The notes under the pieces were generated by a model. It made no database searches and was not told the origin of the DNA. It was given only the letters and a program-made list of their open reading frames with translations. A DNA stretch of 64,000 bases from Chaetoderma sp. LZ-2023a (taxonomy: Eukaryota > Mollusca > Caudofoveata > Chaetodermatida > Chaetodermatidae): NCBI GenBank assembly GCA_034401795.1, contig JAVVLW010001494.1, positions 1 through 64,000 on the forward strand, in the 5' to 3' direction. Of this stretch, positions 1 to 64,000 are shown piece after piece (the first letter of the stretch is position 1; each line of letters opens with the position of its first letter). The position numbers and the translations under genes are program-made.

Positions 1-264
1 AAAACTCTAGGATGCAGTACGCTAGGCTATACTACACAGCAACATTATATCCGCATCACTACTACCCCCAGCATCAATTTTACACTGAGGTCACTGATCA
101 TGCTCACCCTGCTCGAGCCTGACATGTGACCGACTAAACCTGGCTATTCTATCTCGATAGGATAGGTTTAAAGTAGTTAGGGACAATCTCTCTGTAAGAG
201 ACACATTGTGTACGCCTCTTTTCCAGCTGTAGTGGATATGTAACACCACACACTGGCTAGTATG
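1..264 (+). mobile_element. Left half of an older LTR, split by the large LTR element
   Basis: This stretch aligns with 3480-3745, inside the 5' LTR of the large element, at roughly two-thirds identity by eye; shared anchors are the CACTGAGGTC block and the CTCGATAGGATAGGTT block. The matching position in the template ends near 3745, and the sequence after the large element (18681 onward) picks up the template at about the same point. I infer that 1-264 and 18681-20231 were one older related LTR, interrupted by the younger element. No gene is present. Confidence 0.7.
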
Positions 265-589
265 TGTAGTTCGGATCGACCGGTCGGGTACCGGCCGTAC
301 CCGTTAAGCTGGGTACGCGCTGCCCGTCTAGGATTCGTTTCCTGAACACGCCCCTCTGGGTAGAGCTATAAGCGTATATAGGTCTATGGGAGAGAGAGCG
401 TGTCTAAAAACGACTGCTGGTACTCTGTAATCCTTATTGATTGTCTGTTCCCGTTAAATCTGGCATTAATCAAGACTAGAATTCGACGGGCTTTCCAAAT
501 CTGTGAACCATTTCAAAATCGGTTGAAAAATGGCTGAGCTATCTAGGAAAAACTCTTCTTGATTATCTTCAAAATATTGCCGTGACGTC

Positions 590-730
590 ATAACCACGTG
601 GACGTAAAGCTTCTAGAATGTTCTAGAACTTTCGACGACGCTATTATTAGCGATGCGCTGATTGGCTGTTGCTCGAACGCTGATTGGATGAAGCCTGCCC
701 CTGTGACGTCACGGAGAGTATAAAAGGAGA
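590..730 (+). promoter_or_regulatory. LTR promoter: heat-shock element, CCAAT boxes, CRE and TATA
   Basis: Read in order: a CACGTG E-box near 595; five alternating TTC/GAA pentamers with perfect two-base spacing at 611-633, a textbook heat-shock element; two inverted CCAAT boxes (ATTGG) near 661 and 683; a perfect CRE (TGACGTCA) at 704-711; and TATAAAAGG at 719-727. The same set is kept in the 3' LTR. The spacing resembles animal hsp70-type promoters. Transcription would start around 745-755. That heat-shock factor drives it is an inference from the motif. Confidence 0.75.
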
Positions 731-1079
731 AGCGATCCAGTGATCGAGAGCATCCTCGGCCAGGGGCCGAACAGGTTGGATCTGTACCAGCTACTACAAG
801 CATGGCAGACATTACGTGTCTTCCTTCGCTATGCGTCAGCTTTTTATCCCGTAGTGTACAGTTCCCCAACCCACCGCACTAAAACAATTTTGTAACTCCC
901 CATCTGCGGGAGTAATTTGGAACTTTTGATAATCTTTCACGAATACTACAGCTACATTCGGAACACAAACTTGTGGTGAGGCCTTTGCGGCCTGAATATG
1001 TGAGTCTACAGATGTAGAGGCAGGATGTTCTTTGATGGATGACTCGCCAGATCTGTCGGCCATGCCTAAAAGTGGTATT

Positions 1080-2722
1080 TCTCTTGAAGAAGGCATTTTA
1101 CCCGACATCTGGAAAATGGCAAATGTATGCTGCATACACAAAAAGGCTCCAAGAATGACCCAAGCAACTACAGACCAATCAGTCTCACTTCTACATTATG
1201 CAAGGTCCTAGAATCTTTTATAAGAGACAGTATTGTAAATTTCCTGGAAACGGCTAATCTATTTACCAAATGTCAGCATGGATTTAGACGTAAAAGATCA
1301 TGTAAAACTCAACTACTAGAATACCTGGAGGATTTAACAGCCATGCTTGACTCAAACGAACCTGTCGATGCAATATATTTAGAGTTTTCAAAAGCTTTCG
1401 ATACTGTGCCACACCAACGACTCCAAACAAAACTGAGAAGCTATGGTATTGGCGAAAATTTAGTAAAATGGATAGGGAACTAGTTAAGCAACAGGAGCCA
1501 GAGAGTTAGAATTAATGATGCATCATCGGACTGGATTGAGGTGACCAGCGGCGTGCCACAAGGAAGTGTTCTAGGACCTATACTTTTTCTGATATATATA
1601 AATGACCTACCTGATCGATTAACCTGCCACTGCAAAATATTTGCAGATGATACAAAGATGTACGGCAACCCAGCTACCAGTCAGATTCAGGAAAACATAA
1701 ATAAAGTATGTAAATGGTCGCAGACATGGCAACTATCTTTCAACACAGACAAAACGCATGTCATGCACTTCGGCAGAAATAACCCTCAAACCAAATACTA
1801 AATGACAGATACACCTGATCCACATCCTGTATCAACATCAGATGTAGAAAAAGATTTGGGGGTTCATGTCGACAGAAACCTCTCTTTTGACATACATATA
1901 AGGAACATTGTATCCAAGGCAAACAGTACAATAGGACTAATCAAGAGAACATTTACCAACATTGATCAATCTACTTTCACGCTACTATACAAATCACTTG
2001 TGCGACCCATTCTTGAATACTGCAACTCAGCATGGTCTCCAAGACTGAAAAGGCAATCGCAGCTATTAGAAAGAGTACAACGCAGAGCGACAAAACTGGT
2101 CCCACAAATCAGAGAGTATAGCTACACAGAAAGACTTGAAGCCCTAAATCTAATGTCACTGAAATATAGACGGTTTCGTGGAGATTTGATTGAAACATTC
2201 AAACTCATCAAAGATCTATATAATATTGATAAGAACTACTTTTTCGAACTGTCCAATGTTACACGGACCAGAGGTCATAGGCTCAAGCTCAACATAAAAC
2301 GTAGCAGCAAAGATATTCGGAAGCACTTCTTCGCAAATAGAGTGGCACCACATTGGAATTCACTGCCAACAACAATAGTCGAAGCAACCACAGTCGAAAT
2401 ATTCAAGGGCAAACTAGACATCTTTTTCAAAGAAAGAATATTTGAATTCGACTGAACACAATTAATTATGGTGTGGCTTTGGACGTTGCTGTTACACATA
2501 TGCTTATACAACATATGTGAGCCGTCAATTCCCAAAGTCATAATACAATTATTACATCACAGTGGACTAATCTTGAAACAGCCTGTGCATCTACATGAAC
2601 ATGCACACATGAAGATAGCTACACGTGTTGTATCCAGACCAGGGTTGCCTGCCCTACCAGTTTAGCACTGAGACAATAACAAGCCAATGGCTTATGCCTT
2701 GTAAATTGATGATGATGATGAC
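1080..2722 (+). mobile_element. 5'-truncated CR1/L2-group LINE inside the LTR
   Basis: The 3' LTR copy lacks this stretch: it runs directly from the GTGGTATTTC block (before 1080 here) to the TGTAGGTTCTTTC block (after 2730 here), so this is a later insertion. It contains the second half of a non-LTR reverse transcriptase and ends in a short GATGAT microsatellite tail (about 2707-2721), as in CR1/L2-type LINEs that prime on simple repeats. The 5' part, including any endonuclease, is missing, the usual 5' truncation. Confidence 0.85.
1090..2455 (+). pseudogene. Non-LTR reverse transcriptase remnant
   Basis: The frame shows reverse transcriptase blocks in order: NYRPISLTSTLCKVLE, the FSKAFDTVPH block (catalytic Asp), [20 protein letters not shown], and FADDTKMYG at about 1640-1666 (catalytic DD). 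The C-terminal LINE tail (RGHRLKL ... FFANRVAPHWNSLP) follows. Two in-frame stops interrupt an otherwise continuous frame, TAG at 1481-1483 and TAA at 1799-1801. The N-terminal endonuclease and the first part of the polymerase are absent. It would have served target-primed reverse transcription of its own RNA. The clade is CR1/L2/Jockey-like; finer placement needs a tree. Confidence 0.85.
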
Positions 2723-5417
2723 GCCAGAACAATTGTGTAGGTTCTTTCGACTTTCGACCGCAGCAAGTAAACTCTGCCCGGTGTGTCTTCGGAGCTGGTT
2801 GACGTACCCAGCACCGTGAAGCCTTGTTTTGTATCTTCATTTGCCTCTTACAACCCGCGCTAGTGATCGGGTTGTTTACACATTCCATCCGTGCCATCGG
2901 TGTACGGGAACTTTCTTCACCATGTAGTACTATCGTATCTTTTGCTGACTGCTCGTTAGACATTCTATTAGGCCTACAGCACTAAGTGATGTTCTTCCCC
3001 CGCCATGAACGTTCCTACGGGACTCTTGTTTGTGGAAAACAACTTACGTGAACCAACCTTCGGGAACCAGTCTGCAGGAACTTTCCAGCTTCCGGAAGCG
3101 CATCATCTCACGTCGACTACGGATTGACGTGTCAATTTCAGTGACATGGTAGCCTAACTTGGGAATGACTACCAAGTATTCAAGTAACTATACTTCACCG
3201 TTTAATTATTTCTCTATATAGGTTTTGTTAATTATCTCGTATCCGTATTAATGGTTCCGATGACTAAAAGGAACCGTAACGGTCTTAGGACGTATAGCTA
3301 TAATTTCTGTATTTGTAGATAATTATTATCATTTTCCTCAATGTGTTGCTAACCGCACTATAGTAGGTTCGTTAACCTGTATTACTATATGTATCTTAAT
3401 CGTTGACACAGTATTGTTTGTTCTGGTTAGATTATGTATGTATATGGCCAGTGGCCATCCGTTGACTTGTTTTGCTTAAGTTATAGAAAATATAGGACTG
3501 CAGTGCACGTAGGAAACACTAGACAGCAACATTTATATATGCAGCATTTTCTTCCACCACCAACAATTTTTCACTGAGGTCGCTGTCCGTGCTATAACTC
3601 TGTTTAGCTCGGCATCCTACTGACTAAACCTTTTCTATTCAGCTCGATAGGATAGGTTCAAAATGATTAGAGACAATTTCTTTATTACATACTGTGTAAT
3701 ATACTCTTCTCTTCCGGCAGTGCGATAATCTAGCCCCGCACTCCGGTAAGACTCAAAACTCCAAGATTTTGTCTCTCTTCATATTCCTCTTAGCCCTGCT
3801 GCTTCTTAATTGTTTGGATGTCCCTATCCGCACCATGGGCTGATCCGACTCTGGGAAACTATTGGGGTTTCCGAGCAGTGATGGCTAGGGTGCGGAATCA
3901 CATCCACCTCCCAGCGTCTCTTCAGATACTTAGTAATTAGCACTTTAAACCAATGTAGGAAAGCACTGCGAAAACACATGTATTAATTATTATTTTATTT
4001 ACTGACAATCCTCCCGTACCGCAGTGCAAAACTGGCAACTTGTATATAAACCTAACGACAGGTTAAACGGTTAGTTTCATAGGACCCGATGATGGGTGAG
4101 ATACGTATTCTCACCAAATTCTGTTAAAATGTCTGGGCATGATATTTAGATCTGTTCCGCCCTTACGGGAAGGACATTTATGGTGGGCATTCGTCTCTCT
4201 TACCCCCACCATAACGATAGGGGATATGGCCTAATAATGCTTTTCTGAAATGTAAACCATGTCTTGTAATGTTTCATGTGGTTATGAAGCGGAATGTCCG
4301 GATTCTCACCCAGTTCGGAGATCCCACTAAGTAACATGTATGAGCGCTGCCTACAGTATTGACGTCCTCGGGCATATGTTCTCCATGACAGCCATATCTA
4401 ATAAGCGAGGTAGATATCAGCCAGTTGCGGCCTAAACTAATTCTTGTTCTGAAAACAACTAAAAGGAATTAAGCAAAGCAGAAGGCCCACAAAAATAAAG
4501 CAGGAACTACTAACTCAGCATATTAGAGATCACATAAGATGGTGACGAAGGAATCCATCGGGAATCTTCCGTTCCGCCTTCACGTAACAGTACGCACCCC
4601 TATAGTCATAATCTCACTAGGTATGGTATTTTCTTTCTACAACATTTTTGTTTGAAATATCAGAGTGGGTCCATTTTTGCCTACTATTCTTCTCCCGCTT
4701 TAAGCCGTGGCGACACCTTCCCGAGACGGAGGCCCGCGCGAGGCACTTGCTTCTCGCAAGGATTCAGCGATGATGGTCCATGCCAGGATAATACTCCTCA
4801 CCCAAACTAGCACTAGAAGTAGTGCCAGCATGAGGCACATCACTGTTTCGTCTGAGATAGCCTTCTTCCTTTCAGCTTAGGGGTATAATAACTTATATTA
4901 AGTTAAATAGCTATGTCTCGTGTACGGGAGCCTCTCTTGCGGGGATACCTCTGCAGACCTACGAGTCTGTGTGGTACCTCCGGGAGCCCCATGTTTAAAA
5001 GTTCATCTACCTGGCTCTATGTCTTGTATTTTCGTATGCTCTTACTGTAATTTTATCTAGCATATTTTCAATTAGTTAGGTAAATGCATTGTATAGACGT
5101 ATATTTTTAGGTCACCAAATCAAATCTTGTAAGTCCATAGATCACCAAATTGCTATGGACAGGCATACTGGTGACACAAATTCTTGGGATGAGACCGTTG
5201 TGTTTAATGTTCATGACAATAGCCGCATGGTCCCACCGGAATGATTGAGTTCCACCGGCCTTAGGAGCCAGTTTTTGTTTCCCGCAGGGCAGTCTTGTTC
5301 AAGGTCTGTCACCCCAAGACCGGATGCTAACCAGCCTCATCACTCGTCGTGCACTTACGGCATGGCGAGTCGACATGAGACATCGGAATGGCCCGACGCT
5401 ACCTCGCGAGCTACAAG

Positions 5418-5436
5418 TGGCGCCCGATGTGGGGCT
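5418..5436 (+). other. Primer-binding site of the LTR element
   Basis: TGGCGCCCGATGTGGGGCT begins two bases after the 5' LTR end. A start of TGG (pairing with tRNA CCA) and the TGGCGCCC core are usual for Ty3/gypsy and retroviral primer sites. I do not assign the tRNA. Confidence 0.8.
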
Positions 5437-5439
5437 CGA

Positions 5440-7198
5440 AGAACAACAGTAATAACGAGCAGCGAACTCACACCCACACCATATAGTGAGCTCAGTTCAA
5501 TACCATCTCCATTTAGCGAGGACGCCCTCGATCAAGAGGTAGCCTCATACGACGAATTTTCAGCACACATGCTCAACGACTATGCCAGAAATTCTGCGGA
5601 ATCAACAACGCCACACTATAACCTGTTTTCGGCTGTTAGCGATAGCACCTTTCGAGATGCCTCACAGGCGGGAACAGAATTTAGAACCATCTCAGACGTC
5701 CGCAACAGGCCAACTCCATCAGGGCCGAATCGTGGACGACTCCAACAAAGACCTGACTACGGGCATATCTACAGCCCTTCAGACTACTATCGTTCACCCA
5801 TGTCATCTACGGAGACAGTATGGCCGGGTGATAATCCACCACATAGACAACCTCCTGCACCGCCCCCTTCTAGCGAAATGCTATATTCAAGGGGAACACC
5901 GCGGTGTCATCGGGAGGAATCGGTACCACCATTTCGCTGGTATCTTAGTCATACCACATATTATAACCGTCAGCCACTTGCACCACAACCATATGAGGAA
6001 TGACAATCTTCACTGTCGGAGGAATGACCGCGCACTCTCCACCGCAACCCGCCTCCCGTTCATAGACCCATGCTGGTCTATGGCTCAACAAACGTGGCGG
6101 ACTCAGTAAATTGGAGTACGCATGTCCTAGCTCCTCAGCATTGGCATCGATGGGAGACACCACCACCTCAACTTCTCAGATACCCGCACCACCCAGATTT
6201 CAACCACTTCACTCTTCCAGGGAATTTGGCCGAGTCCTCCTCCCTCCCGAATTTAGCGGGGAGAAAGACTGGACCAACTATAAAATCCAGTTCGAAATAA
6301 AGTCGGACTAACTGCTGGGACGATAGACAAATGGGTGAGTATCTTGCAGCAAAACTTTCGGGAAAAGCCCTGCAAGTTTTTGAGGATCTGGGAACGGATT
6401 GTACACCCACCTACACCCAGTTGGAATGAGCACTCATGGAGCGATTTGGTGACATAGCTCTCGGAGAAACTAGTCGTCTGCAACTTAAAATGTTAGCTAG
6501 CCGAATCCGGAGGCTAGTCACCCGCGCATATTCGAGCACCAATACGGAGGGCGTACTTCACTTGCATCTCGATACTTTCATTGATGTATTAAGCGGTGAA
6601 CCCGCTCTAAAAGAAAAGCTTTCTCGGCGACCACAGAATTTTGGCCCAAATAACGGCAACCGCGGTTCGTATTGAGAACTTTCTAGAGCGGGAGAAAAAG
6701 AACCGGCGCCAACTCCATCCTATCAATGAGATAGAGGGTGCAGCTATTGGCCCGCCCACTAGTGTTCCCCCCAGATCAGCAACACCCACCACACAGACAC
6801 CACCACCACCACCAGATACGCAGAAGACCAGTCAGAATCAAGCGCCTGGAGGTAGGGGCCGTGCCCGCAGAGCAGGGTATAGTGGAGGCCCAGGGCACAG
6901 AAACCAGCACAACAACAACAAAAACAACAACAACAACAACAGCAACATGAGAGAGCGGATAGACGAGATCAACAAGCAGATCTCCGCACTCACCAATTTG
7001 GTAACCACATTCAGCACCAACCTCGCCACCACACAGTTTAGGTCAGCAAATACTACCAGCACCGCACCCCCAGTGAACACCTGTTTCAGATGCGGTCAGC
7101 CAGGACATTGGAGGGAGCGGTGTCCTAACCGACCTCCCTCTACAATGCCTGCTCCAGACCGCAGCACACCGCAACCAGAGAAACAGTCAAACTCCTAA
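5440..7198 (+). pseudogene. gag region of the Ty3/gypsy element
   Basis: The region codes for a Pro/Ser/Tyr-rich N-terminal part, then a capsid-like stretch near 6240-6500 (LPPEFSGEKDWTNYKIQFE, a common Ty3/gypsy gag start), an Asn-rich run encoded by an AAC repeat (about 6908-6943), and a CCHC zinc knuckle CFRCGQPGHWRERC at 7082-7123. In this family gag forms the particle and the knuckle binds RNA. Broken; parts lie in more than one frame. Confidence 0.75.
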
Positions 7199-7989
7199 GG
7201 GTACCGAATTACAAGGAGCAACTTCGGTGCCCATATCCTTCTCCCAGCTCAACTGTGGCTTTCACACAACAACGATCAGTGACTAACCATCATCCACAGA
7301 AATCAGCTTTCACACCCACACCAAAATGCACGGCTTCCAATATGTCCGTGCCTATGTTGCCTCCCCCATCCGCAGCAAGGACATCCCCTTCTTTCTCCTT
7401 CTTTTCTATGTAAAACGGCAGTAGTAGGTTGTAGTACCGCTGCTGAAACCACGTTTTTGAAAGCACCATGTCCCGCCACCAAGACACTAGATTCTCGGTG
7501 CCCTCTGGTGGTCTGCAGAACACCACCCCAATCAGCAGCATCTTCTGCATCCACAGACTGTAGCGATTTGGGAGAGACAATTCATTCCGCCTCATGGATT
7601 TGCAAGCGCCGACATAGACGGAGGAACGCACGTCCATGGAGACCGCGCTGTTTCTTCTGTGTTTCAACAAAACATCCTATGAAGCATTGCCGACAATGGC
7701 TTGCACAGGTAGAACTTATCCGTCATCCTGTACGCGCCGCCGTCTATACCAATACTGCTCACACAGAAATGACAACAACACCACCACCGTTGCTACCCCC
7801 AGCGCCATCTTCACCGCAGTCTACATCCCAGCAGAGACGACGAACTGGCCCATTCCTCAATCAGCCACCTGCAACATTGCGAGAAGCAATACGGAGACAG
7901 TCGGAATATATACAGAGTGATGATGCTCTCCTGCCATTATTGTGGACAGCATCATTGGGAACTCTTCCGCAGGTTCATCGTAAAGTAAT

Positions 7990-10560
7990 CTACAAATGTG
8001 CCTGCCTGTTTAGTGGCGTTTCTACAAGCACCACCGTCGACACCAGAGCTTCTATTACAGTTTTTAACCAGTGCTTATATAAGAGCATCCCACCTCATAA
8101 AAAGCCTCCCCCCTCCCCCTTAAGCCTACAAATATTTACCTACAGATGGCTATGGGAGCAGATGTACCCGTGGCCGGTGTGGTTAATTTAGTCATTGAAA
8201 TAGAGGAGATGCAATTCATTCAGAGTGTTGTCATCGCCTCCATTCATAACGACGCCCTACTTGGCTCTGATCTTCTCAGTGCCAGCGAAGCCATCAATCA
8301 CTGCAGACAACAGCAACTCGACATACATGGCCGACGAATACCTCTCAGACCAGCATCGTCATTATACGATATGTGTGCGGTAATACTATCAAGTACGGCC
8401 ATGGTTTGGCAAGGACAGGAACGAATCCTATGGGCTACCGCACCACAGTTAGGAAGCAACACACACATCGCCATGCTGGAACCCGACCCTGATTGTATGA
8501 TTGCCTCACAATGCGCAAGTGCCCGCATAATACTGGACACCACTGATAAAGGGAAGATACCCTTTAGCATGTTCAATGGTACCGCAGATCCCATCACCCT
8601 GGAACCAGGAGTACGCTGCGGCCATTTAGTGGACATAATTTCACTGGAAACACCTGCACTTTCTGATACAACAGCACCGCTGACTGATGATTTACGCGAA
8701 CATCTACACAATTTATATCTGCATGCCACTGTTGGATTAATGCAATCACAAAAACAAGAAATTCGGAAATTATTGCATAAATATCGCGATAGTTTTTCCT
8801 CCGGAGATATGGATCTCAGAGAGACTCATCTCGTCCGACACTTCATCGATACAGGCAATAATCGGCCCGTACGACAACCGGTATGACGTCTTCCCATTCA
8901 CAAAGAAGCGGAAGCACATCAACAAGTAAATGACATGTTGCGAACGGGTATTATTGAACCCTCAGCATCTCCATGGGCTAGCCCTATAGTGCTAGCAGGC
9001 AAGAAGGACGGAACCTTGCGGTTTTGTATTGACTACGGCTGCCTTAATGATCTTAGCATTAAAGATGCTTATCCGTTACCACGGATCGATCAGGCCTTGG
9101 ATTCCTTATCCGGAGCCAAGTGGTTTTGTACCCTTGATTTAGCTAGCGGTTACTGGAAAGTAGCCATGGATGAAGCTGATATGCAAAAGACAGCATTCGT
9201 TTGTAGGGACGGTCTTTTCTAATTCCGCAAGATGCTCTACGGGTTTTGCAACGCTCCCGGAACTTTTGAACGACTCATTGAGCAGGTATTGACTACCCTG
9301 CAATGGGAAATCTGTCTTTGTTACATCGATGATGTAATAGTCTTTGGACCTACGTTTGAGCAAACCTTGATAAATTTGGACACCGTGCTTCACATTTCCG
9401 CACGGCCAATTTGAAATTCAAACCGAAGAAATGTCATCTTTTCAGACAGAGCGTCGAATTCCTGGGACACGTCATATCCGGTGATGGAGTGGCTACACAG
9501 CCATCAAAAGCTAAGACAGTAGCAGAGTGGCCACAGCTCTCTTTGGTTACGGAGACGCGGACTTTCCTTGGCTTATGCCAGTACTATTGCCGTCATATCC
9601 AACATTTCAGCGAGATTGCTTCACATGGGTTGCCAAATGTATCCCGTGCCAAAGACGCGCTGTTGGCCAACACCATATCGCACCATCGCAAATTAAGATT
9701 GTTGGTGCACCGTGGGAGCGAGTGGCTATCGACGTGCTCGGACCCTTGAATATAATGGATGACGGAAATAAATACATCCTCGTATTACAAGATTATTTTA
9801 CGAAGTGGATAGAAGCATTTGCTTTTCCGGACCAAGAGGCATCCACCATAGCAGGGGTCTTGGCCAGCAATGTGTTCTGCCACTTTGGTATGCCCTATGA
9901 GTTGCACTCCGATCACGGAAGTAATTTTGAGAGCCGGCTCATATCAGAGCTCTGCAAATTATTCCATATCGTCAAAACAAGGACAACTCCATACCACCCC
10001 CGGAGCGACGGGATGGTAGAGAGATTCAACAGAACTCTCGCAGAGATGCTTACCAAGGAAGCATGCCTTGATTGGGATCTACGACTCCCATATGTGCTCA
10101 TGGCTTACCGCACTTCGGAACATTCCAGCACGGGCTACACCTGCTCGGTTAATGTTAGGCCGTGAATTAGCCTTACCCCATAGATCTGGCCATGCCACGA
10201 ATACCAGGGGAGAAAAATTCACCATCTCTCTATGTCGAACTCTTGTGGCAAAGGATAGAACAAGCCCATGAGTTAGTGAGAGAAACTATCCACTGGACAC
10301 ACGGCGGCAAAAGACATGGCACGACCGGAGAGTGCATGTAGATCCATATGAAGCAGGAAGAATGGTTTGGGTACACGATACACGACAGTCTGCAAATGTG
10401 CCAAGTAAACTTAGTTACCAGTGGAAAGGCCCCTATGTGGTAGTAGGTAAGACATCAGACGTGACCTACCGCATCCGTTCTTTGGATGGCCTGACCTCAG
10501 TCATCCACTTTGATCGACTTAAACCTTGCGTCAGTGATGACCCAGCACCAGAGCTCGGAC
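7990..10560 (+). pseudogene. pol region of the Ty3/gypsy element
   Basis: Recognisable parts in order: a retropepsin-like stretch (DTRASITVF near 8040, DALLGSDLL near 8253); Ty3/gypsy reverse transcriptase (LRFCIDYGCLN, CTLDLASGYWKV, and YIDDVIVF near 9325); an integrase zinc-binding end (CIPCQRR); an integrase core with the expected acidic triad (IDVLGPL, HSDHGSNFES, and the later Glu); and a GPY/F-like module (YQWKGPYVVVGKTSDVTYRI, near 10409-10468). These would copy RNA to DNA and integrate it. I did not recognise an RNase H domain. Broken in several places. Confidence 0.8.
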
Positions 10561-13340
10561 TGAGCATTTCTCATGACACCGGTACCCAGACAGATATTTC
10601 TACGGAAATTAGTATTCCCATGGTTAGCGCAAAGTACCATGGTTCCAGTTCAGCCCCAGTTCTACCAAGCCAGAACGTGGGTGAACAAATGGCTAATGCT
10701 GACGACGATGATGAGATATGTACTCGCCCTTTCCCTCCTCAGCGTGGGTTTACTAGATCTGGGAAGTCGTATCTGAAGAATTTTGTGTTTGTTTTGTCCA
10801 AGTGACCGGATGGAAAAGTTGTTCCTCCGATCTCTTCCCATTCCCACCCACTTCATGCTATGCCCCCATCATAGAGTTACCACAAGCAGAAGCTGAGGCT
10901 GACCCAAGCCATGCTTCCTGTGGGGTGGAACATGTGATGAATAGCATGGAAGTGAAGAGGCTGAATGAAGCCTTAGCGTGTCTAGAACCGCAGAGGCATA
11001 CAACAAGGTGTACCCGACCAATTCCCGAAATCGTGAAACCACAATCCCCCCAAAGGACACGCTCTCCAATAGTCCCACCACCGTCATCACTCCAATTCGC
11101 GTCCCTTGTCTACACACCAAGTTCGGACATCAGCAGCCCAGTCCATTTCACACTCCACTCATCATCTGTTGACTGTCAATCTTCAGGTATGAGAGAGACA
11201 CCTGTAACAGAGGAGATGGCATCCCGCACCGCACCGACCAACATTACCCCCCCCCCCACATCCACCGCGGTGGGCAGGGAAGCAGCCTGTTCAGCAGACC
11301 CTCGGCTAAAATTTTCCCGGTGTCTAAAAACTACGACAGGACACAAACCGTCATGTAACGGGAGATGACCACATCCCCCTATCCAAAGGCCACCCCATCC
11401 AGTAGGCCTACCATACTCCCCTGTGAGCAGTCAGAACATTACACAACAGACAGAACGTCAACACCTACAAGAACACACCTGCCTTCAAGACTGGATGCGT
11501 CAATTCATCATTGCGCCTACATCACATACTTGCTCAGTTATACTCAGCATAATGGAGACATTCAACATCGGCAACAACAGCATTTAGCAGCACCTATCGG
11601 TCTTAATTAATTACCGATAAAGACATAAATGTTCCCGCAACAAACTCCTCCCGCCCAGAACTGCAGGAGAAGTAAAACCTCCCGCAAACTACACCTCCCG
11701 TAAATAACAACAGACGTGGCATTCACCAGCATGGAAAACTGGAATGTGCACACTTCGCTTATAACAATAGCATCATACAGCAGCCTGGACATCCCGACAA
11801 CAGCATTATCATCAACAGAACACAACCAACAAATCTCCCGCACACACCTTCTTATCCAGTTACGGGAGAACTGATCATATGGATATCAGGAATGCACTAC
11901 AGCCATCTACAGTACGCGCCACGGAAGAGACGCTTGTCCAGCGTCCTCCCCTACCCCTTTTTCCTGATGTCGTATGGAAACAGCTAAACTACATACTTCA
12001 TCTACACGTAATAACAGTCAATATTATTAAGAGAGCAAGATTCCCGTATTGTCGTCAGTCACGAGTAGGATTTTGCTATCGAAAAGTTGAAATCGACAAT
12101 GGTTTGATCAAAGTTACGACGACATCCAACAGGTCATCTTCGCTCTAAAGTAACTCTGTCCCGCCCACGGGCTCGGCCATTACAGAGTGAAATACCCTCA
12201 GGGTTCAATAAAGTTGATATTTATGCCGCAACCCTCCCCTCCCGCACTTAGTGGCCATAAACTCGTCACCCGCATCACAGCGCATGTACCATCCACAGAG
12301 AACCAGTCACGCATAACAGATTCAAAATCACCAGCATGACAGAAACAGACACTCAGGTTGACTGTATTCACAATCTCCGAACGACGGCATTGTAATCGTA
12401 AAAATTGTGGCACACATGTTTGCGAGTTGTACTGTAATTTAGCCATTACTAAAATGGTACAAATGTGTTTGGTCTAAGCCGGAACGGAGCTAGTTCTACC
12501 CATCGAGGAGAATGCTTGGCCAGCCCTCCCACTCGGAAAACACAGCTATCTTGACGGAATCGGTAACGTTGATCTACCACATGAATAGATCTGTTTAAAC
12601 CACGCATAAAAATTACTTGCAACTTTACTGTAAAATTTTTGATTAGGAGCACAACTGCTCTACCATGCTACAAATCATTAGCGCACGGGCTGGTGAAGCA
12701 GCATAAAAAATCCTGCAGTAAAATCACAGAGAGAATTTCAAAAATTCTCTCCTGTGCGTTCCAGCCTATTATCAACACGGGCTGAGAACTACTTATTACA
12801 GACACCTACCAAGACGCATGTTAAAGAACTCGCACAAATACGGGACATTATAGAAATCTTGATGTAACATACATATTTTTATCTCTCGCCTCTGCAACAG
12901 ACTACACCTCAGCAACAGCATTTTTGACCGTCACCATAGACAGCATACATGGTTCCGATCAACCACATGCTTTTTAGAGCCATGTGACAATTACTACTAT
13001 TTCCAGTGGGATGGATCAAACGCTTTAAACAAATGAGCCGCCCAAAGATGCAACTACCACAGCGTGATGGAGGAGTGGCGAGCGTGAGTCCAGGAGATTA
13101 CCACTGACGACACCTGGCTCCGATGCACCCCATCAGGCGCTCCAGCCTAAAAATTCGAATAGGCAAGTTTATAAGCATCCAACCTGGAAAACCACCTCAC
13201 GCTAATTAAAAGGTGAGGCGCCGCAAGGACAAAGTAGTACCGCGTTTGTATGTTGATCGGAGGCTGTTAAATGTGCGAAATAAAGACAAGTTTAATGAGC
13301 CATTCTTCCTATAGTTACAACTACTCCCCTTATATGGGAG
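10561..13340 (+). other. 3' region of the LTR element without recognised genes
   Basis: Up to about 11610 there are Pro/Thr/Ser-rich open frames (for example 10802-11368) that match no family I know and may be the C-terminal tail of pol or chance. From 11610 to 13340 I see no supportable gene. A 10-bp stem hairpin (GAGAGAATTT, loop CAA) lies at about 12729-12751. Confidence 0.5.
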
Positions 13341-13352
13341 GAATTAATCCTA

Positions 13353-13470
13353 TGACGTCCAGGCGTAAAGCAAGGAAACATTCACATAAGAATGACCGAA
13401 TCACCTGTAAAACCTTTTAGGTGTGGTCATCCACCACCTGTGACGTCACCAAATAGTATAAAAGGAGGAA
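13353..13470 (+). promoter_or_regulatory. Internal promoter upstream of the zinc-finger ORF
   Basis: A CRE half (TGACGTCC, about 13353), three ACCTGT/AGGTGT motifs (about 13400-13440), a perfect CRE (TGACGTCA) at 13441-13448 and TATAAAAGG at 13457-13465. The CCTGTGACGTCAC ... AGTATAAAAGGAG core matches the LTR promoter almost base for base, with nearly equal spacing (8 against 7 bases), but lacks the heat-shock element. It lies about 215 bases before the ATG at 13679, so a separate transcript for that ORF is the simplest reading (inferred). Confidence 0.65.
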
Positions 13471-13678
13471 GCGCGGTCTGAAACTTTGTCTTCCCGTCAA
13501 AACTCGACACTAGGGAAGAACATAGCATTAGGCTTCTTTCGTGTCGCAAACTAAATTCTGCTGTTTTTCTTATTATTACTTTGTTATTATATTTGGCCTG
13601 GAAAGTTATAAACCATGAAGAGATAGAGCATTAGGTTTTGAATAATGTGCCTGCAACTAACTACCATGCGGGAACGAG

Positions 13679-14359
13679 ATGTCCCTTCTTGAAGATCTCG
13701 CGTTGTTGGATTCCTCTGAAGAAGAAGAATCGGTGCCAGTTCCAAAGCGGTTCCCATGTAACTCATTGTTGACTAGCGGAGAGCCATGTACCAGAACTTT
13801 CACTAGGAAATACGACCGCACCCTTCATACTAATAAGGATCATCTCTTCCAGTCAGCCTTTTGTGTGATGTGCCAGTACTTCTACACCGCTACTCGCTAC
13901 TGGATCACTCACGCGCTCCGTCATCATCATCGTGTGTTGGAAGTGACGTTAGTTCCTGGGGAAGAGAACGAGGATCATGCCATTCTAGCTACTCGGTTCG
14001 AATCTCGGCTCCCGGTCAAGGTTCTCCCGACCGAGAAAATGGCCCGCACGAAAAACACCACGCGTAGATATCCCGTTGGACATCGTCTTCTCGCGGCTAC
14101 AGCAAGTAATGTACCGACAGCCAGACGTGCAATTCTGCCTGCAATCGTGTCTGGAAATGTTACGCCGGTACCTATCACTTCATCCACACCGGTCCTGAAG
14201 CAAAGTAGGAAGCAGAAATCGCTCGTAAAATCCAGTACGGCAGCTCCCACATCAGTTACTAGCCAGTCAGCTACCATTACCACACCCGCCACCGTAGAAT
14301 CACAGACAGTAGCAACCAGTCAGCCAATCGCAGTGGTGATTACGACACCTGCGAGATAG
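13679..14359 (+). CDS. Accessory zinc-finger ORF of the LTR element (226 aa)
   Basis: Begins with an acidic stretch (DSSEEEE, residues 11-17). Two zinc-finger-like units follow: an unusual one with C27, C37, H50 and H55 (C-x9-C-x12-H-x4-H) and a canonical C2H2 with C62, C65, H78 and H82. The rest is rich in Thr, Ala, Pro and Ser. It sits between pol and the 3' LTR, where retroviruses keep env or accessory genes, but has no signal peptide or membrane segment, so it is not an envelope. DNA or RNA binding is likely from the fingers; a transactivator role is inference from the internal promoter. A host-derived finger captured by the element is an alternative. It belongs to a broken element. Confidence 0.6.
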   Translation: MSLLEDLALLDSSEEEESVPVPKRFPCNSLLTSGEPCTRTFTRKYDRTLHTNKDHLFQSAFCVMCQYFYTATRYWITHALRHHHRVLEVTLVPGEENEDHAILATRFESRLPVKVLPTEKMARTKNTTRRYPVGHRLLAATASNVPTARRAILPAIVSGNVTPVPITSSTPVLKQSRKQKSLVKSSTAAPTSVTSQSATITTPATVESQTVATSQPIAVVITTPAR

Positions 14360-14433
14360 ACATTTCCAGTTATCCGCAGTCTCCATCTCCACCGGAACTT
14401 ACCATAGACGAAGGTCCGGGACCATCACAGCCT

Positions 14434-14970
14434 GTGACAATCAGCGTAACTCCGACCTGTGTTATTCAGCATCCACCTCCTTGCCTTTCTGACCCCGCAA
14501 TCAGGAAGGGAACCACGCCGGAACGTCCATACACAGGAAAGAAATGGATTACTGCTAGTCGTCTACTAAAGTACGCTAAGTTCCGAAAGATGTCGTCTCC
14601 TGCCGTATCCGTTCCTGCACCATGTCTTCAGCCGACGGTACAGCTCACCGCCATCACCAAGACAAATACAGTGAGCACCATGCCGGCTCCAACTGCCATC
14701 ATCTTGTCAGCTCCCGTCACCACCGCATCAGCAACATTGGCAACTACTAGTACCACCGCTGCTGCATGGACGGATATCCTGGAACCAGCGATAACTGTGA
14801 GAGACATCATGGATGCCCATATTTCCGCCACCATCACTTCGGATGTTTCGGACAGTGCCAATAATAATAATGATGAGAGCATTTCAGCAATGACAGTGTA
14901 TCCACCGCGACATACCACCGTCAGTCGCGGGACCCAAACTCAATGGGGAAATTTCACTGCTGAGGTGTAA
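14434..14970 (+). other. Thr/Ala/Pro-rich ORF after the zinc-finger ORF (178 aa)
   Basis: An open frame of low complexity (Thr, Ala, Val, Pro, Ser), with no motif I recognise. Composition resembles the tail of the preceding ORF, so both may belong to the same accessory region. It ends at 14970, about 1 kb before the polypurine tract. Function unknown. Confidence 0.4.
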
Positions 14971-15959
14971 TCATGTGTAATTCAGCAGAAATGTTAATAG
15001 GCGATTCGTGGAAATGTGTTAATTATTACTTTATTTTTGAAGTACTTTTCTTCTTATTATATGTTAGATCAATTGAATCCCGTCCCTAGGATGACTATGG
15101 TTATCCCACACAGCCGCACACTTTAAGTGTCTGGTTGTGTCTCATACAAAATAAGCACTGCAGATTCTAATGTTGTAAGAACGTTGTGTGCGACGTAAAG
15201 AATACAACCTCCCACAGTGCAAAAACGTCACAATCCCGTCATGCAGTCTCAGCCGCGCTGAGGCTGCCTGATAAACCAGTTTTTAAGTTATTATTATATA
15301 TCTTATTTTTCTTATTAATTTTCTTCCTGTCTTAGATGACAGGATGTATATGGGGTCAGCGAGAGCTGCCCATTGCGGACCCGCAAGGACGGGCCGCAAA
15401 TAGATATTTTAGATATATATATAATAATAATAATACTTGGTGATACGTGTTGCGTGCCCCTTTATTTACCCGGGGTACGCAAGTAATTCGGTGTGATTAA
15501 TAAAAACATACCTCATAAGGGTATGTTACATAGGCAATATTTATATACCTTGTCTTTTTGTTATTATATTTTACATATATTTATAAACTTAAATTATGGT
15601 ACGTTGGAGCTTGGGTGTTCTTTGCGGCGATTATGATTATCCGCACTAACGGGAACACCCATGCGAGCTATTGTTTAGGATCATATACTAAATAAAGTTA
15701 TAGCACGCACCGTAATATTAGTAATAAAATACACAAGAAAAGAAAGGGCTGGAAAAATAATTCCAGGTCAAAAATTGAAAACTAAAAGTATGCCTCCCCC
15801 TCCTCTTGGCACCCCTATGTGCTCTTTCTCTTGAATATGCGTCTATGCATCACTACTCTTCTCCGGCCACACGCCTACCCAGCAAGTCTAGGATTCCCGC
15901 CTAGCGTACGTCCATGCGTCGATCCGTCATGCACGATCGTTTGCCACGGATGTCAAACT
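14971..15959 (+). other. 3' untranslated region of the LTR element
   Basis: AT-rich, with an ATA/AAT microsatellite near 15415-15436 and no open frame of note. I see no gene here. Confidence 0.55.
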
Positions 15960-15971
15960 AGGAGGTGGTGG
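15960..15971 (+). other. Polypurine tract
   Basis: AGGAGGTGGTGG abuts the TGTAG start of the 3' LTR. A purine-rich run at this place is the usual plus-strand primer of LTR elements. Confidence 0.75.
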
Positions 15972-18680
15972 TGTAGTTTGGATCGACCAGTCGGGGACCG
16001 GCCGTACCAGCTAAGCTGGGTACACGCCGCCCGTCTAGGATTCGTTTCCTGAACATGCCCCTCTGGGTAGAGCTATAAGCGTACATATGCCTATGGGAGA
16101 GAGAGCGCGTGTCTAAAAACGACTACGTTCGTTAAAACGCATTATGCGCATGCTCGCGACGGGATGCTGTTTCTATGGAGCGTGAAGTTGTGACCTAGAT
16201 AGGATGGCGCTTATAGTGTACCGAGCTGGTACTCTATAATCCTTATTGATTTTCTGTTCCCGTTAAATCATTAATCAAGACCAGAATTCGACGGGCTTTC
16301 CAAATCTGTAAACCATTTCAAAATCGGTTGAGAAATGGCTGAGTTATCCAGGAAAAACTCTTCTTGATTATCTTCAAAATATTGCCATAACCACGTGGAC
16401 GTAAAGCTTCTAGAATGTTCTAGAACGTTCGACGACGCTATTATTAGCGATGCGCTGATTGGCTGTTGCACGAACGCTGATTGGATGAAGCCTGCGCCTG
16501 TGACGTCACGGAGAGTATAAAAGGAGAAGCGATCCAGTGATCGAGAGCATCCTCGGCCAGGGGCAGAACAGGTTGGATCTGTACCAGCTACTACAAGCAT
16601 GGCAGACATTACGTGTCTTCCTTCGCTATGCGTCAGTTTTTTATCCCGTAGTGTACAGTTCCCCAACCCACCGCACTAAAACAATTTTGTAACTCCCCAT
16701 CTGCGGGAATAATTTGGAACTTTTGATAATCGTTCACGAATACTACATCTACATTCGGAACACAAACTTGCGGTGAGGCCTTTGCGGCCTGAATATGTGA
16801 GTCTACAGATGTAGAGGCAGGATGTTCTTTGATGGATAACTCGCCGGATCTGCCGGCCACGCCTAAAAGTGGTATTTCAAACGCCGCCGCAACAATCATG
16901 TAGGTTCTTTCAACTTTCGACCGCAGCAAGTAAACTCTGCCCGGTGCGTCTTCAGAGCTGGTTGACGTACCCAGCACCGTGAAGCCTTGTTTTGTATCTT
17001 CATTTGCCTCTTACAACCCCCGCTAGTGATTGGGTTGTTTACACATTCCATCCATGCCATCAGTGTACGGGAACTTTCTTCACCACGTAGTACTATCGCA
17101 TCTTTTGCTGACTGCTCGTTAGACATTCTATTAGGCCTACAGCACTAAGTGATGTTCTTCCCCCGCCATGAACGTTCTTACGGGACTCTTGCTTGCGGAA
17201 AACAACTTACGGGAACCAACATGTGGGAACCAGCCTGCAGGAACTTTCCAGCTTCCGGAAGCGCATCATCTCACGTCGACTATGGATAGACGTGTCAATT
17301 TCAGTGACACGGTAGACTAACTTGGGAATGACTACCAAGTATTCAAGCAACTATACTTCACCGTTTAATTATTTCTCTATATAGGTTTTGTTAATTATGG
17401 GCATGATATTTAGATCTGCCACGCCCTTACGGGAAGGACATTTATGGTGTGCATTGTTCTCTCTTACCCCCACCATAACGATAGGGGATATGGCCTAATA
17501 ATGCTTTTGTGAAATGTAAACCATGTCTTGTAATGTTTCATGTGGTTACGAAGCGGAATGTCCGGATTCTCACCCAGTTCGGAGATCCCACTAAGTAACA
17601 TGCATGAGCGCTGCCTACAGTATTGATGTCCTTGGGCATCTGTTCTCCATGACAGCCGTGTCTAATAAGTTAGGTGGATATCAGCCAGTTGCGGCCTAAA
17701 CTAATTCTTGTTCTGAAAACAACTAAAAAGAATTAAGCAAAGCAGATGGCCCACAAAAATAAAGTGGCAACTACTAACTCAGCATATTAGAGATCACATA
17801 AGACGGTGACGAAGGAATCCATCGGGAATCTTCCATTCCGTCTTCACGTAAAACAGTACGCACCCCTATAGTCATAATCTCACTAGGTATGGTCTTTTAT
17901 TTCTACAGCATTTTTGTTTGAAATATTAGAGTGGGCCCATTTTTGCCTACTATTCTTCTCCCGCTTTAGCCGTAGTGACACCTTCCTGAGATGGAGGCCC
18001 GCGCGAGGCACTTGCCTCTCGCAAGGATTCAGCGATGACGGTCCACGCCAGGATAATACTCCTCACCCAAACTAGCACTAGGATTAGTGCCCGCATGGGG
18101 CACATCACTGTTTCGTCTGAGATAGCCTTCTTCCTTTCAGCTTAGCAGCATAATAACTTATATTAAGTTAAATAGCTATGTCTCGTGTACGGGAGCCTCT
18201 CTTGCGGGGATACCTCTGCGGACCTACGAGTCTGTGTGGTACCTCCGGGAGCCCCATGTTTAAAAGTTCATCTACCTGCCTCTATGTCTTGTATTTTCAT
18301 ATGCTCTTACTGTAGTTTTATCTAGCATATTTTCAATTAGTTAGGTAAACCCATTGTATAGACATATATTTTTAGGTCACCAAATCAAATCTTGTAAGTC
18401 CATAGATCACGAAATTGCTATGGACAGGCATACTGGTGACACAAAATCTTGGGATGAGACCATTGTGTTTAATGTTCGCGACAATGGTCGCACGGCCCCA
18501 CCGGAACGATTGATTTCCACTGGCCTTAGGAACCAGTTTTTGTTTCCCGCAGGGCAGCCTCGTTCAAGGTACGTCACCCCGAGACTGGATGCTAACCAGC
18601 ATCATCACTCGTCGTGCACTTATGGCGCGGCGAGTCGACATGAGACATCAGAACGGCATGACACTACCCGGCGAGCTACA
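15972..18680 (+). repeat. 3' LTR of the large element
   Basis: Starts TGTAGTTTGG and ends GAGCTACA; matches 265-5415 apart from the LINE and a 0.9-kb segment. In 16265-16510 against 480-710 I count roughly seven substitutions, about 3 percent. The promoter set is intact. Confidence 0.88.
16390..16527 (+). promoter_or_regulatory. 3' LTR promoter copy with heat-shock element
   Basis: Five TTC/GAA pentamers at 16408-16430, inverted CCAAT boxes near 16458 and 16480, CRE at 16501-16508 and TATAAAAGG at 16516-16524. The one change inside the heat-shock element relative to the 5' LTR falls between pentamers and leaves all five intact. Confidence 0.75.
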
Positions 18681-20231
18681 ATTGTATAAAATTGGCCAAT
18701 TACCTTAGGGCCTCTTATTAATATGAGTGATTGTCTCTTTCTACGCTCCTCCAGCTGCAAGGCTTAAATAATTGTCTGGACTCACAATCGACATGTTGGC
18801 AGGATCCGACTCTGGGAAACTATTGGGGTTTCCGAGCGGTGATAACTAAAGTGTCAATTTACATACACTCCGCCAGTATCTTCGGATACCAGTCAGTTTA
18901 GATAACCTACACCCCCAATGTAGGAAGAACAACGAAAAGAAATTATGTTGTGTAAACCGGCCTGCAGTGCTTCTCTGGGCATTCTGGAACTTAACCCTAA
19001 TGACAGGTGAAATGTTAATTCCATAACACACGGGTGACGGATGAAACGCAGATCTCCATCCAACTCGGTAAAGTGACTGGGTGAGGTCTTAGAACCCACC
19101 ACACCATCACGGGAAGGTCACTAGCGGTGGATATCTGTCTCTTATTCCCCACCATAAATGCTATTGCGCTTTCTAAGTTGCTTATGTGAACTGTAAATTG
19201 TCCTAGTGATGTTATATGTGGTTGTGGTGCAATGGTGACCGGGTCGTCATATGATTCGGGAGCTGTCGCTCCGTAACATGTATGCACGCTGTCTTTCTGA
19301 AGAAGATGCTATGCGGGGTGACCTTCGGGAAGCTGGGCATCTTTGCCAGTTAGACATATGTGTCAATAGATAGGTAGGAATCCCTGCCACTTGCGGCCAA
19401 AGCTTGGAAACGTATCTACCAACTAAAGGGTAGGTTAGACTTTAGCAGAAGGCCCACATAAATAAAGCGGCAACTACCAATACAGTATCTTTGGCCATAC
19501 ATAAGACGGTGACCTGTGAATTCTTTGGAAATCATCCGACCCGTCTTCACGTAAACCAGCGTGCATCACATTAATTATGGCTTCACTAGGATTGACCACT
19601 GCACTTAGCGTTTTGTTTGAACGAAAGAGTGGCCCTTTTTGCCAGCTCTTTTCCTCCCCTTCAGCGTTGAAGGCATTTTCCTGTGATGGAGGCCCGCAGG
19701 AGGCACTTTCCTCTCGCAACAAATATTTTGTATGTGTTAGGGGTGTAATTGATTTATATTAAACTATTCAAGTAGCCTCGTTGCGATGCTCCCTTGCGGG
19801 GATACCTGTGCGGATTTACGCATCTGTGTGGTACCTTCAGCGAGCCCACGTAGAAAGAACACCTGTTGGTTCTATGTACTGTATTATTTTTGCTCATTCA
19901 CTAGCAAATGAGTAGAATTGTTTGTATAGGTTATTTACTTTTAATTATATCATCATGTCCAGACTTTTACATTAGTTAATGGACCGACATACCGATGACA
20001 GGAACAGTTGGGATGAGACCATGAGGTTCAACCTCGGCGGCAATGGTCATACAGCCCCACTGGAACATGATCGTTCCACCGGCTCCAGAAGCCAGTTTTT
20101 GTACCTCCCGGAGAGTCATGAAATGGGATCCGTTACCATGAGAACCATAGCTAACCAGCCCTCCCGCGCATCTTGTACATGCAGTGCCACGAGCAACATG
20201 ACGGACCAGCGCACACACCCGCGAGCTATAT
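18681..20231 (+). mobile_element. Right half of the older, related LTR
   Basis: From about 18750 the sequence follows 3755-5415 of the 5' LTR at reduced identity. Anchors: TCCGACTCTGGGAAACTATT at about 18805, the ACCATAA and AACATGTATG blocks, CTTGCGGGGATACC, and the end CCCGCGAGCTATA. It is clearly older than the element that split it. No primer-binding site follows its end, so it is a solo or 3' LTR. Confidence 0.7.
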
Positions 20232-20580
20232 GTACCTAGCTGTTACATACAATTAGATATTAGGAGTCATGTGATTACACACCAAATCCCTATCTCATAC
20301 TACAGTTAAGCAATTCAATGTACACGTGGAATACATAAATTTACATATTAGGAACTGTGTGATTCCACACCCATTCCCTTCTCAGAATACAATTATACTG
20401 GTATGTACCTAGCTTAAATATAAATTACATAGTTATAGATCTTGTGAATGATGTGATTACACACCCATTCGTTTCTCAAAGTACAATTATACTAGATGGA
20501 ATACAGTCTAGACATCAGGTTCAATGTTATTCCACACCCAATCCGTGTCTCATGCTCTACCCACCAGACCAATGTATCTG
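20232..20580 (+). repeat. Degenerate tandem repeat, unit about 70-95 bp
   Basis: Four diverged units can be anchored on a TGTGATTACACACC-like core at about 20270, 20358, 20452 and 20524, each followed by a CCATTC...TCTCA block. TGTACCTAGCT occurs at both 20231 and 20403. No gene. Confidence 0.6.
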
Positions 20581-20582
20581 AC

Positions 20583-22105
20583 TTAGAGGGCATAAGCTAC
20601 ATCATGATCAAATTTAATTTCCAAATTGTTCCAGAACTTGTCGAGTCTGCTCTCAAGACATTTGATGCCTGGTGCACTTACAACCTCCTGTGGTAGTCCG
20701 TTCCAGATATCGGTGACACGGTTTACAGAGGAATATTTGCTAATGTCCAGTCTAGCAAAATTCTTCTGTATTTTATACTCATGCCCTCTGGTATCTGAAA
20801 TGTTGAACTTGAAGAGGTCTTCTGTGACGTGTTTATCATATATACCATGGGTGATCTTGTAGGTTTCAATAATGTCCCCTATCATTTGCCTATATCTCAG
20901 TGTTGGAATATTTAGTTTGCACAGTCTATCTGCATAGCAAAGTCCCCTTAGTGAGGGTAAACATTGAGTTGCACGCCATTGTACATTTTCTATGATATCT
21001 ATGTCACACTTTTTATAGGGCGACCATACAGCATCAGCATATTCAAGTTGAGATCTTACTAGTGCCTTGTAAAGCAATGTAAAACTTTCTTCATCCAGGT
21101 ATGTATAGGTTCTGCAGATGGCTGCCATGATTCCCATGGCCTTATTTACCTTGATTTGCATATGGCATCTGCAATTTAGCCGGCAGTCTACAACAACTCC
21201 AATATCTTTTTCCTGCTTGACTGATCCTAATTCCACGGTCTCTCCTGTACAGTCATACAGCTTGCATTTTTATTTCAAGTACCTTACATTTATCAGGGTG
21301 AAACCATAAGAGCCAAGTTTCAAGCTTCTGTAATGTTGTGCTGTCATGTTCATTTCTAATTTCCCTGTATACTTTGGCATCATCCGTATATAAGTAGATG
21401 CCTGACTGCACACAATCAGGTAGGTCATTTATGAAGAGTACAAATAGCACTGGTCCAATGACACTACCTTGCGGAACTCCACCCGTAACTGTTTGCCATT
21501 CTGAAAATACTCCGTTCAAACAGACCCTTTACTTTTTGTCCCTTAGGATGTCTGCAATCCATGCACAAATCTTCTCACTCATCCCATAGCCTCTCAGCTT
21601 TGTTATCAGTCTCCTGTGGACAATTGCATCAAACGCCTTCATGGAGTCCATATAGACTGAGCCAATTGCACAACCTCTGTCCAGGATCTCTGCCCATTCG
21701 TCCATGACCTTAATGAACTGTAGACTAGTTGATATGCCCCTTACAAATCCAGATTGTTGTTTACTGAGTTGTTCATTGCTCTCCAAATGCTTGATCATCC
21801 TTCTCCGAATTAATTTTTCAAATAGCTTTCCTATCACACTGGTTAGACTTACTGGCCGATAGTTTCCTGGGCATTTTTTGTCCCCTTTCTTGAAAATATG
21901 TGTTAGGCCTACATTTGCAATTTTCTATGCCTTTGGAACTATACCTGTTGAAAAGGTATTTGTTGAAAACACAGGTCACTGGTCGGTCTATAACATTCCG
22001 CAGTTCATATAGGACTCTTGGGTGTGCATTATCTGGTCCCTGAGATTTACTACAATCTATGTTTTCGAGCAGCTTGTGGCCCTCTGTAACCGTATGTAAC
22101 CGTAT
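20583..22105 (-). pseudogene. CR1-like LINE reverse transcriptase remnant
   Basis: Read on the reverse strand, from about 22105 down to 20583: an N-terminal RT part near 22030, KLFEKLIRRRMIKHLE, a fingers/palm block with the SMKAFDAIVHRRL motif (catalytic Asp), GGVPQGSVIGPVLFVLFIND, YTDDAKVY (catalytic DD with Thr instead of the usual Ala), and the C-terminal tail with LEYADAVWSPY and SVNRVTDIWNGLPQEVVSAP. It lies in three open pieces (21837-21529, 21519-21253, 21236-20583), so at least two frame breaks or stops. The 5' part is missing. A separate insertion from the neighbouring LINE, since both carry the same domains. Confidence 0.85.
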
Positions 22106-22129
22106 GTTGATACTGGATGAAAGGTTATG

Positions 22130-23590
22130 TCCTATGAGTCCAGATCTTCTTCTTCTTCATATTTCGTTGCATTAACTGACGCATTGTGTCTTGCAGCAGA
22201 GATCTCTAGGGCCGCGCCAAGCCGATATTTCATCTCCTGTCCTGCCCAGTGTTTGTCAAGTCTTGCTTCAAAGGCCTTTACAGTTGGCACACTAACAACT
22301 TCTTCTGGCAGACTATTCCATGGATCGGCTATTCTGATACAGAAGTTGTGTTGCCTTAGCTGACTGTTTGCCCTCATCTTATACATTTTTAGATGGTGTC
22401 CTCGAGTTGCAGAATCTCTGAGCGGGATAGTTGGGCGAACCTCACGGTCATATATGCCTCTCAACATCTAGAATGCATCAATCATATCTCCTCGCAGTCT
22501 TCTGTAGGTCAGTGTGGATAGCTTCAGCTTCTGCAGCCTCTCTTCGTAGCTCAGGCCCTGGAGCTCAGGGATAAGTTTTGTAGCCCTTCTCTGGACGTTC
22601 TCGACTGTCACCAAGTCTTTCTTCCTAGGTGGTTACCACACTGCAATTGCGTACTCGAGATGAGGACGAACTAGTGGCGTGTACAACCATATGAAGCTAT
22701 CTAAGTATATACATGTAAATGATCTTCGAATCAGTCCCATTATCTGAGTTGCCTTGTTGACTTTTCACTTATGTGCTCTTCGAAGGACAATATTGCATCA
22801 ATGGTCACACTTAGATCCTTTTCCTTGTCGACATTAGCTAAAGTGTGTTATGGGTCGTCCCCTTGATCTCCTCTCATGTGGCAATTTCTTACTTCTTCAT
22901 GTGATTTCCTTCCCACTGTCATGAGCTTCCACTTATGGGGATGGACACGTAATAGCCACATGTCAGACCAGTCTTGCAGTCTGTACATATCTGCTTGCAG
23001 TTTTATTGTGTCTTCGGCACTGTTGATTTGACGTGCTACTCTTGTGTCATCCGCGTACATGTAGGTTTCTGATGAGAGTAATTCGTTCACTCTGACTCTT
23101 TGCTTCCGGTTGGACAAAAAGGATGTTATCCAGTTGTACACATTGCCAGCGATTCTATATCCCCTTAGTTTGGTCATAAGTCGTTGATGTGGAACCGTGT
23201 CGAACGCTTTCATAAAGTCGAAATAGATTACGTCGATGTTTCCTCCGTTATCGAGTTGCTCTGTCCAGGAGTCTCGCACTTATAACAGTTGCTGTGTGGT
23301 CGATCTTCCCGCTATAAATCCGAACTGCTTTTCACTGAAGAGTGAGTTCCTCTTCATATGGTCTATAACATATAGTTTCTGATAATTGTCTCAAGAACGT
23401 TGCATAATATACATGTTAGGCTGACTGGTCTGTAATTGATTGCTGCCTTTCTGCTTCCTTTTTTGAATATAGCTGTGATATTGTCCGTCTTCCAATCTGT
23501 TGGTACTTTGCCACTGCCAAGGGACGTGTTAAAAATTATTGACAACGGTCTACTTAATTCTTCATGCATCTTCACCAATGTACGTATATA
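22130..23590 (-). pseudogene. Second CR1-like LINE remnant, palm block lost
   Basis: Reverse strand, 23590 down to 22130: RPLSIIFNTSLGSGKVPTDW and NYRPVSLTCILCNVLE (23578-23363), then DFMKAFDTVPHQRLMTKLRG ... FLSNRKQRVRVNELLSSE running directly into TYMYADDTRV (23279-22848), then a C-terminal tail (IRIADPWNSLPEEVVSVPT, 22467-22132). About 30 residues normally between those two blocks, including GVPQGS..INDLP, are missing in frame, so the polymerase could not work. Other stops and frame changes are present. The 3' end is near a GAAGAAGAAG run at about 22145-22155. Confidence 0.85.
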
Positions 23591-24000
23591 CTCAGAAAGT
23601 CTTCATCAATACGTAGATCGTACGTCTCGCAAGACTGATTCTTTCCTGGACATTTATTTGCAACTCTGCTCTCGTTGACCCCGTGATTCCTAGGTGTACA
23701 GTTTGATCTTCATTCCGAGACACGTTGCGAAACTATTTGAGATTAAAGGTTCTTCGTGTTCCGGGTTTTATACATGTCTCAAATTTATTGACAGCATTGG
23801 AGAAAATTTCCAATGTATAATTAGCGGCATAATGGTGTATAAATTGTTGCACATCTAGGTTTTCTTCCGAGTATATACGTACATATTTAGTTGAAATGAC
23901 AACTAACGTTACCTTTGGTGGTAGTTTGTACTTATCACTTTATTATGTCGTTGTAAATGAATGCGCGAATTGTAAAATTTCCCCATGAGCATTCAGTGAT
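23591..24000. other. No gene seen
   Basis: Unique-looking AT-rich sequence between the LINE and the putative host promoter; nothing supportable in it. Confidence 0.5.
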
Positions 24001-24231
24001 AACCGCCATCTTGTTTATTTTCGTATTGTCTCTGCGTAAAAGCCACTGTGCTTTTGCTTGTATAAAGAGTAATCGTGCTTAGAAATCCCTGTTCCAGGCG
24101 CGATCCCCTGATTGCAGGGGCCATCCGTTGCAGAAATTGGGCGCATCGCAAGCAAACACGTTAAGGTAACGGAAGTGGCCAAGAATCAGTCGACGCATAG
24201 TCGAACGGTCACTTCTGAATTGGATTCCGCG
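24001..24231 (+). promoter_or_regulatory. Putative host promoter and 5' leader
   Basis: A strong YY1-type motif, CCGCCATCTTG, lies at 24003-24013, and a TATAAAG string at 24061. YY1 sites of this form sit close to start sites of many animal genes. The first ATG of the following acidic frame is at 24232, with G at -3, a fair Kozak context. The start site itself is not defined by sequence. Confidence 0.4.
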
Positions 24232-24310
24232 ATGATGAACCATGAAAATGTAAACAACAAGCAAGAGACTGACACTTTGGTAGAAGAGGAAGAAATGGAT
24301 ACGAGAGAAG
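24232..24310 (+). CDS. Putative first coding exon of a host gene
   Basis: ATG at 24232 (a second at 24235) opens 26 codons rich in Glu, Asp and Asn (ending LVEEEEMDTRE) plus one base, then a good donor GTGAGC at 24311. Exon phase is 1. The next candidate exon, at 63336, begins with the two bases needed to restore the frame and continues in the same acidic style, so the two probably belong together across a 39-kb intron. The protein is not recognised; acidic N-termini of this kind occur in many nuclear proteins. A non-coding alternative is possible because the exon is short. Confidence 0.4.
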
Positions 24311-24489
24311 GTGAGCACCTTGTTGAGACAATACATTTTTTAATAATTTTATAATCATAATAATCATAACATGTACAACTTTTTAGCACATTGTATCCTA
24401 TTATCAGCTAATTAAATAAATTTGGTGATGAGCTACATTATCTAACAGTCATTTTTTGATTACATGGTTTGTCTAGAGCTCTATAATTA

Positions 24490-24715
24490 TAGTATACAGA
24501 ATGTTGAATAAATAGTTTATCTAGTCTGGTTTTAAAACTATTTAGAGATGGAGCTTCAACAACTTCAGGCATCCGGGAGTTCCACCAGTCTATGACACGG
24601 TTAGAGAAAAGCTTTGTCTAAGTTATGTATTTGCTCTTGGTTTTAGTAATGTAAATTTATGACCTCTAGTTCTCTTTCTTGGACGGATAATTAGAAGTTT
24701 TCTAGAGTCCACGGT
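24490..24715 (-). mobile_element. LINE 3' fragment
   Basis: The reverse strand encodes the typical C-terminal tail of CR1-like LINEs: a KRTRGHKFT-like block, then SNRVIDWWNSRMPEVVEAP and NSFKTRLDKLF. Only about 220 bp remain; the reverse transcriptase is absent. Confidence 0.65.
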
Positions 24716-25705
24716 ATCAGAGTTGCCCTTATGCGTCCTTTTGCGCGTATATATACGCATAAAGATGGCAGAGGGACGCATAAAAATGAACCCTCTGCGT
24801 CCCCGAGGTGTAACGGAAACTGGTAACTTTGCGTTCGCTTAATTATCGATTATATTATCGTGTGTGTATATTTATTTGTGCATGTTTTTACTTTAAAAAA
24901 TATACCTAATGTATTGTGTTCAATAAAAACAGACTTTCTGCGTTGTTTAAGACTATGATTTGTTGTATGTTTTCTTGCACAACTCAAAGTTGTTAATGCC
25001 CATAAATTAGATTCAACCGCCAAAATTAATTGTAAACACAATCCCCAGATCATCCTTAGTATTCCATTTGATCTAAATTTTTTATAAATAATGAGTTTAC
25101 AAGTCCGATGTCAGTCGCCTTGTTTGGCCTACAAATTGCAAAACTACCCGCCATGTTTCTGTATATTGTGCTAAACGTCAGTGTGACGTATTTGATTGGG
25201 TAACAGCGGAATTTCCCTCTAGCGGAACTCACGCTTGAGAAATCCAATACAACTGATCAAGCGTATACAAACGTGTCTGGGCGTCTTAACCCTTTCACAG
25301 CTCAGAACATTGGACAGATCAGATCACAAAGTTGTTATCACTAATATGCTGAATATTTTGAAATTAATTTGCGCATGCCTACTTGCCTAAAGCACGACTA
25401 ACAGGCAAAATATTGTTTTCTATTTACATATCAAAATATCTAAATGGATGAAGGAACATATGGAAGATATTGTGATATCTTTTACATTTGAATGGCCATT
25501 TGACGGATTAGCGGCGGTGTCTTTGTATTGCTGTTTGAATAACGGTATCAATACGCGCTATACGCTGTCTTTTATTTAGTAATAGCGGCTGATTGATTGA
25601 CTGATGGATTAGTGTTTATAATATTTAACAATACTCGATCGTTAGGTGTTCCCAATTTATCAACTAAAAAGCTCATCCCAGCAGCGATGTTCAACGATAT
25701 CGTCG
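24716..25705. other. Putative intron sequence, with a short palindrome cluster
   Basis: Near 24729-24808 there is a cluster of inverted motifs: the perfect palindrome GCGTATATATACGC at 24745-24758 and GCAGAGGG pairing with CCCTCTGC about 15 bases later (about 24768-24798). The remainder up to the DIRS copy shows no gene or known repeat. Confidence 0.45.
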
Positions 25706-25872
25706 TTCTCCTTCGATCAATACTCACCATTCTGTTACTTCTGATATACAGCTGGCCCTGACAGCGGCTCTAGGATTATAGACTTAGAAAGCTTTACCGA
25801 CTCCTGGGAACCGGCTCCCCACTGCCGAGTACCCGTTTACCATAGAGCTCATTTCTTGTTTGCATAGCAACA
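25706..25872 (+). repeat. Left inverted terminal repeat, copy A
   Basis: Starts TTCTCCTTCGATCAATACTC and is the reverse complement of the right repeat at about 32600-32755. The outermost bases, unique to the left end, are mirrored in the internal complementary region. Confidence 0.85.
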
Positions 25873-26119
25873 AGTGCAATACATGCTTTTCGCATTAAGG
25901 ATTTTAGTGTTTTGTAAAAGAATCTAAGTCTTTAATCAGTGATAGTTTGTGTGTTCTGAAAGGATAACTAATGACTATGGAGAATACCGCCCAAGATAAC
26001 CAGGTTGTATTGTTCTTTATATCCATAGTTAAAAGACTTAGGTCTCTAAATTTCGTTGTGTCGCATGTTCCAATTTCTAACCCCATAGAATCTGGGACGT
26101 GTGCTAGCAACGATATATG

Positions 26120-26265
26120 CCAGACGATCGCCTTCTTTAAACCCCAACAGGCGATCGGCAGATATGAAAATAGGTGTTTGCTACGGTATTTCTAACACGA
26201 ATATCGGCTGACGTCGTTCTCCGTAGAATCCGAGCGGGTGACGTCACACCCGGTCGCTTGGATGT
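26120..26265 (+). promoter_or_regulatory. Leader region of copy A: CRE palindrome inside a hairpin
   Basis: An 8-bp stem CGATCGCC/GGCGATCG occurs at 26125-26157. A perfect CRE (TGACGTCA, 26239-26246) sits in the loop of a second stem TCCGAGCG/CGCTTGGA at 26229-26262, which has one G-T wobble here and is perfect in copies B and D. This is the only promoter-like sequence before ORF1; a promoter role is inferred. Confidence 0.45.
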
Positions 26266-26814
26266 TTATGTGAAGAAAATTTTTTTCATTAATTCGCGCA
26301 TCTTGTTCTGGGTGCTGCGTACTAAAAAATGGTACCGGAAACTTTAGAATGATCAAGTTTACGTGCAATCACGATCGGTTTGCAATGATCGGTGGTTTCA
26401 AAATTCTTGAGTAGATGCGTGGTCTGCGGTTTTACCGTGTGAGACAGCAGTTGTTATACATTTTGTTGTTTTCTTCACATATCGTGCTGCGTTCGTTAGG
26501 AGTATAATTTATATTGATTAGTAAATATACCCTGAATGCTATGCGATATGATTCCTGGAGCCGTTACACATCCTGTAGGATCTATTATGGGTGTGTTGTG
26601 CCCGCCGCGTTCTTGTCGTCATAGTCAATGCGATCGTTGTTGTAACGTGGCGGGGTGGGGTGCGGGAGGTTACGGTTAATTTATGAGTCAAAATATTTGA
26701 AAATTAATTGTCTGCCTTCCATCCGTGTCTCGTTCCGCTTGTAGGTTTGTGCTTATTTTATAGGCCAAGCCAGCCCCGCCATCATGTGACGACTGCCATA
26801 AGTTTGTCCGTGTA

Positions 26815-28890
26815 ATGTTCAAGGACCATGTCTGTTTTAGGTGTGCCCTGTGTAATATAGATCATAGGTGTAATGTTTGTGCAGTATGGTCCGTCGAAAC
26901 AATGGTTAAGTTCCTTGCCCAGAAGGACTTGGCTGGGTCTGACGCGGGGTCAGGCGGTCCGAGAGGAAATCGTGGAGCGCCCGGTTCGGCCGGTGGGGGT
27001 GCTCCACGTCCCCAGCTGGAGGTGGCGGAGATGGCACCGCCGGCGTGGTTTGGTCCGGCTATGCAGGGTTTTCTGCATAGCGTTCTGCCCACGCTGGTGT
27101 CGTCCCTGCTACCAAAGGTTGGGGGGCAGTTTCTCCCCATGCCTGGTACGGATCCTGTCTTCGGACAGGATTCTGGACTGGTTACCGAGGGGGCCGTCTC
27201 GTACGGCCCCCTGGCGGGTCCGTCTGGCTTCGGCCAGACGGGTTCTGTCTCTCTGCGGCCACCTCCGGGTGGTCCAGTAGCGGTGGCCGGTCCGTCAGGT
27301 GTGGGAGCCGTCCGCCAGGACGGCTCCACGGTTTATTCGTCTAGTGACGGCTCTTCGGAGTCTGAAGACGATGAGGCCGAGGAGGAGAGGTTGCTGCGGC
27401 CCGTGAAGCCGCAGGTGGAGAATATGGAGGTTGATTCCGTCCTGGACGGAACCGGCCTCCATTTGTCTGGTTTGGCGCAAGCCAGGTCAGCGGCTCCGCC
27501 TGCGGCTGAGGCCAATCCGTTACCGTGCACCGGTTCCGCGCGGCTTGGTTTGTCACCAGCCGTCAGGGGAACCGGTGTGCCGGGCCAGGCGTGGTACTCA
27601 CCTATCTTGCCTGGTCCGGCAGCCGGACATGGGGTGCCGTTGGCGCCCGTGGCCGGCTATGGTTCCGCGACGGTTACGGGTCCGTACGGTTTTCCGTGCG
27701 GACCTACCCCATGGACCGGAGTGTTTCATGGGTTGGCGGCGGAACCATGTGGTAGCGGAGTGCCTGGCGTGTCAGCCGTGGCTCCTGGCCGGGAGGCCAT
27801 GGCTGGCAGACCCGTAAGCATGTCAACGGGTGACGTGTTTGCGGGGGTATCTTCTTCGGAGTTAGACTGGTCTGATGCTCTGGCGTGGCTAGCCAGAGTT
27901 GACCCGTCTGTGGTTTCGGCCACGGCCGATGAAGATGCGCCCCGTCCGTCGGTTGCGTCGATTAGGACGGGGATTTTGCCCGTGGCCCGGATCCAGTCAG
28001 TGGGACTGGATCCACGGTTCATTGATTTGTTGGATGCTATTTATAGTAAACAACTAATGACCAAGGGTCAGCTCCCTGCGGCCTCCAGGGAGGTGCGGGC
28101 AAGGTGCCGTATTCCGCGGGGTGAATACGACAGGTATGGTGTAGTCCCGTCGGTCACGGAGGATGACCGATGGGTACTGGGCGTCCAGAGTGCCGGTTCG
28201 GGTGGTCCCGGTCCGGCACTAGTGGATAAGGCCCAGGTACACCAGGAAGAAGTCCTGGCCCTATGCGATGAGGGTGTGAGGGCAGCCATGAGCGCTGTCA
28301 ATCACTCCTATCGTCTACTTCAGTCGGTGTGGGCTGAAGCGGGGGCAGGCCACCCTGTGCCACCTGTGGCGCTATCGTGCGTTAATGACGGCTTGGTGCT
28401 GTCAATGGACGCATTGGCAAGGGTGCAAGCGCGTGTGACGAAGTCCAGGAGGCAAATGGTCATTGACCATATGCGTCCGGCTACGGCAGTCAAGGAGCGT
28501 CTTCTTGGGACGCCCCTGACAGGGCCTAGCATCTTTGGTGGCCAAGCGCGGGCCATCTTAGAGGACACCGCCAGTATTGCGCAGAATCGGTTAGCGGTAA
28601 ATCTAGAGCTAGTGCGGCAAGCGCACGCACTAGGGGCTGTGGGTAAGCCGCTAACAGTACAGCCTTCAAAGAAACAGAAAAAGCATAAGGGCAAGGCGAA
28701 AGCCAGGCCTATTGCGACGTCTGTTTCGGCTGGGTTTTCGGAGCCGCCGCCGGCGAAGAAACCCAGGAAGGCTGTAGAGGCGCCTACCCTCCCCAATGTT
28801 GCTCCGGACCGCCCTAGAGGTGGTAAGGGCAAGGGGAAGGGTAAGGGTAAGGCCTCAAAGGGCGGACAGAAGGGGCCGAAGCGTACCTGA
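26815..28890 (+). CDS. DIRS ORF1, gag-like (691 aa), copy A
   Basis: An open frame with a Cys/His-rich start (C7, C10, C13, H17, C19, C22, zinc-ribbon-like), a long Gly/Pro/Ser-rich section with an acidic patch (SESEDDEAEEE, about residue 180), a more ordered part from about 380 to 600, and a basic Gly/Lys C-terminus. By position it is the structural (gag-like) protein of DIRS elements; I recognise no named domain. The ATG at 26815 is used because the Cys cluster is conserved, but an ATG at about 26905 (MVKFLAQ) is possible. The DNA is filled with perfect hairpins. The TGA stop lies in the loop of a GCGTACC/GGTACGC stem (28881-28898). ORF2 starts within its last 95 bases, in another frame. 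Confidence 0.8.
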   Translation: MFKDHVCFRCALCNIDHRCNVCAVWSVETMVKFLAQKDLAGSDAGSGGPRGNRGAPGSAGGGAPRPQLEVAEMAPPAWFGPAMQGFLHSVLPTLVSSLLPKVGGQFLPMPGTDPVFGQDSGLVTEGAVSYGPLAGPSGFGQTGSVSLRPPPGGPVAVAGPSGVGAVRQDGSTVYSSSDGSSESEDDEAEEERLLRPVKPQVENMEVDSVLDGTGLHLSGLAQARSAAPPAAEANPLPCTGSARLGLSPAVRGTGVPGQAWYSPILPGPAAGHGVPLAPVAGYGSATVTGPYGFPCGPTPWTGVFHGLAAEPCGSGVPGVSAVAPGREAMAGRPVSMSTGDVFAGVSSSELDWSDALAWLARVDPSVVSATADEDAPRPSVASIRTGILPVARIQSVGLDPRFIDLLDAIYSKQLMTKGQLPAASREVRARCRIPRGEYDRYGVVPSVTEDDRWVLGVQSAGSGGPGPALVDKAQVHQEEVLALCDEGVRAAMSAVNHSYRLLQSVWAEAGAGHPVPPVALSCVNDGLVLSMDALARVQARVTKSRRQMVIDHMRPATAVKERLLGTPLTGPSIFGGQARAILEDTASIAQNRLAVNLELVRQAHALGAVGKPLTVQPSKKQKKHKGKAKARPIATSVSAGFSEPPPAKKPRKAVEAPTLPNVAPDRPRGGKGKGKGKGKASKGGQKGPKRT

Positions 28891-31800
28891 GGGTACGCAA
28901 GCTCCCTTCATATCCGCCTGGACCGCACCTGTGCGACAGGAACAGCGGTGCCAGTTATACCCGTCGTGCCTAGAACGAAATGGTTCTCACTCTCTCTCGT
29001 TAAGAAAGGGGGGGTGGACTGCGAGCCGGACAACCCCGTTAGACGTCGAGGCGTCTATGGTGGGTGGAAGGCTCATGCGTTTCGTCGAGGCTTGGCGAGG
29101 TGTGACGTCAGACAGTCTGGTCCTGGGATGGTTATCCCAGGGTTACATGCCGGAGTGGTGGGACTTTCCGCCACAAAATCTGTCTTTGGCACCAGTCTGG
29201 ACACCCGTACCAAGGGAGCCAGACAAGTTAGAAGCCGTTCAAAAGGAAGTGTCGGGTTTGCTTCTGAAGGGAGCAATAAAACCAGCAAACCGGAACACTC
29301 CAGGCTTCTATTCAAACATGTTCCTTGTCCCCAAGAGCACGGGGGGATGGAGACCCATACTCAATCTCAGGCCATTAAATTGGTTTATCCATACGCCTCG
29401 GTTCCAGATGGAAACACCGAGGTCGGTAATGGCGGGATTGAGGAAAGGAATGTGGTGTGTATCGATCGATCTGAAAGATGCATATTTCCACATTCCGATC
29501 AATCGGAGTTGGCACAGGTTTCTGAGATTTGCGTTTCAGAATCAAGTATGGGAGTTTACAGTTCTCCCGTTTGGCCTGTCGACAGCTCCGAGGGTTTTCA
29601 CAAGAGTGGTCCTTGCGGTGACAGCGTTTCTCAGAAAAGAGAACGTGGCGCTACACACCTACATAGACGACTGGCTGCTCAAGGCAGACTCGGCAGCCAG
29701 GTTGAACGTGGATACTGCTCTGACTCTGAAGTTACTTTCAGATCTAGGCTGGATAGTCAACGAGGAGAAATCCGAGTTGACACCCACTCAACATTTCGTT
29801 TATTTGGGGATGCGATTCGACCTCGAGGAGGGCAGGGTTTACCCGTCAGAGCCCAGAGTGGTGTCTCTGTTAGCCATCCTCGGGAGTTTTCGAGTGGGAA
29901 ACCACATTCAGGCAAGGCGGTTCCTTCAGATGCTGGGCATGATGGTCTCCATGGAGCAGGTTATCCCGTACGCTGCTCTAATGTGAAGACCTATCCAGCT
30001 GTATCTGATGTCTCTGTGGAAACAGAGAACAGAACCCCTGTCAAAACTGGTGCCAGTTTTGGAGCCGATAATATCGCATCTTCTATGGTGGAAACAGCGT
30101 CAGAATCTCCTATTAGGGGTTTCGCTGCACCTACCCCACCCCCAGCTGTCCGTCTACACGGATGCATCGCTGGAAGGGTGGGGTGCCTGCCTGGGAGAAC
30201 ACCAGGTCTCGGGCACATGGACTCTCCCGGAGAGTCAGCTGCATATCAATCTGTTGGAAATGATGGCAGTGGAACTGGCGTTGGAAGAGTTCCTTCCGAT
30301 GATCAGGGGCAAGGTGATATTGATACGGTCGGACAATTCGACAGTAGTATCATATATAAATCGCCAAGGAGGGACCAGGTCGCCCACCCTGTGCATCAGG
30401 GTGTGGCACTTGATTCAATGGTGCAGGAATTACTCGGTTGTTTTGAAAGCAGCTCATATTCCTGGCCGATTGAACATTCTGGCGGATGCTTTGTCTCGCA
30501 GACAGAGAATCCTGCCAACAGAATGGTCCCTCAACCCTCCAGTTCTACGACGGATCTTCGAGCATTGGGGCAAACCCAACGTGGACTTGTTCGCCACAAA
30601 GGAAAATGCTCAAATCATGACATATGTCTCGCCGATTCCAGATCCAAATGCCGTCGATACAGACGCTCTGGCGATAAGCTGGAGAGGGATGCACGCTTAC
30701 GCGTATCCACCCACCATTCTTCTACCGAAGGTATTGGTGAAGGTCAGGGAGGAACCGTGTCTGGTCCTGCTAATAGCGCCGTATTGGCCGAGCAGGGCGT
30801 GGTTCACGGATCTTCTAGATCTGCTGGTGGAAAATCCTGTGCAGTTGCCCGAGATTCCGAACATAATCTCCCAGGCCAAGGGACGCTTCCTACACGAGCG
30901 TCCCGAAATGTTCAAATTGACTGCGTGGATGTTGTCAAACAACGTTCCACGTCGGAAGGCTTTTCTCGATAGGCTGCTGATTTCATCGCGGCTGCGAGAA
31001 GGAGGTCAACCTTCAAGTCATATAACAACAAGGTTAACAGATTTGCAGACTGGTGTGAAGAAAAGGGTATTGATACCTTTCAATCCACTATTCAGCAAAT
31101 AGCAGACTTTCTCTGTGAGCTGTTCTTTACAGGACTAGCTCCCGTCACAATTGCTGGATACAAGTCAGCTTTGGCATCAGTTATCCCTTGTCTAGCCAAC
31201 AGGGATAGTCCAGAGGTGGCCCAGTTAAACGTGATGTTGAAGGGAATGAGCAATCTCCGCCCGAGACAACCGGTGGTCATTCCAGCCTGGAGTCTATCTT
31301 TAGTGCTTAATGTACTGGCCAAGCACCCATTCGAACCGTTGCGTTCGGCTAGTCTAAAGCATTTGACTCTAAAGGCGGTCTTTCTATTGGCAGCTTCCTC
31401 AGCTAGAAGGCGCAGTGAGATCCATGCGCTTTCGGCAGAGAGGAACCGATTTATTGTTTCTGGAGAAGGTCTGCGTCGTCTGCCTAGAGCAGAATTTATG
31501 TCAAAGAACCAATCTTTGAGATATCCCGGCAAACCGATCATTATACCGAAGTTAACCAGGTTTGATCGTGATGCCAGTGTCTGGTGCCCGGTCCGTGCTT
31601 TGACTAAGTACAAGAAACGGACTGACTCGTTACGGTCGAACGATAGACATCTGTGGATCTGCCATAAAAAGCCTTATGGCGCGCATCCATGGATACTATC
31701 TCTCGTTGGGTGGTCGAATGCATTCAGACTACTCATGAGATGGCGACTGGGCACCAGGTGCAGGGCGTAAGGGCACACGATGTTAGAGGAATAGCCGCCT

Positions 31801-31943
31801 CGACCGCCCTTTACAATGGTGTTCCGTTAGAGGACATCATGGCCGTTGCACAATGGCACTGTGAGTCCTCATTTACGGATTACTATATGAGGGATGTGTC
31901 AGACTCAGCCAATCCACTCGCTTTAGCTGTTTTGAAACGATAG
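28796..31943 (+). pseudogene. DIRS pol region (RT, RNase H, recombinase), copy A
   Basis: Carries in order a DIRS-type reverse transcriptase (STGGWRPILNLRPLNWF, SIDLKDAYFHIPI, YIDDWLLKA), RNase H (YTDASLEGWGA, the IRSDNSTVVSYINRQGG block, ADALSR) and a tyrosine recombinase (SARRRSEIHAL, HDVRGIAAS, AQWHCE, TDYYMRD). These copy the RNA and insert the circular product. Broken in about three places; copy D shows the family in open form. Confidence 0.85.
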
Positions 31944-32442
31944 TTAGTGACCACCCTGCTTTTCCCCTTTTTTCACTTTGGTAAGAAAAGAACCTAAAGC
32001 AGGCATGGTCAAGCGAGAGGATGTCAACCAGATTGTGTCACTGATGGCCGAACCGGTGTATGGTTGTAGGCGGTACGTCTGAAGTCCTGTTATCATAAGG
32101 TAATTCAACAAGTGAGAGTTTTTTGTATTATGTATATGTATCATGTTCATTCATCTTATATATTCATGCTCATTCCCAGGCTAATACAAGCGATATGCAG
32201 GGAGTAGTTAACCCTCTTGGCATATTGGTGTTTTCAGGCGAGATACATGTTCGTTAGTTCTCTCCCTTTTCTTAGGAGGAAAAAGGGGGAGGGGCTGTGA
32301 CGCGAATGTGATTCGGTTCCGTGAACTTGACGGTCCTTTTAGGTCTCCGTTAGTCAAGTTTGAAGTCTAAAATCTTTCTCCAAGGGGCAAAATTAGCATG
32401 TATGGCTTGCCCCTTCCCACCAGGTTACTGATCAAATCTGGT

Positions 32443-32545
32443 GTATATCAGAAGTAACAGAATGGTGAGTATTGATCGAAGGAGAATGCAGGAAATGTCA
32501 ATTTCCCTTTCTCCGAGATCTAACAATACTCACCATTCTGTTACG
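32443..32545 (+). repeat. Internal complementary region, copy A
   Basis: Contains the reverse complement of the outer left end (GATCGAAGGAGAA) fused directly to that of the outer right end (TGCAGGAAATGTCAATTTCC). It is flanked by GTAACAGAATGGTGAGTATT and its reverse complement. This is the DIRS signature: the internal copy records the junction of the circular intermediate. Confidence 0.85.
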
Positions 32546-32599
32546 GACCCAGCCTCCCAGCCCCACGGAGGCAAGCCATAGTTTTCTCTTGTTTGGTGG

Positions 32600-32792
32600 C
32601 TATGCAAACAATATGAGCTCAATGGTAAACGGGTACTCGGCAGTGGGGAGCCGGGTACCCGGTTCCCAGGAGTCGGTAAAGCTTTCTAAGTCTATAATCC
32701 TAGAGCCGCTGTCAGGGCCAGCTGTATATCAGAAGTAACAGAATGGTGAGTATTGTTAGATCTCGGAGAAAGGGAAATTGACATTTCCTGCA
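32600..32792 (+). repeat. Right inverted terminal repeat, copy A
   Basis: Reverse complement of the left repeat, then the right-specific extension ending GACATTTCCTGCA at 32792. Confidence 0.8.
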
Positions 32793-33704
32793 ATCTCCAG
32801 GTAGGCATACGTTAAAATATTGATTTTTTCCAAACAGCGTATAGTTCAAAGCTCCCAGATACAAGCGTCGTTATTGGATACATGCTAATGCGTTATCTAT
32901 GCTTCAACCAATCAGCAATCGCGTTACATAGTTCCTCCCTATGAATTAGGGATATTCGGTTATTGGCTGATATATTTTCACTAATTACGCAGTTTAATCT
33001 GATTTATACAGATTATTTTTTGATAAATTATTGTTTCGTCTGATTTTAGCTTATGTATTCCACTATATTTAGAGGTTCCAGTTACATTATAAAAAATATG
33101 CGCGCATTATATCGAAGAAGGTTAAGTCATCCTTGAGAAAACTCGCCCCAGACACTCGTAATTTTTCAATTCGTCCAAAGTCAAGTCAGGGTTTAATAGA
33201 AAAACTAATGCAGTGGTCTTTGCTAATTACTAATGTAGTGGTCTTTGGAAATGTTAATCATACAAGGGTGTCAATGTAGGTTGGTTGGTTTATCAGACAA
33301 CAAACAAGTACAGTGCTTTAAGTTATTGTTTATTGACATGCAGTTCAAATGTTATTAGTTAAATATACAAGGGCCATTTCAATAGATAAATTTTAGCAAC
33401 CATTGTAGATCACAGAATACATATTTTTGAAAATTTACCACTGCATAGTTAATATTCTCTATATATACATTGACAGTATTTACACAATGTCATAACTAGT
33501 GCTTTCAACATGTTTAATAAAGTACTTTATAATTAGATCAATGTTTTTTTGAGAAAAAAACATGGGACCCCCATATTTCAGATGAGGACCCCATGGGCCC
33601 CCCCCCCCCCCCGATTTTACAGTGGGACCCCCAAATCTGAGTCTGGGGTCCTTGGGACCCACAAAAATCAGATGTTGTGGGCAACACTGCACGGTATACA
33701 GGTT
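32793..33704. other. No gene; GC-skewed patch near the end
   Basis: Mostly AT-rich sequence without supportable genes. At about 33560-33680 several GGGACCC/GGGTCC motifs cluster around a run of about 15 C at 33598-33612. Confidence 0.5.
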
Positions 33705-35182
33705 ATGCATGTACTTCTAGACATTTATAAGATCCCCTCTTATTCTTCTGTGTACTAGACTTGGTAGTTCGAAATATTCTAATCTTGCCTGGTAATTTAG
33801 ATTTTTTAAGTTGGGCACCATTTTCGTAGCTCGTCTCTGAATTTTTTCAAGTTTTTCTGCTTGTTTCCATGTGTTTGGTGACCATACAGGGGCAGCATAC
33901 TCCAGGTGAGAGCGGATTAATGTTGGATAAAGTTTCATGAACAGGTCTTCATCTATCTATTGGAATGTATGCCATATTATGCCTGTCATTTTATTAGCCT
34001 TGGAAGTTATCTTCTCTATATGGCGCTCAAATGTTAGTTTTGTATCTATTGACACGCCTAGGTCATTGATTATATTTTCATCATGTAATTTTAGGGTTTT
34101 CCCATCATCTATCATTTGATAGGAAGTATTAAAGTGATTATGGCCTATGTGCATTACAGAACATTTTTGAGGATTAAATCGGACCTGCCATGTTTCTGAC
34201 CACTGCTGCAGTGAGTTATGGTCTTGTTGTAGTTCTTTGCAATCATCTGCATGTGTTATGGTTCTATAAGCTTTAGTATCATCCGCAAATTAAAAAATGT
34301 CAGATTCAATCACAGATGGCATGTCATTGATAAAAATAGTGAAAAGTACTGGACCGAGTACACTGCCCTGTGGAACTCCAATCAAAACAGGTGTCCATGA
34401 CGAAAAGGCTCTATTTACTACAGCCCTCTGTTGGCGATTTGTTAAAAAGGATCTTAGCCAGTTTAGTAGATTACCTGAAATTTTGTATTGGCTTAATTTA
34501 CTTAGAAGGCGTTCATGAGGCACTGTGTCAAATGGCTTCATGAAATCAAGATACAGGACATCTATATCTTCACCCCTGTCTAGAGCAGTCGTCCAGGCCT
34601 CTAACACTTCTAATAATTGTGTGACTGTAGATCGCCCAGCCATTAAACCATGTTGATATTCAGTAACAAAATTTTTATTTATCATGTGGGCTACTACCTT
34701 GTCCCTCACAATGCTCTCCAGTACCTTACACGAAATGGAAGTAAGGTTAACCGGTCTATAGTTATTTGGTTGTCTTTTTGACCCCTTCTTATGTATGGGT
34801 ATGACATGGGCATATTTCCAATCTGTTGGCACTGAACCTGTGTCTAATGATTTTTGGTATATAAGTGTCAAGGGCCTTGCTATGACATCCTTTAATTCTT
34901 TGAGTAGCCGAGGATGTAAACCATCAGGTCCTGGGGATTTGTTTTGCTTTAAGTTGCCTAGTTTTTCTTTCACAGTATCCAGATTCACTTTAATGTTGCT
35001 CAATGCATTGGTTTCGGTTTTAAATTTCATAATGGGAATAATATTCATATTTTCTTGTGTAAATATACTAGAAAAAAGTTGATTTAATAATTCTGTTTTT
35101 TCTTGCTCTGTTACAGTAAGGTTACCATTTATGTCTTATTTAAGATCTCCTACACTTTCTTTTGTTTTTAGTTTATTATTGG
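33705..35182 (-). pseudogene. CR1-like LINE remnant, cut on its 5' side next to a DIRS copy
   Basis: Reverse strand from 35182 down: [55 protein letters not shown] (Pro replaces the usual Ala or Ser), [20 protein letters not shown] (35048-34290), then EKIQRRATKMVPNL in the C-terminal tail (33938-33717). The tail stops early, so the 3' end is also missing. At least two stops or frame breaks separate the open pieces, and the FADD block lies in the gap near 34285. The 5' side ends abruptly at the DIRS ORF1 scrap. Confidence 0.85.
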
Positions 35183-35260
35183 ACAGGGTTCTGGACTGGT
35201 TACCGAGGGGGCCGTCTCGTACGGCCCCCTGGCAGTCCCGTCTGGTTCCGGACTGGCGGG
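35183..35260 (+). mobile_element. Orphan scrap of DIRS ORF1 next to copy B
   Basis: About 78 bp match ORF1 of copy B at 36737-36812, including the GGGGGCCGT/ACGGCCCCC hairpin and the GGCAGTCCCGT variant typical of B rather than A or D. It ends GGCGGG and joins the left end of B at TTCTCC. Confidence 0.75.
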
Positions 35261-38200
35261 TTCTCCTTCGATCAATACTCACCATTCTGTTACTTCTGAT
35301 ATACAGCTGGCCCTGACAGCGGCTCTAGGATTATAGACTTAGAAAGCTTTACCGACTCCTGGGAACCGGGTACCCGGCTCCCCACTGCCGAGTACCCGTT
35401 TACCATAGAGCTCATTCTTGTTTGCATAGCGACAAGAGCAATACATGCTTTTTGCATTAAGGATTTTAGTGTTTTAAAATAATCTAAGTCTTTAATCAGT
35501 GATAGTTTGTGTGTTCTGAAAGGATTAACTAAGGACTATGGAGAATACCGCCCAAGACAACCAGGTTGTATTGTTCTTTATTATCCATAGTTAAAAGACG
35601 TAGGTCTCTAAATTTTGTTGTGTCGCATTTTCCAATTTCTGTCCCCATAGAATCTGGGACGTGTGCTAACAACGATATATGCCAGACGATCGCCTTCTTT
35701 AAACCCCAACAGGCGATCGGCAGATATGAAAATAGGTGTTTGCTACGGTATTTCTAACACGAATATCGGCTGACGTCGTTCTCCGTAGAATCCGAGCGGG
35801 TGACGTCACACCCGGTCGCTCGGATGTTTATGTGAAGAAAATTTTTTCATTAATTCGCGCATCTTATTCTGGGTGCTGCGTACTAAAAATGGTACCGGAA
35901 ACTTTAGAATGATCAAGTTTACGTGTGATCACGATCGGTTTGCAATGATCGGTGGTTTCAAAATTCTTGAGTAGATGTGTGGTCTGCGGTTTTACCGTGT
36001 GAGACAGCAGTTTTGTTATACATTTTGTTGTTTTCTTCACATATCGTGCTGCGTTCGTTAGGAGTATAATTTATATTGATTAGTAAATATACCCTGAATG
36101 CTATGCGATATGATTCCTGGAGCCGTTACACATCCTGGAGGATCTATTATGGGTGTGTTGTGCCCGCCGCGTACTTGTCGTCATAATCAATGCGATCGTT
36201 GTTGTAACGTGGCGGGGTGGGGTGCGGGGAGGTTACGGTTAATTTATGAGTCAAATTATTTGAAAATTAATTGTCTGCCTTCCATCCGGGTCTCGTTCCG
36301 CTTGTTTATTGTAGGTTTGTGCTTATTTTATAGGCCAAGCCAGCCCCGCCATCATGTGACGACTGCCATAAGTTTGTCCGTGTAATGTTCAAGGACCATG
36401 TCTGTTTTATGTGTGCCCTGTGTAATATAGATCATAGGTGTAATGTTTGTGCAGTGTGGTCCGTCGAAACGATGGTTAAGTTCCTTGCCCAGAAGGACTT
36501 GGCTGGGTCTGACGCGGGGTCAGGCGGTCCGAGAGTAAATCGTGGAGCGCCCGGTTCGGCCGGTGCGGGTGCTCCACGTCCCCGGCTGGAGGTGGCGGAG
36601 ATGGCACCGCCGGCGTGGTTTGGTCCGGCTCTGCAGGGTTTTTCTGCATAGCGTTCTGACCACGCTGGTGTCGTCCCTGCTACCAAAGGTTGGGGGGCAG
36701 TTTCTCCCCATGCCTGGTACGGATCCTGTCCTCGGACAGGATTCTGGACTGGTTACCGAGGGGGCCGTCTCGTACGGCCCCCTGGCAGTCCCGTCTGGCT
36801 TCGGCCAGACGGGTTTTCTGTTTCTCTGCGGCCACCTCCGGGTGGTCCAGTAGCGGTGGCCGGTCCGTCAGGTGTGGGAGCCGTCCGCCAGGACGGTTCC
36901 ACGGTTGACTCGTCTAGTGACGACTCTTCGGAGTCTGAAGACGAGGAGGCCGAGGAGGAGAGGTTGCTGCGGCCCGTGAAGCCGCAGGTGGAGAATATGG
37001 AGGTTGATTCCGTCCTAGACGGAACCGGCCTCCATTTGTCTGGTTTGGCGCAAGCCAGGTCAGCGGCTCCGCCTGTGGCTGAGGCAAATCCGTTACCGTG
37101 CACCGGTTCCGTGCGGCTTGGTTTGGCACCAGCCGTCACGGGAACGGGTGTGCCGGGCCGGGCGTGGTACTCACCTATCTCGCCTGGTCCGGCAGTCGGA
37201 CGTGGGGTGCCGTGGGCGCCCGTGTCCGCCTATGGTTCCGCGACTGCTACGGGTCCGTACGGTTTTTCCGTGTGGACCTACCCCATGGACCGGAGTGTTT
37301 CATGGGGTGGCGGCGGAACCGTGTGGTACCGGAGTGCCTGGCGTGTCAGCCGTGGCTCCTTGCTGGGAGGCCGTGGCTGGCAGACCCGTGAGCACGTCAA
37401 CGGGTGACGTGTTTGCGGGGGTGTCTTCATCGGAGGTAGATTGGTCAGATGCCCTGGCGTGGCTAGCCAGGGTTGACCCGTCTGTGGTTTCGGCCACGGC
37501 CGATGAAGATGCGCCCCGTCCGTCGGTTGCGTCGATCAGGACGGGGATTTTGCCCGCGGCCCGGATCCAGTCAGTGGGACTGGATCCACGGTTCATAGAA
37601 TGGTTGGATGCTATTTATAGCAAACAACTGATGACCAAGGGTCAGCTCCCTGCGGCCTCCAGGGAGGTGCGGGCAAGATGTCGTATTCCGCGGGGGGAAT
37701 ACGACAGGTATGGTGTAGTCCCGTCGGTCACGGAGGATGACCGATGGGTACTGGGCGTCCAGAGTGCCGTGCCGGGTCACCCCGGTCCGGCACTTGTGGA
37801 CAAGTCTCAGGTACACCAGGAAGAAGTCCTGTCCCTATGCGATGAGGGTGTGAGGGCAGCGATGAGCGCTGTCAACCACTCTTATCGTCTCCTTCAGTCG
37901 GTGTGGGCTGAAGCGGGGCAGGCCACCCTGTGCCACCTGTGGCGCTTTCATGTGTCAATGACGGCCTGGTGCTGTCGATGGACGCATTGGCAAGGGTGCA
38001 AGCGCGTGTGACGAAATCCAGGAGGCAAATGGTCATTGACCATATGCGTCCGGCTACGGCAGTCAGGGAGCGTCTCCGTGGGACACCCCTGACAGGGCCT
38101 AGCATCTTCGGTGGCCAAGCGTGGGCCATCTTAGAGGATACTGGCGGTATCGCGCAGAATCGGTTAGCGGTAAACCTACAGCTAGAGCTAGTGCGACAAG

Positions 38201-41200
38201 CGCATGCACTAGGGCCTGTGGGGAAACCGCTAACGGGACAACCTTCAAAGGAGCAGAAGAAGCATAAGGGCAAGGCGAAAGCTAGGCCTGTTGCGACTTC
38301 TGCTTCAGCTGGGGTTTCAGAGCCGCCGCCGGCGAAGAAGCCCAGGAAGGTTGTAGAGGCGCCTACCCTCCCCAATGTTGCTCCTGACCGCCCTAGAGGT
38401 GGGAAGGGGAAGGGTAAGGCCTCAAAGGGCGGACAGAAGGGGCCGAAGCGTACCTGAGGGTACGAAAGCTCCCTTCATATCCGCCTGGACCGCGCCTGTG
38501 TGACAGGAACAGCGGTGCCAGTTATACCCGTCGTGCCTAGAACGAAATGGTTCTCTCTCTCTCTCGTTAAGAAAGAGTGGGGGGGCGGACTGCGAGCCGG
38601 ACAACCCCGTTAGACGTCGAGGCGTCTATGGTGGGTGGAAGGCTCATGCGTTTCGTCGAGGCCTGGCAAGGTGTGACGTCAGACAGTCTGGTCCTGGGAT
38701 GGTTATCCCAGGGTTACATGCCGGAGTGGTGGGACTTTCCACCACAAAATCTGTCTTTGGCACCTGTCTGGACACCCGTACCAAGGGAGCCAGACAAGTT
38801 AGAAGCCGTTCAAAAGGAAGTGTCGGGTTTGCTTCTGAAGGGAGCAATAAAACCAGCAAATCGAAACACTCCAGGCTTCTATTCAAACATGTTCCTTGTC
38901 CCCAAGAGCACAGGGGGATGGAGACCCATACTCAATCTCAGGCCATTAAATTGGTTTAGCCATACGCCTCGGTTCCAGATGGAAATGCCGAGGTCGGTAA
39001 TGCGGGATTGAGGAAAGGAATGTGGTGTGTATCGATCGATCTGAAAAATGCATATTTCCACATTCCTATGAATCGGAGTTGGCACAGGTTTCTGAGATTT
39101 GCGTTTCAGAATCAAGTATGGGAGTTTACAGTCTCCCGTTTGGCCTGTCGACAGCTCCGAGGGTTTTCACAAGAGTGGTCCTTGCGGTGACAGCGTTTCT
39201 CAGAAAAGAGAACGTGGCGCTACACACCTACATAGACGACTGGCTGCTTAAGGCAGACTCGGCAGCCAGGTTGAACGTGGATACTGCTCTGACTCTGAAG
39301 TTACTTTCAGATCTACGCTGCATAGTCAACGAGGAGAAATCTGAGTTGACGCCCACTCAACGTTTCGTTTATTTGGGGATGCGATTCGACCTTGAGGATG
39401 GCAGGGTTTACCCATCAGAGCCCAGAGTGGTGTCTCTGTTAGCCATCCTCAAGAGTTTTCGAGTGGGAAACCACATTCAAGGCGAGGCGGTTCCTTCAGA
39501 TGCTGGGCATGATGGTCTCCATGGAGCAGGTTATCCCGTACGATGCTCTAATGCGAAGGCCTATCCAGTTGTATCTGATGTCTCTGTGGAAACAGAGAAC
39601 AGAACCCCTGTCAAAACTGTTGCCAGTTTTGGAGCCGATAATATCGCATCTTCTATGGTGGAAACAGCGTCAGAATCTCCTATTAGGGGTTTCGCTGCAC
39701 CTACCCCGCCTCCAGCTGTCCGTCTACACGGATGCATCGCTGGAAGGGTGGGGTGCCTGCCTGGGAGAACCAGGTCTCGGGCACATGGACTCTCCCGGAG
39801 AGTCAGCTGCATATCAATCTGTTGGAAATGATGGCAGTGGAACTGGCGTTGGAAGAGTTCCTTCCGATGATCAGGGGCATGGTGATATTGATACGGTCGG
39901 TCGATTCGACAGTAGTATCATATATAAATCGCCAAGGCGGGACCAGGTCGCCCACTTTGTGTATCAGGGTGTGGCACTTGATTCAATGGTGCAGGAATTA
40001 CTCGGTTGTTTTGAAAGCAGCTCGTATTCCTGGCCGATTGAACATTCTGGCGGATGCTTTGTCTCGCAGACAGAGAATCCTGCCAACAGAATGGTCCCTC
40101 AACCCTCCAGTTCTGCGACGGATCTTCGAGCATTGGGGCAAACCCAACGTGGACTTGTTCGCCACAAAGGAAAATGCTCAAATCATGACATATGTCTCGC
40201 CGATTACAGATCCAAATGCCGTCGATACAGACGCTCTGGCGATAAGCTGGAGAGGGATGCACGCTTACGCGTACCCACCCACCATTCTTCTACCGAAGGT
40301 TTTGGTGAAGGTCAGGGAGGAACCGTGTCTGGTCCTGCTAATAGCGTCGTATTGGCCGAGCAGGGCGTGGTTCACAGATCTTCTAGATCTGCTGGTGGAA
40401 AATCCTGTGCAGTTGCCCGAGATTCCGAACATAATCTCCCAGGCCAAGGGACGCTTCCTACACGAGTGTCCCGAAATGTTCAATGACTGCGTGGATGTTA
40501 TCAAACAACGTTCCACGTCGGAAGGCTTTTCTCGACAGGCTGCTGATTTCATCGCGGCTGCGAGAAGGAGGTCAACCTTCAAGTCATATAACAACAAGGT
40601 TAACAGATTTGCAGACTGGTGTGAAGAAAAGGGTATTGATACCTTTCAATCCACTATCAGCAAATAGCAGACTTTCTCTGTGAGCTGTTCTTTTGAGGAC
40701 TAGCTCCCGTCACAGTTGCTGGATACAAGTCAGCTTTGGCATCAGTTATCCCTTGTCTAGCCAACAGGGATAGTCCAGAGGTGGCCCAGTTAAATGTGAT
40801 GTTGAAGGGAATGAGCAATCTCCGACCGAGACAACCGGTAGTCATTCCAGCCTGGAGTCTATCTTTAGTGCTTAATGTACTGGCCAAGCACCCTTTCGAA
40901 CCGTTGCGTTCGGCTAGTCTAAAGCATTTGACTCTAAAGGCGGTCTTTCTATTGGCAGCTTCCTCAGCTAGAAGGCACAGTGAGATCCATGCGCTTTCGG
41001 CAGAGAGGAACCGATTTATTGTTTCTGGAGAAGGTCTGCGTCTTCTGCCAAGAGCAGAGTTTATGTCAAAGAACCAATCTTTGACATATCCCGGCAAACC
41101 GATCATTATACCAAAGTTAACTAGGTTTGATCGTGATGCCAGTGTCTGGTGCCCGGTCCGTGCTTTGACTAAGTACAAGAAACGGACTGACTCGTTACGG

Positions 41201-42354
41201 TCGAACGATAGACATCTGTGGATCTGCCATAAAAAGTCTTATGGCGCCGCATCCATGGATACTATCTCTCGTTGGGTGGTCGAATGCATTCAGACTACTC
41301 AGGAGATGGCGACTGGGCACCAGGTGCAAGGCGTAAGGGCAGACAATGTCAGAGGAATAGCCGCCTCGACCGCCCTTTACAATGGTGTTCCGTTATAGGA
41401 CATCATAGCCGTTGCACAATGGCACTGTGAGTCCTCATTCACGGATTACTATATGAGGGATGTGTCAGACTCAGCCAATCCACTCGCTTTAGCTGTTTTG
41501 AAACGATAGTTAGTGACCACACTGCTTTTCACCCTTTTCTCACGTCGGTAAGAAAAGAACCTAAAGCAGGCATGGTCAGGCGAGAGGATGTCAACCAGAT
41601 TGTGTCACTGATGGCCGAACCGGTGAATGGTTGGAGGCGGTACGTCTGAAGTCCAATTATCATAAGGTAATTCAATAGTGAGAGTTTTTTGTATTATGGA
41701 TATGTATCATGTTCATTCATCTTATATATTCATGCTCATTCCCAGGCTAATACATGGAATATGCAGGGAGTAGTTAACCCTCTTGGCATATTGGTGTTTT
41801 CAGGCGAGATACATGTTCGTTAGTTCTCTCCCTTTTCTTAGGAGGAAAAAGGGGGGGGTCTGTGACGCGAATGTGATTCGGTTCCGTGAACTTGACGCTC
41901 CTTTTAGGTCTCCGTTAGTCAAGTTTGAAGTCTAAAATCTTTCTCCAAGGGGCAAAATTAGCATTTATGGCTTGCCCCTTCCCACCAGGTTACTGATCAA
42001 ATCTGGTGTATATCAGAAGTAACAGAATGGTGAGTATTGATCGGAGAATGCAGGAAATGTCGATTTCCCTTTCTCCAAGATCTAACAATACTCACCATTC
42101 TGTTACGGACCCAGCCTCCCAGCCCCACGGAGGCAAGCCATGGTTTTCTCTTGTTTGGTGGCTATGCAAACAATATGAGCTCTATGGTAAACGGGTACTC
42201 GGCAGTTGGGAGCCGAGTACCCGGTTCCCAGGAGTCGGTAAAGCTTTCTAAGTCTATAATCCTAGAGCGGCTGTCAAGGCCAGCTGTATATCAGAAGTAA
42301 CAGAATGGTGAGTATTGTTAGATCTTGGAGAAAGGGAAATTGACATTTCCTGCA
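35261..42354 (+). mobile_element. DIRS-class retrotransposon, copy B (several breaks)
   Basis: A full-length 7.1-kb copy with left repeat (about 35261-35430), ORF1 region (36385-38457), pol region (38363-41509), internal complementary region (about 42007-42105) and right repeat (about 42160-42354). It differs from A and D by several percent and has about six or more breaks in its genes, so it is older. Most ORF1 hairpins are kept, some with compensating or pair-gaining changes. Confidence 0.85.
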
Positions 42355-44885
42355 CTCTCCAAGAGAGCCAGTTGCATATCAATCTGTTGGAAATGATGGC
42401 AGTGGAACTGGCATAGGAAAAGTTTCTTCCAAAAGTCAGGGGCAAGGCGATATTGATACGGTCGGACAACTCGACAGTAGTATCATACATAAATCGCCAA
42501 GGCGGGACCAAGTCACCCACACTATGTATCAAAGTGTGGCACTGGATTCAATGGTGCAGGAATTACTTGGTTGTTTTGAAAGCAGCTCACATTCCTGGGC
42601 GATTGAACATTCTGGCGGATGCTTTGTCTCGCAGACAGAATTCTGCCAACAGAATGGTCTCAACCCTCCAGTTCTTCACAGGATCTTCGAGCATTGGGGC
42701 AAACCCAATGTGGACTTGTTGGCTACAAGGGAAAATACTCAAATCATGACTTATGTATCGCCGATTCCAGATCCAAATGCCGTCGATACAGACGCTCTGG
42801 CGATAAGCTGGAGAGGGATGCACGCTTACGCGTACCCACCCACCATTCTTCTACCGAAGATATTGGTGAAGATCAGGGTGGAACCGTCCCTGGTCCTGCT
42901 AATAGCGCCATTTTGGCCCAGCAGGGCGCGGTTCACGGATCTTCTAGATCTGCTGGTGGAAAATCCAGTGCAGCTACCCGAGATTCCGCTTCCTACACGA
43001 GCGTCTCGAAATGTTCAAATTGACTGCGTGGATGTTATCAAACAACGTTCCACGTCGGAAGACTTCTCGTCAAGCTGCAGATTTCATCGTAGCTGTGAGA
43101 AGGAGGTCAACCTTCAAGTCGTATAACAACAAGGTTAACGGATTTGCAGACTGGTGTGAAGAAAAGGGTATTGATACCTTTCAATCCACTATTCAGCAAA
43201 TAGCAGACTTTCTCTGTGAGCTGTTCTTTTTAGGACTAGCTCCTGTCACAATTGCTGGATAAAAGTCAGCTTTGGCATCAGTTATCCCTTGTCTAGCCAA
43301 CAGGGATAGTCCGGAGGTGGCCCAGTTGAATGTGATGGTGAAGGGAATAAGCAATCACCGACCGAGACAACTGGTAGTCATTCCAGCCTGGAGTCTATCA
43401 TTAGTGCTTAATGTACTGGCCAAGCACCCTTTCGAACCGTTGCGTTCGTCTAGTCTAAAGCATTTGACTCTAAAGGCGGTCTTTCTATTGGCAGCTTCCT
43501 CAGCTAGAAGGCGCAGTGAGATCCATGCGCTTTCGGCAGAGAGGAACCGATTTATTGTTTCTGGAGAAGGTCTGCGTCTTCTGCCAAGAGCAGAGTTTAT
43601 GTCAAAGAACCAATCTTTGACATATCCCGGCAAACCAATCATTATACCGAAGTTAACTAGGTTTGATCGTGATGCCAGTGTCTGGTGCCCGGTCCGTGCT
43701 TTGACTAAGTACAAGAAACGGACTGACTCGTTACGGTCGAACGATAGACATCTGTGGATCTGCCATAAAAAGTCTTATGGCGCCGCATCCATGGATACTA
43801 TCTCTCGTTGGGTGGTCGAATGCATTCAGACTACTCACGAGATGGCGACTGGGCACCAGGTGCAAGGTGTAAGGGCACACAATGTGAGAGGAATAGCCGC
43901 CTCGACCGCCCTTTACAATGGTGTTCCGTTATAGGACATCATGGCCGTTGCACCAATGGCACTGTGAGTCCTCATTCACGGATTACTATATGAGGGATGT
44001 GTCAGACTCAGCCAAACCACTCGCTTTAGCTGTTTTGAAACGATAGTTAGTCACCACACTGCTTTTCACCCTTTTCTCACTTTGGTAAGAAAAGAACCTA
44101 AAGCAGGCATGGTCAGGCGAGAGGATGTCAACCAGATTGTGTCACTGATGGCCGAACCGGTGAATGGTTGGAGGCGGTACGTCTGAAGTCCTGTTATCAT
44201 AAAGTAATTCAATAAGTGAGAGTTTTTTGTATTATGTATATGTATCATGTTCATTCATTTTATATATTCATGCTCATTCCCAGGCTAATACATGGAATAT
44301 GCAGGGAGTAGTTAACCCTCTTGGCATGTTGGTGTTTTCAGGCGAGATACATGTTCGTTAGTTCTCTCCCTTTTCTTAGGAGGAAAAAGGGGGGGGGGGG
44401 CTGTGACGCGAATGTGATTCGGTTCCGTGAACTTGACGCTCCTTTTAGGTCTCCGTTAGTCAAGTTTGAAGTCTAAAATCTTTCTCCAAGGGGCAAAATT
44501 AGCATTTATGGCTTGCCCCTTCCCACCAGGTTACTGATCAAATCTGGTGTATATCAGAAGTAACAGAATGGTGAGTATTGATCGGAGAATGCAGGAAATG
44601 TCAATTTCCCTTTCTCCGAGATCTAACAATACTCACCATTCTGTTACGGACCCAGCCTCCCAGCCCCACGGAGGCAAGCCATGGTTTTCTCTTGTTTGGT
44701 GGCTATGCAAACAATATGAGCTCTATGGTAAACGGGTACTCGGCAGTTGGGAGCCGAGTACCCGGTTCCCAGGAGTCGGTAAAGCTTTCTAAGTCTATAA
44801 TCCTAGAGTGGCTGTCAAGGCCAGCTGTATATCAGAAGTAACAGAATGGTGAGTATTGTTAGATCTTGGAGAAAGGGAAATTGAC
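42355..44885 (+). mobile_element. Truncated DIRS tail, unit C
   Basis: Starts in the RNase H region at ACTCTCC and runs through the recombinase, internal complementary region (about 44547-44648) and right repeat (to 44885). There is no left repeat, ORF1 or reverse transcriptase. It follows directly on the right end of B. Nearly identical to unit E. Broken. Confidence 0.85.
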
Positions 44886-46008
44886 TTCTCCTTCGATCAA
44901 TACTCACCATTCTGTTACTTCTGATATACAGCTGGCCCTGACAGCGGCTCTAGGATTATAGACTTAGAAAGCTTTACCGACTCCTGGGAACCGGGTACCC
45001 GGCTCCCCACTGCCGAGTACCCGTTTACCATAGAGCTCATTCTTGTTTGCATAGCAACAAGTGCAATACATGCTTTTCGCATTAAGGATTTTAGTGTTTT
45101 TTAAAAGAATCTAAGTCTTTAATCAGTGATAGTTTGTGTGTTCTGAAAGGATAACTAAGGACTATGGAGAATACCGCCCAAGATAACCAGGTTGTATTGT
45201 TCTTTATATCCATAGTTAAAAGACTTAGGTCTCTAAATTTCGTTGTGTCGCATGTTCCAATTTCTAACCCCATAGAATCTGGGACGTGTGCTAGCAACGA
45301 TATATGCCAGACGATCGCCTTCTTTAAACCCCAACAGGCGATCGGCAGATATGAAAATAGGTGTTTGCTACGGTATTTCTAACACGAATATCGGCTGACG
45401 TCGTTCTCCGTAGAATCCGAGCGGGTGACGTCACACCCGGTCGCTCGGATGTTTATGTGAAGAAAAAATTTTTCATTAATTCGCGCATCTTGTTCGGGGT
45501 GCTGCGTACTAAAAAATGGTACCGGAAACTTTAGAATGATCAAGTTTACGTGCGATCACGATCGGTTTGCAATGATCGGTGGTTTCAAAATTCTTGAGTA
45601 GATGCATGGTCTGCGGTTTTACCGTGTGAGACAGCAGTTGTTATACATTTTGTTGTTTTCTTCACATATCGTGCTGCGTTCGTTAGGAGTATAATTTATA
45701 TTGATTAGTAAATATACCCTGAATGCTATGCGATATGATTCCTGGAGCCGTTACACATCCTGTAGGATCTATTATGGGTGTGTTGTGCCCGCCGCGTTCT
45801 TGTCGTCATAATCAATGCGATCGTTGTTGTAACGTGGCGGGGTGGGGTGCGGGAGGTTACGGTTAATTTATGAGTCAAAATATTTGAAAATTAATTGTCT
45901 GCCTTCCATCCGTGTCTCGTTCCGCTTGTTTATTGTAGGTTTGTGCTTATTTTATAGGCCAAGCCAGCCCCGCCATCATGTGACGACTGCCATAAGTTTG
46001 TCCGTGTA

Positions 46009-48090
46009 ATGTTCAAGGACCATGTCTGTTTTAGGTGTGCCCTGTGTAATATAGATCATAGGTGTAATGTTTGTGCAGTGTGGTCCGTCGAAACGATGGT
46101 TAAGTTCCTTGCCCAGAAGGACTTGGCTGGGTCTGACGCGGGGTCAGGCGGTCCGAGAGGAAATCGTGGAGCGCCCGGTTCGGCCGGTGGGGGTGCTCCA
46201 CGTCCCCAGCTGGAGGTGGCGGAGATGGCACCGCCGGCGTGGTTTGGTCCGGCTATGCAGGGTTTTCTGCATAGCGTTCTGCCCACGCTGGTGTCGTCCC
46301 TTCTACCAAAGGTTGGGGGGCAGTTTCTCCCCATGCCTGGTACGGATCCTGTCTTCGGACAGGATTCTGGACTGGTTACCGAGGGGGCCGTCTCGTACGG
46401 CCCCCTGGCGGGTCCGTCTGGCTTCGGCCAGACGGGTTCTGTCTCTCTGCGGCCACCTCCGGGTGGTCCAGTAGCGGTGGCCGGTCTGTCAGGTGTGGGA
46501 GCCGTCCGCCAGGACGGCTCCACGGTTTATTCGTCTAGTGACGGCTCTTCGGAGTCTGAAGACGATGAGGCCGAGGAGGAGAGGTTGCTGCGGCCCGTGA
46601 AGCCGCAGGTGGAGAATATGGAGGTTGATTCCGTCCTGGACGGAACCGGCCTCCATTTGTCTGGTTTGGCGCAAGCCAGGTCAGCGGCTCCGCCTGCGGC
46701 TGAGGCCAATCCGTTACCGTGCACCGGTTCCGCGCGGCTTGGTTTGTCACCAGCCGTCAGGGGAACCGGTGTGCCGGGCCAGGCGTGGTACTCACCTATC
46801 TCGCCTGGTCCGGCAGCCGGACATGGGGTGCCGTTGGCGCCCGTGGCCGGCTATGGTTCCGCGATGGTTACGGGTCCGTACGGTTTTCCATGCGGACCTA
46901 CCCCATGGACCGGAGTGTTTCATGGGGTGGCGGCGGAACCATGTGGTAGCGGAGTGCCTGGCGTGTCAGCCGTGGCTCCTGGCCCGGAGGCCATGGCTGG
47001 CAGACCCGTAAGCATGTCAACGGGTGACGTGTTTGCGGGGGTATCTTCTTCGGAGGTAGACTGGTCTGATGCTCTGGCATGGCTAGCCAGAGTTGACCCG
47101 TCTGTGGTTTCGGCCACGGCCGATGAAGATGCGCCCCGTCCGTCGGTTGCGTCGATTAGGACGGGGATTTTGCCCGCGGCCCGGATCCAGTCAGTGGGAC
47201 TGGATCCACGGTTCATTGATTTGTTGGATGCTATTTATAGTAAACAACTAATGACCAAGGGTCAGCTCCCTGCGGCCTCCAGGGAGGTGCGGGCAAGGTG
47301 CCGTATTCCGCGGGGTGAATACGACAGGTATGGTGTAGTCCCGTCGGTCACGGAGGATGACCGATGGGTACTGGGCGTCCAGAGTGCCGGGTCGGGTGGT
47401 CCCGGTCCGGCACTAGTGGATAAGGCCCAGGTACACCAGGAAGAAGTCCTGGCCCTATGCGATGAGGGTGTAAGGGCAGCCATGAGCGCTGTCAATCACT
47501 CCTATCGTCTACTTCAGTCGGTGTGGGCTGAAGCGGGGGCAGGCCACCCTGTGCCACCTCTGGCGCTATCGTGCGTTAATGACGGCTTGGTGCTGTCAAT
47601 GGACGCATTGGCAAGGGTGCAAGCGCTTGTGACGAAGTCCAGGAGGCAAATGGTCATTGACCATATGCGTCCGGCTACGGCAGTCAGGGAGCGTCTTCTT
47701 GGGACGCCCCTGACAGGGCCTAGCATCTTTGGTGACCAAGCGCGGGCCATCTTAGAGGACACCGCCAGTATTGCGCAGAATCGGTTAGCGGTAAATCTCC
47801 AGCTAGAGCTGGTGCGGCAAGTGCACGCACTAGGGGCTGTGGGCAAGCCGCTAACCGGACAGCCTTCAAAGAAACAGAAAAAGCATAAGGGCAAGGCGAA
47901 AGCCAGGCCTATTGCGACGTCTGTTTCGGCTGGGTTCTCGGAGCCGCTGCCGGCGAAGAAACCCAGGAAGGCTGTAGAGGCGCCTACCCTCCCCAATGTT
48001 GCTCCTGACCGCCCTAGAGGTGGTAAGGGCAAGGGGAAGGGTAAGGGTAAGGCCTCAAAGGGCGGACAGAAGGGGCCGAAGCGTACCTGA
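46009..48090 (+). CDS. DIRS ORF1, gag-like (693 aa), copy D
   Basis: Same layout as in copy A, differing at roughly 15-20 residues: a Cys/His cluster at residues 7-22, a Gly/Pro-rich middle, an acidic patch, and a C-terminus of alternating Gly and Lys that is likely nucleic-acid binding. No catalytic motif. The hairpin series is present at the same relative positions (for example the GGATCCAGTC stem at 47183-47207). ORF2 begins 95 bases before its stop in another frame, so reinitiation or a programmed shift may link the two; which one is not visible here. Confidence 0.8.
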   Translation: MFKDHVCFRCALCNIDHRCNVCAVWSVETMVKFLAQKDLAGSDAGSGGPRGNRGAPGSAGGGAPRPQLEVAEMAPPAWFGPAMQGFLHSVLPTLVSSLLPKVGGQFLPMPGTDPVFGQDSGLVTEGAVSYGPLAGPSGFGQTGSVSLRPPPGGPVAVAGLSGVGAVRQDGSTVYSSSDGSSESEDDEAEEERLLRPVKPQVENMEVDSVLDGTGLHLSGLAQARSAAPPAAEANPLPCTGSARLGLSPAVRGTGVPGQAWYSPISPGPAAGHGVPLAPVAGYGSAMVTGPYGFPCGPTPWTGVFHGVAAEPCGSGVPGVSAVAPGPEAMAGRPVSMSTGDVFAGVSSSEVDWSDALAWLARVDPSVVSATADEDAPRPSVASIRTGILPAARIQSVGLDPRFIDLLDAIYSKQLMTKGQLPAASREVRARCRIPRGEYDRYGVVPSVTEDDRWVLGVQSAGSGGPGPALVDKAQVHQEEVLALCDEGVRAAMSAVNHSYRLLQSVWAEAGAGHPVPPLALSCVNDGLVLSMDALARVQALVTKSRRQMVIDHMRPATAVRERLLGTPLTGPSIFGDQARAILEDTASIAQNRLAVNLQLELVRQVHALGAVGKPLTGQPSKKQKKHKGKAKARPIATSVSAGFSEPLPAKKPRKAVEAPTLPNVAPDRPRGGKGKGKGKGKASKGGQKGPKRT

Positions 48091-51000
48091 GGGTACGCAA
48101 GCTCCCTTCATATCCGCCTGGACCGCACCTGTGCGACAGGAACAGCGGTGCCAGTTATACCCGTCGTACCTAGAACGAAATGGTTCTCACTCTCTCGTTA
48201 AGAAAGGGGGGGGGGGGGCGGACTGCGAGCCGGACAACCCCGTTAGACGTCGAGGCGTCTATGGTGGGTGGAAGGCTCATGCGTTTTGGCGAGGTGTGAC
48301 GTCAGACAGTCTGGTCCTGGGATGGTTATCCCAGGGTTACATGCCGGAGTGGTGGGACTTTCCGCCACAAAATCTGTCTTTGGCACCAGTCTGGACACCC
48401 GTACCAAGGGAGCCAGACAAGTTAGAAGCCGTTCAAAAGGAAGTGTTGGGTTTGCTTCTGAAGGGAGCAATAAAACCAGCAAACCGGAACACTCCAGGCT
48501 TCTATTCAAACATGTTCCTTGTCCCCAAGAGCACGGGGGGATGGAGACCCATACTCAATCTCAGGCCATTAAATTGGTTTATCCATACGCCTCGGTTCAA
48601 GATGGAAACACCGAGGTCGGTAATGGCGGGATTGAGGAAAGGAATGTGGTGTGTATCGATCGATCTGAAAGATGCATATTTCCACATTCCGATCAATCGG
48701 AGTTGGCACAGGTTTCTGAGATTTGCGTTTCAGAATCAAGTATGGGAGTTTACAGTTCTCCCGTTTGGCCTGTCGACAGCTCCGAGGGTTTTCACAAGAG
48801 TGGTCCTTGCGGTGACAGCGTTTCTCAGAAAAGAGAACGTGGCGCTACACACCTACATAGACGACTGGCTGCTCAAGGCAGACTCGGCAGCCAGGTTGAA
48901 CGTGGATACTGCTCTGACTCTGAACTTACTTTCAGATCTAGGCTGGATAGTCAACAAGGAGAAATCTGAGTTGACACCCACTCAACATTTCGTTTATTTG
49001 GGGATGCGATTCGACCTCGAGGAGGGCAGGGTTTACCCGTCAGAGCCCAGAGTGGTGTCTCTGTTAGCCATCCTCGGGAGTTTTCGAGTGGGAAACCACA
49101 TTCAGGCAAGGCGGTTCCTTCAGATGCTGGGCATGATGGTCTCCATGGAGCAGGTTATCCCGTACGCTGCTCTAATGCGAAGACCTATCCAGTTGTATCT
49201 GATGTCTCTGTGGAAACAGAGAACAGAACCCCTGTCAAAACTGGTGCCAGTTTTGGAGCCGATAATATCGCATCTTCTATGGTGGAAACAGCGTCAGAAT
49301 CTCCTAATAGGGGTTTCGCTGCACCTACCCCACCCCCAGCTGTCCGTTTACACGGATGCATCGCTGGAAGGGTGGGGTGCCTGCCTGGGAGAACACCAGG
49401 TCTCGGGCACATGGACTCTCCCGGAGAGTCAGCTGCATATCAATCTGTTGGAAATGATGGCAGTGGAACTGGCGTTGGAAGAGTTCCTTCCGATGATCAG
49501 GGGCAAGGTGATATTGATACGGTCGGACAATTCGACAGTAGTATCATATATAAATCGCCAAGGAGGGACCAGGTCGCCCACCCTGTGCATCAGGGTGTGG
49601 CACTTGATTCAATGGTGCAGGAATTACTCGGTTGTTTTGAAAGCAGCTCATATTCCTGGCCGATTGAACATTCTGGCGGATGCTTTGTCTCGCAGACAGA
49701 GAATCCTGCCAACAGAATGGTCCCTCAACCCTCCAGTTCTACGACGGATCTTCGAGCATTGGGGCAAACCCAACGTGGACTTGTTCGCCACAAAGGAAAA
49801 TGCTCAAATCATGACATATGTCTCGCCGATTCCAGATCCAAATGCCGTCGATACAGACGCTCTGGCGATAAGCTGGAGAGGGATGCACGCTTACGCGTAT
49901 CCACCCACCATTCTTCTACCGAAGGTATTGGTGAAGGTCAGGGAGGAACCGTGTCTGGTCCTGCTAATAGCGCCGTATTGGCCGAGCAGGGCGTGGTTCA
50001 CGGATCTTCTAGATCTGCTGGTGGAAAATCCTGTGCAGTTGCCCGAGATTCCGAACATAATCTCCCAGGCCAAGGGACGCTTCCTACGAGCGTCCCGAAA
50101 TGTTCAAATTGACTGCGTGGATGTTGTCAAACAACGTTCCACGTCGGAAGGCTTTTCTCGACAGGCTGCTGATTTCATCGCGGCTGCGAGAAGGAGGTCA
50201 ACCTTCAAGTCATATAACAACAAGGTTAACAGATTTGCAGACTGGTGTGAAGAAAAGGGTATTGATACCTTTCAATCCACTATTCAGCAAATAGCAGACT
50301 TTCTCTGTGAGCTGTTCTTTACAGGACTAGCTCCCGTCACAATTGCTGGATACAAGTCAGCTTTGGCATCAGTTATCCCTTGTCTAGCCAACAGGGATAG
50401 TCCAGAGGTGGCCCAGTTAAACGTGATGTTGAAGGGAATGAGCAATCTCCGCCCGAGACAACCGGTAGTCATTCCAGCCTGGAGTCTATCTTTAGTGCTT
50501 AATGTACTGGCCAAGCACCCATTCGAACCGTTGCGTTCGGCTAGTCTAAAGCATTTGACTCTAAAGGCGGTTTTTCTATTGGCAGCTTCCTCAGCTAGAA
50601 GGCGCAGTGAGATCCATGCGCTTTCGGCAGAGAGGAACCGATTTATTGTTTCTGGAGAAGGTCTGCGTCTTCTGCCAAGAGCAGAATTTATGTCAAAGAA
50701 CCAATCTTTGAGATATCCCGGCAAACCGATCATTATACCGAAGTTAACCAGGTTTGATCGTGATGCCAGTGTCTGGTGCCCGGTCCGTGCTTTGACTAAG
50801 TACAAGAAACGGACTGACTCGTTACGGTCGAACGATAGACATCTGTGGATCTGCCATAAAAAGCCTTATGGCGCCGCATCCATGGATACTATCTCTCGTT
50901 GGGTGGTCGAATGCATTCAGACTACTCATGAGATGGCGACTGGGCACCAGGTGCAGGGCGTAAGGGCACACGATGTTAGAGGAATAGCCGCCTCGACCGC

Positions 51001-51136
51001 CCTTTACAATGGTGTTCCGTTAGAGGACATCATGGCCGTTGCACAATGGCACTGTGAGTCCTCATTTACGGATTACTATATGAGGGATGTGTCAGACTCA
51101 GCCAATCCACTCGCTTTAGCTGTTTTGAAACGATAG
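47996..51136 (+). CDS. DIRS pol: RT, RNase H and tyrosine recombinase (1046 aa), copy D
   Basis: One uninterrupted frame. The reverse transcriptase spans about residues 110-340, with SIDLKDAYFHIPI and the catalytic YIDDW at 287-291. RNase H spans about 448-575, with YTDA at 452-455, the IRSDNST block and ADALSR. The tyrosine recombinase spans about 730-1030: first Arg in SARRRSEI (868-870), HDVR at 992-995, a Trp in AQWH near 1012, and the nucleophile in the YY pair at 1027-1028. This set defines the DIRS group and separates it from LTR elements, which use a DDE integrase. No methyltransferase domain was recognised. ATG at 47996 is the first in frame; the true start depends on how ORF2 is translated. 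Confidence 0.88.
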   Translation: MLLLTALEVVRARGRVRVRPQRADRRGRSVPEGTQAPFISAWTAPVRQEQRCQLYPSYLERNGSHSLVKKGGGGADCEPDNPVRRRGVYGGWKAHAFWRGVTSDSLVLGWLSQGYMPEWWDFPPQNLSLAPVWTPVPREPDKLEAVQKEVLGLLLKGAIKPANRNTPGFYSNMFLVPKSTGGWRPILNLRPLNWFIHTPRFKMETPRSVMAGLRKGMWCVSIDLKDAYFHIPINRSWHRFLRFAFQNQVWEFTVLPFGLSTAPRVFTRVVLAVTAFLRKENVALHTYIDDWLLKADSAARLNVDTALTLNLLSDLGWIVNKEKSELTPTQHFVYLGMRFDLEEGRVYPSEPRVVSLLAILGSFRVGNHIQARRFLQMLGMMVSMEQVIPYAALMRRPIQLYLMSLWKQRTEPLSKLVPVLEPIISHLLWWKQRQNLLIGVSLHLPHPQLSVYTDASLEGWGACLGEHQVSGTWTLPESQLHINLLEMMAVELALEEFLPMIRGKVILIRSDNSTVVSYINRQGGTRSPTLCIRVWHLIQWCRNYSVVLKAAHIPGRLNILADALSRRQRILPTEWSLNPPVLRRIFEHWGKPNVDLFATKENAQIMTYVSPIPDPNAVDTDALAISWRGMHAYAYPPTILLPKVLVKVREEPCLVLLIAPYWPSRAWFTDLLDLLVENPVQLPEIPNIISQAKGRFLRASRNVQIDCVDVVKQRSTSEGFSRQAADFIAAARRRSTFKSYNNKVNRFADWCEEKGIDTFQSTIQQIADFLCELFFTGLAPVTIAGYKSALASVIPCLANRDSPEVAQLNVMLKGMSNLRPRQPVVIPAWSLSLVLNVLAKHPFEPLRSASLKHLTLKAVFLLAASSARRRSEIHALSAERNRFIVSGEGLRLLPRAEFMSKNQSLRYPGKPIIIPKLTRFDRDASVWCPVRALTKYKKRTDSLRSNDRHLWICHKKPYGAASMDTISRWVVECIQTTHEMATGHQVQGVRAHDVRGIAASTALYNGVPLEDIMAVAQWHCESSFTDYYMRDVSDSANPLALAVLKR

Positions 51137-51982
51137 TTAGTGACCACACTGCTTTTCCCCTTTTTTCACTTTGGTAAGAAAAGAACCTAAAGCAGGCATG
51201 GTCAAGCGAGAGGATGTCAACCAGATTGTGTCACTGATGGCCGAACCGGTGTATGGTTGTAGGCGGTACGTCTGAAGTCCTGTTATCATAAGGTAATTCA
51301 ACAAGAGTTTTTTGTATTATGTATATGTATCATGTTCATTCATCTTATATATTCATGCTCATTCCCAGGCTAATACAAGCGATATGCAGGGAGTAGTTAA
51401 CCCTCTTGGCATATTGGTGTTTCAGGCGAGATACATGTTCGTTAGTTCTCTCCCTTTTCTTAGGAGGAAAAAGGGGGGGGGGGGCTGTGACGCGAATGTG
51501 ATTCGGTTCCGTGAACTTGACGGTCCTTTTAGGTCTCCGTTAGTCAAGTTTGAAGTCTAAAATCTTTCTCCAAGGGGCAAAATTAGCATGTATGGCTTGC
51601 CCCTTCCCACCAGGTTACTGATCAAATCTGGTGTATATCAGAAGTAACAGAATGGTGAGTATTGATCGAAGGAGAATGCAGGAAATATCAATTTCCCTTT
51701 CTCCGAGATCTAACAATACTCACCATTCTGTTACGGACCCAGCCTCCCAGCCCCACGGAGGCAAGCCATAGTTTTCTCTTGTTTGGTGGCTATGCAAACA
51801 ATATGAGCTCTATGGTAAACGGGTACTCGGCAGTGGGGAGCCGGGTACCCGGTTCCCAGGAGTCGGTAAAGCTTTCTAAGTCTATAATCCTAGAGCCGCT
51901 GTCAGGGCCAGCTGTATATCAGAAGTAACAGAATGGTGAGTATTGTTAGATCTCGGAGAAAGGGAAATTGACATTTCCTGCA

Positions 51983-54534
51983 ATTTCCTGGACTCTCCAA
52001 GAGAGCCAGCTGCATATCAATCTGTTGGAAATGATGGCAGTGGAACTGGCATAGGAAAAGTTTCTTCCAAAAGTCAGGGGCAAGGCGATATTGATACGGT
52101 CGGACAACTCGACAGTAGTATCATACATAAATCGCCAAGGCGGGACCAAGTCACCCACACTATGTGTCAAAGTGTGGCACTGGATTCAATGGTGCAGGAA
52201 TTACTTGGTTGTTTTGAAAGCAGCTCACATTCCTGGGCGATTGAACATTCTGGCGGATGCTTTGTCTCGCAGACAGAGAATTCTGCCAACAGAATGGTCT
52301 CAACCCTCCAGTTCTTCACAGGATCTTCGAGCATTGGGGCAAACCCAATGTGGACTTGTTGGCTACAAGGGAAAATACTCAAATCATGACTTATGTATCG
52401 CCGATTCCAGATCCAAATGCCGTCGATACAGACGCTCTGGCGATAAGCTGGAGAGGGATGCACGCTTACGCGTACCCACCCACCATTCTTCTACCGAAGA
52501 TATTGGTGAAGATCAGGGTGGAACCGTCCCTGGTCCTGCTAATAGCGCCATTTTGGCCCAGCAGGGCGCGGTTCACGGATCTTCTAGATCTGCTGGTGGA
52601 AAATCCAGTGCAGCTACCCGAGATTCCGCTTCCTACACGAGCGTCTCGAAATGTTCAAATTGACTGCGTGGATGTTATCAAACAACGTTCCACGTCGGAA
52701 GACTTCTCGTCAAGCTGCAGATTTCATCGTAGCTGTGAGAAGGAGGTCAACCTTCAAGTCGTATAACAACAAGGTTAACGGATTTGCAGACTGGTGTGAA
52801 GAAAAGGGTATTGATACCTTTCAATCCACTATTCAGCAAATAGCAGACTTTCTCTGTGAGCTGTTCTTTTTAGGACTAGCTCCTGTCACAATTGCTGGAT
52901 AAAAGTCAGCTTTGGCATCAGTTATCCCTTGTCTAGCCAACAGGGATAGTCCGGAGGTGGCCCAGTTGAATGTGATGGTGAAGGGAATAAGCAATCACCG
53001 ACCGAGACAACTGGTAGTCATTCCAGCCTGGAGTCTATCATTAGTGCTTAATGTACTGGCCAAGCACCCTTTCGAACCGTTGCGTTCGTCTAGTCTAAAG
53101 CATTTGACTCTAAAGGCGGTCTTTCTATTGGCAGCTTCCTCAGCTAGAAGGCGCAGTGAGATCCATGCGCTTTCGGCAGAGAGGAACCGATTTATTGTTT
53201 CTGGAGAAGGTCTGCGTCTTCTGCCAAGAGCAGAGTTTATGTCAAAGAACCAATCTTTGACATATCCCGGCAAACCGATCATTATACCGAAGTTAACTAG
53301 GTTTGATCGTGATGCCAGTGTCTGGTGCCCGGTCCGTGCTTTGACTAAGTACAAGAAACGGACTGACTCGTTACGGTCGAACGATAGACATCTGTGGATC
53401 TGCCATAAAAAGTCTTATGGCGCCGCATCCATGGATACTATCTCTCGTTGGGTGGTCGAATGCATTCAGACTACTCACGAGATGGCGACTGGGCACCAGG
53501 TGCAAGGCGTAAGGGCACACAATGTCAGAGGAATAGCCGCCTCGACCGCCCTTTACAATGGTGTTCCGTTATAGGACATCATGGCCGTTGCACAATGGCA
53601 CTGTGAGTCCTCATTCACGGATTACTATATGAGGGATGTGTCAGACTCAGCCAAACCACTCGCTTTAGCTGTTTTGAAACGATAGTTAGTCACCACACTG
53701 CTTTTCACCCTTTTCTCACTTTGGTAAGAAAAGAACCTAAAGCAGGCATGGTCAGGCGAGAGGATGTCAACCAGATTGTGTCACTGATGGCCGAACCGGT
53801 GAATGGTTGGAGGCGGTACGTCTGAAGTCCTGTTATCATAAAGTAATTCAATAAGTGAGAGTTTTTTGTATTATGTATATGTATCATGTTCATTCATTTT
53901 ATATATTCATGCTCATTCCCAGGCTAATACATGGAATATGCAGGGAGTAGTTAACCCTCTTGGCATATTGGTGTTTTCAGGTGAGATACATGTTCGTTAG
54001 TTCTCTCCCTTTTCTTAGGAGGAAAAGGGGGGGGGGCTGTGACGCGAATGTGATTCGGTTCCGTGAACTTGACGGTCCTTTTAGGTCTCCGTTAGTCAAG
54101 TTTGAAGTCTAAAATCTTTCTCCAAGGGGCAAAATTAGCATTTATGGCTTGCCCGTTCCCACCAGGTTACTGATCAAATCTGGTGTATATCAGAAGTAAC
54201 AGAATGGTGAGTATTGATCGAAGGAGAATGCAGGAAATGTCAATTTCCCTTTCTCCGAGATCTAACAATACTCACCATTCTGTTACGGACCCAGCCTCCC
54301 AGCCCCACGGAGGCAAGCCATGGTTTTCTCTTGTTTGGTGGCTATGCAAAGAATATGAGCTCTATGGTAAACGGGTACTCGGCAGTTGGGAGCCGAGTAC
54401 CCGGTTCCCAGGAGTCGGTATAGCTTTCTAAGTCTATAATCCTAGAGCCGCTGTCAAGGCCAGCTGTATTTCAGAAGTAACAGAATGGTGAGTATTGTTA
54501 GATCTTGGAGAAAGGGAAATTGACATTTCCTGCA
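51983..54534 (+). mobile_element. Truncated DIRS tail, unit E
   Basis: Same structure as unit C: starts at GACTCTCC in the RNase H region, then recombinase, internal complementary region (about 54182-54288) and right repeat. Nearly identical to C, sharing even its private variants, so C and E are a recent tandem duplicate. Broken. Confidence 0.85.
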
Positions 54535-57001
54535 CTCTCCAAGAGAGCCAGCTGCATATCAATCTGTTGGAAATGATGGCAGTGGAACTGGCATAGGAAA
54601 AGTTTCTTCCAAAAGTCAGGGGCAAGGCGATATTGATACGGTCGGACAACTCGACAGTAGTATCATACGTAAATCACCAAGTCACCCACACTATGTATCA
54701 AAGTGTGGCACTGGATTCAATGGTGCAGGAATTACTTGGTTGTTTTGAAAGCAGCTCACATTCCTGGGCGATTGAACATTCTGGCGGATGCTTTGTCTCG
54801 CAGACAGAGAATTCTGCCAACAGAATGGTCTCAACCCTCCAGTTCTTCACAGGATCTTCGAGCATTGGGGCAAACCCAATGTGGACTTGTTGGCCACAAG
54901 GGAAAATACTCAAATCATGACTTATGTATCGCCGATTCCAGATCCAAATGCCGTCGATACAGACGCTCTGGCGATAAGCTGGAGAGGGATGCACGCTTAC
55001 GCGTACCCACCCACCATTCTTCTACCGAAGATATTGGTGAAGATCAGGGTGGAACCGTCCCTGGTCCTGCTAATAGCGCCATTTTGGCCCAGCAGGGCGC
55101 GGTTCACGGATCTTCTAGATCTGCTGGTGGAAAATCCACTGCAGCTACCCGAGATTCCGCTTCCTACACGAGCGTCTCAAAATGTTCAAATTGACTGCGT
55201 GGATGTTATCAAACAACGTTCCACGTCGGAAGACTTTTCTCGTCAAGCTGCAGATTTCATCGTAGCTGTGAGAAGGAGGTCAACCTTCAAGTCGTATAAC
55301 AACAAGGTTAACGGATTTGCAGACTGGTGTGAAGAAAAGGGTATTGATACCTTTCAATCCACTATTCAGCAAATAGCAGACTTTCTCTGTGAGCTGTTCT
55401 TTTTAGGACTAGCTCCTGTCACAATTGCTGGATAAAAGTCAGCTTTGGCATCAGTTATCCCTTGTCTAGCCAACAGGGATAGTCCAGAGGTGGCCCAGTT
55501 GAATGTGATGGTGAAGGGAATGAGCAATCACCGACCGAGACAACTGGTAGTCATTCCAGCCTGGAGTCTATCATTAGTGCTTAATGTACTGGCCAAGCAC
55601 CCTTTCGAACCGTTGCGTTCGGCTAGTCTAAAGCATTTGACTCTAAAGGTGGTCTTTCTATTGGCAGCTTCCTCAGCTAGAAGGCGCAGTGAGATCCATG
55701 CACTTTCAGCTGAGAGGGACCGATTTATTGTCTCCGGAGAGGGTCTGCGTCTACTGCCAAGAGCAGAGTTTATGTCAAAGTGTTGATCGTGATGCCAGTG
55801 TCTGGTGCCCAGTCCATGCTTTGACTAAGTACAAAGGACGGACAGACTCGTTACGGTCGAATGATAGACATCTGTGGATCTGCCATAAGAAGCCATATGG
55901 CGCCGCATCCATGGATTCTATCTCTCGTTGGGTAGTCAAATGCATTCAGTCTACCCATGAGATTGCGACTGGGCACCAGGTGCAATGCGCAAGGGCACAC
56001 GATGTTAGAGGAATAGCCGCCTCGACCGCCCTTTACAATGGTGTTCCGTTAGAGGACATCATGGCTGGTGCACAATGGCACTGTGAGTCCTCTTTCATGG
56101 ATTACTATATGAGGGATGTGTCAGACTCCGCCAATCCACTCGCTTTAGCTGTTTTGAAGAGAAAGCTATACGACCACACTGCTCATCTCCCTTTTTTGGC
56201 ATTTGTAAGAAAGAATTAAGAAGCAGACATGGTCGAGCGAGAGGATGTCAACCAGATTGTGTCACTGATGGCTGGACAAGTGAATGGTTGGGGGCTCCAT
56301 GTCTGAAATCCAAATATCATGAGGTAATTCAAGATTGAGTTTTTTGTATTATGTGTATATATCATGTTCATTCATCTTATATATTCATGCTCATTCCCAG
56401 GCTAATATATGCAAAGAGCAGTTAACCTTCTTGGCATATTTGTTTTTCAGGCGAGATGCATGTTCGTGAGTTCTCACCCTTTTCTTAGGGGAAAAAAGGG
56501 GTGGGGGCAGTGATGCGAATGTGATTCGGTTCCGTTAACATGATGGTCCTTTTGGGTCTCCATTAATCAAGTTTAAGTCTAGCTCTTTCTCCAAGGGGCA
56601 AAAGTAGAAATTGATGGCTTGCCCCTTCCCACCAGGTTACTGTCTAAATCTGGTGTATATCAGAAGTAATAGAATGGTGAGTATTGATCGAAGGAGAATG
56701 CAGGAAATTTCAATTTCCCTTTCTCCGACATCTAACAATACTCACCATTCTATTACGGACCCAGCCTCCCAGCCCCACGGAGGCAAGCCATGGATATCTC
56801 TTGTTTGGTGGCTATGCAAACAATATGAGCTTCATGGCAAACGGGTACTCGGCAGTTGGGAGCCGAGTACCCGGTTCCAGGAGTCGGTAAAGCTTACTAA
56901 GTCTATAGTCCTAGGGCCCAGCTATCCAGGCTAGCTGTATCAGAAGTAATAGAATGGTGAGTATTGAGATCTCGGAGAAAGGGAAATTGGAATTTCCTGC
57001 A
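54535..57001 (+). mobile_element. Truncated DIRS tail, unit F (mosaic)
   Basis: Starts like C and E and stays close to them up to about 55690, then becomes clearly more diverged through the recombinase end, internal complementary region (about 56655-56760) and right repeat (to 57001). Broken. Confidence 0.8.
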
Positions 57002-57598
57002 TTCTCTGAATACAGGAAAAATGTGGTTAAGATCGAACTCAAATTGAACAAAAGCAGGTTGCCATTTCATCCTGTTCCCATTATAAGTTGATAAGCAAAA
57101 TATTAATCAACCTTGTGTACAATTAGCTGAATCTGAAACATGTGGCACTGATGATATACAGTAAGTAAACATTGCTTTTTTCAAAATAAGCTCAGAGACT
57201 AACATTTAAAATAAAATGGATTAAAAACAACATAAACTTGAATAGTGAGAAAAATCAGATCATAGATACACTGAAGGTGTGTGTAATGTTAACAACAGTT
57301 CTTTTCTTTGTGAGCTAATGATTAGCGGGTATAACCCCATATTAATTCATCACTGAACACCAATTATCAGGGATATACCTGGCTTTCACAAATTGCTAGC
57401 CAATAGATTAGCCAACTACCATTTTTCTTAGCCAAATCTGAATAATTTTAGCCAATGTTTTCTGATGTCTACGATCTCTGATCACCAGGTCTATGGTCCA
57501 TGACCACCAGGTATCCCTTTCAACTGATGGCTTCATACCAGATACAAGATTATGTTGAATATTTTGAAACTAATTTATCTGGAAGCTGTTGCTGCACT
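57002..57598. other. No gene seen
   Basis: Unique-looking AT-rich sequence; nothing supportable. Confidence 0.5.
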
Positions 57599-57838
57599 GT
57601 TCAGCAAATAGCAGACTTTCTCTGTGAGCTACATTGTTACAGGATTAGCTCCCGTCATGATTGCTGGATACAAGTCAGCTTTGGCATCACTTATCCCTTG
57701 TCTAGCCAACAGAGATAGTCCAGAGGTGGCCCACTTAAACGTGATGGTGAAGGGAATGAGCAATCTCCGAACGAGACAACCAGTAGTTATTTCAGCCTGG
57801 CGTCTATCTTTGGTGCTTAATGTGCTAACCAAGGCCAA
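57599..57838 (+). mobile_element. DIRS recombinase scrap
   Basis: About 240 bp match the N-terminal recombinase region (VQQIADFLCEL, IPCLANRDSPEVAHLNVMVK). It ends where the inverted-repeat block at 57839 begins. Broken fragment. Confidence 0.75.
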
Positions 57839-57991
57839 AATAAAAAATAGTTTCGGTTTCCTGTAAACCTCCATGGTGAAATTTTTCTTTTTGTTTCACC
57901 CGGTCGGGAATAAAATAATTTTTTTCTACACAGCATAAATGCTAAATCATCCATACATTTGGCAAACTATACAAATTACAATGTTTTTCAG

Positions 57992-58384
57992 TAGGGCTGT
58001 AACAATACGCAATATATATTGTGTAGTGCAATATTAGCCCTGGCAATACGTGTATTGTATTGTGTACTTTGTACCGTAATATATTATGGTACATAGCGTA
58101 AACATTTTTAGACCTGCTAACATGTTTGTATTTTATCCGTTCATAGACATTCTTATGAAGGTTGTTTGGAATACATCAATATAATAAATAAAATATAATA
58201 CACAAAAAACCTATACAGCAAGCAATTAAATACATGTGTAACAAAAAACAAGTGGCACAATAAATTATTTCATTAAGTCAAGAAAAATGTTCAGTGTAAT
58301 AACTGTATTGTATTGCGTATTGTATTGCAACTTGTATATTGCAATACGTATTGTATTGCCTGAAACCGTATCGTTACTACCCTA
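57992..58384. mobile_element. hAT-like MITE (393 bp)
   Basis: The termini are inverted: TAGGGCTGTAACAATACG at the left and CGTATCGTTACTACCCTA at the right. An 8-bp target duplication TTTTTCAG/TTTTTAAG (7 of 8) flanks it, the size hAT transposases make. The interior is rich in GTATTG repeats and has no gene. Confidence 0.75.
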
Positions 58385-58703
58385 TTTTTAAGTTGATTGG
58401 TGTGCATTGTGAATCCCTTTTGTGACATGAAAAACATGACAAATTTGACAATTACAACTATATTTAATGGACATCTAGTTAACCCTTACCACTCTGATGT
58501 CAAAATTCTATTTTTTATTGGTTCGACATCGCAGAATCCAGTGTACATTTTCCAACAATTTTGGTGGACGATGTTGCTGTCTATGACGGCACAATCACCC
58601 ACAAAATTTGTTGAAAAATGAACACGAGTTCATCTTTTAATTTAACTTGAAAATTTTGACACGAGGGATAGGGGTTAAATATCTGAAAAACAAATATGAT
58701 TTT

Positions 58704-61404
58704 TAGCTCACCTGGCCTGAAAGGCCAAGTGAGCTTATGCCATGGCGACCGTCCGCTGTGTGTCCCTCCATCGTCCATCCATCCATCCGTCAACTTTTTC
58801 TTTAAACGACTTCTCAAGAACCACTTGGCCAATCTCAATTATATTTGGCAGGAAGCATCCTTAGGGCTTAGGGATCCAACTTTGTTCAAACGAAGCCGAT
58901 CGGCCAATTTGGCCGGTGGCCATCTGGGATTTTGGCCGATTTTTAGAAACGGTTTTAAAAATCTCCGAAACTGCTTGAGGGATTGAAGGAAACCTCATGA
59001 AATATGATCCATAGCAAAAGCTCAAATAATAATAATAATAATAATACAGCATTTGTATAGAGCCATTTATCAATTTCACTAATTTTCAAAGGCGCTTCGG
59101 TACATATGTGTTTTTAGTCTTTCTTTAAATTTCTCCCTAGAGCTTATCGTTTTTATATCCAGTGGTAGGGTATTCCAAAGTTTTGGCGCGGCGATGCTGA
59201 AAGCTCTGTCTCCACATGACTTCAGATTGGATCGTGGAATGTTTAGCAGCTGTTGATCTGTAGAGCGAAGAGCACGGTGCGGATGGTGGGGCATAATGAG
59301 ATCCTTCATGTATTCTGGAGCTTCATCGTGCATGCATTTCCAAGTTTGTTCAGGGACCATGATTGGTCACATGGTTCGGTGGCCATCTTGGTTGATCTAG
59401 TTTTAGCGAAAATGACTTCTCCAGAACCGCTGAAAGATCAGGCCAAAATTTGGCAGATATGATATGGGACGAAGGGCCAGTAAAGTTTGTTCAAGAGAAG
59501 TTGATCCGTCAAAAAACATGGCCGCCGTGGGCCAATCAAAATATAGCATATTTGGTGTCCATTTTGGATTTTTTTATTTGATGGATTTTGAAGCCGAAAT
59601 TAGTTTTATGTGTTTTTGGGTATTCTGATCTCAAATCTGCCCTGTTCGAAACTGTCGGAGAAAAGGTTTGGCTTCCATCTTGGATCATTTTCCCGCCAAA
59701 AGCTCCCATACTAAAGCAATGGGGAAATTTAAAATGTCTTCTCAAGAGCTATTGGGCCGATTTCAATTATATTTGACAGGAAGCATCCTTAGGGCATAGA
59801 GATTCAAGTTTGTTCAAAGGAAACCGATCGGTCAATTTGGCCGACGGCTATCTTGGATATGTGCCAATTTTTGGAAATGTCTTAAATCTCCGAAAGCGTT
59901 TGAGGGATTGATTCAGAACCCACAAGATATGACCTAGGCCAAGAGTGGAAACAAGTTTGTTCAAGGGAACTTAATTGACCAAATGGTTCGGCGGCCATCT
60001 TGGATGACATCGTTTTCGCTTCTTCCCCAGAACCGCTGAAGCGATCGGGCCAAAATTTGTGATATATGATTAGGGACTAAGGGACATTAAAGTTTGTTCA
60101 AGAGAAGTTGATCAGTCAAAAAACATGGCTGTCGTGGGCCAATCAATATATAGCGTGTTTGGCGACATATCTGGTTTTTTTATTTGATGGATTTTGAGGC
60201 CGAAATTGGTTTCACATAGATTTTTGGGTATTCTGATCTCAAATTTGCAACTTTCAAAACTGTCGGATAGATGTTTTGGCGACCATCTTGGATCAATTTC
60301 CCGCCAAAAGCTCCCATACTAAAGCAATGGGAAATTTAAAATGTCTTCTCGAGAATTAATAGGGCGATTTCACTTATATTTGGCAGGAAGCATTCCATTT
60401 TGTTCAAACGAAGCCGATCAGCCAATTTGACTGATGGTCATCTTGGATTTCGGCTGATTTTTAGAAATGTCTAAAAATCTCCGAAACCATTTAAGGGATC
60501 ATTTCAGACCTCATGAAATATGATCTAGGGCAAGAGCTGACCCAAGGTTGTTCAAGCGAACTTGATTGACCAAATGGTTCAGCGGCCATCTTGGATAACC
60601 TCGTTTTCGCAAAAACGACTTCTTCCGCTGAACTGATCAGGCCTAAATTTGTGATATATGATTAGGCACTAAGGGCTATTACATTTTGTTCAAGAGAAGT
60701 TGATCCACCAAAAAACCTGGCCACCATGGACCAATCAATATATAGCGTGTTTGGCGGCCATATTGGATTTTTTTATTTGATGGATTTTGAGGCCAAAAAA
60801 ATATATATGTTATTGCGCATTGTGATTTCAAATTTACCATTTTCGAGACTGTCGGATAAACGCTTTAGCGGCTATCTTGGATCATTTACCTGCCAAAATT
60901 GACCATACTAAAGCAATGGAAAATTTTTAATGTATTATTCTCATGCCATCTTAGATTCTTGTCGATTTTTAGAAATGTGTTTAAAACTCTTCTCCAAAAC
61001 CGCTTGGGGGGATCTATTCAAAATGCATGAAATATCATCTAGGGCAAGAGCTGCACCAAGTTTGTTCAAGGGAACTTGATTGGCCAAATGTTTTGGTGGC
61101 CATCTTTGATAACCTATTTTTTTGCCAAAACAACTCTAGAACCACTGAGCGGATTGGGCCGAAATTTGGGAGATATGATTAGCCACTGAGTGCCATTAAA
61201 GTTTTTTCAATGGAAGGATCTATGTCAGAAACATGGGTGCAGTGGACCAATCAAAATGTAGCGTGTTTGCTGGCCATATTGGACTTGCAAAAATGTCCAC
61301 AAACCCATTTAAAAGACTACTCCTAAACCACCCACCAACAATTTTGACAAAAATGCATAGTGCTCCTCCAGGTCAGCGACATAGGCCCCTTGGGCCTCTT
61401 GTTT
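58704..61404 (+). repeat. Interspersed repeat with 605-bp tandem units
   Basis: The left end is a near-perfect hairpin, AGCTCACCTGGCC with GGCCAAGTGAGCT; the right end is AGGCCCCTTGGGCCTCTTG. Inside, the CTTCTC(A/G)AGA...ATTATATTTG.CAGGAAGCAT block recurs at about 58810, 59739 and 60344, with a degenerate fourth near 60930, giving a period of about 605 bp once the LINE at 59024-59340 is removed. The family is common in mollusc and other marine invertebrate genomes as I recall. No gene. Confidence 0.7.
59024..59340 (-). mobile_element. 5'-truncated L2/CR1-like LINE in the tandem array
   Basis: The reverse strand encodes a LINE C-terminus (HDEAPEYMKDLIMPHHPHRA, then SCGDRAFSIAAPKLWNTLPL, FKERLKTHMY) with its stop at about 59079. 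The 3' end is an ATA/AAT microsatellite tail at 59024-59046. Removing it restores the 605-bp spacing of the host array. The open frame covers only the last about 90 residues. Confidence 0.8.
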
Positions 61405-61659
61405 TAAAATAAATTAATAATGGGAAAAAAAATAAATTTTCCACCCTCCCTACTGAAGTCTTTTTCCCCACCGGGTTTACAGGAAACAAAATTATTAATT
61501 TTTTTTAGATGGCTTCTAATTATCAGCACTATGCTACCAAAGGAAATCTAAGTTTCTAGGATTCACAAGTCCAGCATCTAGGTATCATATTTTCAGGTCT
61601 AACCATAAGTCTAAGTTTTCAGTCCTGTAGAAGGCCGTCTTCCCTGTTTCTAGATTGCT

Positions 61660-62235
61660 GGAAAGATATGATTCATGCATGACCAATGGGTAATTCTAGT
61701 GGAAAGGAAAACCGGGGGTTGGAGAGCCATTCTCGGTCTCAAACATCTGAACAAATTCATAGCTACACCCAAATTCAAAATGGAAAGTCAAACCATACAT
61801 TCTATATTAAAATCCCTTCAGAAAGGTCTATGGGCTATCTCTGTGGACCTGAAGGGCGCCTATTTCCATGTTCCCATTCATCCTTCATTTTGCCGCTGTC
61901 TCTGTTCCGCTTATAAAGGAAAGGTCTGGCAGTTTCGAAGTCTCCCCTTCGGTCTCACTACAGCCCCATTCGTTTTCTCCCGTATCGTCACACCAGTGGC
62001 TTCTTATCTTCACCTGTTCTTGTGTGCATCAACGATTGGTTGTTTAAGGCATTCAGTCGCCAGTCTTTTCATGAAGATGTCATTCTAGCCATGCAATCAT
62101 CCCTCATGCTAGGATGGATAATCAATGTGGAAAAGTGTCGTCTTTCTCCAGGCCAGATCTTTACCCGCTTAGGTGTATCTTTCGACCTTCAATGGGTTCT
62201 TATCCTTCGCTTTCAAATGTACAGACCCTAATATC
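61660..62235 (+). mobile_element. Fragment of a different DIRS-like reverse transcriptase
   Basis: Encodes KTGGWRAILGLKHLNKFI, SVDLKGAYFHVPIHPSF and FRSLPFGLTTAPFVFSRI, the DIRS-type RT order, but at clearly lower identity to copies A-D, so another family. Broken, with no ends seen. Confidence 0.75.
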
Positions 62236-62834
62236 TGCGGTGTCATGTCTGAAGGTAGGCCATTTCGTTTCAGTCAAAACTTCAAATCATAGGCCAGATG
62301 GTTTAAGTAGAGAAAGTGGTCCAGATATTGTGAGTGACAGATCAGATCCCTCCATTGAAATAAAGATATCGGATGATGCATATAGTTGTATGTATTTGAT
62401 ACACTGTTATCTATATTTGTATTTAAATGACTTTATTTTGTAAAGCTGGGAATGGCATAACCATTTTGGTGAAATTCAATAAAATTTATTGCGAGTTACC
62501 CATATGATTATGGACTATATAATTAACAACAATTATATTAGGCTCTGCCCAAGGTTTCGGGTGGGAAGGGGCAGTTGTGGTGCATAACGTCGAAGTTAGT
62601 TACGTGGGTATTTGCGATGGCATGCCATACACTGCACATTCTATTTGTATTTGAAAACGATAGAACTGTTGTATTAATATTTGATCAATTATATTGGAAA
62701 TGTTTGACTCCAGGCCTGAATTTGTCTTGTTATTGTATAAAGTTTCGCTTTATCAACCGAGCAACTCTAAACCAACCAAGGTGTAATAATTGATAAAACA
62801 TTGTAATGTAAAATATGAATTTTATTTCTAACGC
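62236..62834. other. No gene seen
   Basis: AT-rich sequence, with an AATAAA at about 62478; nothing else supportable. Confidence 0.45.
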
Positions 62835-63316
62835 TAGGTTTGGGCGATTATTGCGTTGAGTGATCGCGATCGATTATTTAAAAATAATCGTGATTACTCG
62901 ATTAATCAACTTGGGTAAAAATTACCAAGACATAACAACAAACGAATATCAATAATGAAAGCTGCAATGGTGTTGAGAAAAGTTCATTTGCAAGGCAAGA
63001 GATGCCTATTTTTGAAAATGTGTGGCTGGAATGGCTGGCTCGAGAATCGAGCCAGCCATTCCAGTCATACATTTTCAAAAATAGGCTCTTGCCATGCAGA
63101 TGGACATAGATTCACTAAGAAAAATGTAATATTTCATGAATAATGTCATTTTTCATGAACGTTTGCATTAAAAAGTAACTAAAAGTTAGGTTTTGAAATA
63201 TTTTATACAATAGAAGATATTCATGATTATTCAATTATTTAATTTTTAATCATATAAATTTACGATTTAAAACATAATCGCGATTTTCGATTTAATAACA
63301 TAATCGTGCAAGCCTA
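62835..63316. mobile_element. MITE with an 8-bp target duplication, next to exon 2
   Basis: Left end TAGGTTTGGGCGATTAT, right end ATAATCGTGCAAGCCTA, inverted. Flanked by TCTAACGC (62827-62834) and TCTAATAC (63317-63324), 6 of 8 matching. A hAT-like origin is likely from the target size. Contains the long hairpin at 62994-63094. No gene. Confidence 0.65.
62994..63094. repeat. Near-perfect 47-bp hairpin
   Basis: The arms pair over about 47 bp, with a 3-base bulge, two wobble/mismatch positions and a 3-base loop (GAA at 63044-63046). The stem nearest the loop is GGAATGGCTGGCTCGA against TCGAGCCAGCCATTCC. Confidence 0.85.
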
Positions 63317-63335
63317 TCTAATACTGCTTTTACAG

Positions 63336-63461
63336 CTGAGGAGCCTCACGATGCTGTGGCTGCTCTCCCAGCAGAGGGGGAGGATATGGCTGCAGCTCCA
63401 GTGGTCAATGGAGATGTTCAGGAGCCTGTGGCCAGCTCGCAGGATGATGATATGGATGATG
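63336..63461 (+). CDS. Putative second coding exon of the host gene
   Basis: An acceptor with a pyrimidine run (ACTGCTTTTACAG, AG at 63334-63335) precedes 126 bases open in one frame: a two-base codon remainder, 41 codons, then one base before a donor GTAATA at 63462. The phase is 1 at both ends, matching exon 1 at 24310. The peptide is Glu/Asp/Ala-rich (ALPAEGEDMAAAPVVNGDVQ, then DDDMDDG). GC content is above that of the surroundings, as for coding sequence. The gene is not recognised; further exons would lie beyond the window. Confidence 0.45.
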
Positions 63462-63858
63462 GTAATATAATGTATACAGTGCATAGATCTAACTCTGGGA
63501 TTTTACCCGCACAGCAAAATATTTACATGTACAACCAGCCAGAAATGTATATATATATTTTAAGACTGAATTCAAAAAGAATTTAACTTGCTGCTTAATT
63601 AAACACAGGGTTGGCAATTTCCCGGGAGCTACTAGTATTTCGGGTGGGAAATACTGGCTCGGGGAAATGCTCCAAAAAGTGGGAAATACCAGGAAATACT
63701 CCAATAGGTTGGTAATACTAAGTAAGGGTGTCACAAAAACTACTAAAGCTTGACGATACATGTATCATATCGTCACCTGTGTATCATAATACGGAGGTAC
63801 ACCATGGTTAGCCATTAGAAATTAAACACTGACATGACTTAATGGCATGCATTATTAT
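63462..63858. other. Putative intron, no gene seen
   Basis: Contains short GGGAAATACTGG-like repeats near 63645-63700 and nothing coding. Confidence 0.45.
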
Positions 63859-64000
63859 TAGCTCACCTGGCGTTTCAGGCCAAGTGAGCTTATGCTGTGG
63901 TGACTGTCCGTCCATCCGTCATCCGTCCACCCATCCGTCAACTTTTCCTTTAAACGACTTCTCAAGAACCACTGGGCCAATTTCAATTATATTTGGCAGG
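63859..64000 (+). repeat. Second copy of the hairpin-ended interspersed repeat, left end
   Basis: Begins TAGCTCACCTGG, with GGCCAAGTGAGCTTATGC after a short loop, then the CATCCGTC run and CTTCTCAAGAACCACTGGGC as at 58704. It continues past the window. Confidence 0.75.

Follow-up and report, generated by a model that had tools for sequence, protein, structure and literature searches.

The DIRS element and its copies

Our analysis covered a window of 64,000 nucleotides of Chaetoderma sp. LZ-2023a DNA, i.e., the whole stretch. Within it, a 7.1-kb DIRS repeat unit occupies 25705..32799 on the + strand (copy A) and is common to 35260-42361 (95.7%) and 44886-51991 (98.5%). The termini of copy A are inverted repeats (25718-25871 versus 32596-32755, 92%), and both have their complement within 32442-32544: 32442-32486 is complementary to 25706-25750 (100%), and 32481-32544 to 32735-32798 (98%). 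These internal complementary regions overlap at 32481-32486, as in the DIRS1-like definition of PMC3266345. The flanks of copy A, as read by eye, show no evident target-site duplication beyond a shared TCTCC.

The gag-like ORF1 of copy A (26764..28890, + strand; 708 codons from stop to stop) is GC-rich and packed with stems. It is followed on the same strand by the ORF2-3 region (28891..31951; RT-YR below), which encodes reverse transcriptase, RNase H and tyrosine recombinase and folds significantly, more strongly in the sense orientation. In copy D, the reverse transcriptase matches RVT_1 (Pfam, E 3.8e-22) and the RNase H matches RT_RNaseH (E 4.4e-5, just under its Pfam cut-off). The element has a tyrosine recombinase and no integrase (Phage_int_SAM_1, E 0.0015, below its Pfam cut-off); some homologues carry phage-integrase Pfam domains, and at its C-terminus we read an HxxR...W...Y pattern, which we take to be the tyrosine recombinase motif. 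ORF1 matches no Pfam family at E<=0.1, and its protein, which ends in a basic Lys/Gly tail, has no homologue at E<=1e-3 among 8000 candidates scored. Rfam gives no match at the gathering threshold in 25600-33000. Copy D has an ORF1 (45958..48090, + strand) with stem counts equal to those of copy A, while in the ORF1 region of copy B (36250..38470, + strand) the frames are broken and the hairpins are retained with some changes.

Judged from its sequence, the element is DIRS1-like: it combines reverse transcriptase and RNase H with a tyrosine recombinase, inverted terminal repeats and internal complementary regions. It resembles the DIRS1-like retrotransposons of the overview PMC3266345 in these last three features, including the meeting of the complementary regions at the circular junction.

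Hairpins in ORF1 and their excess over shuffles

The sequence-only reading had described ORF1 and the start of ORF2 as packed with short perfect hairpins. All 13 that it listed lie where it placed them, although the first has 9 bp (27058-27081) rather than 8, and the loop of that at 28189-28220 has 16 nt. Its count of seven or more perfect stems (8 bp or longer, loops of 3-8) also stands: 26971-29141 contains seven, starting at 27058, 27152, 27188, 27220, 27304, 27989 and 29122. On the + strand, hairpin 1 (27058..27081) has nine Watson-Crick pairs and one G-U; hairpin 2 (27150..27173) has a perfect 8-bp core (27152-27171) plus a G-U and a G-C pair; hairpins 3 (27188..27212) and 5 (27304..27327) have 10 bp each; and hairpin 4 (27219..27242) has, in copy A, nine Watson-Crick pairs, a U-G and a cUUCGg loop. 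Further hairpins on this strand are at 27394..27414 (7 bp), 27614..27628 (6 bp), 27877..27899 (7 bp Watson-Crick and one G-U), 27989..28013 (10 bp), 28072..28092 (7 bp), 28146..28174 (11 pairs, one of them a wobble) and, at the start of ORF2, 29122..29141 (8 bp, largely retained in the copies compared). The original list did not include the + strand hairpins at 27435..27451 (7 bp with a loop of 3, or 8 bp if a loop of 1 is allowed), 27770..27808 (16 pairs in the consensus fold of a 27-copy alignment), 28108..28129 (7 bp) and 28881..28898 (7 bp), the last of which marks the end of ORF1, its loop containing the TGA stop codon, and is partly broken or wobbled in other copies. Also absent from it were hairpins at 27256-27289 (8 bp, loop of 18), 27940-27972 (8 bp, loop of 17) and 28609-28633.

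We compared perfect stems with loops of 3-8 to 200 shuffles per null type. ORF1 of copy A has 15, 12, 6, 5 and 3 stems of at least 6, 7, 8, 9 and 10 bp, respectively. The corresponding means are 3.3, 0.9, 0.2, 0.04 and 0.00 for dinucleotide shuffles, 4.4, 1.3, 0.4, 0.08 and 0.02 for codon permutation, and 4.2, 1.2, 0.3, 0.07 and 0.01 for shuffles that keep amino acids, codons and dinucleotides. For every length class and every null, 0 of 200 shuffles reached the observed count. The ORF1 hairpins are therefore real and far above chance, and their excess survives the amino acid- and dinucleotide-preserving shuffles that had been suggested as a check (12 versus 1.2 at 7 bp or more).

The excess comes from the first two thirds of the ORF1 sequence: no stem of at least 7 bp with a loop of 3-8 occurs in the final 660 nt (28231-28890). 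By loop size (40 shuffles), it is concentrated at loops of 4-7 (10 observed versus 0.8 expected), with 3 versus 0.4 at loop 1, and is about twofold or less for loops of 13-80, except for 2.5-fold at 13-40 (8 versus 3.2). In the RT-YR region of copy D, we counted 8 stems of 7 bp or more versus 1.25 in shuffles (reached in 0 of 200), none of them of 9 bp or more. Six other long ORFs in the window contain 0-1 such stems of 7 bp or more. It might be supposed that the stems are a by-product of GC-rich, low-complexity coding sequence, given that ORF1 is about 61% GC and abundant in Gly, Pro, Ser and Ala. However, the shuffles that keep codons and dinucleotides fall short of the observed stems and so refute this idea, and the gag of a distant relative (L002), at 57% GC, has no stem of at least 6 bp. 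We give this explanation practically no credence.

Folding, strand and conservation of pairing

Both coding regions are predicted to fold beyond shuffles, so the structure is not confined to the 2.2 kb of ORF1 and the start of ORF2 first described, but extends through RT-YR. With amino acids and dinucleotides kept, MFED is 24.6% for ORF1 (z -14), and 22.6% sense versus 11.8% antisense for RT-YR of copy D; for 28891..31951 of copy A, it is 21.1% sense and 12.0% antisense. All 14 of the 350-nt fragments of the copy A ORFs have MFED of 11-35% (mean 23.7%), and ORFs of the main family have 20-28% (350-nt fragments), while four control stretches in the window have 0.0-8.2%. In consensus folding of 34 overlapping windows, the mean z is -2.58 sense and -1.20 antisense (Wilcoxon p=0.005). 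Two long consensus stem-loops on the + strand are at 27026..27108, enclosing hairpin 1 (alifold window 27004-27123; sense z -10.2, antisense -1.6), and at 28177..28236, enclosing the 28189-28220 hairpin (window 28144-28263; sense z -7.9, antisense +0.1).

Conservation was analyzed in 31 ORF1 copies, i.e., copy A and 30 others that are 79-97% identical to it. Stems exceed the shuffle mean in 31 of 31 (3-14 versus 0.3-1.1). For the 98 stem pairs of copy A, 94.6% of cells are paired in the 30 other copies; a tree-preserving null gives 84.2 +- 2.5% and reached the observed value in 0 of 300 replicates. Three individual hairpins on the + strand have comparable values: 27679..27704 (11 pairs with a wobble; 94.3% of cells paired, and a two-sided C-G to U-A change in L054), 27811..27845 (15 pairs, with three G-U in copy A; 93.1%, mainly via G-U exchanges) and 27877..27899 (96.3%, with U-A, U-G and C-G at one pair).

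Covariation was found in some of these structures. In alignment A2, four ORF1 hairpins have 24 cells with two-sided changes versus 9.6 in shuffles (0/500) and 1-3 in slid structures. Hairpin 1 alternates between G-C and A-U at one pair (helix 1; AU 15, GC 8, GU 1), hairpin 2 between U-A and C-G (CG 18, UA 4, other 2), and hairpin 4 has a two-sided U-A / G-U difference between subfamilies (GU 18, UA 4, AU 1, other 1) as well as a second variable pair (GC 10, GU 10, AU 3, other 1). The 27770..27808 hairpin has two such pairs (AU 17, GC 5, GU 5; AU 18, CG 8, GU 1; 27 copies). One pair of hairpin 3 is unpaired in 16 of 24 copies (mostly A-C by eye; GC 5, AU 3), which counts partly against conserved pairing. 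Moreover, the number of pairs with two-sided changes is not above shuffles in A2 (115/500) or above the tree null (164/300), and neither are further pair types in A2 (468/500) or the covariation score of alignment A3 (78/500) above shuffles. In A3, one slid structure has 7 two-sided cells versus 4 in the true structure, and the majority of changes are single-sided G-U exchanges.

Perfect hairpins could also arise and persist without any function if errors of replication or reverse transcription rewrite one arm of an imperfect inverted repeat to match the other. Such template switching has been proposed as an origin of RNA hairpins (PMC8794818), and arm copying is discussed, in PMC6649704, for coding palindromes of Nematomorpha mitochondria. 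It would fit an excess made up of perfect stems with short loops, and antisense folding that is almost as strong as sense in ORF1 (24.7% versus 27.5% in copy A, 26.0% versus 25.0% in copy D). However, template switching should also act on terminal branches. In a clade of 26 copies without copy A, changes at the pairs of copy A leave them paired versus unpaired in the ratio 27:10 on internal branches, but 62:96 on terminal branches (p=0.00023). Template switching also corrects to Watson-Crick pairs, with no reason to favor G-U over A-C, and the two-sided U-A / G-U difference in hairpin 4 likewise speaks against it. G-U states are common internally and terminal changes are mostly unpaired, which is not what arm conversion to perfect Watson-Crick pairs predicts. 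We therefore regard template switching as improbable.

The choice between G-U and A-C also bears on which strand folds. Within ORF1 of copy A, wobble stems of at least 9 pairs give no clear strand preference (GT 5 versus 1.8 expected, AC 4 versus 0.7). Over all internal branches, Watson-Crick pairs changed to G-U versus A-C in the ratios 16:8, 16:9, 26:12 and 40:16 in four overlapping pair sets (binomial p versus background of 0.045, 0.071, 0.007 and 0.0002); in the clade without copy A, the ratio is 15:6 on internal and 42:53 on terminal branches. Contrasts of G-U versus A-C between internal and terminal branches have Fisher p values of only 0.05-0.18. Because G-U replacements exceed A-C on internal branches, these data point to the sense RNA as the folding strand, although antisense folding of ORF1 is nearly equal.

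This bias argues against structures that serve a single-stranded or circular DNA intermediate or recombinase landing sites, a suggestion of the sequence-only reading in its single-stranded DNA form, with the same reservation about antisense folding of ORF1. Other observations are compatible with such a role, e.g., tandem units containing only YR begin at about 30218, beside a hairpin (30220-30236), copy B adjoins an 84-nt ORF1 fragment whose end is next to a hairpin, and 16 of 33 deletion breakpoints are in hairpins, which make up 22% of the sequence (p=0.0009). However, a TCTCC-like sequence is common to the 30218 joints and the element end and accounts for these joints with no need of hairpins, and reverse transcription of folded RNA would be expected to cause deletions in hairpins as well. 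A DNA role is, in our judgment, very improbable.

Rates of change differ between loops and stems. At third codon positions on internal branches, per-site values are 0.95 for loops, 0.32 for stems and 0.65 between hairpins; in the clade without copy A, they are 0.55 for loops and 0.23 for stems (p=0.08, 22 loop sites). Thus, loops change no more slowly than the sequence around them. Stem-site rates on internal versus terminal branches of the whole tree differ in two of three pair sets (p 0.009-0.036; 0.64 in the third), with no such contrast in the clade without copy A (p 0.27).

Specific gag-coding hairpins might instead be packaging or dimerization signals bound by the ORF1 protein. Structure peaks in ORF1, whose protein has the basic tail, and PMC11381356 places packaging and dimerization sequences of Ty1, Ty3 and HIV-1 in a structured 5' end. 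However, the loops are variable with no shared motif seen by eye, which gives no support to packaging signals with a common loop sequence, and folding runs on through RT-YR, where hairpin positions are not conserved between families (the comparison by position covered RT-YR). We consider this explanation unlikely.

A probably selected fold and its possible use

A second DIRS family in the same genome (L063-L068), about 60% identical in RT-YR amino acids, is also strongly folded, with MFED of 14-21% over five loci (350-nt fragments) and 22-29% sense in gag-side main ORFs (L063, L064 and L066); in L066 gag, antisense is about as strong as sense (26.1% versus 26.5%). No stem of 7 bp or more in L063-L068 coincides with any of the 8 RT-YR hairpins of copy D, although one L067 stem partly overlaps one. 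Positions in RT-YR thus differ between families, while hairpins are retained within a family. In distant relatives (L001, L002 and L003; RT-YR 29-44% amino acid identity), each ORF contains 0-1 stems of 7 bp or more, and L003 has no excess folding either. Relatives without hairpins, which the sequence-only reading had named as refuting evidence, were thus seen only at this distance; within the family, all 31 ORF1 copies compared have stems in excess.

We conclude that selection probably acts on the sense RNA of this DIRS retrotransposon to fold, throughout its coding region and above all in ORF1, into a succession of short stem-loops. Three computed results show this: structure exceeds that of shuffles, pairing is conserved among the copies of the family, and internal branches favor G-U over A-C. 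The same evidence, with stems retained across subfamilies, favors the structured RNA that the sequence-only reading had suggested. RNA shape as well as protein appears to be under selection, as pairing was retained while letters changed. Because loops vary, and because the second family is strongly folded with its RT-YR hairpins elsewhere, folding as such, rather than any single hairpin, would be the target. ORF1 may hold most structure partly because its middle, rich in Gly, Pro, Ser and Ala, tolerates it, reverse transcriptase and recombinase being more constrained. Our best guess for its use is that compaction or shielding could make the genomic RNA easier to package with the basic-tailed ORF1 protein or less recognizable to the small-RNA or dsRNA systems of the host.

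The nearest parallel is genome-scale ordered RNA structure (GORS; PMC3950689), in which the coding region likewise folds far more strongly than its shuffles, into consecutive stem-loops whose positions are poorly kept between relatives (here, between families). The MFED of 20-28% in the main DIRS family and 14-21% in the second compares with quoted viral values of 7-9% for HCV, 15% for SARS-CoV-2 and a maximum of 23.4%, the shuffling and fragment layout being similar but not identical. This is a likeness in working, not membership, as DIRS is a retrotransposon and not a positive-strand RNA virus with a link to host persistence. In addition, DIRS stems are individually retained across copies 79-97% identical, and structure is highest in the gag-like ORF. 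Highly structured regions within coding sequence also occur in the SHAPE-mapped genomic RNAs of Ty1, Ty3 and HIV-1, a mosaic in which lowSS regions reach up to 30% (Ty1, Ty3) or about 40% (HIV-1) (PMC11381356); however, these are A-rich LTR elements and a retrovirus, while this DIRS element has GC-rich perfect hairpins predicted by computation. Nematomorpha palindromes, as described in PMC6649704, are likewise perfect inverted repeats within reading frames, but are long (up to 284 bp), gained and lost between species, and suspected of arm conversion, whereas DIRS stems are short and maintained by G-U-tolerant substitutions.

The main text of the DIRS1-like overview (PMC3266345) uses none of the terms hairpin, stem, palindrom- or secondary structure, and the open-licence PMC papers searched on DIRS, hairpins, RNA structure, packaging and GORS describe no such DIRS structure in their titles or abstract beginnings. 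A broader proposal, which we hold only tentatively, is that animal DIRS elements generally may carry genome-scale ordered RNA structure that matches the most structured RNA viruses and shields or compacts genomic RNA, being selected as folding, with hairpins kept for a while and then replaced.

Pervasive selected RNA structure in coding sequence is a topic of RNA virus research, and a few LTR retroelements have had theirs mapped. Here, predicted folding is on a par with that of the most structured RNA viruses quoted, and dozens of genomic copies supply the evolutionary evidence. These copies are a natural experiment, in which internal branches show selection and terminal branches mostly post-insertion decay. 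How DIRS RNA is packaged, is copied and escapes host silencing thereby become directly testable questions.

Hairpins in the coding region of the element

Copy A (25705-32799) is the 7.1-kb DIRS element that carries the hairpins. Its gag-like ORF1 (26764..28890, plus strand) contains 12 stems of 7 bp or more where 1.2 are expected, and 5 of 9 bp or more where 0.07 are expected; in neither case did any of 200 shuffles that kept amino acids, codons and dinucleotides reach the observed number. A sequence-only reading had claimed dense perfect hairpins for 26971..29141. All the hairpins it listed are present in copy A, and the excess persists in the shuffle check it proposed. The excess peaks at loops of 4-7 nt (10 stems against 0.8), and is weak at most for loops longer than 12 nt. 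One hairpin of 7 bp at the end of ORF1 (28881-28898) holds the TGA stop in its loop; in other copies this hairpin is intact, has wobbles or is partly broken. In 2-kb steps across the window, gag of the three DIRS elements ranked highest (8, 11 and 12 stems), steps in the reverse transcriptase and tyrosine recombinase region (RT-YR, i.e., ORF2-3) had 3-6 stems, and DNA outside the DIRS cluster had 0-4, against 0.2-1.1 expected. Stems of at least 7 bp number 0-1 in each of six other long ORFs in the window.

Copies B (35260-42361) and D (44886-51991) are 95.7% and 98.5% repeats of A. The element has RT with RNase H, a tyrosine recombinase and inverted ends, and its internal complementary regions overlap at a circle junction, as PMC3266345 describes for DIRS1-like elements. 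The kinds of repeats, together with homologues named after a scallop, a sea urchin and a mussel, point to an animal host. No ORF1 homologue was found among 8000 protein candidates scored (E<=1e-3), and viral contigs yielded no homologue of either ORF1 or RT-YR. Within the host genome (2.44 Gb), which holds at least two divergent DIRS families, DIRS-like RT stretches are apparently very numerous (107,931 first-look candidates for one RT-YR query, the best 46 of which were scored).

Three recombinase-only tandem units (42351-44898, 51989-54541 and 54531-57006) start in ORF2 at the position corresponding to 30218 of A, and each abuts the right end of the upstream element at a CTCTCC site; we interpret them as self-insertion or tandem arrays made by the recombinase. 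Immediately left of copy B lies a diverged 84-nt ORF1 fragment (35181-35264, 89%), which begins within one hairpin's loop and stops next to a second hairpin. The idea that hairpins are landing sites of the recombinase was dropped after tracing the junction sequences, because the joints share TCTCC. A 12-nt indel lies in the Lys/Gly repeat of ORF1 (28825-28837), where A has the longer form and 11 of the 30 other aligned copies have the gap. Opposite ORF1, the minus strand has two long open frames of 156 codons (26862-27332) and 195 codons (28320-28907); copy D has them too, and they are probably a by-product of composition.

Pairing among copies and along the tree

The ORF1 copies compared all come from one genome, and each search scored its best ~40 matches. 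From the best 40 places of the first set, 8 were cut as loci L007-L014, which lie outside the 31-copy set, and a further 6 were taken; the best 40 of the second gave 14, and the best 40 of the third gave 20 besides L035 itself, hand-picked to spread over the ranking. Six were taken from the best 46 places for RT-YR. Of one batch of 20 loci, 9 entered the 31-copy set. Loci L037-L040 were excluded as young copies, and L024, L026, L029, L030, L031, L033 and L034 for large gaps or little ORF1, although L026, L030 and L031 still entered one hairpin comparison. The resulting alignment comprises A, B, L041, L042 and 27 others that share 79-89% identity with A. A length filter was passed by 24 of the 31 copies for sub-alignment A2 and by 27 for A3, and the RNAalifold consensus was computed from A3 only.

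Stems of at least 7 bp exceed the shuffle mean in all 31 copies (3-14 against 0.3-1.1), the lowest copy, L054, having 3 against 0.9. The same hairpins recur in register with both arms altered: G-C and A-U exchange in hairpin 1 (27058..27081), U-A and C-G in hairpin 2 (27150..27173), U-A and G-U in hairpin 4 (27219..27242), and U-A, U-G and C-G at 27877-27899. Hairpin 3 (27188..27212) is an exception, with one pair unpaired in 16 of 24 copies. The RNAalifold consensus of 27 copies has 75 pairs over 237 columns, two-sided changes occurring at 9 of these pairs, and includes a 16-pair stem at 27770-27808 that was absent from the sequence-only list (pair types AU 17, GC 5, GU 5 and AU 18, CG 8, GU 1).

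Under a tree-preserving null rooted at A, cells at A's pairs are paired more often than expected (94.6% against 84.2 +- 2.5%, 0/300), and paired cells with two-sided changes are also in excess (87 against 49 +- 22, 16/300); the number of pairs with a two-sided change is not (14 against 13.8, 164/300). In A2, 94.6% of cells are paired, versus 28-46% in slid structures, and two-sided cells number 24 against 9.6 in shuffles (0/500), with no clear excess in the number of pairs changed on both sides (6 against 4.8, 115/500). The corresponding values for A3 are 94.2% versus 33-44%, and 4 two-sided cells against 2.3 (98/500), one slid structure reaching 7.

We used a single FastTree estimate with ancestral states picked by parsimony, and took internal branches as the life of active lineages and terminal branches as mostly decay after insertion. 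Because stem-site rates over all internal branches are partly biased, the stems having been picked as intact in A, we relied on the clade excluding A (26 copies). There, 27 changes at A's pairs ended paired and 10 unpaired on internal branches, compared with 62 and 96 on terminal ones (Fisher p=0.00023), and WC pairs changed to GU or AC at 15:6 on internal and 42:53 on terminal branches. Over all internal branches, four overlapping pair sets gave 16:8, 16:9, 26:12 and 40:16 for this comparison (binomial p 0.045, 0.071, 0.007 and 0.0002 against a background share of 248/524); internal versus terminal, Fisher p was 0.05, 0.10 and 0.18 at three pair-support thresholds.

At third codon positions, changes per site in stems, in loops, between hairpins and in the C-terminal part were 0.32, 0.95, 0.65 and 0.85 on internal branches, and 0.86, 1.36, 1.30 and 1.20 on terminal ones. 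In the clade without A, internal stem rates were 0.23, versus 0.46 at other sites (p=0.002) and 0.55 in loops (p=0.08), and terminal ones 0.83 versus 1.14 (p=0.012); the internal/terminal rate ratio there was not significant (p=0.27).

In our reading, pairing is under selection, with G-U tolerated and the loop letters of little weight, as is expected of a structure in sense-strand RNA. Template switching (PMC8794818) would give the hairpins a purely mutational origin, but it would neither spare terminal branches nor prefer G-U. Besides packaging signals, the sequence-only reading had offered structured RNA and a single-stranded DNA intermediate: G-U-tolerant pairing supports structured RNA, and use in single-stranded DNA gives no reason for G-U to be preferred to A-C.

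In old copies (ORF1 of L023, L025, L027, L028, L036, L045, L061 and others), deletions 12 nt or longer break inside hairpins more often than expected, at 16 of 33 breakpoints in 22% of the sequence (p=0.0009), with gap placement near inverted repeats uncertain. These are perhaps jumps of reverse transcriptase on folded RNA.

Folding energy and strand

In 150-nt windows, with shuffles keeping codons and dinucleotides, folding energy exceeds shuffles by 24.6% in ORF1 of A (z -14.1; antisense 23.8%) and by 22.6% in RT-YR of D (z -13.2; antisense 11.8%, z -4.6), versus -5.7 to 15.4% in eight other ORFs of the window (maximum at 5245-6003, z -2.9). With 350-nt fragments and dinucleotide shuffles, which is close to the published method for the folding-energy excess (MFED), the ORFs of A have 23.7% (antisense 18.4%), all 14 fragments reaching at least 11%, and four control stretches have 0.0-8.2%. 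Published values quoted in PMC7642675 are 7-9% for HCV, 15% for SARS-CoV-2 and a maximum of 23.4%.

In ORF1, antisense folding in 350-nt fragments is near or even exceeds sense (antisense versus sense: A 24.7 and 27.5%, D 26.0 and 25.0%, L043 23.7 and 23.3%), whereas sense is clearly ahead in ORF2-3 (sense versus antisense: A 21.1 and 12.0%, D 20.0 and 14.0%). Wobble asymmetry within single copies is indecisive between strands. Consensus folding in 34 overlapping windows gave a mean z of -2.58 sense and -1.20 antisense, with sense lower in 22 (Wilcoxon p=0.0046, optimistic given the overlap); 27364-27483 is strongly antisense (-7.2).

Comparing folding after random placement of A-to-B and D-to-T substitutions gave z -2.2 to -5.5 in sense, but two of the five rows had an out-of-frame reference (18 stops), and we rejected the test because, with a common ancestor, the real descendant carries fewer changes than the random one. 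Strong folding, mostly in sense, is also seen in the 5' leader before ORF1, with z -4.1 in sense and -1.0 in antisense at 26006-26155, and -3.5 and -1.4 at 26456-26605.

Related elements and possible use

A second DIRS family in the same genome (six loci, L063-L068) has ~60% amino acid identity to the main family in RT-YR and ~31% in gag where alignable. In sense, the main ORF on the gag side has an MFED of 29.3% in L063, 22.1% in L064 and 26.5% in L066; another on the gag side of L063 has 11.6%. RT-YR frames have 14-18% (L063, L064, L066 and L068), and the fused frames reach 20.2% in L065 and 22.5% in L067. For the same frames the antisense range is 12-26%. In 350-nt fragments, five loci (L068 left out) have 14.5-21.3%. 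Stems clearly outnumber the shuffle mean in gag and RT-YR of L066 (6 against 0.9 and 7 against 1.2), in L067 (11 against 2.4) and in gag of L064 (4 against 0.6), whereas L063, L065 and L068 show little or no excess. At the places of D's 8 RT-YR hairpins, L063-L068 have no coinciding stem of 7 bp or more, although one L067 stem partly overlaps one of them. Because the second family is folded, but with its RT-YR hairpins elsewhere, the data suggest that the folding trait outlives individual hairpins.

A contig search yielded six further loci, two of which (L005 and L006) hold RT fragments only and entered a single comparison. The others, L001-L004, lie in contigs filed as bacterial (Bathymodiolus symbiont, Proteobacteria MAG, Parachlamydia MAG and Micromonospora), which are probably contamination from a host or another eukaryote. 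The gag, RT and YR of L001-L003 have 0-1 stems of at least 7 bp each; 6-bp stems are in mild excess in L001 (gag 8 against 3.5, RT 9 against 4.9; 2/60 shuffles each), and YR of L004 has 4 stems of 7 bp or more where 1.1 are expected (1/60). MFED in 350-nt fragments is 15.3% in L002, 11.0% in L004, 9.3% in L001 and 0.6% in L003. The trait is not universal among DIRS-like elements, since folding is less pronounced in L002 and the mussel-associated L001 and lacking in L003.

On evidence that is computational throughout, we consider it quite likely that the folding of the sense RNA is selected. One candidate use is shielding or compaction of the RNA, which would fit because the structure is spread over the coding region, has variable loops and occupies other positions in the second family. 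Another is packaging, which would fit because structure peaks in ORF1.
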